Below, one piece after another: positions 1 through 34,331 of a stretch of DNA of 34,331 bases (positions within the stretch are counted from its first letter, which is position 1; every line of letters begins with the position of its first letter). The notes beneath the pieces were generated by a model. The model was given only the letters and a program-made list of their open reading frames with translations. It searched no databases and was not told the origin of the DNA. The stretch is from Oscillospiraceae bacterium (GTDB lineage Bacteria > Bacillota > Clostridia > Oscillospirales > Ruminococcaceae), in NCBI GenBank assembly GCA_017829005.1, contig JAGAJF010000137.1, positions 1 to 34,331 on the forward strand, written 5' to 3'. Both the position numbers and the translations under genes were made by a program.

Positions 1-112
1 TGATGATATTCATAACAACAAATTTATTCTATCATAAAAATTTGATTTTGTCAAGCTTTTTTTTGAAAAAACATAAAATATTTTTATGACGTTTTTTTAT
101 TGCTCTTCTGCC

Positions 113-141
113 TTGCAATTTGCGGAATAATGTGGTATAAT
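113..141 (+). promoter_or_regulatory. sigma-A promoter of cca
   Basis: TTGCAA at 113-118 and TATAAT at 136-141 are separated by 17 bases, a good housekeeping promoter about 65 bases upstream of the cca start. Positions 1-112 are AT-rich and show no gene. Confidence 0.7.
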
Positions 142-208
142 ATAAATTAGGTAATTGTCCGCTTCTGCGGTTTGTATTAAATGAATTGGAATTGGATGTG
201 AGCATACT

Positions 209-1564
209 TTGGATATCAGTATTCCCGTTAATGTGAAGGCTGTCCTTGAACGTCTGGAACAGGGCGGTTTTGAGGCATATATCGTGGGCGGCTGCGTAAG
301 AGACTCGGTTCTTGGCATTAAGCCCAAGGATTATGATATTACCACAAATGCGCTCCCCGACGAGATCATTGCCTGTATGGACGGACTCAGGGTCATCGAA
401 ACGGGTGTTAAACACGGCACTGTTACTGTGGTGAGCAATGGGGAAAACATTGAGGTCACCACCTATAGGGTGGACGGTAAATACACCGACCACCGCCGTC
501 CCGATTCGGTGAAATTCTCCACTTCTCTTGAAAAGGATCTTTCACGGAGAGATTTTACCGTTAACGCTATGGCTTATTCCGACAAGACAGGTCTTATTGA
601 CGTATTCGGCGGTCAGCAGGATCTGTTCAGCGGCAGGATAAGATGTGTGGGCGAGCCTGCGGTGAGATTTGAGGAGGACGCTCTTAGAATTATGAGGGCG
701 CTCCGATTTGCTTCAACTCTGGGCTTTCGCATCGACCCCCTGACTGCTTCAGCTGTCCACGAGAAAAAACAGCTCCTCAAGGAAATTTCCGCAGAGAGGA
801 TAATGAGCGAGTTTACGGGATTTGTTATGGGTTCGGCTCCCTGTGACCTTATGATAGAGTTTGACGATGTTTTCTGCACCATTATTCCCGAGTTTGCAAA
901 GTGCATCGGTTTTGACCAGCGCAGCAGATATCACGTTTACGATGTCTGGGAGCATACCGCTCACGCTCTGGAAAATTCCAGGTGTGACAAGGAGGTGCGG
1001 CTTGCCATTTTCTTCCACGATATTGAAAAGCCCACAAGCTGCCGTATTGATGAAGAGGGTCACGGTCATTTCCCGGGACACGAAAAGCGAAGCGCTGAGA
1101 CTGCCGAACGAATAATGCGCCGCCTGAAATTTGACAACGAGACCATCAAAAACACCTGCGAGCTTATCAAATATCACTACATCACCCCTGTTGATGACAA
1201 GAGGGTGGTAAAGCACCTTATATCCGCTATGGGTCTGGGAATGTTTGACAAGCTGGCGGAGGTTATGAAGGGCGACAGCCGTGCAAAGCAGAGCTTCTGC
1301 CTTGAGAGGGTGAACACCCTTGACGCTATGAAATATCTTGCTCACGAGATAGTGAACAACGGCGAATGCTGCACCCTTCACGGGCTTGCGGTCAGAGGCA
1401 GCGATCTTGAGGACATCGGCTTTGAGGGCAAGGAAATTGGCGCGGCTCTTGACGAGCTTCTTGTAATGGTCATTGACGAAAAAATTCCCAACGAAAGGGA
1501 AGTCCTCATTGAAACGGCAAGAGAGTTCGGGCAGAGGGGCAAAAAGCGAGTTTTTGAACTGTGA
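209..1564 (+). CDS. cca: CCA tRNA nucleotidyltransferase with HD domain
   Basis: Adds or repairs the 3'-CCA end of tRNAs in the cytoplasm. The 451-residue product begins with the nucleotidyltransferase fold: the family motif GGCVRD at about residues 27-32 is followed by the metal-binding DYD pair in KPKDYDITT. The RRDFTVNAMAY segment and the RALRFA neck helix follow. The second half contains an HD-type phosphohydrolase region (VWEHTAHAL, then FHDIEKP), as in the HD-containing class II enzymes. The start is a TTG, because no in-frame ATG precedes the conserved N-terminus; the ribosome binding site is weak (GGATGTGAG). The gene is alone on the plus strand and ends convergently with nrdR. The family call is secure; only the exact start is uncertain. 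Confidence 0.93.
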   Translation: MDISIPVNVKAVLERLEQGGFEAYIVGGCVRDSVLGIKPKDYDITTNALPDEIIACMDGLRVIETGVKHGTVTVVSNGENIEVTTYRVDGKYTDHRRPDSVKFSTSLEKDLSRRDFTVNAMAYSDKTGLIDVFGGQQDLFSGRIRCVGEPAVRFEEDALRIMRALRFASTLGFRIDPLTASAVHEKKQLLKEISAERIMSEFTGFVMGSAPCDLMIEFDDVFCTIIPEFAKCIGFDQRSRYHVYDVWEHTAHALENSRCDKEVRLAIFFHDIEKPTSCRIDEEGHGHFPGHEKRSAETAERIMRRLKFDNETIKNTCELIKYHYITPVDDKRVVKHLISAMGLGMFDKLAEVMKGDSRAKQSFCLERVNTLDAMKYLAHEIVNNGECCTLHGLAVRGSDLEDIGFEGKEIGAALDELLVMVIDEKIPNEREVLIETAREFGQRGKKRVFEL

Positions 1565-1596
1565 TATGTAAATATTTTCCGTATCTCGGAATATAA

Positions 1597-1630
1597 TAAA
1601 AAAACAGGGGCGGATAGCTTCCGCTCCTGT
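1597..1630 (-). terminator. intrinsic terminator of nrdR
   Basis: An 11-bp stem (1604-1614 with 1620-1630, one G-U pair) has a TAGCT loop. Read on the minus strand it is followed by a run of T, so it ends nrdR transcription. On the plus strand no T-run follows, so it serves cca poorly. Confidence 0.8.
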
Positions 1631-1646
1631 CAGAAATATTATGAGC

Positions 1647-2099
1647 TTAGTCTCCGCTCTTCCTCAGCTCGGAGATTATGTCAAGAAAGCAGTCCACGTC
1701 GTTGAAGTCCTTATTTACCGAGGCAAAGCGGACATAGGCTACCTCGTCGAGCTTCTTGAGCTGCTCAAGCACCATATCGCTTATTTCCCGCGTGGATATC
1801 TGGGTTATCATATTGTTGGCGCAGTAGGTCTCGATACTGTCTGCTATGGCGATTATGGCAGAGCCGGGAACAGGTCTCTTCTTTACAGCAAAGGAAAGTC
1901 CTCTGATAAGCTTGTTGCGGTCGAACGGCTCATAGGTATTGTCCTTTTTATTCACCAGCAGGTCGGGTATCTCAATGCTTTCATAGGTGGTAAAGCGCTT
2001 GTCGCAGTTCGTACAGCGGCGTCTGCGCCGTTTCTTTCCGTCAATGAGACGGGAGTCGATGACCTTGGTATCTTCAAATCCGCAGTAGGGGCATTTCAT
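1647..2099 (-). CDS. nrdR: transcriptional repressor NrdR
   Basis: NrdR is a zinc-ribbon/ATP-cone protein that senses (d)ATP and represses ribonucleotide reductase genes. The 150-residue product starts MKCPYCG and has the four zinc cysteines (C3, C6, C29, C32) around an arginine-rich segment, then the ATP-cone from about residue 46 (VNKKDNTYEPFDRNKLIRGL). Length and motif order are typical. A longer in-frame ATG exists six codons upstream, but the ribosome binding site GAAAGGCGG sits between the two and fits the start at 2099. It has its own promoter and terminator and diverges from the carboxypeptidase gene. No ribonucleotide reductase gene is in the window. Confidence 0.95.
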   Translation of the reverse strand: MKCPYCGFEDTKVIDSRLIDGKKRRRRRCTNCDKRFTTYESIEIPDLLVNKKDNTYEPFDRNKLIRGLSFAVKKRPVPGSAIIAIADSIETYCANNMITQISTREISDMVLEQLKKLDEVAYVRFASVNKDFNDVDCFLDIISELRKSGD

Positions 2100-2135
2100 A
2101 GGCTGACCGCCTTTCAATTATCATTTGTAACTTTT

Positions 2136-2164
2136 ATTATAACCTATTTTTCCCCCGATGTCAA
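2136..2164 (-). promoter_or_regulatory. consensus sigma-A promoter of nrdR
   Basis: On the minus strand TTGACA (2159-2164) and TATAAT (2136-2141) are separated by 17 bases, both hexamers perfect, about 37 bases before the nrdR start codon. Confidence 0.85.
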
Positions 2165-2189
2165 GCGGAGGACAGTTAATTTCAAAGGA

Positions 2190-3107
2190 ATGAAAATATT
2201 GAAGAAGAAAAGAAAGCAAAACGGCGTTAAGCTGTTTATCATATCTACAGCTATCTTATTTACGGCGGTGTTTTTTATGTCAGGTTCAGCTTCTCACAAG
2301 GACGATGAAAAAAACATCTCAAAGCCTGAAGAGTCTGATACAAAGGTCTCCGAAAGCGCTGTTACCGAGCCTTCGGAAACGGATATCCCATCGGGTGAGG
2401 AGGGCGTTTCCGATACACTCACCGAGACAACGGAGGAACCCAAGGAGCCTAAGCCCGACCCTGCCGACGCTGACAACACCTGGGCGATGTTTCTTGTAAA
2501 TTCCAAAAATCAGGTGCCTGCGGAGTACTGCGACGGTATCGAGACTGATCTGGTTTACGAAAGCTGGCGTGAATATTATCTTGATTCACGTGCGGCTGAG
2601 TATATGAAACAGATGATAAAGGCTGCCGAGGAGGACGGCATACATCTTGTAGTCATGTCCGCATACCGCTCTGTGGAGTATCAGCAGAACAACTTCGACA
2701 AGAGCGTTCAGGACAGGATAGACAACAGGGGAATGACCTACGAGGAGGCATATGCGGATACCCTCAAAGAAGTTCAGCTTCCCGGCTTCAGCGAGCATAA
2801 TGCAGGCGTGGCGGCGGATATTATGTCCGACGAGGAAACAAGTATGGAGGACGACCGCTTCAAGTTCACAAAGGCATATGAGTGGCTGTGCGAAAATGCG
2901 GCGGATTACGGCTTCATTCTACGCTATCCGGAAGGAAAGGAGGATGTTACGGGTATCATCTATGAGCCATGGCATTACCGATTTGTGGGAGTTTACTATG
3001 CAAAGCTTCTTTCCGACAAGGGTGTTACTCTTGAGGAATATTTTGAGGAAATGAACTGGGTGGACGAGGACGGCAAGGCTGTTTATCATCTTCCCGAATT
3101 ATCATAA
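2190..3107 (+). CDS. membrane-anchored D-alanyl-D-alanine carboxypeptidase, VanY/peptidase M15B family
   Basis: Predicted to trim the terminal D-Ala from peptidoglycan stem peptides outside the membrane. The 305-residue product has a lysine-rich start and one hydrophobic segment (about residues 12-31), an acidic Ser/Thr/Glu/Pro-rich linker to about residue 92, then the M15B domain. The zinc and catalytic motifs are visible: SAYRS, PGFSEHNAGVAADI (the SxHxxGxAxD pattern) and EPWHYRFVG. The open frame runs back to 1641 across nrdR, but that part is antisense. The start is either ATG 2190, with AAAGGA abutting it, or TTG 2199, which has better spacing from the same site. A resistance role is unlikely: the ligase at 12.8 kb looks like an ordinary Ddl, and no vanRS genes are nearby. 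Confidence 0.85.
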   Translation: MKILKKKRKQNGVKLFIISTAILFTAVFFMSGSASHKDDEKNISKPEESDTKVSESAVTEPSETDIPSGEEGVSDTLTETTEEPKEPKPDPADADNTWAMFLVNSKNQVPAEYCDGIETDLVYESWREYYLDSRAAEYMKQMIKAAEEDGIHLVVMSAYRSVEYQQNNFDKSVQDRIDNRGMTYEEAYADTLKEVQLPGFSEHNAGVAADIMSDEETSMEDDRFKFTKAYEWLCENAADYGFILRYPEGKEDVTGIIYEPWHYRFVGVYYAKLLSDKGVTLEEYFEEMNWVDEDGKAVYHLPELS

Positions 3108-3133
3108 TTCTTATTTTGAAAGGATGTTTTAAA

Positions 3134-4624
3134 ATGAACAAAATGATCAATATGCCCGAGATAAAGCTTGGTATTGCTGCTGTGAGCAGAAGCTGCTTCC
3201 CCAAAAGTCTTTCCGAGGGAAGATGTATTGAAGTCTGCAGGGAATGTGAAAAGATGGGCATTGAGATTTTCCGCTGTCCCACCGTTTCCGAGAACGAAAA
3301 GGATATGATGAAGGCTGTTGCCGAGCTTAAAGAGGCAGGGGTAAACGCTCTTGTGGTATATCTTGGAAATTTCGGTCCCGAGACTACAGAAACCCTTCTT
3401 GCTAAGAATTTCGGTCTCCCTGTGATGTTTGCCGCTGCTGCCGAGGAGAGCGGAAAGGATCTTATTGACGGCAGAGGAGACGCATTCTGCGGAATGCTCA
3501 ACGCAAGCTACAACTTAGGTCTCAGAGGCGTTAAGGCTTACATACCCGAATATCCCGTAGGCACCCCCGACAAGGTGGCGGAGATGATATGTGACTTTAT
3601 CCCTGTGGCAAGAGCTATTCTCGGTCTTTCAAAGCTGAAGGTCATTTCATTTGGTCCCCGTCCTCAGGATTTCCTTGCCTGCAACGCTCCAATTGCACGT
3701 CTTTACGATATGGGCGTTGAGATAGAGGAAAATTCCGAGCTTGACCTTTTTGCTGCGTTTAATGCTCATTCAGGTGACAAGAGAATTGAAGGCGTTGTGG
3801 CGGATATGGTTTCCGAGCTGGGTGTTGGCAATAAAATGCCCGGTATCCTTCCCAAGCTTGCTCAGTATGAGCTTACTCTCCTTGACTGGGCTGAGGAACA
3901 CAAGGGCGAGAGGGAATATGTGGTGTTTGCAAACAAGTGCTGGCCTTCCTTCCAGACACAGTTCGGCTTTGTTCCCTGCTATGTGAACAGCCGTCTTACT
4001 GGCAAAGGCATTCCCGTTTCCTGCGAGGTGGATATCTGGGGCGCTGTCAGCGAGTACATCGGTCAGTGCGTTTCCGATGACTGCGTTACTCTTCTTGACA
4101 TCAACAACACCGTTCCCCAGGATATCTACAGCGAGGATATCAAGGGCAAGTTCGATTACACACTTACCGACACATTTATGGGCTTCCACTGCGGTAATAC
4201 TGCTTCAAACAAGCTTTCCTCCTGCGAGATGAAGTTTCAGAGAATTATGAGAAGAGACCTGGAGCCGGACAGAGAGCCTGATATCACAAGAGGTACTCTT
4301 GAGGGCGATATTGCGCCTTCTGAGATAACCTTCTTCCGTCTCCAGTCCACAGCAGATGCAGAGCTGGTGGCTTATGCGGCACAGGGTGAGGTGCTGCCTG
4401 TGGCTACTCGTTCCTTTGGCGCTATTGGTGTATTTGCCATCAAGGAAATGGGTAGATTTTACCGCCACGTTCTTATTGAGGGACGCTTCCCTCATCACGG
4501 CGCTGTGGTATTCTCCCACAAAGGCAAGGCGCTTTACAATGTGTTCAGATATCTGGGCGTTAAGAAAATTGGATTTAATCAGCCTGCGGGTATGCTTTAT
4601 CCCACTGAAAATCCTTTTGCGTAA
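3134..4624 (+). CDS. L-fucose/L-arabinose isomerase family protein
   Basis: A 496-residue protein resembling the FucI/AraA superfamily of metal-dependent aldose-ketose isomerases. The C-terminal half keeps plausible metal ligands: Glu in SCEVDIWG, Asp in TLLDINN and His in GRFPHHGAVV, matching the Glu-Asp-His set of FucI. The N-terminal half looks like the family's Rossmann-like domains (VNALVVYLGNFGPE). The start is at 3134 because GAAAGGATG precedes this ATG; an upstream TTG in the same frame lies before the ribosome binding site. It lies 26 bases after the carboxypeptidase gene, away from any sugar operon, so the substrate cannot be assigned. True FucI enzymes are longer (about 590 residues). 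Confidence 0.8.
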   Translation: MNKMINMPEIKLGIAAVSRSCFPKSLSEGRCIEVCRECEKMGIEIFRCPTVSENEKDMMKAVAELKEAGVNALVVYLGNFGPETTETLLAKNFGLPVMFAAAAEESGKDLIDGRGDAFCGMLNASYNLGLRGVKAYIPEYPVGTPDKVAEMICDFIPVARAILGLSKLKVISFGPRPQDFLACNAPIARLYDMGVEIEENSELDLFAAFNAHSGDKRIEGVVADMVSELGVGNKMPGILPKLAQYELTLLDWAEEHKGEREYVVFANKCWPSFQTQFGFVPCYVNSRLTGKGIPVSCEVDIWGAVSEYIGQCVSDDCVTLLDINNTVPQDIYSEDIKGKFDYTLTDTFMGFHCGNTASNKLSSCEMKFQRIMRRDLEPDREPDITRGTLEGDIAPSEITFFRLQSTADAELVAYAAQGEVLPVATRSFGAIGVFAIKEMGRFYRHVLIEGRFPHHGAVVFSHKGKALYNVFRYLGVKKIGFNQPAGMLYPTENPFA

Positions 4625-4646
4625 TTTTTTATTCGGGTGATATATT

Positions 4647-4793
4647 ATGAAAAAGTTTTTAGGTGTTCTTTTTTCCGTTTTCGGATTTGTTTTAAATGCT
4701 ATTATTCTCTGCGGTCTGATGATAGTGGGCATTGACCTTGTTAACCGATATTCTGAGGAGAAAAAGGCTTCTTCGGGCGGAAGAGATAAGTGA
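4647..4793 (+). CDS. small single-span membrane protein, unknown function
   Basis: A 48-codon ORF with ribosome binding site GGGTGA at good spacing, 22 bases after the isomerase-like gene. Residues 4-32 are almost wholly hydrophobic, one membrane span, preceded by two lysines and followed by a charged tail (KKASSGGRDK). I recognise no family. An A/T-rich hairpin follows at 4793-4816 (AAAAGGA with TCCTTTT, then T residues) and may be a weak terminator. Confidence 0.6.
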   Translation: MKKFLGVLFSVFGFVLNAIILCGLMIVGIDLVNRYSEEKKASSGGRDK

Positions 4794-4843
4794 AAAGGAC
4801 GGAGACTTCCTTTTTTATATCCGTCTGATAATGGGAGTATAGT

Positions 4844-5287
4844 ATGTTTTCTATAGACGAAATAATTGCAGGTTGGCTGAATGTTACCTTTGCTTTCGGT
4901 GATGATGTTTACTGCATTATGGCAACCGATCTCTGGGGTACTGACAGCGGTGCGCAGATAATTAAAATGTGCGCTGACGCATTAAGATCCGAGGGTTGTT
5001 TCTATGCTGTGCTTGACAACGAACCCGGAGCGTGGGTCATTGAGCTTTGCGGGACGGGAAGGCTATGCATTTATCTGAGCCGTGATGATCTTCGGGGCAA
5101 GCCTGTGCTGCAGCAATGCGAAAAAACTTTTGAGACGGATATTGATGTTTATGCTTTTTCGGAAGAGGTCTATTCCGCATTTTCGGAGTATTCCGAGGGG
5201 GACGGGCTGATATTCTATGAAAGGGAAAACCGAATGGCTTTTCCTTCCGAGAAGTTTAAGCGGCTGAAATATGCTTTGGGAAAGTAA
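4844..5287 (+). CDS. conserved-looking hypothetical protein
   Basis: A 147-residue protein with a GGGAG ribosome binding site nine bases before the ATG. It is acidic, has no signal peptide or membrane segment, and ends in a basic stretch (EKFKRLKYALGK). I recognise no domain. The motif-poor sequence with alternating hydrophobic strands suggests a small alpha/beta fold. It sits 14 bases before maf and is probably co-transcribed with it. Confidence 0.7.
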   Translation: MFSIDEIIAGWLNVTFAFGDDVYCIMATDLWGTDSGAQIIKMCADALRSEGCFYAVLDNEPGAWVIELCGTGRLCIYLSRDDLRGKPVLQQCEKTFETDIDVYAFSEEVYSAFSEYSEGDGLIFYERENRMAFPSEKFKRLKYALGK

Positions 5288-5301
5288 AGGTGATATAATT
5301 T

Positions 5302-5862
5302 ATGGTAATTCTTGCATCTGCTTCGCCCAGACGGCAGGAGCTTTTAAAGCTTATTGTAAAGGAATTTTCCGTATGTCCTGCCGATGTGGACGAGACATTG
5401 CCCGAGGAAATCTCAGCCGAAAATGCAGCAGAATATCTTGCGGTGAAAAAAGCAAGGGCTGTTGCGGACAGTCCCGAGCATATGTATGAGCCTGTTATCG
5501 GCTGTGATACGGTGGTCATACTCGACGGCGAAATTATGGGCAAGCCCCGTGATATAAACTGCGCCCGTGAAATGCTCACAAAGCTTTCGGGACGGGTGCA
5601 TAAGGTCATTACGGGGGTATGCATCTGCAGCAGGGGAAAGCAGCAGAGCTTTTCCCAGGTCACCGAGGTGGAATTTTATCCTCTTACCGATAATGAGATC
5701 GAGGATTACATCAAAACAGGCGACCCCATGGACAAGGCAGGTGCTTATGGCATTCAGTCAGAGGGCTGTATGCTTGTCAAGGGCATTAAGGGAGACTTTT
5801 TTAATGTTGTGGGGCTTCCTGTGGCAAGGCTCAAGAGAGAGCTTGACAAAATGGTGCTTTAA
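5302..5862 (+). CDS. maf: Maf family nucleoside triphosphate pyrophosphatase
   Basis: Maf proteins hydrolyse non-canonical or modified nucleotides (dTTP/UTP/pseudo-UTP-type substrates) to monophosphates, and their overexpression blocks septation. The 186-residue product shows the whole signature: LASASPRRQELL at residues 4-15, DVDET, AVKKARAV, IGCDTVV with the catalytic Asp, GKPRD, LSGRVHKVITG, and the C-terminal DKAGAYGIQ and VKGIKGDFFNVVGLP. AAAGGTGA lies upstream of the ATG. It is the last gene of a short plus-strand run and is followed by a strong bidirectional terminator. Confidence 0.95.
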   Translation: MVILASASPRRQELLKLIVKEFSVCPADVDETLPEEISAENAAEYLAVKKARAVADSPEHMYEPVIGCDTVVILDGEIMGKPRDINCAREMLTKLSGRVHKVITGVCICSRGKQQSFSQVTEVEFYPLTDNEIEDYIKTGDPMDKAGAYGIQSEGCMLVKGIKGDFFNVVGLPVARLKRELDKMVL

Positions 5863-5864
5863 TA

Positions 5865-5914
5865 CAAAAAATAAGTCTCTCCCTGTCAGTTCGGGGAGAG
5901 ACTTGCATTTTTTA
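5865..5914. terminator. bidirectional intrinsic terminator between maf and spoIIR
   Basis: An 11-bp perfect stem (AAGTCTCTCCC at 5873-5883 with its complement at 5894-5904). A T-run follows on the plus strand and an A-run precedes it, so it can terminate both maf (plus) and spoIIR (minus). Confidence 0.85.
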
Positions 5915-6550
5915 TTCGGTGGTTTTCTCATTGTTAAACAGCTTTTCAATAAGCTCAGCAATATAAAGCCTTGCTTCATAATCGGCTTCCTCGGAGAGCA
6001 TAAGTATATCCTCCTCGGTAAGCTCGCCGCCGTATTTTTCCATTATCTCCTCGTCTGTGAGGGCGGCTCCTGCGCAGGGAACACATAGGGGCGGGTACAT
6101 CACACACCACCAGTTATGTCCCTCGCCGCTGCCTATGGTCACACGCAGGGCGGTGTAATTCCCGGCGGGAACGGCAAAATCATTGTAAATTCGTCTGTCA
6201 AAGGTCATTTCACGAAGCTCACAGGTGACGGTGTCCTCCGAGCCGTTGGCGGCAAGGGTATTGTCCGCTATTTCCTTTATTCTGTCAAGCTGCTCCGAAA
6301 GTGCCTGCTCCGCTTCTTCAGATGTGGAATATGGCTCGAAAAGCTCCTCGGAGGAAGAGAGTATTGCATCTCTCACAAGAAGCTTTAATCTCTGATCCTC
6401 CTCGCTGTCCGAGTCTGCAAGAATGTGCAGGCGGACAAGACTGTTTTCAAGGCTTTTTTCCGTTTGTGCGGCTGAATATATTCCCGTTACAAGCAGGGAA
6501 AATGTCATTGCGGCGGCGATGAGAGCTGTTTCGGATATGTATTTTTTCAT
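5912..6550 (-). CDS. spoIIR: stage II sporulation protein R
   Basis: In Bacillus this secreted forespore signal activates the SpoIIGA protease, which matures pro-sigma-E in the mother cell. The 212-residue product has an N-terminal hydrophobic export segment (about residues 8-28), then the family core: LVRLHILADSDSEEDQRLKL near residues 39-58, VPAGNYTALRVTIG, and GEGHNWWCVMYPPLC near residues 142-156. The acidic C-terminus is less conserved. In Bacillus it is transcribed by sigma-F; no confident sigma-F promoter could be assigned here. An inverted repeat encloses its ribosome binding site (6549-6586). Its presence implies a sporulation programme, at least ancestrally. Confidence 0.93.
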   Translation of the reverse strand: MKKYISETALIAAAMTFSLLVTGIYSAAQTEKSLENSLVRLHILADSDSEEDQRLKLLVRDAILSSSEELFEPYSTSEEAEQALSEQLDRIKEIADNTLAANGSEDTVTCELREMTFDRRIYNDFAVPAGNYTALRVTIGSGEGHNWWCVMYPPLCVPCAGAALTDEEIMEKYGGELTEEDILMLSEEADYEARLYIAELIEKLFNNEKTTE

Positions 6551-6586
6551 AGGGATAAGTTCCTTTCTTTTTTGATTTATCCCTAT
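6549..6586 (-). promoter_or_regulatory. inverted repeat enclosing the spoIIR ribosome binding site
   Basis: ATAGGGATAA (6549-6558) and its exact reverse complement (6577-6586) form a possible 10-bp stem in the spoIIR leader. The Shine-Dalgarno AAAGGAA lies in the 18-base loop, and the first bases of the start codon lie at the base of the stem. The repeat is seen directly; a regulatory role is inferred. Confidence 0.5.
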
Positions 6587-6633
6587 TATTGGCGCATTTT
6601 CGGCAGTTAATCAGGCTTATAAAAATTATTACG

Positions 6634-6672
6634 GAAAAATGCACGTGAAAGAAGGCGATTCTTTCACGTGCA
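6634..6672 (-). terminator. intrinsic terminator of dapL
   Basis: A perfect 14-bp stem (6640-6653 with 6659-6672) with a five-base loop. Read on the minus strand it is followed by a T-run. It starts five bases after the dapL stop codon. Confidence 0.9.
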
Positions 6673-6677
6673 TAAGT

Positions 6678-7880
6678 TTATTTCAGAAGCTCTTTAAATC
6701 TTCTCATAGCTTCAACCGTATTTTCATATGTGCCGAAGGCGGTGAGCCTGAACCAGCCTGCACCGTTTTTGCCGAAGCCCTCTCCGGGAGTTCCCACTAC
6801 CTGAATGTTGTTTAAAAGATAGTCGAAAAATTCCCAGCTGCCCATTCCGTTCGGACACTTGAGCCAGATATATGGCGAGTTTATGCCGCCTGTGAACTTG
6901 ATTCTAAGCTCGGTGAGGGCGTCCGCCATGACCTTTGCGTTTCTTCTGTAATAATCAATTGCTTCGTGGGTCTGCTTCTGTCCCTCGGGGGTGAATACTG
7001 CTTCTGCACCACGCTGAATGGGGTAGGAAACGCCGTTGAACTTGCTGCCCTGTCTGCGTCCCCATATCTGTGCAAGGCTTACCTCGGAGCCGTCGGAGGC
7101 TTTGACTATAAGCTCCTCGGGGATTATGGTATATCCGCAGCGTGTTCCCGTAAAGCCTGCGGTCTTTGAAAGAGAACACATCTCAATGGCGCATTTCTTC
7201 GCACCCTCCACCGCATAAATGCTTCTGGGCAGCTCGGGGTCGGAGATGAATGCTTCATAAGCGGAATCGAAGATTATCACCGCTTCATTTCTTATGGCAT
7301 AGTCAACCCATTCCTTGAGCTGAGCCTTTGTATAAACTGAGCCTGTGGGATTGTTGGGGGAGCAGAGATAGATTATATCTGCGTGAACGCTTTCATCGGG
7401 CGTTGCCGCAAAGCCGTTTTCCTCGTTGGAGTCGGCATAGATGACCTCTCTGCCTGCCATTATGTTGGAGTCAACATAAACGGGATATGCGGGGTCGGTT
7501 ACGAGAATTGTATTGCCGTCTCCGAAGATATCAACGATATTGCCGCAGTCCGCCTTTGCGCCGTCGTTAACACGTATATCAGACAAATTAAGAGAAACGC
7601 CGAAGCTCTTGTAATAGCCCGCAATGGCTTCTTTCAGAAAATCATAGCCCGAGCCGCTGTCCTCATAGCCGCGGAATGTTTCCTTGACCCCCATTTCGTC
7701 AGCAGCCTTCTTGATGGCTTCAACTACAACAGGTGCAAGGGGCAGGGTCACATCACCGATACCCATTCTGATAAGGGGCTTGTCGGGGTTTGCCTCTGTA
7801 AATGCCTTGAGCCTTTTGGCGATATCTATAAAGAGATAGTTTTTCTTCATTGTAAGGAAATTTTCGTTTATCTTAACCAT
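6678..7880 (-). CDS. dapL: LL-diaminopimelate aminotransferase
   Basis: PLP enzyme that converts tetrahydrodipicolinate plus glutamate directly to LL-DAP, the one-step aminotransferase branch of lysine/peptidoglycan synthesis. The 400-residue product starts MVKINENF and has the class I/II aminotransferase landmarks: IRMGIGDVTLPL, SPNNPTG, an Asp in IIFDSAYEAF, the Schiff-base lysine in SLSKTAGFTGTRCGY, and WFRLTAFG near the end. The true start is 7880, seven bases after GAAAGGA; an in-frame ATG at 7898 lies upstream of that site. It follows dapF by 24 bases, so consecutive pathway steps are adjacent, and ends in a strong terminator. Confidence 0.95.
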   Translation of the reverse strand: MVKINENFLTMKKNYLFIDIAKRLKAFTEANPDKPLIRMGIGDVTLPLAPVVVEAIKKAADEMGVKETFRGYEDSGSGYDFLKEAIAGYYKSFGVSLNLSDIRVNDGAKADCGNIVDIFGDGNTILVTDPAYPVYVDSNIMAGREVIYADSNEENGFAATPDESVHADIIYLCSPNNPTGSVYTKAQLKEWVDYAIRNEAVIIFDSAYEAFISDPELPRSIYAVEGAKKCAIEMCSLSKTAGFTGTRCGYTIIPEELIVKASDGSEVSLAQIWGRRQGSKFNGVSYPIQRGAEAVFTPEGQKQTHEAIDYYRRNAKVMADALTELRIKFTGGINSPYIWLKCPNGMGSWEFFDYLLNNIQVVGTPGEGFGKNGAGWFRLTAFGTYENTVEAMRRFKELLK

Positions 7881-7904
7881 TGGTATTCGTCCTTTCAAGT
7901 TGGT

Positions 7905-8740
7905 TTATACGTCAATTTCGCCTGTGAATACGGTCTGGGCAGGACCTCGCATAAGGACTGTTCCGTCCTCCATATAGGTGATGAATAGGTCGCCGCCTCT
8001 GAGCTTTACGGTTATTTCTTCGCCACGCTTAAAATAGCCGTTTTCCACCGAAGCCACCGCCGCGGCGCAGGCTCCCGTTCCGCACGCCCATGTCTCTCCC
8101 GAGCCACGTTCCCATACTCTCATCTGAATGGTGTGGGAGTCAAGGACTTTTATAAACTCTGTATTAACTCTCTCGGGGAAGAGGGGGTGATTTTCATATG
8201 CGGGACCTATTTTTTCAAGCTCCAGCCGGTCCACGTCCTCCACATAGGTGACGGCGTGGGGATTGCCCATTGAAACGGCGGTTATGAAAACCTCTTTGCC
8301 CGATACCTCAATGGGCTTGTTTATAAAGCTGTCTCCTTCTGCCTTCATTGGGATATCCGTGGGCTTTTGAATTCATTTGCCAATATTCACATGGACTGTT
8401 TCACCTTTCCGTTTTCGGGGTAAAGGGTCAGATATTTTATGCCGCTCCTTGTTTCAAGAGTTATCTCTTTCTTGTCAGTAAGTCCGTTATCATAAACATA
8501 TTTTCCGATACAGCGGGTGGCGTTGCCGCACATATTTCCTTCGCTGCCGTCGGCATTGAACATTCTCATTCGAAAATCTGCCTTGTCCGAAGGCATTATA
8601 AGCACCAGACCGTCGCCGCCTATACCGAAATGACGGTCGCTGACTATCTGAGAGACCCTTTCTGGGTCGTCTACCTTTTCCTCAAAGCAGTTTACATAGA
8701 TATAGTCATTGCCTATGCCCTGCATTTTTGTGAATTTCAT
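7905..8740 (-). pseudogene. dapF: diaminopimelate epimerase, interrupted by a frameshift and an in-frame stop
   Basis: DapF interconverts LL- and meso-DAP. The N-terminal piece (8740-8387) starts [13 protein letters not shown] behind AAGGAAG and carries one catalytic cysteine in MCGNATRC. The C-terminal piece (from about 8372 to 7905, first ATG at 8348) carries the second in WACGTGACAA. The pieces are in different frames. One missing base in the A-run at 8399-8401 would join residue 114 to TVHVNIGK, but a TGA at 8373-8375 then still interrupts before IQKPTDIPM. With both repaired the protein would be 278 residues, normal for the family. The break lies at the hinge between the two DapF domains. 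It could be a pseudogene, an assembly error, or two separately translated halves. Confidence 0.88.
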
Positions 8741-8755
8741 AGTGAAAGCACTTCC

Positions 8756-9331
8756 TTAATTGTATTCATATGTCTTGAGAATGTCCGCTGCAACCTCGGA
8801 AAGCGGTATCCGCTGGTCCATGGCACGCTTCTGCATCTGACGGTGGGCTTCCTTTTCGGATATCCTCAGATACTCGATAAGGACACATTTTGCACGGTTC
8901 ACAAGCTTCATTTCGTTTACCATTTCCGTAAGCGTGCGCTTTTCATCACGTAGGCTGTCCAGCTTTTCCTTGGTGTGCACCGCATTTCTCAGGGCGTTTA
9001 TGATGAGCGCTCTGGGGGATGATTTGGGGAGAATGAGAAGCCCCGATCTCGCAAGCTTTGCGCATACATCGTCGTACACCTTTGAGGGAACGAATGCAAT
9101 GGTCTGAGTATCATAGCTTTTGCCCAGAAATGCTGCCGTATCCGCTCCGAACCTGTCCTCAAAGGGCATTACTAAAAGAGCTATATCGTAGCTGTGCTCC
9201 ACAAAAAGCTCTCTGAGACTTCCGCCGTCGGTGACAGTAATGTCCGTTATCCCTGCCTCGGCGCACATTGACGACAGGCTTGCCTTTATATCCTCCGAGG
9301 CGGCGGCTATGACAGCTTTTACTGACGGCAT
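8756..9331 (-). CDS. ANTAR-domain response regulator
   Basis: A 191-residue regulator of the AmiR/NasR family: an N-terminal receiver-like domain (about residues 1-120) followed by a helical ANTAR RNA-binding domain (about residues 125-187, including KCVLIEYLRISEKEAHRQMQ and the MDQRIPLSEVAADIL ending). ANTAR proteins bind paired hairpins in nascent RNA and prevent termination. The receiver looks degenerate: the phosphoacceptor region reads YDIALLVMPFED rather than the usual aspartate loop, so control by ligand or partner is possible. It is first in a unit with dapF and dapL, 15 bases upstream of dapF, with a good promoter and a hairpin in its own leader. Confidence 0.9.
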   Translation of the reverse strand: MPSVKAVIAAASEDIKASLSSMCAEAGITDITVTDGGSLRELFVEHSYDIALLVMPFEDRFGADTAAFLGKSYDTQTIAFVPSKVYDDVCAKLARSGLLILPKSSPRALIINALRNAVHTKEKLDSLRDEKRTLTEMVNEMKLVNRAKCVLIEYLRISEKEAHRQMQKRAMDQRIPLSEVAADILKTYEYN

Positions 9332-9352
9332 AAACAGGCTCTCCTTTCATAC

Positions 9353-9374
9353 GGACTGCGCCTCTGCACAGTCC
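9353..9374 (-). promoter_or_regulatory. hairpin in the leader of the ANTAR gene
   Basis: A nine-base arm (9366-9374) pairs with 9353-9361 around an AGAG loop on the minus-strand transcript, just upstream of the ribosome binding site (AAAGGAGAG). No U-run follows, so it is not a terminator. A slipped pairing would give a six-base loop with A first and G fourth, as in ANTAR targets, but needs a two-base bulge. Confidence 0.5.
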
Positions 9375-9386
9375 CGATGTATTTTT

Positions 9387-9415
9387 ATTTTATCATATAA
9401 ATACACTTTTGTCAA
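9387..9415 (-). promoter_or_regulatory. sigma-A promoter of the ANTAR-dapF-dapL unit
   Basis: On the minus strand TTGACA (9410-9415) and TAAAAT (9387-9392) are separated by exactly 17 bases, about 56 bases before the ANTAR start codon. Confidence 0.8.
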
Positions 9416-9417
9416 TA

Positions 9418-9565
9418 GTATTTGCAGGGAAAATATTTGCAACTTGCAAAAATGTGCATATAAATCGCTATATTTGCATTTTACTTGTGTTAAATTGAAA
9501 TATATACACCAAAATCCTGCCAAATTTGAGGCTGTATTAAAAATGTATTAAAACCGTCGTTTCTG
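9418..9565. promoter_or_regulatory. AT-rich spacer with repeated TTTGCA/TGCAAA motifs
   Basis: The 9332-9653 gap has no ORF. Between its two divergent promoters lie several TTTGCA/TGCAAA elements, including TTTGCAACTTGCAAA near 9436-9450 and TATTTGCATTTT near 9471-9482. They resemble operator half-sites, but no regulator is known for them. Confidence 0.3.
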
Positions 9566-9594
9566 TTGACAAAACTCTGAAAATGTGGTATTAT
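9566..9594 (+). promoter_or_regulatory. sigma-A promoter of the zinc-ribbon membrane protein gene
   Basis: TTGACA (9566-9571), 17 bases, TATTAT (9589-9594), ending 59 bases upstream of the start codon. Confidence 0.8.
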
Positions 9595-9653
9595 TATCTT
9601 GTAACTGATTTGTAACTATTTGATTTGCACAATTTTTTAGAAAGGCTGATAAA

Positions 9654-10595
9654 ATGATCTGTAAAAAATGCGGCAGCGAATGCCCTGACGGAAATATATT
9701 CTGCGAAGCCTGCGGAGCAGAGCTTGAAGCCCCCGTTCTTCCCGATAATGTGGACGACAAGGGACGTATGAAAAAGCAGGCAAAACCCAAAAAGGATAAG
9801 CCCTCAAAGCCAAAGAAGGAGAAAAAACAGCGCACTCCCGAGGAGAAAGAGGCTTTTAAAAAGAAGATAAAAGCGGCAGGAATATGCCTTGTTCTCATTG
9901 CTGTGGTTGTCATCATAGTGATACTGGTGCAGCTTTTCGGTTCAAACGACGGCTACAACGCCGCTCAGAGCATTCCTGTGGGAAGAAACGTGGCGTATGC
10001 CGAGTCGGAGACGGGGCTTACCTTCTCCGAAAAGAGCGCAAACGGTATGATAAACAATATGACAAGCTTTGACTACATATGCATTTCCGAAAAGACTACC
10101 AAGGTAAGCGGCTCGGAGCAGCCTCAGTGGGTAATTCTTCTTACCGTAGGCGAGGACGATATCATTACTGCTGTCGAGTATTATGACTTTACTCAGCTCA
10201 AGCTCAACTGGAAGGGCAGAAAGATGGCTGAAATGCTTGACCAGAACTCTCTCGAGTACGGTATGAGCATAAAGAACGTTAACAAGAAGCTGGGTCTCAA
10301 GCCCTATTACATCAAGCGCACTGTTTCCAACGACTCCACCTATTGCTACAGATATTATTTCACCGACCCCGAGCAGGGCTATGACCGCTCCTACAACTAT
10401 TTCGTTGAATTTTCCGATGTGGAGATGGCGGTAAAGAACGTAAGCTACCGTGAAATAAACTATGCGGCAACTATTCTTGCTGCCGGTGAGACTTCCTCTC
10501 CTGCATATGACATTGACCCCGAGGTTTCCGCCGAAGAAACTGCCGATGAAGAAGGCTCTTCGGAAAATAATGAGGAAGGCTCTGAGGAATCATAA
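9654..10595 (+). CDS. zinc-ribbon, single-span membrane protein with extracellular domain
   Basis: A 313-residue protein beginning with a rubredoxin-like zinc ribbon (CKKCG...CEACG, four cysteines within residues 3-20). A very lysine/proline-rich cytoplasmic linker (about 39-77), one strongly hydrophobic span (about 80-101) and an extracytoplasmic domain (about 105-275) rich in aromatic residues follow, with a glutamate/serine-rich tail. The order zinc ribbon-linker-span-outer domain recurs in Firmicutes envelope proteins, but I cannot assign a function; the outer part faintly resembles lipoprotein-type beta domains. The start is supported by AGAAAGGCTG. It is a single-gene unit with its own promoter and terminator. 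Confidence 0.8.
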   Translation: MICKKCGSECPDGNIFCEACGAELEAPVLPDNVDDKGRMKKQAKPKKDKPSKPKKEKKQRTPEEKEAFKKKIKAAGICLVLIAVVVIIVILVQLFGSNDGYNAAQSIPVGRNVAYAESETGLTFSEKSANGMINNMTSFDYICISEKTTKVSGSEQPQWVILLTVGEDDIITAVEYYDFTQLKLNWKGRKMAEMLDQNSLEYGMSIKNVNKKLGLKPYYIKRTVSNDSTYCYRYYFTDPEQGYDRSYNYFVEFSDVEMAVKNVSYREINYAATILAAGETSSPAYDIDPEVSAEETADEEGSSENNEEGSEES

Positions 10596-10605
10596 GAATA
10601 AATTT

Positions 10606-10638
10606 ATCGTTCGGGTCAGATGCCCGAACGATTTTTTT
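10606..10638 (+). terminator. intrinsic terminator after the zinc-ribbon protein gene
   Basis: Perfect 10-bp stem ATCGTTCGGG (10606-10615) with its complement (10623-10632), then seven T. It overlaps the last bases of the convergent yfcE-like gene. Confidence 0.9.
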
Positions 10639-11182
10639 ATCTGAGCGTAAGCTCTGAAAGGGGATTTCCGTCCATATCCTTAACTGTGAATTTATTGTCC
10701 TCGTAAATGACGTAGCTTCGTGGATTTCCGCCCTTGGGCAGGGATACGGAGCCTGTGTTCACGATAAATATGCCGTCCTTTTCCTCTGCACGGTACAGGT
10801 GTGTATGTCCGCTTATCACAACGTCTCCGATGTTCAGCAGCGGCATATTATCGGGGTCAAAAAGATGTCCGTGAGTGCAGAAAACCATTCTTTCCCCGAG
10901 CCACATTGTCATATAGTCAGCCATTACGGGGAATTCCAGCACCATCTGGTCAACCTCGGCTTCGCAGTTTCCTCTTACGCAGAGAAGCTCTTCTTTGCGC
11001 TCATTCAGCATTTTTATGACCGTTTTGGGAGCATAGCCATCGGGAAGGTCGTTTCTCGGACCGTGATATAAAAGATCTCCCAAAAGAATAAGCTTTTTCG
11101 GAGCTTCCGCTTCATAGCGTTCAAAAAGCTTTTCCAGGCAGGAGGCAGAGCCGTGGATATCCGAGGCAAACATCAGCTTCAT
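10637..11182 (-). CDS. yfcE: YfcE-type metallophosphoesterase
   Basis: A 181-residue calcineurin-like phosphoesterase; the family hydrolyses small phosphodiesters using two metal ions. All metal-ligand blocks are present in order: SDIHGS (residues 7-12), LLGDLLYHGPRN, VRGNCEAEVD, CTHGHLF and SGHTHLYRAE, followed by NTGSVSLPKGG. Length matches YfcE. The in vivo substrate is unknown for most members. GGAAAGGAAA lies upstream of the ATG, which also overlaps the stop codon of a short upstream ORF (ATGA), suggesting possible translational coupling. Confidence 0.9.
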   Translation of the reverse strand: MKLMFASDIHGSASCLEKLFERYEAEAPKKLILLGDLLYHGPRNDLPDGYAPKTVIKMLNERKEELLCVRGNCEAEVDQMVLEFPVMADYMTMWLGERMVFCTHGHLFDPDNMPLLNIGDVVISGHTHLYRAEEKDGIFIVNTGSVSLPKGGNPRSYVIYEDNKFTVKDMDGNPLSELTLR

Positions 11183-11253
11183 AAAAAAATTTTCCTTTCC
11201 TTTGTTTTGAAGTAATAGGTTTTCGGGATAAAATTTCCGTCAAAAAAGGGCAT
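11179..11253 (-). CDS. possible 24-residue leader peptide coupled to yfcE
   Basis: An ATG-initiated ORF of 24 codons whose TGA overlaps the yfcE ATG in an ATGA arrangement. A full Shine-Dalgarno AAAGGAGG (11267-11274) lies 13 bases before its ATG, rather far, and only two bases before another out-of-frame ATG. The sequence is basic and aromatic (ending KTKERKIFL). I recognise no family. It may be a genuine coupled leader or chance. Confidence 0.3.
   Translation of the reverse strand: MPFFDGNFIPKTYYFKTKERKIFL
11207..11234 (+). promoter_or_regulatory. possible plus-strand promoter ahead of the structured intergenic segment
   Basis: TTGAAG (11207-11212), 16 bases, TAAAAT (11229-11234). It could drive a plus-strand RNA across 11241-11465. 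It overlaps the short minus-strand ORF, so only one interpretation may be right. Confidence 0.3.
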
Positions 11254-11274
11254 ATCTTACGCATATCCTCCTTT

Positions 11275-11458
11275 AGGGACGGTTTATGAGGTGAACAAAC
11301 GCCGCCTTACCCGCATAAATTATTATAGTACGGCATTAGTTCAGGCTGGCGAGACGGGCGGCGGAAGATGCGGATCGACCGTCCTTGGGAGACCCGTCCT
11401 ATCGGTACCGAATGTCGTTTTATATAAATCGTACCCGTCCGTGCCTGCGGACGGGTAC
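11275..11458. ncRNA. candidate structured RNA with a potential pseudoknot, strand uncertain
   Basis: Nested complementary blocks fill this GC-rich gap. AGGGACGGT (11275-11283) pairs with 11378-11386. Inside, CGCCGCC (11300-11306) pairs with 11357-11363 and CCGCAT (11311-11316) pairs with 11368-11373, in the interleaved order of an H-type pseudoknot. ACCCGTCC at 11392-11399 duplicates the left arm of the terminal hairpin and could compete with it. As a plus transcript it would be a free RNA ending in the hairpin at 11431-11458. As a minus transcript it would be the 5' leader of yfcE, with AAAGGAGG immediately after the outer stem. It matches no RNA family I can name. Confidence 0.4.
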
Positions 11459-11463
11459 TTTTA
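11431..11463. terminator. hairpin, probable intrinsic terminator
   Basis: Perfect 11-bp stem GTACCCGTCCG (11431-11441) with its complement (11448-11458) and loop TGCCTG. TTTTATT follows on the plus strand; on the minus strand GATTTATAT follows, a poorer tract, although the DUF1934 operon ends there. Confidence 0.65.
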
Positions 11464-11916
11464 TTCGGTAGAGACCTGAAAATAGACCTCATTTTCGCTT
11501 ATAAAAGCGGAGTTTACGTCGATGGTGTATTTGAAATACAGCACACCGCCCTCCTCCGAGAGACGGTTTATAATGCGTGATGTGGAAATGCCCAGAAGCA
11601 TATCGCCGTACTCTGTACCATAATGACAATGGTGGCGGCGGTTCTTTTCGATAACAAGGTGAGACTCCGCCGAGCCGCTTCTCGTCATTGAAGCAAGGCT
11701 CTCACCGATGCAGGAAACAGTTGTGGTGGAGCCTGCAAAGCCTGTGGCTTCGCTGTCCTCATAGGATATCTCCCAGCCATCTGCATTTCCCAGCTTAATG
11801 GGCTTGAAGGTTCCCTGAGTGATAAGCTCCATAACATCGGGAGACCCGTTTTTGGAATCCGAAACGCTTTTGAGCGTAATGGTTACTTTTTTTTCTTTTC
11901 CTTTTGCCGACGGCAT
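11461..11916 (-). CDS. DUF1934 (YwiB-like) beta-barrel protein
   Basis: A 151-residue protein matching the DUF1934 pattern, a small calycin-like beta-barrel family of Firmicutes with no settled function. Visible traits are the N-terminal VTITLKSVSDSKNGSPDVMELITQGTF strand pattern, WEISYEDSEATGFAGSTTTVSC and the C-terminal LYFKYTIDVNSAFISENEVYFQV. I chose ATG 11916 over an in-frame ATG at 11925 because AAAAGGA is nine bases from the former and directly abuts the latter. Last gene of the yerC-to-DUF1934 operon, 14 bases after murI. Confidence 0.85.
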   Translation of the reverse strand: MPSAKGKEKKVTITLKSVSDSKNGSPDVMELITQGTFKPIKLGNADGWEISYEDSEATGFAGSTTTVSCIGESLASMTRSGSAESHLVIEKNRRHHCHYGTEYGDMLLGISTSRIINRLSEEGGVLYFKYTIDVNSAFISENEVYFQVSTE

Positions 11917-11930
11917 TTTTTTCATTCCTT

Positions 11931-12776
11931 TTATTTTTGAGATATTTCGTCTATAGATATCTGAGTGACCTCGCCCATTAGTCTTTGACCGATAAATGCG
12001 TGGGCGTTTGTTTCGAAAAGCTCCTTGCTGTCGCTGGTGAAGTAGGAAACTGTACCTCTTTCTTCACGTTCGGAAAGCATATTCCTGCTTGCAAGCATAT
12101 TCATGGTGTATTTTGCTGCCTCGGCGCCCGAGGAGATGAGCTTCACGCCTTCGCCCATATACTCAGCAATTGCATCGTACAAAATGGGATAATGGGTGCA
12201 GCCCAAAATGAGAACGTCCACATTTTCGTCCTTGATGGGCTTTAAATATCGCTCTGTCATTGCTTTTACCACAATATCCGAGGGGTCTGTAATGCCGTTT
12301 TCAACCATAGGAACGAACATGGTGCAGGCATTGCCGATAACAACGGCGTCCTGTCTGATGTTGCGGATCGCCTTGCCGTATGCTCCCGAGCGGATAGTGG
12401 CGGCGGTGCCGATAACGCCTATCCTGCCGTTTTTTGTGGCGGCGCAGGCTGCCTGTACCGCAGGTATCACCACTCCCGTGAAGGGGATATCTCCTGCAAA
12501 ATCCTTCTGCTTGCCCACTACCGATGAGACCGTTCCGCAGGCGGCGATCATCATTTTAACATCATGTCTCTTGATGAAATTCACGTCCTGACGGGCGTAC
12601 TCGAGAATTGTCTCCCTGCTTCTCGTTCCGTAGGGAACGCGCGCGGTATCACCGAAATAGATGATATTTTCCGAGGGCATCAGCTTCATAAGCTCTGTGA
12701 CACAGGTAAGTCCGCCGAGACCTGAGTCAAATACACCTATCGCCTTTTCACTGTTATCTGTCGAGAAATCTGCCAT
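11931..12776 (-). CDS. murI: glutamate racemase
   Basis: Cofactor-independent racemase supplying D-glutamate for the peptidoglycan stem peptide. The 281-residue protein has IGVFDSGLGGLT (residues 13-24), YFGDTARVPYG, the first catalytic cysteine at C80 (AACGTVSS) and the second at C193 (GCTHYP). The usual motif at the first site is CNT; here the substrate-contacting Asn is Gly. The adjoining ddl supplies D-Ala-D-Ala, so consecutive genes serve the same wall precursor. The start has an immediately adjacent AAAAGGAT, so translation may rely on the GGAAAGGACGG further upstream. The assignment is secure. Confidence 0.93.
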   Translation of the reverse strand: MADFSTDNSEKAIGVFDSGLGGLTCVTELMKLMPSENIIYFGDTARVPYGTRSRETILEYARQDVNFIKRHDVKMMIAACGTVSSVVGKQKDFAGDIPFTGVVIPAVQAACAATKNGRIGVIGTAATIRSGAYGKAIRNIRQDAVVIGNACTMFVPMVENGITDPSDIVVKAMTERYLKPIKDENVDVLILGCTHYPILYDAIAEYMGEGVKLISSGAEAAKYTMNMLASRNMLSEREERGTVSYFTSDSKELFETNAHAFIGQRLMGEVTQISIDEISQK

Positions 12777-12823
12777 ATCCTTTTATGACCGTCCTTTCCT
12801 GAGAGGTTAGGCACTGTCTGAGA

Positions 12824-13885
12824 TCAGTTCCTTTCAAAAGCAAGCTTTATCAGCCTGTCAAGCAGCTCGCCGTAGGGTATGCCAAGCTTCTCCATAAGCT
12901 TCGGGTACATACTGATGGAGGTAAAGCCGGGCAATGTGTTAAGCTCGTTTAAATATACCTTTCCGTTGTCCGCAAGGAAGAAGTCAACTCTTGAAAGACC
13001 GAAGCAGCCAAGTGCCTTGAATGCCTTGACGGCTGTTTCGCGTATCTCCTTTGAGGCATCTGTGGGGATATCCGCAGGGATATTCAGCCCCGAGGTGCCA
13101 AGTATGTATTTTGCGTCATAATCGTAAAAATCATTGCAGGAGAGAATTTCGCCCACGTCCGAAGCAAAGGGATTATCCGTTCCGAGAACGGCACACTCCA
13201 GCTCTCTGCCCTTGATATATTCCTCAACTATGACCTTTTTATCGTGAGTGAAGGCAAGCTTTACCGCATTTTTCAGGTCTTCAAAGCAGGTCGCCTTGTT
13301 GACGCCTACCGATGAACCGCTGCAGGCAGGCTTTACGAAAAGGGGATATTCAAGCTCATCTGCAATACGCTCGCATACGGCTTCAAGATTCCCCAGATCC
13401 GACTGCCTTACAACTTGGTATCTCGCCATATTAACACCGTTTTTCTCTAAAACGGTGTGGGTGTATTCCTTGTCCATACAAGCGGCGGAGGCAAAGCAGC
13501 CGCAGCCCACATAGGGGATACCCGACATATCCAGAAGTCCCTGAAGCGTTCCGTCCTCGCCGAATTTTCCGTGAAGAACGGGGAATACCACGTCCACCTT
13601 TACAATGGTGATACGGTTATCGGTTATCTTAGCAATGCCCCTGTAAAGAGGGTCTGGGAGAATTGCTGCGGGAACGCAGTCGGGGTCGCTTTCCCATCTG
13701 TCCTCCTTGATGCAGGAGATATCTCCGGGATAGAAAAACCATCTTCCCTTCCGTGTGATACCGATGGGGATTATTTCATACTTTTCGGGGTCGAGGTGGG
13801 ATATAACGTTTGAAGCTGAGATCAGCGAGATATCGTGCTCGTTTGACATTCCGCCGAAAATAACGGCGACTCTTGTTTTTGCCAT
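12824..13885 (-). CDS. ddl: D-alanine-D-alanine ligase
   Basis: ATP-grasp ligase forming the D-Ala-D-Ala dipeptide for peptidoglycan. The 353-residue product starts MAKTRVAVIFGGMSNEHDIS and shows VDVVFPVLHGKFGEDGTLQG, PYVGCG, the ATP-grasp KPACSGSSVGV segment, IVEEYIKGRELECAVLG, the omega-loop KY pair typical of D-Ala-D-Ala (not D-Ala-D-Lac) ligases, and LNELNTLPGFTSISMYP. ATG 13885 is preferred over an in-frame ATG at 13894, because GAAAGGA sits nine bases before the former. In the same operon as murI and hslO. Confidence 0.94.
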   Translation of the reverse strand: MAKTRVAVIFGGMSNEHDISLISASNVISHLDPEKYEIIPIGITRKGRWFFYPGDISCIKEDRWESDPDCVPAAILPDPLYRGIAKITDNRITIVKVDVVFPVLHGKFGEDGTLQGLLDMSGIPYVGCGCFASAACMDKEYTHTVLEKNGVNMARYQVVRQSDLGNLEAVCERIADELEYPLFVKPACSGSSVGVNKATCFEDLKNAVKLAFTHDKKVIVEEYIKGRELECAVLGTDNPFASDVGEILSCNDFYDYDAKYILGTSGLNIPADIPTDASKEIRETAVKAFKALGCFGLSRVDFFLADNGKVYLNELNTLPGFTSISMYPKLMEKLGIPYGELLDRLIKLAFERN

Positions 13886-13941
13886 ACGGCTCATTCCTTT
13901 CGATTTGTGCTGTACTAAATAATATTCTGTATTTTAAGTGA

Positions 13942-14823
13942 TTATGCCTTTGCCTGACGGGAAAGCTCCCTTATCTGCTCGGAGGTGAAGGTGTATTTCT
14001 TGCCGCAGAAATGACAGCATACCTCGGAGCTTTCTTCCTCATCTGCCATTGCGTCAAGCTCGGCGCTGCCAATGGAAATAAGCGCTCTTTCCACTCTTTC
14101 CCTTGAGCAGTCGCATTTGTAACGGGCGGTGAGATCGTCCATTACATTAGGCTTTAAGCCCTCAAGCACCTTCATAGCCATTTCCTCGGCGGTAACGCCC
14201 GAGGAGAGCATCTGTGTGACTGAGGGGAGAGAATTAACATTCTTTTCCAGAATATCAATGCAGCTTTCGTCCGCAAAGGGGAGAAGCTGCACCAGATATC
14301 CACCTGCCGCCTTTACGGTAAGGTCGGGATTTACCAGAACTCCCAGACCGCAGACGGTGGGTATCTGCTCGGAGGTGGCAAAATAGCTTGCGATATCCTC
14401 TGCTATCTCACCCGAAACGATAGGCACCTGACCGCAGTAAGGCTCTTTAAGACCAAGGTCCTTTACCACCGAAAGGGTGCCTTCCTTTCCCACAGCACCC
14501 GAAACGTCAAGCTTTCCGAATTTGTTTAAGGGTATCTCAACAACGGGGTTGCAGACATAGGATTTAACGTTTCCGAAGCTGTCCGCAACGGCGATTAGAG
14601 CGCCTGTGGGGCCGTTTCCGTTCATTCTCAGAGTAAGAGTGTCCTTTTCACCCTTGAGACCTATTCCCATAAGGGAGGCGGCAATGGTGAGACGGCCGAG
14701 TGCTGCGGTAACTACCGCAGAGGTCTGATGTATTTTCTCAATTTCCGAAACTATATCCGTTGCGTCAATGGCTGTTGCCACAACGGAAGCGTCCTCGGAT
14801 ATGGTTCTGACAATTTTTGCCAT
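13942..14823 (-). CDS. hslO: redox-regulated chaperonin Hsp33
   Basis: Cytoplasmic holdase chaperone activated when oxidation releases zinc from a four-cysteine cluster. The 293-residue product has the family N-terminal domain (TAALGRLTIAASLMG, LRMNGNGPTGALIAVADS, VGKEGTLSVVKDLGLKEPYCGQVP) and the C-terminal zinc cysteines CDC (near residue 236) and CHFC (near residue 271), the CXC...CXXC arrangement. An additional Cys precedes CHFC. Length is normal. Operon position is 14 bases after the methyltransferase. Confidence 0.95.
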   Translation of the reverse strand: MAKIVRTISEDASVVATAIDATDIVSEIEKIHQTSAVVTAALGRLTIAASLMGIGLKGEKDTLTLRMNGNGPTGALIAVADSFGNVKSYVCNPVVEIPLNKFGKLDVSGAVGKEGTLSVVKDLGLKEPYCGQVPIVSGEIAEDIASYFATSEQIPTVCGLGVLVNPDLTVKAAGGYLVQLLPFADESCIDILEKNVNSLPSVTQMLSSGVTAEEMAMKVLEGLKPNVMDDLTARYKCDCSRERVERALISIGSAELDAMADEEESSEVCCHFCGKKYTFTSEQIRELSRQAKA

Positions 14824-14837
14824 AATGGGTTGCTCCT

Positions 14838-15611
14838 TTATAAATTATGCGTCGGTATGGCAGGCTTCTTTGCGGCAAATACCAGCTTCTCGCTGTCCGT
14901 TCGGGGCGGCTCGAGGGAGTCAAAATCATAGACCGCTTCAAGGGTCATTCCCGAATCGGTGAGAGCCTGTTCTATTATCTCCCGAGGGAAGGCAATTTCC
15001 GAAAGCTCGTCGGTGTATCTGGTAAATAAGCCCTTTTCGTCCTTCTCGAAAATGTCCAGCGAAATGTCCACCCGACAGTCGGGGGATTTATCATTGAAGC
15101 TGTTCTGCCATACGCAGTAAACGTCCTCAAGGTCATAGACGAAGGTGTTGTTCCCTAAGATATTACGGTGCTTGTAAGGGGTGTTCACGTCGAATATGAA
15201 CATTCCTCCCGGCTCGCAGAAAAGGGAAACCCGCTCAAAGGTCTTTCTGATATCCTCAAGGCTGCCCAGGTGATTTAAGCTGTCGAGAGCGCAGAGGGTA
15301 ACGTCTATGGTGCCGAACATATCAAGCTTTGTCATATCCTGACAAAGATACTGAATGGGCAGACCGCTTTCAAATTTCTTGTCCATAGCGCAGGAGAGCA
15401 TTTCCTCCGAAGCGTCGGTGCCGATAACATCATAGCCCAGCCTTGCCATTTCCTCGGACAGGCTGCCCGTTCCGCAGGCAAGGTCTAAGAGAATGCCCTT
15501 TCTGCCCCCGTGGAGCCTTATGAGCCTGTCAAAATACTCCGCTCTCTCCTTGTATGATATATTTTCGGTGAGGCGGTCATAAAAATACGCAAATGCGCTG
15601 TAGCCGCTCAA
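14838..15611 (-). CDS. class I SAM-dependent methyltransferase
   Basis: A 257-residue methyltransferase with the Rossmann SAM site: LLDLACGTGSLSEEMARLG (motif I), VIGTDASEEML, CQDMTKLDM and DVTLCALDSLNHL (motif IV region). The N-terminal YSAFAYFYDRL resembles the YxxxAxxYDxL opening of the YqeM-like group often found near wall and ribosome genes. The substrate is unknown. The start is TTG at 15611, only two bases after the yerC stop, with GGGAACGG upstream; the coupling suggests joint expression with the regulator. Confidence 0.85.
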   Translation of the reverse strand: MSGYSAFAYFYDRLTENISYKERAEYFDRLIRLHGGRKGILLDLACGTGSLSEEMARLGYDVIGTDASEEMLSCAMDKKFESGLPIQYLCQDMTKLDMFGTIDVTLCALDSLNHLGSLEDIRKTFERVSLFCEPGGMFIFDVNTPYKHRNILGNNTFVYDLEDVYCVWQNSFNDKSPDCRVDISLDIFEKDEKGLFTRYTDELSEIAFPREIIEQALTDSGMTLEAVYDFDSLEPPRTDSEKLVFAAKKPAIPTHNL

Positions 15612-15613
15612 TT

Positions 15614-15961
15614 TCAGCCGTTCCCTTCAGCGCCTGTGTTCACGCCGAGGATCTCGTCGGTGGTGGTGTTTTTCAGGCGGTCGAATACGATACGGTAGCC
15701 CTCGCCGCTGTATTTGCTGTTAAGTGTGCGGTTAACGCGGCTGATAGTGGCGGTGCTTGCTCCTGTGCTGGCAACGATGTTGTTGTATATCTTCTTTTCC
15801 GAAAGCATTTTTGCAACAAGCATTCTCTGGGAGAGGGATTTCAGCTCAAGAGATGTGCAGAGATCGTCGAGAAATTTTGCACACTCCTCCCTTGTTTCAA
15901 GGCAGAGTATAGCGTCATAAAGAAAGCTCAGGCTCTTTTCGTCTGCTCTGTTTTCATCCAT
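15614..15961 (-). CDS. yerC: YerC/YecD-type TrpR-like DNA-binding protein
   Basis: A 115-residue all-helical protein of the Trp-repressor superfamily, YerC/YecD branch. Residues 4-60 carry the family's LYDAILCLETREECAKFLDDLCT...SLSQRMLVAKML core; the helix-turn-helix is IYNNIVASTGASTATISRVNRTL (about 58-80). The member's ligand and targets are not known. It is the first gene of a six-gene operon (regulator, methyltransferase, hslO, ddl, murI, DUF1934) and is preceded by a perfect palindrome in its own leader, which suggests autoregulation. Confidence 0.88.
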   Translation of the reverse strand: MDENRADEKSLSFLYDAILCLETREECAKFLDDLCTSLELKSLSQRMLVAKMLSEKKIYNNIVASTGASTATISRVNRTLNSKYSGEGYRIVFDRLKNTTTDEILGVNTGAEGNG

Positions 15962-15991
15962 AATTTATACAGTCCTTCCGGTAATTTGATT

Positions 15992-16007
15992 TTCGTATTT
16001 ATACGAA
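15992..16007. promoter_or_regulatory. perfect 16-base palindrome in the yerC leader, operator-like
   Basis: TTCGTATTTATACGAA (plus strand) has seven-base perfect arms around a two-base centre. It lies 16-31 bases downstream of the proposed -10 box and about 30 bases upstream of the yerC start, a position where a bound repressor would block elongation. Confidence 0.55.
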
Positions 16008-16022
16008 CTATGCCGTACTTCT

Positions 16023-16051
16023 ATTTTAGCACTCTAAAATATAAAAGTAAA
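16023..16051 (-). promoter_or_regulatory. probable sigma-A promoter of the yerC-murI operon
   Basis: On the minus strand TTTACT (16046-16051), 17 bases, TAAAAT (16023-16028). The -35 is imperfect, the -10 good. The rest of the 15962-16312 gap (16055-16205) is AT-rich with no visible gene. Confidence 0.55.
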
Positions 16052-16211
16052 GGGGTATAGGCATATTTTAATATTTTTGTAACATTTTTCACCTTTTTTC
16101 AGCCCGTAAAATCTCTGAACATTATCCTCTGAAAATTTGCACAACCTGTCCCGAATTATCACTCCCGAAAATAGTCGAATTTCCGAAATGAAAAAACCGC
16201 CCCGAATTGTA

Positions 16212-16240
16212 TTGACGGCAGAGCGATATTGGTTTATACT
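16212..16240 (+). promoter_or_regulatory. sigma-A promoter of rpe
   Basis: TTGACG (16212-16217), 17 bases, TATACT (16235-16240), ending 72 bases before the rpe start. Confidence 0.8.
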
Positions 16241-16258
16241 TAATATGTATAGCTGTCA

Positions 16259-16278
16259 GCTCCCGCAGGAACGGGAGC
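16259..16278 (+). promoter_or_regulatory. GC-rich hairpin in the rpe 5' leader
   Basis: Perfect seven-base arms GCTCCCG and CGGGAGC around CAGGAA. It lies about 12 bases after the likely transcription start and has no T-run, so it may stabilise or regulate the leader rather than terminate. Confidence 0.5.
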
Positions 16279-16312
16279 GGGCTTACCACTTTGATAAAAG
16301 GAGCCTTTTACA

Positions 16313-16954
16313 TTGAATACAACAGTTTCCGCTTCTATCCTGAGCGCCGATGTCTGCCGCCTGGGAGAGGAGCTTGACAGGATAAAGCAAAGCGGTTGCG
16401 ATCACGTTCATTTTGACGTAATGGACGGGGTCTTCGTGCCAAACATCAGCTTCGGAGTACCCGTTCTTGCAGGCGTGCGCAGGCATACGGATATGTTTGT
16501 TGACGTTCATCTTATGATAACAGACCCGCTTAAATACGTGGGGGTTTTTTCGGACAACGGAGCGGATATGATAAGCTTTCATCTCGAGAGCGATTCAGAC
16601 CCCGCCGCTGTTATCCGTGAGATAAAGGCAAGGGGCAGAAAGGCTGGGATTGCCATAAAGCCGGGAACTCCCGTAAGCAAGGTGCTGCCCTATGTAAGCT
16701 CTGTGGATATGGTCCTTGTGATGACCGTAGAGCCCGGCTTCGGAGGACAGGGCTTTATGCACGAGACGCTTGGCAAGATACGTGAGCTTAAAGCATACAT
16801 CGACAGGGAATGTCCGGGAGTTCACATTCAGGTGGACGGCGGCATCAATGCCGAGACCGCCGCTCTTGTAAGAGAGGCAGGAGCGGATATCCTTGTGGCA
16901 GGCTCATACCTCTTCAAGGGGGATATGGCTGAGGCTGCACGCTCAATGAGATAA
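16313..16954 (+). CDS. rpe: ribulose-phosphate 3-epimerase
   Basis: Interconverts ribulose 5-phosphate and xylulose 5-phosphate, linking xylose catabolism with the pentose phosphate pathway. The 213-residue TIM barrel has SASILSAD at the start, the metal-binding HFDVMDGVFVPN (residues 33-44) and DVHLM, then MTVEPGFGGQGF and QVDGGIN with the second catalytic Asp. It starts with TTG, well placed after AAAAGGAG. It has its own promoter and a hairpin leader. Its 3' end overlaps the convergent mecA-like gene by 12 bases. Confidence 0.95.
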   Translation: MNTTVSASILSADVCRLGEELDRIKQSGCDHVHFDVMDGVFVPNISFGVPVLAGVRRHTDMFVDVHLMITDPLKYVGVFSDNGADMISFHLESDSDPAAVIREIKARGRKAGIAIKPGTPVSKVLPYVSSVDMVLVMTVEPGFGGQGFMHETLGKIRELKAYIDRECPGVHIQVDGGINAETAALVREAGADILVAGSYLFKGDMAEAARSMR

Positions 16955-17470
16955 GCCCGACAGTATTTCCACCGCATTTTTGGGTATCACCATTTTGTCG
17001 TGTTCGGACAGCTTGGCAAGAGACGCTTCGTCCGCAGGGATAATGGTTCCCGTTTCGGAAAGGCTTTCGTACAGAAGGATATCATCGGGCAGACGGACTA
17101 TGAGCCTTAAATGATCCTGTCCGCCCGTAACGGCACTTTCGGGGCAGGAAATGCTCAGAGACTTTATCCTTTTGCATACCCTTATAAGCTCCTCGGCGGA
17201 AGCTGTGGTTATTATCATCGGGCATATTCCTCCCGACTGCGGCTTACGTGTCATAATAAAAACGCACCCTCCCCATCTTACGGGAATTATCTCTACAGAT
17301 ACTGTATATTTCCCCTTTTCGGGAAAAGCTCTTTCCACCATTTCGGATATGAGCAGCGAGACCTTTGGTGAGCCTTCACCGAGCTTTTTGACATTAAGTC
17401 CCGACAGGCACAGCTCCCTTTCGGATATGACTGCTCTTGCCGTGTGTTCTCCCGTTCGTTCTATCCGCAA
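16943..17470 (-). CDS. MecA-like adaptor protein
   Basis: MecA proteins deliver substrates to the ClpC/ClpP protease. The 175-residue product begins with the family's MRIER opening after a TTG start that has an excellent AAGGTGG at seven bases. The middle contains an acidic/basic alternation and the C-terminal half the VEIIPVRWGGCVFIMTRK and CKRIKSLSI strands seen in the ClpC-binding domain. It is shorter than Bacillus MecA (about 218 residues) and diverged, so this call rests on overall pattern rather than on a catalytic motif. It diverges from the Rnf-like cluster. Confidence 0.7.
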   Translation of the reverse strand: MRIERTGEHTARAVISERELCLSGLNVKKLGEGSPKVSLLISEMVERAFPEKGKYTVSVEIIPVRWGGCVFIMTRKPQSGGICPMIITTASAEELIRVCKRIKSLSISCPESAVTGGQDHLRLIVRLPDDILLYESLSETGTIIPADEASLAKLSEHDKMVIPKNAVEILSGLSH

Positions 17471-17505
17471 TCAAACACCACCTTTACATCAAGGATTATA
17501 TTTAT

Positions 17506-18555
17506 ATGAAAAAGAAAGAACCCCGTATGCTCACTACCTTTGTACGTGAGCAAAGGGAAGGTAAAAGTAACCGCCCCGATGATTTCGGCGCCATGGTCAA
17601 TATGCTTTTAGTGCTTACTGTAACGGCGGCAATGTCCGTATATTACTACGGAATGAGAGCGGCAGTGCTTTGTGTGCTGTGCGTAGGAGTTTGCTGGGGG
17701 CTTGATGTTCTCTGCCTTATCCTACAGAGCAAAAGCCTGCATATCCACGATATTTCACCCATAATAACAGGGCTTGCCATTGCTCTTATGCTGCCTGCCT
17801 CCGTGCCGTATACCATAGCCGCTGCCGCCTGCGCATTTGCTGTATGCATTGCCAAGCATCCATTCGGCGGTCACGGCAAAGAGATAGTAAACTGTGCTGC
17901 GGCAGGATATATTTTTGCGGAGCTTTGCTTTCCCTCGGCAGTGTTGTCATACCCTAAGCCTATGACGGCGCTTCCTCTCACAAACATCATAACAGAAGGG
18001 CTTTATCCCTCCTTTACCTCGGCGGCAATGCGCTCCACATCTGCCTCATATACGGATATTGAGCTGCTTATCGGCAATTTTACGGGTCCTATGGGCTGTA
18101 CCTTTACAGTTCTTACCGCTGTATGCGCCCTGTATCTCATATCCAGGAAAGCTATTTCTGGAACGGTTTTCTTCACAGAGCTTGCAATAGTTCTGGGCTG
18201 GAGCCTTGCGGCAGGAGGCGTTTTCAGGGTAAAGACCGCACTTGTGGGCGGTATGCTCCTTTTCGGATTATCGGTACTTTCCTGCGATAACGGCATCGTT
18301 CCGAAGTCTGTTCCCGAGAAGCTGCTTTTCGGCGCTGTTTCGGCGGTCATTCTCATTGCCGCAGGAGAGATATCCCGCCTTGAAAATCCTGTGGTCTATG
18401 CGGCAGTGCTTTCTGCACCCTTCGGCAGACTTACGGGTAAATTTGGCGAACTTGCACGCCGCAGAAAGAGAGCAAAAAACATTTTCGGAAAGTATGCCGA
18501 TGATATCAGCGAAACTATTGCAATGACAGGGGGCGGCGACGATGGAAACGGCTAA
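17506..18555 (+). CDS. RnfD/NqrB-like membrane protein without recognisable FMN site
   Basis: A 349-residue polytopic membrane protein of the NqrB/RnfD family. Matching landmarks are the TGLAIALMLP helix, VCIAKHPFGGHGKEIVNCAAAGYI (compare [22 protein letters not shown] of E. coli RsxD), the IGNFTGPMGCT glycine turn and KLLFGAVSAV. In working Rnf/Nqr proteins a Thr in an S-x-A-T-P-L segment holds covalent FMN; here the equivalent stretch reads SAAMRS (about residues 172-177). The later SGAT...DPVT segment is also gone (GGMLLFGLSVLSCDNG). The ATG at 17506 follows AAGGA; an upstream in-frame ATG is antisense to mecA. It overlaps the next gene by 14 bases. Confidence 0.8.
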   Translation: MKKKEPRMLTTFVREQREGKSNRPDDFGAMVNMLLVLTVTAAMSVYYYGMRAAVLCVLCVGVCWGLDVLCLILQSKSLHIHDISPIITGLAIALMLPASVPYTIAAAACAFAVCIAKHPFGGHGKEIVNCAAAGYIFAELCFPSAVLSYPKPMTALPLTNIITEGLYPSFTSAAMRSTSASYTDIELLIGNFTGPMGCTFTVLTAVCALYLISRKAISGTVFFTELAIVLGWSLAAGGVFRVKTALVGGMLLFGLSVLSCDNGIVPKSVPEKLLFGAVSAVILIAAGEISRLENPVVYAAVLSAPFGRLTGKFGELARRRKRAKNIFGKYADDISETIAMTGGGDDGNG

Positions 18556-19147
18556 GAAAAAATGGTCATTTTCTGAGGGACTTTTCACCCATAATCCCGT
18601 TTTTGCGGCGGGAATGTCCCTTGCCCCTGCCATAATCATAGCAAACACATTTCACGGAGCGTTGACCTATGCCGCCGTATTTTCCTCGGTAACGCTTATG
18701 TCTCTGATGATTTCCTCCTTTCTTCCGAGAAAGCTGCCATATGCCCTTCGTATAATATTATATACCTTTATTGCGGCGGCGGTGTATATCCCGTTCTGCA
18801 TTTTTTTCGAGGGACGGCTGGATTACGACCTGTCAAAGCTGGGCGTTTTCCTTCCTATGATAGTTTCGGGAGAATTTATCACCCGTGCGTCCGAGCTGAG
18901 ATTTTTCCGCATGGAAAAGAGCAGAATGATACTCGATGTCATATCCCACATTTTAGGCTTTTGCTGGGCAGTCATATTTCTGGGCTTTGTGAGAGAGCTT
19001 TTCTCCACAGGCGGAATTGACGGCACACTTTACGGCATAGGCTTTACCATACCCATTCTGAACGCTCCCTGCGGCGGATTTATCCTTATCGGGCTTATGG
19101 GCGCATTTATCAGATCCTTCAAGAAGGAGGGCAGAGCAAATGAATGA
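18542..19147 (+). CDS. RnfE-like membrane protein lacking the cluster cysteines
   Basis: A 201-residue six-helix protein aligned by eye with RnfE/NqrD: FSEGLFTHNPVF opening, LGVFLPMIV, LGFVRELFS and the C-terminal GGFILIGLMGAF. In canonical RnfE, GLCP and TNC provide two cysteines that ligate an intramembrane [2Fe-2S] cluster shared with RnfA. Here those positions are Ala (SLAP, residue 28) and Glu (VSGE, residue 111). The three cysteines present lie elsewhere. The start overlaps the end of the RnfD-like gene, and the end overlaps the RnfA-like gene by eight bases, indicating translational coupling. Confidence 0.82.
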   Translation: METAKKKWSFSEGLFTHNPVFAAGMSLAPAIIIANTFHGALTYAAVFSSVTLMSLMISSFLPRKLPYALRIILYTFIAAAVYIPFCIFFEGRLDYDLSKLGVFLPMIVSGEFITRASELRFFRMEKSRMILDVISHILGFCWAVIFLGFVRELFSTGGIDGTLYGIGFTIPILNAPCGGFILIGLMGAFIRSFKKEGRANE

Positions 19148-19745
19148 AACAGGCTTCCTTCAAAGTCTCCTAACCTCCGTGCTGATGTCGGTAATTGCCG
19201 AAAATTTTGTTTTTGCCAGAGCCTTAGGTGTTACTCCGATGATAGCTGCCGCAAAAAACAAGAGAACTCTTCCGGGAGTGTGTTTGGGAGTTTCCTATTT
19301 TACGGCGGCGGCTTCCATAGCAATGTGGGGAGTATCACAGCTTCCCTTTGCGGCGGAGCGTGACAGGCATTATCTTGTGGCGCTGTATGCACTTATTGTC
19401 GGCAGTATTTATCTTGTCACCCTTCTTTGTGCTTTTTTGTTTGTAAGAAGCAAATTTCCCAAATTTAAAAAATATGTGCATATTTCAGCGTTTAACAGCG
19501 CTGTTATGGGTACAATATTTCTGAGCGCTTCGGGCTGTGAAAGCTTCGGAGAATATCTCCTTTTCGGACTGACAGCAGGTCTTGGCTTTATGGCGGCTTC
19601 ATATATGCTGTCGGGAGTTTACACACAGCTTTATTCGGAAGACGTTCCCGGAGCATTCAGAGGCTATCCCGCGGTAATGATCTTTTCGGGAATAATGGCA
19701 ATGGCGGTGTACGGCATTTTAGGTCACGCACCTGCTTATATATAA
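19140..19745 (+). CDS. RnfA-like membrane protein lacking the cluster cysteines
   Basis: A 201-residue membrane protein, clearly RnfA/NqrE-type: ENFVFARALGVTP (compare NNFVLVKFLGLCP), AFNSAVMGTIF (compare TTNCAVLGVAL), LLFGLTAGLGFMAA and EDVPGAFRGYPAVMIFSGIMAMA (compare [23 protein letters not shown]). Both cysteines that ligate the [2Fe-2S] cluster in Rnf are replaced, by Thr at residue 32 and Ser at residue 119. AAGGAGG precedes the ATG. It is third in the trio and is followed 18 bases later by the glycosidase-like gene. Confidence 0.85.
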   Translation: MNETGFLQSLLTSVLMSVIAENFVFARALGVTPMIAAAKNKRTLPGVCLGVSYFTAAASIAMWGVSQLPFAAERDRHYLVALYALIVGSIYLVTLLCAFLFVRSKFPKFKKYVHISAFNSAVMGTIFLSASGCESFGEYLLFGLTAGLGFMAASYMLSGVYTQLYSEDVPGAFRGYPAVMIFSGIMAMAVYGILGHAPAYI

Positions 19746-19763
19746 ATATGAAAGGACAACAAA

Positions 19764-21074
19764 ATGAAAAGAAGAAAGAAAATTTTCAAGCCCAAAAGGC
19801 ATTATAAAATAAAAAGAAGAAACGAAAATGCGGTGAAGATAATTGCAGGTGCGGCGGCTGTGGCAGCGCTTATTTTCGTGGGCTACAGCGTTGCGGGACC
19901 TATCGGAAGATACATCGCCTCCCGTCCCGACAGAACAGAGTCGGAGCCTTGGACGCCTTCCGATACCGATGTTGTTTCCGAAAGCCTTCCCGTAGATCCG
20001 GAAAGCGTTTCCGAAGCTGTAAGCAGCGTTCAGACGGAGAGCCTGCCTGCTGTAAGCGAAACTTCTGCCATAGCAGGTGAAACAACACAGGCACCTGCCG
20101 TTTCAGAGACAGAGCTTATCGAAACCGCTCCCGCAGCCGTTGTCAGAGAGGGCGGAGCGGCATATTACCTTGCCCCCGACAGTATGGCAGATTCCGACAG
20201 CCTGAACGCCGCTCTGGACGAGCTTGGAGCAAGCGGCTGCAGTGCTGTCATATTCCCCGTAAAGACCGAGGGGGGAGTGTTCCACTATGCCACCGAGCTT
20301 GATTTTGTGGACACCGTTATTGACGGAAACGATCCTGTTGTTTCCCAGCTTTCCGCTTCGGATATCGTAAATGCCGCCGAAAGCAGGGGACTGCGCCCCG
20401 TAGCACTTGTTTCCGTGCTTTATGACAACAACCGCTACGGTGATTACCGTGACGGCTCCTACAGAAGCGAGGACGGCGATACCTGGCTTGATACTTCTCC
20501 CGAAAAGGGCGGCAAGCCATGGCTCTCTCCCTTTGATGAAACAGCACAGGAGTATCTCTGCGATATCGTCACAGAGCTTGGCAAGGCAGGCTTTACAGAG
20601 GTCATATGCGACGATTTCATCTTCCCCGAGTTCCGTTCTTCGGATATTGATATGCTGGGCGAGGAGGTATCGCCCTACAGCGACCGTTACCACGCTCTCA
20701 CGTCTCTTGCGGTGATGATGAACAATGCAGGAAACGAGGCAGGCACGGAGGTAATGCTCAGAATTACGGCAAATTCCGTTATCAGAGGCTACAGCGAGCT
20801 TTTCTATCCCGACGAGCTTGATGGCTGCCGCATAATGATAGACTACTCGGAAAACAACATCAGCCGCACTATGGTGGCAGGAAACGAGGAAGTCATTCTC
20901 GATGATATGGATATGTACGAGAAGATAACCGCTGTTTACGGCGAAGTTTCATCACGCTGCGGCGATCTACCCGCATATCCTATGCTTGACAGGGAGTCTA
21001 TGTCCGCGGACGATTTTGACGAGGCTGTGAAGGCTCTTACCGCAATGGGCTATGACAAGTATTACGTTTATTGA
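19764..21074 (+). CDS. membrane-anchored putative glycoside hydrolase (DUF4015-like)
   Basis: A 436-residue protein with a very basic N-terminus, one hydrophobic span (about residues 24-48), a Ser/Thr/Glu/Val-rich linker to about 125, and a barrel-like domain resembling the DUF4015 putative glycosyl hydrolase family. Supporting segments are AVIFPVKTEGG, GLRPVALVSVLYDN, WLSPFDETAQEYLCDIVTELGKAGFTEVICDDFIFPEF (the family's region near the active-site acid) and the closing YPMLDRESM. Substrate unknown; an extracellular polysaccharide is likely. GAAAGGA precedes the ATG. Co-directional and close to the Rnf-like trio and miaB. Confidence 0.75.
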   Translation: MKRRKKIFKPKRHYKIKRRNENAVKIIAGAAAVAALIFVGYSVAGPIGRYIASRPDRTESEPWTPSDTDVVSESLPVDPESVSEAVSSVQTESLPAVSETSAIAGETTQAPAVSETELIETAPAAVVREGGAAYYLAPDSMADSDSLNAALDELGASGCSAVIFPVKTEGGVFHYATELDFVDTVIDGNDPVVSQLSASDIVNAAESRGLRPVALVSVLYDNNRYGDYRDGSYRSEDGDTWLDTSPEKGGKPWLSPFDETAQEYLCDIVTELGKAGFTEVICDDFIFPEFRSSDIDMLGEEVSPYSDRYHALTSLAVMMNNAGNEAGTEVMLRITANSVIRGYSELFYPDELDGCRIMIDYSENNISRTMVAGNEEVILDDMDMYEKITAVYGEVSSRCGDLPAYPMLDRESMSADDFDEAVKALTAMGYDKYYVY

Positions 21075-21092
21075 TCGGAAGGCGTTACATAG

Positions 21093-22457
21093 ATGGAAAT
21101 AAATTACATTCAGGCGGTAAGAGATATTTTTGCCAAAAGAGAAGCTCCGCCCTTATGTTGCGTTCACAGCTACGGCTGTCAGCAGAACGTAAGCGACGGG
21201 GAGAAGCTTAAAGGACAGCTTTGCCTTATGGGCTGCGGCGTTACCGATGATATGACCGCCGCGGACATTATAATCCTCAACACCTGCGCCGTTCGTGAAA
21301 ATGCCGAGCTGAAGGTTTACGGAAATATCGGAGAGCTAAAGCGTCTCAAGGAGCAAAAGCCCGATATGCTCATCGCTGTGGGCGGCTGTATGGGACAGGA
21401 GCCTAAAACGGCTGAGAAGATAAAGAAATCCTACCGCCATGTGGATATCGTTTTCGGCACATTTGCCGCAAAGGAGCTGCCAAGGCTCATATACGAGGCT
21501 CTTACAAAGAAAGAGTTTATCGTTGACACCGCCGAAAGAAACACCGAATGTTTTGAGGATATCCCTGTGGTGAGAAGCGAGAAGTACAAGGCAGGCGTTT
21601 CCATAATGTACGGCTGCAACAATTACTGCTCTTACTGTATCGTTCCATACGTAAGGGGCAGGGAGCGGAGCAGAAGCCCCGAAAGGATAATCGAGGAGAT
21701 AAAAAGGCTCACCGCAGACGGCTGCAAGGAAATAATGCTCTTAGGACAGAATGTCAATTCCTATGGAAGAGGGCTTGATGAAAAGATAGATTTTCCCGAG
21801 CTTTTAAGACGCATTGACAATATTGACGGGGATTTCAGAGTGAGATTTATGTCTCCCCACCCCAAGGACGCCACAAGGGAATTTTTTGATGTAATTGCCG
21901 AAAGCAAAAAGATTTGCAAAAGCGTTCATCTGCCCCTCCAGTCGGGCAGTGACCGCATTTTAAAGGAAATGAACAGGCGATATACGGCAGAGCAGTATAT
22001 GGAAATGGTTGAATATGCCCGAAAGGTAATGCCGGGTCTTTCCATATCCACCGATATTATCGTGGGATTTCCCAACGAGACTTATGAGGATTTCAAGAAG
22101 ACTCTTGATATCGTAAAAGCAGTGAAGTATGACAACATTTTCTCGTTTATTTACTCAAAGCGGACAGGCACAAAGGCTGCCGGGATCATCGACCATACCT
22201 CCGAGGAGGACAAGGGAATATGGTTCCGTGAGCTGCTTGCCGTTCAGCGTGAGATATCCGAGGAGTATTACAAGCGCTTTTTGGGAGCGGAATTTGATGT
22301 GCTTTTTGACGGCACATACAAGGAAGAATTTATCAGCGGCAAAAGCGGCGAATTTATCATCACCCTTGTGAAAGGCTCTACCGAGCTTATCGGCAAGATG
22401 AGAAAGGTTAGGGTCACAGAGACACATAACTGGGCGGTCGAGGGTGAGCTGATATAG
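21093..22457 (+). CDS. miaB: tRNA (N6-isopentenyladenosine-37-C2) methylthiotransferase
   Basis: Radical-SAM methylthiotransferase that converts i6A37 to ms2i6A37 in tRNAs reading U-initial codons. The 454-residue product has the N-terminal UPF0004 domain with three cluster cysteines (SYGCQQNVSDGE, LNTCAVRENA, VGGCMGQ), the radical-SAM triad CNNYCSYC (residues 174-181), LGQNVNSYG, HLPLQSGSDRIL and STDIIVGFP, and a C-terminal TRAM RNA-binding domain. Start supported by GGAAGG. It ends the Rnf-like run with a strong terminator. Confidence 0.95.
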   Translation: MEINYIQAVRDIFAKREAPPLCCVHSYGCQQNVSDGEKLKGQLCLMGCGVTDDMTAADIIILNTCAVRENAELKVYGNIGELKRLKEQKPDMLIAVGGCMGQEPKTAEKIKKSYRHVDIVFGTFAAKELPRLIYEALTKKEFIVDTAERNTECFEDIPVVRSEKYKAGVSIMYGCNNYCSYCIVPYVRGRERSRSPERIIEEIKRLTADGCKEIMLLGQNVNSYGRGLDEKIDFPELLRRIDNIDGDFRVRFMSPHPKDATREFFDVIAESKKICKSVHLPLQSGSDRILKEMNRRYTAEQYMEMVEYARKVMPGLSISTDIIVGFPNETYEDFKKTLDIVKAVKYDNIFSFIYSKRTGTKAAGIIDHTSEEDKGIWFRELLAVQREISEEYYKRFLGAEFDVLFDGTYKEEFISGKSGEFIITLVKGSTELIGKMRKVRVTETHNWAVEGELI

Positions 22458-22468
22458 TTCAGAGCAGA

Positions 22469-22515
22469 ATATCAAAAAGGCGTTTTCCAAAAAAACGGAG
22501 AACGCCTTTTTGATA
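22469..22515. terminator. bidirectional terminator after miaB
   Basis: A 20-bp stem (22469-22488 with 22496-22515, one G-U pair) around an A-rich loop. T-runs form part of the stem on both strands. Confidence 0.85.
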
Positions 22516-22535
22516 TGTTAATTTTTGATGAACAC

Positions 22536-22561
22536 TGTAACGAACACCACCTCCCGGCGTT
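22536..22561 (+). promoter_or_regulatory. probable ECF-sigma-type autoregulatory promoter
   Basis: TGTAAC (22536-22541), 16 bases, CGTT (22558-22561), close to Bacillus ECF promoters (TGAAAC/TGTAAC with N16-17 and CGTA/CGAC). It lies 31 bases upstream of the sigma-factor start. Confidence 0.6.
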
Positions 22562-22591
22562 TAATCTATGAAAGGGAAAGGAGGCTTCCAA

Positions 22592-23068
22592 ATGAGGCAG
22601 GAAGAGCAGTACAAGGAATACGCCGACAGGGTGTACAAATATCTTATGAGCCTCAGCGGAGGAAACGACAGCCTTTCCGAGGAGCTTACCCAGGAGACCT
22701 TTTTCCGAGCCATAACCCACGCCGAAAGCTTTGACGGGCGGGTGAAGATGACCACCTGGCTCTGCGCCATTGCGAAAAATCTCTACATATCCCATCTGCG
22801 CAGGGAAAAGCGGCGGGAGGACTGCGAGATAGACGATATCCCGATGGATACCGACATTTCGGGAAGAATGGAGCAGAGGGATATATACAAGGCTGTTCAC
22901 CGTCTCCCCGAGCCATATCGTGAGATAGTGCTTCTGAAAATACACACGGATATGAGCTTTTTGGAGATAGGCGAGATATTCGGAAAATCCGAGACCTGGG
23001 CGAGAGTGACCTTCTTTCGAGGGAAAGAACGGCTTAGAGAAATTCTGAAAGGAGAGGATATTTTATGA
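22592..23068 (+). CDS. ECF-type sigma-70 family sigma factor
   Basis: A 158-residue extracytoplasmic-function sigma factor. Region 2 spans about residues 5-75 (YADRVYKYLMSLSGGN, LTQETFFRAI, DGRVKMTTWLCAIAKNLY); region 4 spans about 105-155 (LPEPYREIVLLKIHTDMSFLEIGEIFGKSETWARVTFFRGKERL). ATG 22592 follows AAAGGAGG; an in-frame ATG at 22568 lies upstream of that site. The stop overlaps the anti-sigma start (ATGA). Confidence 0.92.
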   Translation: MRQEEQYKEYADRVYKYLMSLSGGNDSLSEELTQETFFRAITHAESFDGRVKMTTWLCAIAKNLYISHLRREKRREDCEIDDIPMDTDISGRMEQRDIYKAVHRLPEPYREIVLLKIHTDMSFLEIGEIFGKSETWARVTFFRGKERLREILKGEDIL

Positions 23069-24330
23069 AAACGGACTGCGATATCATCAGAGACCTGCTC
23101 CCTCTTTATTCGGACAAGGTATGTTCGGAAAGCAGCAGGCGGCTTGTGGAGGAGCATTGCGCCAAATGTGAAGAATGTGCCGAACAGCTTACTGCAATGT
23201 CCGCAGAGCTTCCTCGGGAGGAAAAGGCAGGAGGGGCGAAAAATCCGCTGAAAAAAACAAGAAGGCATTATCTGAAGCTGGCATTTTTAACGGCAGCAGT
23301 GGCGGTGCCGATGGCTGTGGTCATATGCATTTTGTGTGCCATATCCATAAATGAAACTAATCACAGCGGACAGATAAGCTGGTCGGCAATTGCTGCGGAG
23401 CGTGAAATGACTGATTTCGGAAACTTGCTAAAAAAGGGCAATTACCGCAAGGCTCTTTCAATGGTGGGCTTCAAGGGGCTGGACGATGTAAACAGAAAAA
23501 ACGAGGGCGAGCGGCTTGATGCCTATACAAAAATATTCGGAGATTTCTTTTCACAGTATCCCATATCGGATATTGACTGCGAAGCACATTATTACTGCAC
23601 GATAATGAGGGGCGAGCTTGATCTTTACCTTGACCAAAAATATACCTATGATATACCTCTGAAAGTGTACATATGCTTTGAGATGGACGAGGAGGGTGAC
23701 TGCTATATTACTAAGGCAATTGTGAATAGCGATGATACTGGCGATAAATACCAAAGCAGTGAAGACGAATGGATGGAGATCGATGATAAATTTTCAGTTC
23801 CCGCTTACCCCGGAAATTTAGCTCTTGAAAGAATAGAAGGCGCTCTCAAAGGAAACGGTTTCATCGGTTCGGATAATACTCTGCAGATATTTACTTCTGA
23901 GTTCAACAAAAGGAATAACGAGGTTTATAGGATTTATGACAAATATATCGCCGAGGGCGACTGGGAGAACACCGAAACGGAAGAATGCAAAGCCGAGCTT
24001 GCACCTATGGTCGAAGCCCGAGATGAATATCTTGCGAATTACAGCGCAGAGGTAAAGAGGCTTTTCACCGATGCATACACCCTTATATCGGTCGAGGGAG
24101 AAGAGCCTTATTACTCCGACGAGGTCTATCTTGATAATTCGGTTTATGCTTATGGCAAAGGCTGCTTTAAGCAAAGATTTACTCTGAATATGGAGACAAA
24201 GGAGGGGGAGAGCTTCTTCGTAAAATTCACCTCCAAGGTGCAGTATTTTGCGGATATCCCCGAGGACATAGAATTTTCTGACAACGCTCCCGAAGGGTTC
24301 AGAGAGGGATTTAGTAAGCTATTCTGCTGA
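23065..24330 (+). CDS. zinc-finger anti-sigma factor with large extracytoplasmic domain
   Basis: Presumed antagonist of the preceding sigma factor. The 421-residue product begins with a ZAS/zf-HC2 domain (H31, C35, C38 in HxxxCxxC), then one membrane span (about residues 68-92), then a long outer domain with many aromatic and acidic residues. No known sensor domain is recognised in the outer part. It is translationally coupled to the sigma gene by ATGA, the usual arrangement for cognate pairs, and followed by a terminator. The signal it senses cannot be read from the sequence. Confidence 0.85.
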   Translation: MKTDCDIIRDLLPLYSDKVCSESSRRLVEEHCAKCEECAEQLTAMSAELPREEKAGGAKNPLKKTRRHYLKLAFLTAAVAVPMAVVICILCAISINETNHSGQISWSAIAAEREMTDFGNLLKKGNYRKALSMVGFKGLDDVNRKNEGERLDAYTKIFGDFFSQYPISDIDCEAHYYCTIMRGELDLYLDQKYTYDIPLKVYICFEMDEEGDCYITKAIVNSDDTGDKYQSSEDEWMEIDDKFSVPAYPGNLALERIEGALKGNGFIGSDNTLQIFTSEFNKRNNEVYRIYDKYIAEGDWENTETEECKAELAPMVEARDEYLANYSAEVKRLFTDAYTLISVEGEEPYYSDEVYLDNSVYAYGKGCFKQRFTLNMETKEGESFFVKFTSKVQYFADIPEDIEFSDNAPEGFREGFSKLFC

Positions 24331-24339
24331 ATAATATCA

Positions 24340-24379
24340 TGAAAAAGTGCGGTTTTCTCAGAAAAATCGCACTTTTTCA
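24340..24379 (+). terminator. intrinsic terminator of the sigma/anti-sigma operon
   Basis: A 12-bp stem (24340-24351 with 24368-24379), extended by further pairs toward the loop, with A/T-rich flanks. It resembles a bidirectional terminator. Confidence 0.75.
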
Positions 24380-24407
24380 AAAAAAATAATTTTTTTTGAA
24401 AAAACAC

Positions 24408-24436
24408 TTGACAAACGCAAAAAGATTTGATATAAT
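24408..24436 (+). promoter_or_regulatory. consensus promoter of tRNA-Ser
   Basis: TTGACA (24408-24413), 17 bases, TATAAT (24431-24436): both hexamers perfect, ending 33 bases before the tRNA. Confidence 0.9.
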
Positions 24437-24469
24437 ATAATAGTCGTCAGGACAGACTACTGAAAATAT

Positions 24470-24562
24470 GGAGAAGTCGCCTAGCCCGGTTTATGGCGCA
24501 CGACTGGAACTCGTGTATGCGTTAATAGCGCATCGAGGGTTCGAATCCCTCCTTCTCCGCCA
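24470..24562 (+). tRNA. tRNA-Ser(GGA)
   Basis: Acceptor stem GGAGAAG (24470-24476) pairs with CTTCTCC (24552-24558), with encoded CCA at 24560-24562. The anticodon stem CACGA/TCGTG encloses GGA at 24506-24508, which reads UCC and UCU. The long variable arm ATGCG/CGCAT is the class II feature expected for serine. T-arm GGTTCGAATCC is normal. It has its own promoter and terminator. Confidence 0.96.
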
Positions 24563-24568
24563 AGAAAG

Positions 24569-24601
24569 ACCACGTAAGCTTAAAGTTTGCGTGGTTTTTT
24601 T
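24569..24601 (+). terminator. intrinsic terminator of tRNA-Ser
   Basis: An 11-bp stem with two G-U pairs (24569-24579 with 24585-24595), then seven T. Confidence 0.85.
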
Positions 24602-24649
24602 ATGTCCGCATTTTTTCGCATATTAAATTTTCTTTGTTACAATGACCGT

Positions 24650-24695
24650 AAAAAGCGGTGGGATATTGCAAGCTTTTTGAGCAATATCCCACCGC
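24650..24695 (-). terminator. intrinsic terminator of the xylanase/binding-protein unit
   Basis: A perfect 15-bp stem (24655-24669 with 24681-24695). Read on the minus strand it is followed by five T. It lies 40 bases beyond the binding-protein stop codon. Confidence 0.9.
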
Positions 24696-24735
24696 ATTAT
24701 ATTATGTATGTCCTAACATCATTATTAGTTTTGAA

Positions 24736-26193
24736 TTACTGAGCCTGAGCCGCATTAAGCTCGTCAACAACCTCTGCAACGAGAACATCAAGGGCACCGG
24801 AAAGCTCTTCTCTTGTGGTAGCCCACTCAACGCCATGGAGAGCAGCGTTAAGACCAACGCTCTTATTTGCGTTTGAAGTGGTAAGGCTTTCGATATCGCT
24901 GGACATACCGCCTGCAATATCAACAACAGGGTACTGACGAGCAAGGTCGTTTATCTCATAGCGATGAGCAATTACGTCCTCGGGCCACTTGTAGTCCTCA
25001 CGGCACTGCTTGTCATATACTTCCTTTGCACCCTCATCAAGCGCAGCAGCAAGACCGCACTCTGCGTAAAGAGCAACACCGAGAGGATTTTGCGCGCCTC
25101 TTGTAAGGCAGAAGCCGTCAAGCACAGCGTCCTGCCAGGGGTGCTCAGCGTCGGCAGCATTGGGAACGGGTGCCATACCCAGATTTTCGGGAGGAATCTT
25201 TGTGGACCAGGACTCGGGAGGATTCATAACAGCCCAGGAACCTGTAATGAAGAACAGCTCTCTGCCTTCAGCCATGAACTGAGGCTGCTCAGCCCAGTCA
25301 TAAAGGGACTTATCCATAACAAGACCCTTGTTGTAAAGATCGAGCATATTGTTCATAGCCTTTTCGATCTTCACGCTCTGCATATTAACAACTATCTCGC
25401 CGTCCTTAGCTTCAATGAAAGCTTCTCCGCCGGAACGATAGAGAGCAAGCTCAGACCACCAGCCGTCAAGACCGCAGTTGTTGTCGGGGTCTGCTTCAAT
25501 AAATGTCTGGAGCATATCCGAGAAGGTATCCCAGTTCCATTCGCCTGCTTCATAAAGCTCCCAGGGATCATCAAAGCCGTATTCTTCAATAGTCTGCTTG
25601 TTGTAAAGAACAACATTGTTTGCGGAAACGCCTGTAACAAATGCATAATGCTTGCCATTGAAGTTGTACTTGTCCATAGCCACCGCAACATCGGACCAGA
25701 GGTCGCTGTTTAAGTCGATATAATCATCAACAGGCTGGAACATACCGTTGATAACGCCCTTGGGAAGGCACTCTTCATCACGGGGGAAAAAGTCAACGCC
25801 TGTGCCGCCGAGTACGTGTGTGCTAAGGTCTGAGTAACGTGTTTCCCATGTAGTGGGAACCCATTCAATGCGGCAGCCATATTTGTCCTGGAACATACTG
25901 AGCTGTACGGGGAGAGACTCGCCCTCAACGGGGTTGATATCCCAGTGGCTGAGGAACTTAATGGTCTTGTTTTCCAGAGTTTCGTCACGGAGCAGAGAAG
26001 CAGCGCCGCTAATAGCCTCCACGTCCTCGCTTGCCATAGTTACGGTAGTAGTCTCGCCTGTGGTAGTAGCCGCTGTAGTAGATGCAGCAGAAGTTTCTCC
26101 GCCTTCTGTTGAATTTCCGCCGCCGCAGGCTGTAAGTCCAAGAGCGAATGTAAGAGCGGATATTCCTGCTACTGTTCTTTTAAAGTTTTTCAT
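24736..26193 (-). CDS. extracellular sugar-binding lipoprotein of an ABC transporter (family 1)
   Basis: A 485-residue solute-binding protein with a lipobox (LTAC, Cys23) after a signal peptide and a Thr/Ser-rich tether. The mature part carries the family 1 pattern: KTIKFLSHWD, FQDKYGCRIEWVPTTWETRYSDLSTHVLGGTGVDFFP and FITGSWAVMNPPE. Such proteins bind oligosaccharides at the cell surface. Adjacency (44 bases) to a lipoprotein xylanase suggests xylo-oligosaccharides. No permease or ATPase gene accompanies it here. GGAGG precedes the ATG. Confidence 0.88.
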   Translation of the reverse strand: MKNFKRTVAGISALTFALGLTACGGGNSTEGGETSAASTTAATTTGETTTVTMASEDVEAISGAASLLRDETLENKTIKFLSHWDINPVEGESLPVQLSMFQDKYGCRIEWVPTTWETRYSDLSTHVLGGTGVDFFPRDEECLPKGVINGMFQPVDDYIDLNSDLWSDVAVAMDKYNFNGKHYAFVTGVSANNVVLYNKQTIEEYGFDDPWELYEAGEWNWDTFSDMLQTFIEADPDNNCGLDGWWSELALYRSGGEAFIEAKDGEIVVNMQSVKIEKAMNNMLDLYNKGLVMDKSLYDWAEQPQFMAEGRELFFITGSWAVMNPPESWSTKIPPENLGMAPVPNAADAEHPWQDAVLDGFCLTRGAQNPLGVALYAECGLAAALDEGAKEVYDKQCREDYKWPEDVIAHRYEINDLARQYPVVDIAGGMSSDIESLTTSNANKSVGLNAALHGVEWATTREELSGALDVLVAEVVDELNAAQAQ

Positions 26194-26237
26194 AAAAATA
26201 CCTCCATTTGATTTTTTTGATTTATTGCTTACTATTG

Positions 26238-27890
26238 TTATTCCTGATTGTTAACTGCCTCGATCATACCGTCAAAAGCAGGCTTTCTGCTGAGATCGTC
26301 ATTGAAGATAAGCGGATAATCCGATGACAGCCACGAATCCGTATCACTTATTCCCCAAAGAGTAACGCTTGTGATGGGAACTCCGTTTTTGCGGAGCTTA
26401 AGTATCTCTGACATGAACTCTTTATAATAATCGCCCTGTTCCTGCTGCCAGTTGTCACTCTTGCCTCTGCAAACATCAAGCTCGGTCACGTTTATCTCAA
26501 GTCCCAGCTCGTCGTAATATTTCTGCAAAGCTGTCATATACTGTGATATGCTTATATCCACGTTTATATGTGACTGCATTCCCATGCCGTCAATGTTTCC
26601 TGCCTCAACAACAGGACGAAGAAATGTGATAATGTCGTTCTGCTTTCGTGTCTGGTAGGAATTGTAATCATTGTAGAAAAGCTTGGTACCTTCGGGTGCA
26701 TATTTTCTTGCAAACATAAATGCCTGCTCAATGTAATCTTCACCAACAGTCTGATACCAGAGGCTTTTTCTCATTCCGCCGCCGTCATCGGCAGCCTCGT
26801 TAACAACGTCCCAGGCTCTTACAAGTCCGGGATAATTTTCCTCGGTCCATTCCATAACATTTTTTATGTAATTTTCCATTCGTGCAAGCATTGTCTCACG
26901 GTCAGCAAGCTCTCCGCCGATGTCGTAATTCTTATAGAAAAGCCAATCGGGAGTCTGATTGTGCCAAAGAAGGGTGTGACCTCTTACCGTAAGTCCGTTG
27001 TCCCTTGCGAAATCAAGCTCGGTCTTAACAGCGTCAAACTTAACGGCGGGAGAATACATATACTTGTCAATATCACGGACAGTTTTGTTATGGTCCAGTA
27101 TTGAATCGGGCTTGAAGCTGTTTCCCATGGTCATACTGTTGTACTGAGCCTTTATAAGCTTTGCATACGGCTCCTTATCCAGAAGATTTGGCGAGGTAGC
27201 GGTACCTATTCTGAAATAATCCTTGTACTCTTCCTTGAGAGACGGATAATCGGAGGTGTCAACAAACTCTGTTGCCACAGCCTCGGGATAATAGGTATAA
27301 TCTCCGCAGACCTTTACCGAAAAATCGTCGATATAAATATCCTCAAGCCTGTCGCTTTCCACATAAACGATAATATTTTCCGCATTCTTGGGAACGACAT
27401 ATTTGCCGCTTGCTTTTGAATATGAGCTTTCCGTTGTGTTTACGGAAGCGATGGTGTTATAGGACGTATTATCGTTAACAGTATACTGAATTGATATCCT
27501 GACGCTTGGATTTGAGCTTCTGAATGAACCCTCGGCTTCAAGCTCGTTGCCTCTGAATTTATCGGCATTGTACTGAACGCCGTCCCAGGAGTTGTTTCTG
27601 TTGAATATTCTCAGTGCGCCCTTGTCGGAGGCGGCTTCATCTTCGGAATATCTTAGGATAACAGTACCTCTTTTTTCGGCAAGGAAATTTTCATCAGAAA
27701 AGCTTTCGCAGATAACAGGAGGCTCAGTATTTTCCACAGCAGTTTCGGACAATATGCTCAGTACCTCTTCGGTCATACTTTCCTCGGAAGCACTCTCCGT
27801 GACAGACTGCTGCTCAGGAGAACCCGTGCTGCCGCAGGCTGATAAAAAGAGGATACAAGCTGCTGCTGCGCCAATTTTTTTGATATTCAT
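26238..27890 (-). CDS. lipoprotein GH10 endo-1,4-beta-xylanase with N-terminal CBM22-like domain
   Basis: A 550-residue surface xylanase. A signal peptide with lipobox LSAC (Cys19) precedes a Ser/Thr/Glu-rich tether. Residues about 60-205 resemble a CBM22 module (GALRIFNRNNSWDGVQYNADKF, SVRISIQYTV, IYIDDFSV). The GH10 catalytic domain follows (about 215-548): FRIGTATS, VRGHTLLWHNQTPDWL, the acid/base Glu in WDVVNEA, MGMQSHINV, the nucleophile Glu in NVTELDV and the VTLWGISDTDSWL strand. It probably attacks xylan at the cell surface. It is the first gene of a unit with the binding protein and lies behind a promoter with operator-like repeats. Confidence 0.92.
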   Translation of the reverse strand: MNIKKIGAAAACILFLSACGSTGSPEQQSVTESASEESMTEEVLSILSETAVENTEPPVICESFSDENFLAEKRGTVILRYSEDEAASDKGALRIFNRNNSWDGVQYNADKFRGNELEAEGSFRSSNPSVRISIQYTVNDNTSYNTIASVNTTESSYSKASGKYVVPKNAENIIVYVESDRLEDIYIDDFSVKVCGDYTYYPEAVATEFVDTSDYPSLKEEYKDYFRIGTATSPNLLDKEPYAKLIKAQYNSMTMGNSFKPDSILDHNKTVRDIDKYMYSPAVKFDAVKTELDFARDNGLTVRGHTLLWHNQTPDWLFYKNYDIGGELADRETMLARMENYIKNVMEWTEENYPGLVRAWDVVNEAADDGGGMRKSLWYQTVGEDYIEQAFMFARKYAPEGTKLFYNDYNSYQTRKQNDIITFLRPVVEAGNIDGMGMQSHINVDISISQYMTALQKYYDELGLEINVTELDVCRGKSDNWQQEQGDYYKEFMSEILKLRKNGVPITSVTLWGISDTDSWLSSDYPLIFNDDLSRKPAFDGMIEAVNNQE

Positions 27891-27948
27891 GGCATCATCT
27901 CCATTTTAACTGCATTATATCTTGCTGTTTGATTTTGTTCTTTTCTGT

Positions 27949-27978
27949 ATTATAACATACGCCCAATAGGTAAAGCAA
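27949..27978 (-). promoter_or_regulatory. probable promoter of the lipoprotein xylanase unit
   Basis: On the minus strand TTGCTT (27973-27978), 18 bases, TATAAT (27949-27954). A second TATAAT lies nearer the gene (27914-27919) without a clear -35. Confidence 0.55.
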
Positions 27979-28011
27979 TACAATTATTGCTTTTGTGTTG
28001 ACCAATAATTG
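27975..28011. promoter_or_regulatory. operator-like inverted repeats over the -35 of the xylanase promoter
   Basis: GCAATACAATTATTGC (27975-27990) has six-base perfect arms and overlaps the -35. CAATTATTG (27981-27989) and its complement CAATAATTG (28003-28011) form a second, 13-base-spaced inverted repeat. Repeats are seen directly; a xylan-responsive regulator is inferred. Confidence 0.45.
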
Positions 28012-28223
28012 TGCATTATGCCTTTTGCATATCCTGGCTGAACAGGAAAACCATTTATATTAAAGGTTTAATATCGCAAAATGTGTAAAGCAAAGCGCAA
28101 TATTCGGCAGGAAAAGAGGAAAAAAATAATATATAATTAAACCAACGATTATTCTTGCAATACATAATCAGGTAATATCCATAATTTTTTTATCGAAAGG
28201 AGTCAAAATTAAATTCATATCAA
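28012..28223. other. AT-rich gap with no recognised gene
   Basis: This part of the 408-base gap has no convincing ORF. A strong AAAGGAG (28196-28202) on the plus strand is not followed by an ATG, GTG or TTG at normal spacing; only an ATT-led frame of 18 residues (28208-28264) follows it. It may be a relic of a lost gene. Confidence 0.4.
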
Positions 28224-28284
28224 AAAAAGAACTGCTGAACTGTTCCCGCGCTTACAGGGCGTGAGACATTCAGCGGTTCTTTTT
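28224..28284 (-). terminator. long-hairpin terminator after the alpha-glucuronidase gene
   Basis: A 16-bp stem (28224-28239 with 28269-28284, one G-U pair) with an internal GC-rich loop that can pair further. T-rich at the end on either strand. It separates the two xylan transcription units. Confidence 0.75.
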
Positions 28285-28298
28285 ATTATCAAAAATTG

Positions 28299-30266
28299 TT
28301 ATTTATAAATTTTTCTTCCTCTAATATCGTCAATTCCCGATTTTCTGTAGTAATATGTGTTTATCACATCACGCCACTGCCTGCTGTTTAATACCTGTTT
28401 TTCAAGGCGCACTTCGGCTTCACGGTAAATATCCTCGGGCAGCTTGTCTTTAAGGGAACGCCATCTCATAAGAAGCTCTTCCGCTCTCTCCGCCCCTTCA
28501 AAATGGCTGTCGTAAATATGCTGTATCAGAGTCTTTCCGCTTTTGAGCATATAGGTGTAGGGCAGATGATGGAAAAACAGAAGCAGCTCCTCGGGACAGG
28601 CAGAAGCATTTTCATACATCTCCTCGTTATGGGGAGCGTACTGTGCTGTATATCCCGTTCCTGTCGTCTTTGTTCTGTCAACACCCATACCGTCTCTGTC
28701 GGAATAATGATAAGTTCCCCAGGGTGAATACTCATAACCGTCAACGTCCACCCCGTAATGATAATGAGGCGTAACCATCCAGCCCACACCCAAAGGAGAA
28801 GTGTAGCTTTCGTAAATTTCCCGTGATGACAAAAGCATACGGCATATGATATCAGCCGTTTCATTATGGGAAGTCACCGCCGCCCTTACCCATTCTTCCG
28901 CTATCTGCTCAGCCGAAAGCCCGGGGTCAAAAATCAGCCTGCCGTAGCCGTAAAGATTAGCTCCCGCAAGAGGATCACCCGTCCAGCAAAGGTCATTTCC
29001 AACATTTGAAACTCCCGCCGCCCCCAGAATATTTCTTTTAACAAAGGAGCCTTCACCACCGTGATACGTGTCAAAGTCCAGACATTCCTTCCACATAGGC
29101 ACAAGGTAGCAAAGATCTATCTGCTGTCCCGTGTATTCCTGAGTTATCTGAAGCTCGCACAGACAGTTTGTATGAGACATTGCCCCGAACAGCGGAGAAA
29201 CAGCTTCTCTTATCTGAAAATCCATAGGACCGTTTTTTATCTGCAGATATACGTTGTCCCCGAATTTTCCGTCCAAGGGCTTAAAATTGTCATAAGCAGC
29301 CTTTGCCCTGTCGGTAGACCTGTCTCTCCAGTCAACGTGGCAGTTATAAACAAAGCACCGCCAGATGACCTTGCCGCCAAAGGGCATTAAAGCAGCCGCA
29401 AGCATATTTGCTCCCTCAGCGTGATCTCTGCCGTAGGTATGAGGACCGGGGCGGTTTTCCGAGTCGGCTTTGACAAGAAATCCTCCGAAATCGGGAATGT
29501 GCCTGTAAATGGTTTGTGCCATATTTTTCCACCAATTTATGACCCTTTCGTCCAGCGGGTCGGCAGTAGTCAGCCCGTCAATTTCCATAGGAGCGGCAAA
29601 GTTTATGCTGAGATACAGCTTTATGCCATAATCACCGAAAATATCCGCAATTTTTCCGATACGGGGAAGAAATTCCTCGGTAATAAAAAGGGTCTCGGTC
29701 TTATGCACATTAACATTATTTATGCATATGGCATTTATCCCCACAGAGGAAAGGAGCCGTGCATAATCCGTAAGCCTGTTCATATCCGAAACGGGACAGC
29801 CCTTCTCGTAAAATATAGAAGCACCCGAATAACCTCTTTCCACCGTACCGTCGGCATTGTCCCACTGATCTATCATTCTCAGGTGATAGCAGGGCTTTTC
29901 GGTAATGTTAAGGCTCTCGGGAGAATATCCCCCCGAAGCGAGGATAAGAAATCTGAAAACTCCGTAAAGAACGCCGTTTTCATCGCCCCCCTCAACAGTA
30001 ACGCTTTCGTCTGAAACGGAAATACTGTATCCGCCATCTCCGAAGCTTTCATTTACCCGAAGAATAAAGCACCCACCCGAAAAAGGCTCGGATATCCTTT
30101 CGGGGATATTTCCCGTAAGCCGTTCGTAAGCCGTCTCAAGCTCCTTTGCGGCAGAGCTTATCACCCTGCCGCAGGAGAGTACGCAAAGCCTTGAAAGATA
30201 CCTTTCCGCCCATTTCATGGAACTGTCCTTGCCGTAAGCAAGCCAGCAGTCATAAAGCCTATCCAT
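28299..30266 (-). CDS. alpha-glucuronidase, GH67
   Basis: Releases (4-O-methyl-)glucuronic acid from the non-reducing end of acidic xylo-oligosaccharides. The 655-residue product has no signal peptide, so it acts in the cytoplasm. Three-domain GH67 layout: an N-terminal beta domain ([26 protein letters not shown]), a TIM barrel beginning near [22 protein letters not shown], and a C-terminal helical domain. The catalytic acid is E270 in [10 protein letters not shown]; the two acids of the inverting base pair are D349 (NGPMDFQ) and E377 (ITQEY). GAAAGG precedes the ATG, six bases after the cytoplasmic xylanase gene. Confidence 0.94.
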
Positions 30267-30272
30267 AGCATT

Positions 30273-31499
30273 TTACCTTTCAGATATCTGTAATCCTTCT
30301 TCAAAGTCCTTGCCGTCATTTCTGACGATGTATTCTTTTCCGTCAACGGAAATGACGTATTCCCCCTTGAAGCCGTAAAGCTCAAAGCAGCCGTTATCAT
30401 CAGTCACAGCGGAATATTCCGTAGACCATTCCTTTTTGATAAGTCCCGAAAGCATATCATAAGCAGGCTTGGGAGAGCTGTCACGCCTAAGAATACCGCT
30501 TGGAGCATTGAGCCAGCCGCCGTCGGTAAAATCCCAGCCCGTAACCGCCTCCACAAGAGGGTGAGCAAATAAAATGCGGTACATTTCTTCAAGCACATTT
30601 TTCTGCTGCTCCTCATATTCGGGCAGCGACTCCCAGCTTTCGGGGTTAAAATCGTTCAGATCAACTATCTCGGGAGGCATAGGCTTTCCCGAAATAATTG
30701 TATTTTCCGTAAAATGGATAGGCAGCCCGAAGCGCTCAAAACGGTGAAGTACACTCTCAAGCTTTTCGGCGCCCCAGTATCCCTGATGCTGATGAGACTG
30801 AATGCCGATAGCGTCAATGGGAACTCCGGCGTCAAGACATTCTTCAATTACCCGTGCATAATTCTCGGAAGTGTTAAAATCGTTTATAAGCAGCACTGCA
30901 TTCGGGTCGGCTTCTTTTGCCGCCGCAAATACCGACTTGATAAGAGGGATCCTGCCAAAGTGCCTGCAAAGCCTTGTAACAGCATTGTCATACCTGTCAA
31001 AATCGGGCATAATGACCGTTTCATTGATAACGTCCCACAGCGTGACCTTACCCTTGAATGCACTTACCTCACGGGTAATTCGGTCAAGCTGTCTCTGCAT
31101 TATCTCCTCATCACTATACTTCAAAAGCCAGTCGGCGCAGACCGTATGCCAGCAAAGAGGATGACCCTTTACCTTTGCCCCGATCCTTGTGATACGGTCA
31201 ACGCATTTCATAAGCTTGTCCTGCATAAGAGTGCCTTCCGTAGGCTCATACTGACCCCAATAGAAGGGGAGAGTGCCGTAATTGAAAAGTGCCTCCCAAT
31301 ACTCCGCACGAGGAGCAAAACGAGCCTTCTCCTCCTCTGTTTTCGCATTAGTGTATGCCAGAACATCAAATGCGCCCCAGCCGAATAAAAAGCTGTGATT
31401 TTTGAGCTTAACGCTCACCTGCTTGCCCGAAGCAGGCTTACCGTCAGCTCCTGTGATAATGATTTTTTTCCCCGCCTTGCGGTGTTCATAGTTTTCCAT
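30273..31499 (-). CDS. cytoplasmic GH10 endo-xylanase with flanking beta-domains
   Basis: A 408-residue GH10 enzyme without signal peptide. It starts with a short beta segment (KKIIITGADGKPASGKQVSVKLKNH), continues with the GH10 barrel (VKGHPLCWHT, acid/base Glu in WDVINETV, IGIQSHQHQGYWG, nucleophile Glu in IHFTENTI, GWDFTDGGWL) and ends with another beta segment (NGCFELYGFKGEYVISVDGKEY). It probably shortens imported xylo-oligosaccharides. The ribosome binding site TAAGGAG overlaps the upstream stop codon. Encoded in the same unit as GH67 and the esterase, unlike the lipoprotein GH10. Confidence 0.9.
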   Translation of the reverse strand: MENYEHRKAGKKIIITGADGKPASGKQVSVKLKNHSFLFGWGAFDVLAYTNAKTEEEKARFAPRAEYWEALFNYGTLPFYWGQYEPTEGTLMQDKLMKCVDRITRIGAKVKGHPLCWHTVCADWLLKYSDEEIMQRQLDRITREVSAFKGKVTLWDVINETVIMPDFDRYDNAVTRLCRHFGRIPLIKSVFAAAKEADPNAVLLINDFNTSENYARVIEECLDAGVPIDAIGIQSHQHQGYWGAEKLESVLHRFERFGLPIHFTENTIISGKPMPPEIVDLNDFNPESWESLPEYEEQQKNVLEEMYRILFAHPLVEAVTGWDFTDGGWLNAPSGILRRDSSPKPAYDMLSGLIKKEWSTEYSAVTDDNGCFELYGFKGEYVISVDGKEYIVRNDGKDFEEGLQISER

Positions 31500-31511
31500 A
31501 TTAAAAACTCC

Positions 31512-34124
31512 TTACCGAAGAATAATTTTGTCAAGAAATTCCAAAATATCGCCAAATTCCTTTTCCCGTGCTTTTGGGGAAAAACCGTGATCCTCACCCT
31601 CATAGAGGATAAGCTCAGCGTCCTTAAAGCATTTAGCGGCTTTTTTTGCATAGCAAACATTCACAATGCTGTCCGAGGTGCCGTGCATAATAAGAACGGG
31701 AGCGGTGTATTCACCTATCCTTTCAAAAATATCATAACGGGGAACGCCGTCGTAATATTTTCTCGAAATAGTGTGACCCATAAAATCAAAGGGAGCCGTC
31801 ATAGCTGACGGGTCTCTCGTAAGCCACTGATCGGGAATACAGAAGGCAGGATATAAAAGCATTGCCCCCGAGATATCATCTCTCTGAGCCGCAGTAAGAG
31901 CCGATACGAACCCACCCTGACTTTCGCCGTATAAAAATAGCATTTGGGGCATATAGGTTTCTTTAACGTAGTCAATAACAGCATTAAGGTCGGAAATTTC
32001 CGAAGCAATGCTCATATCGGTGCCGCTTCCCACGCTTTTTGAATTTGCACCTCCGCCGCAGAAATCAAATGCAAATGTGCGAAATCCTCTTTCCGCCAGA
32101 TAATTTGCAATATCCGAAGTGTTTTCGGAGCACTGATTATAGCCGTGACAAAGTATCACAGCGCATTTGTTATCCTGCATTTCAGGGGAAAATTCACGTA
32201 CAAATATGCCCTTTCCCATAAAATATTCCTTTGAAGAAGTCTTCTCCGTGATATGTATCACAAAGGGCGACAAGGGCAGACCCGTACTGCTGAAAAGGTC
32301 GGGAATTGTAGGGTCATTCTCATAAGCATATCTGAGCAGCAGAGGAATATCCTCACCATCGTATTCAAGTATGATACCATTGTGGGTAAGCTCTGCCCTC
32401 GGACGAATAATTTTTCCACTCAAGGAAACTATCTCAAAATGCCTCGGCGTATCATTTTTCATTCTCACAGCCTTGTTGTCTGTAAATGAAAGAACTATCC
32501 GACCGCACTCTTCCATCTCGGCAGACGCAGGAAAAATATCCTCGGGAACAAGCTCGTCCTTGTAAATAAGTCTCTCCGCACAAATTGCAAGCCTTCGTCC
32601 CACGTCACGCTTGTTAATGGGGTGCAGATCGTTTGACTCGCCAATGTCGATAGTCACAGCCATAGCGGTCTTGGGAATGTCAAGACACTTTCGCTGCTGC
32701 TCTCTTATCTCCGCCCATGACAGCGGCGGAACGCACTGCACAGGGTCGTCAAAATTGCAAAGCTGAGTAAAAATAACGGGAATATCATAGCCGCAGCGCT
32801 CCCTGTACATCTGCACAAAGCGCTTAAAAAGCCCATAATATCTGTCGGGATCTCTGTCATTTGACTCCCCCTGATACCATAACAGTCCCCTGAAATTTAC
32901 GCCGAAAGCGGGAGCGGTAAGAGCGCCGTACATGGAAAGGGGCAGCCCCTGAAAGAATACATCCGGCTCAAGATATTCACCTCTTGCCGCCACAGCATAT
33001 TCCCATTCACCCGAAAGGTCAATGAGCCTGTCACCCGATTTCAGACAGTATTTTTTACCCTTAACAAATCCGCCCCTGCCCTGTCTCACTTCAAGGCGGA
33101 TATGCAGAATATTTTCACCCCTGTGAAGGACTTCCTCGGGAACAGGATATATCCTCGGCGGATACATATAACCCGTATTACCTACCGAAACGCCGTTAAC
33201 AAACACCTCGTCAGCGTCGATCATAGCCCCGAGAACAAGCACAGCCCCCGATATATCCATATCATCGGGAATGAAGAATTTCTTTCTGAACCATACCCGT
33301 CCGCAAAATCCCGAAAGCTCGGGGTCATCTCTGAAATAAAAAGGGATATGGCATTTTGTAAATTCGTGAGAAGCAGTAAAAATATCCTTTGAAATATAGT
33401 CTTTGCTTTCAAGCTCGGCACACCATTTTGCGTACTTGACCCTGTCAGCCTCTGCAGTATTTTTTTCATAATCGGGAACAGTGCAGCGGGCAAGGAGATC
33501 CTCATATCCACCCAGCTCCATAAGCATTTCGTAAGGCATTCTCGCCTCAACGGGAGAGCCGCCTGCCGAAGTGTTAACAAGTCCCACAGGGACATCAAGC
33601 TTTTTCGCAAGCTTTTCGGCAAAATAATATCCTGCCGCACTCATATCCATAAGGTCATCGCCCTCGGCGCACTTCCACTCGCCGCCCTGAAAATCGTCAT
33701 ACTCCTCGTCTTTTCCGAAGCAGCACATCACAGGCACACGAAATTCCCTGATGAACTTGTTTCCATTTGGAATTACGGGGTTTAAGGGGTCAATGGTGCG
33801 GCATATGGGCAGCTCCATATTTGACTGACCGCTTATGTGATAAAGCTCGCCGAAAAGAACATCGGAAAATACTATCTCCTCGCCGCCGCAGGAAAAGGTC
33901 ATAGTGTAGCCTTCAAATGACGGTGGATAGGGGGGAATGATAATTTCATATTCCCCGTTTTCATTTGAAACGGCATTTAATACCGTTTCGTCGGTCCTGC
34001 CGCCTGAAATAGCAAGTGTTATCTTTTCTCCGGAGGGCGCCTTGCCCCGAACGCAGTTTTCCTGTCCACTTTGAAGTATCATATGGTCTCCAAAGAGACG
34101 CATTACCGTAAATTTTTCGCTCAT
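31512..34124 (-). CDS. fused SGNH acetylesterase (sialate O-acetylesterase type) and alpha/beta hydrolase
   Basis: An 870-residue two-enzyme fusion. The N-terminal part (about residues 1-640) is a sialate-O-acetylesterase/CE20-type SGNH esterase: block I HISGQSN (Ser101), block III LLWYQGESN and the late DLHP His. A galactose-binding-like beta insert (GRVWFRKKFFIPDDM...GNTGYMYPPRIY) lies within it. The C-terminal part (about 650-870) is an alpha/beta hydrolase: VILCHGY, nucleophile Ser in YGESQGG (about residue 735), Asp in GTSDSI, His in GEDHGF. No signal peptide. The context suggests removal of acetyl and perhaps feruloyl groups from imported xylo-oligosaccharides. The start is ATG 34124; GTG 34133, overlapping the kinase stop, is possible. 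Confidence 0.88.
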   Translation of the reverse strand: MSEKFTVMRLFGDHMILQSGQENCVRGKAPSGEKITLAISGGRTDETVLNAVSNENGEYEIIIPPYPPSFEGYTMTFSCGGEEIVFSDVLFGELYHISGQSNMELPICRTIDPLNPVIPNGNKFIREFRVPVMCCFGKDEEYDDFQGGEWKCAEGDDLMDMSAAGYYFAEKLAKKLDVPVGLVNTSAGGSPVEARMPYEMLMELGGYEDLLARCTVPDYEKNTAEADRVKYAKWCAELESKDYISKDIFTASHEFTKCHIPFYFRDDPELSGFCGRVWFRKKFFIPDDMDISGAVLVLGAMIDADEVFVNGVSVGNTGYMYPPRIYPVPEEVLHRGENILHIRLEVRQGRGGFVKGKKYCLKSGDRLIDLSGEWEYAVAARGEYLEPDVFFQGLPLSMYGALTAPAFGVNFRGLLWYQGESNDRDPDRYYGLFKRFVQMYRERCGYDIPVIFTQLCNFDDPVQCVPPLSWAEIREQQRKCLDIPKTAMAVTIDIGESNDLHPINKRDVGRRLAICAERLIYKDELVPEDIFPASAEMEECGRIVLSFTDNKAVRMKNDTPRHFEIVSLSGKIIRPRAELTHNGIILEYDGEDIPLLLRYAYENDPTIPDLFSSTGLPLSPFVIHITEKTSSKEYFMGKGIFVREFSPEMQDNKCAVILCHGYNQCSENTSDIANYLAERGFRTFAFDFCGGGANSKSVGSGTDMSIASEISDLNAVIDYVKETYMPQMLFLYGESQGGFVSALTAAQRDDISGAMLLYPAFCIPDQWLTRDPSAMTAPFDFMGHTISRKYYDGVPRYDIFERIGEYTAPVLIMHGTSDSIVNVCYAKKAAKCFKDAELILYEGEDHGFSPKAREKEFGDILEFLDKIILR

Positions 34125-34129
34125 AAGGC

Positions 34130-34331
34130 TCACATTTCCGCAAGTTCCTTCATCTGCTCCCTGACAGCAGGATAAACCTTGTCATACAGTCTGAAAAACT
34201 TCTCATAAACGGGAACATTCTCAGGAACTGGCTCCTGAACCTTGTCAACGCCGCATATCACATCGCAAGCCTCGGGAACACTGCCATAAACACCCGCACC
34301 CACAAGTGCAAGAATAGCCACACCCAGAGCA
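34130..34331 (-). CDS. xylulokinase-type FGGY carbohydrate kinase, C-terminal end only
   Basis: The last 67 codons of a gene that continues beyond the window edge. GVAILALVGAGVYGSVPEAC matches the glycine-rich C-terminal ATP-domain helix of FGGY kinases, and the ending YEKFFRLYDKVYPAV resembles the closing YxxFxxLYPAL of xylulokinases. In this locus it would phosphorylate xylulose. The stop overlaps the possible GTG start of the esterase fusion (four bases), indicating co-transcription. The fragment is too short to separate xylulokinase from other FGGY kinases. Confidence 0.75.
   Translation of the reverse strand, partial: ALGVAILALVGAGVYGSVPEACDVICGVDKVQEPVPENVPVYEKFFRLYDKVYPAVREQMKELAEM

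Follow-up and report, generated by a model that had tools for sequence, protein, structure and literature searches.

An Rnf-derived D-E-A membrane trio apparently without its known electron-carrying sites in gut-type Clostridia

Judging from their sequences, many gut-type Clostridia retain a D-E-A membrane complex descended from an electron-driven ion pump but without its known electron-carrying sites. The example from which the analysis started lies in the window (the whole 34,331-nucleotide stretch that was analyzed), which is contig C98 of a 163-contig draft genome that is 93.7% complete. It is close to certain in our judgment that this trio represents the D, E, and A membrane core of Rnf: RnfB, RnfG, the ligands of the E/A cluster, and the flavin motif of RnfD would have been lost on one stem, and RnfC lost later in most lineages and diverged in some, with the core held under purifying selection and found also in species without the canonical partners. 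The trio and its immediate neighbors are arranged as follows.

16313..16954, + strand: ribulose-phosphate 3-epimerase gene (rpe), from the family scan; a syntenic landmark
16943..17470, − strand: MecA-like gene between rpe and the trio, from the family scan
17506..18555, + strand: RnfD-like membrane protein, 349 aa, matching PF03116; the frame upstream is open to a TTG at 17437
18542..19147, + strand: RnfE-like membrane protein, 201 aa, PF02508; Ala28 and Glu111 at the ligand sites, Arg70 and Glu118 kept
19140..19745, + strand: RnfA-like membrane protein, 201 aa, PF02508; Thr32 and Ser120 at the ligand sites, Asn119 kept
19764..21074, + strand: DUF4015 (putative glycosyl hydrolase domain) protein with a basic N terminus and one hydrophobic stretch

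The preliminary description, made from the letters of the DNA, had proposed three overlapping RnfD-, RnfE-, and RnfA-like genes, and the open reading frames and Pfam matches of the window bear this out. The D and E frames overlap by 14 bases and the E and A frames by 8. All three proteins passed the curated cutoffs of the Rnf/Nqr superfamily families with most of each profile covered: the D-like protein matched PF03116 (9.6e-39, 133.9 bits, cutoff 27.7), and the E-like (1.4e-24, 87.5 bits) and A-like (2.5e-19, 70.4 bits) proteins matched PF02508 (cutoff 23.8). Scores against the NCBIfam models of the individual subunits fell far under their cutoffs (rnfD, 79.8 against 207 bits; rnfE, 53.4 against 213; rnfA, 65.5 against 229). 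RnfB, RnfC, and RnfG, described as absent nearby, were found neither among the window open reading frames nor in Pfam or NCBIfam scans of 18 of them lying outside the trio, a subset of the total. An Rfam search of the window and 10 fetched loci returned tRNAs only and no riboswitch, a promoter scan of the window came out near chance, and of 9 terminator-like sites (4.2 expected) none was clearly positioned after the trio. No neighboring gene of the trio names a substrate. Farther along the window, directly after miaB, a sigma-70 family (ECF-like) gene is followed by a zf-HC2-domain gene, probably its anti-sigma factor (22568 to 24330), and positions 24736 to 34133 of the − strand carry two GH10 genes, one GH67 gene, and genes for a solute-binding protein and an esterase/hydrolase-domain protein, a run that probably serves xylan use.

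Alignment to the chains of solved Rnf structures and a MAFFT alignment placed the four [2Fe-2S] ligand positions at Thr32 and Ser120 of the A-like protein and at Ala28 and Glu111 of the E-like protein. All four cluster cysteines are therefore replaced, as first described, and no functional cysteine stands at an equivalent position; one residue number needed correction, as residue 119 of the A-like protein is a conserved Asn and the earlier S119 was off by one. The flavin segment of the D-like protein is likewise lost, with the xATPL motif missing. A later segment of the same protein (SGAT...DPVT), which had been called gone, is diverged but not wholly so, since G249 and P266 survive.

The same losses recur across the group. 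Ligand cysteines numbered 0 or 1 of 4 at all 49 trio loci (34 with one, 15 with none) versus 4 of 4 in 29/29 rows of full Rnf, and in 33 of the 34 one-cysteine loci the survivor occupied the RnfA C113 position. Across the trio loci the four positions mostly read Ser, Cys or Ser, Ala, Ser, and in the window Thr, Ser, Ala, Glu. None of the 49 D proteins had the xATPL motif, which was present in 26/29 full rows (the misses being L088, L093, and L108); among the trio loci, the D proteins of L062, L073, and L095 matched a looser flavin-motif pattern only. Within the stretches fetched, RnfG was found at 0/49 trio loci, matches to the RnfB model reached 29 bits at most, and a diverged RnfC was present at 7 loci and absent from 42, while the same three models detected B, C, and G in 27/27 full loci. 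Because the loss is common to 49 loci, the pattern is far beyond chance, with the proviso that the 49/49 and 29/29 counts are of sequences and not of independent events, the tree making the loss one event. An exception to this clean split was L107 (positions 5998 to 7195; contig C9 of G413), a complete second Rnf operon of its genome (C, D, G, E, A, B) whose ligands are altered: the first site of RnfA reads GCGSF, and the second site of RnfE is Gly. It is possibly a living intermediate, or possibly a separate loss.

The trio is widespread in the family of the window. A search of 396 family genomes, first with the A-like protein and then with a 28-row profile, gave a strong match (173.5 bits or more) in at least 150 of them, counted by profile score rather than by reading of each locus; the RnfA proteins of the full operons that were read scored at most 139 bits. 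The 49 loci read as D-E-A without B and G, the window included, come from four families of one order: 45 from the family of the window and L087, L095, L112, and L119 from the three others. Outside the order, the stronger matches in a 398-genome sample of the phylum yielded six loci from five genomes (L100, L101, L102, L114, L115, and L125), all of the full Rnf type with four cysteines, and a wider spread of the trio is possible given that only stronger matches were drawn. The 29 full rows comprise 27 loci, Escherichia coli, and the genome of the window itself. Left out of the counts were L005 to L008 (L008 being the contig of L040 and the rest closely related to the window, with two of these truncated at a contig end), L101 (a D fragment; cysteines CCCC), and L107.

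In a concatenated tree of D, E, and A (34 rows, 13 trio and 21 full; 706 columns), the B-less rows formed one clade with 100/100 support on a stem of 1.55, nested within a 100/99 group that also contained a set of full Rnf operons from that order. A larger quick tree (34/49 trio and 27/29 full rows) agreed, with a single trio clade (100), so that a clade sharing the same substitutions, named in advance as what would support the proposal, was recovered in both. Placement was flagged as unsure for L095, L112, L096, L119, and L059 in the quick tree and for L058, L076, L087, and L069 in the careful one. The long trio branches leave some small room for an artefactual joining of separate losses, against which the synteny common to the trio loci argues: a stable order of rpe, a mecA-like gene on the opposite strand, in some loci an RnfC-like gene, then D, E, A, and the DUF4015 gene. 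Of the 49 loci, 48 have rpe and 45 have DUF4015; a mecA-like gene scores at least 50 bits in 27, and the number rises to 30 if weak matches are counted. Parts of this order were also seen in full operons of the sister set, with a mecA-like gene upstream in L090 and L109 and DUF4015 downstream in L091 and L122; no rpe was found at these four in the stretches fetched. The likely order of loss, as read from sequences in living genomes, has the stem losing B and G together with the sites in E/A and in D, and C following later, in more than one event on the careful tree.

The constancy of the downstream gene suggests that the trio might be an ion-flow or mechanical module serving the DUF4015 protein, much as envelope machines driven by a gradient do, a reading that we hold to be on the unlikely side while giving it real weight. 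It accords with the 45/49 count, with the recurrence of the gene behind the two full operons, and with a DUF4015-YkyA fusion known elsewhere, YkyA being otherwise paired with polysaccharide deacetylases (PMC12700454; sources cited by PMC number are drawn on in excerpt throughout). Yet rpe is just as constant a neighbor, and the association may therefore be no more than synteny; in 4/14 trio genomes DUF4015 is absent or only weakly matched. The gene is moreover kept in 8/20 trio-less genomes examined, adjoining rpe in 7 of those 8, by which DUF4015 was rejected as an obligate partner of the trio. D, E, and A are all gone from seven of the eight; the remaining one, G108, retains an RnfD-like gene alone at the rpe-DUF4015 site, without E and A (L165, positions 5376 to 6671).

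That the proteins are maintained rather than decaying, as had been proposed, is what the substitution rates indicate. For the D gene of the window, Nei-Gojobori dN/dS was 0.076 against L005 and 0.109 against L039; the corresponding values were 0.127 and 0.105 (E) and 0.072 and 0.115 (A). The loss of subunits and sites might by itself suggest that the trio is what is left of an old Rnf operon in decay; with dN/dS at 0.07 to 0.13, 8 columns of the A-like alignment invariant across 28 diverse rows, strong A-like matches in so many genomes, and D, E, and A in open frames at the loci read (the D of L041 being cut by a contig end), we find that explanation scarcely credible, and in the comparison of the window with its two closest relatives decay is refuted at the level of selection. 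A redox pump thus appears, from its descendants, to have shed its redox parts once, after which selection preserved the membrane core. The core is nonetheless dispensable: several species in the family have lost it, and G090 and G288, of the same genus as the window, have no PF02508 gene at all.

In the cell from which the window derives, the trio is an extra set beside a canonical Rnf. That genome holds four PF02508 genes, namely the window pair and a canonical pair, and a separate complete Rnf with C, D, G, and E on contig C7 and A and B on contig C129 (its RnfG match, at 55.5 bits, lies below the cutoff of 102). Between the canonical rnfA and rnfB, positions 667 to 1686 of L002 (contig C129 of G000) encode a 339-aa lipoprotein-looking open reading frame, and a gap of similar size separates rnfA and rnfB in L099 (G063). 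Since full Rnf accompanies the trio in this genome and in others, the trio could be imagined as an accessory or exchange module of the same cell's canonical complex, an idea that we consider very improbable: A, D, and E are already encoded in the canonical operon, and three species (G177 and G237, of the genus of the window, and G194; 93 to 99% complete) have two PF02508 genes each, both belonging to the trio. In these three draft genomes no RnfC exceeded the cutoff, RnfG had no match, and no RnfB match was better than 2.7e-11. The trio thus occurs both with and without a full Rnf, as the preliminary description had asked; holding it with no RnfB, RnfC, or RnfG near the cutoff, these genomes indicate that it does not depend on canonical Rnf, and they largely refute a borrowing of canonical partners.

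Loss of the known sites need not mean loss of redox chemistry, and the trio might instead be a redox complex working on other cofactors (a noncovalent flavin, a mononuclear metal, or a quinone) and supplied by the diverged RnfC at those loci that have one. We judge this unlikely, more so than a module for DUF4015. Two 4Fe-4S motifs were present in each of the 6 RnfC-like proteins examined of the 7 at B-less loci (L119 being outside the examination), and the RnfA C113-position cysteine is kept in 33/49 loci; yet a single cysteine cannot hold a cluster, 42/49 loci have no RnfC in the stretches fetched, and the only well-conserved His is H114 of A (88% of 43 rows). The GLGGAGFPT motif, which we take to be the NADH/FMN loop of RnfC, was missing from all 6 diverged proteins, a comparison tempered by the failure of 5/13 full-operon RnfC proteins to match the same strict pattern. 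In the three trio-only species, furthermore, no RnfB, RnfC, or RnfG near the cutoff offers itself as electron donor or acceptor. In favor of such a complex, riboflavin has been reported in RnfD (PMC9588780 and PMC11889175).

Part of the proposed Na+ site has endured in the trio. In Clostridium tetanomorphum, the four cysteines are described as lying at four helix breaks, where the RnfA/RnfE hourglass is narrowest (PMC9588780), and work on Acetobacterium woodii places the Na+ path in RnfA/E rather than RnfD, with alternating access, and assigns the site to the R67-E115 pair of RnfE and N112 of RnfA, surrounded by E88, T110, and T111 (PMC11889175). R67 was kept in 44/49 trio loci, E115 in 40/49, and N112 in 48/49; the pair was kept in 39/49, as were all three residues together, which in the window are R70, E118, and N119. 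For comparison, columns at least 90% identical in full Rnf retained a median of 22% identity (A) and 33% (E) in the trio, and R154, said in the A. woodii work to interact with the RnfB cluster (PMC11889175), was kept in 3/49. The surrounding RnfA residues of the path are mostly replaced: E88 by Leu in 37/49, T110 by Ala in 32/49, and T111 by Phe in 42/49, with Q85 kept in 0/49 (in the window, E88, Q85, T110, and T111 correspond to L95, L92, A117, and F118). The Arg-Glu pair is broken in 10/49 loci (L047, L061, L072, L077, L095, L096, L097, L098, L119, and L121), which lie mostly on deep or RnfC-bearing branches. The site looks rebuilt rather than merely eroded because two residues of A are newly conserved, namely F118 (42/49), two residues from a lost ligand, and Y91 (45/49).

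We infer that the trio has probably been repurposed as a different membrane machine, most likely a transporter. The E/A path would still be able to open to either side, with electrons no longer gating it; an ion gradient, instead of electrons, would drive or regulate transport through E/A, with D as a partner and with Na+ or something else as the substrate. From the fold, the kept Na+-site residues, and the loss of cofactor sites, cation or small-solute transport through E/A seems a nearly evenly balanced proposition as the function of D-E-A. Taken whole, a stripped Rnf core turned transporter is the best explanation on offer, and we would put it at an even balance. Somewhat more tentatively, the E/A/D fold of Rnf may have given rise to a class of nonredox transporters or channels that shed their carriers in stages readable in living genomes and that move an ion or small solute in many gut-type Clostridia.

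Which part of Rnf and Nqr moves the ion has been disputed (PMC11889175). A naturally occurring D-E-A complex that lacks the cluster site, the flavin motif, and the redox subunits, yet preserves some of the proposed Na+ site, offers a way to ask if E/A by itself suffices for ion movement. For annotation, an "Rnf subunit" label on the trio genes would credit many gut bacteria with redox parts through which electrons could not pass along the known route.

No report of such a carrier-less D-E-A trio was found in the literature covered on Rnf/Nqr and DUF4015 (including PMC4014512 and PMC12174285, both in excerpt), a body that takes in little of the subscription literature. Among known systems, the closest is Rnf itself (rnfCDGEAB; A. 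woodii, 9ERI to 9ERL; C. tetanomorphum, 7ZC6), to whose subunits the trio proteins D, E, and A are homologous and from an operon of whose kind the trio descends, its D-E-A order matching D-G-E-A. Of the six subunits that define an Rnf (A, B, C, D, E, and G), most trio loci have D, E, and A alone; unlike Rnf, the trio has no B or G, mostly no C, no E/A ligands, and no RnfD flavin motif, and so it has no known electron path. Na+-NQR (NqrA to NqrF) contains homologs of the trio proteins in NqrB, NqrD, and NqrE, yet it keeps the cluster site and flavins (PMC9588780), whereas the trio has neither known site. The NQR/RNF-like partial flavinylation systems of Meheust et al. (2021; PMC8238504) are likewise partial and include an NqrB/RnfD-type membrane protein; as described there, they work as redox systems and comprise both an FMN-binding partner and a domain like NqrF, whereas the trio presents the reverse, a membrane core without carriers.
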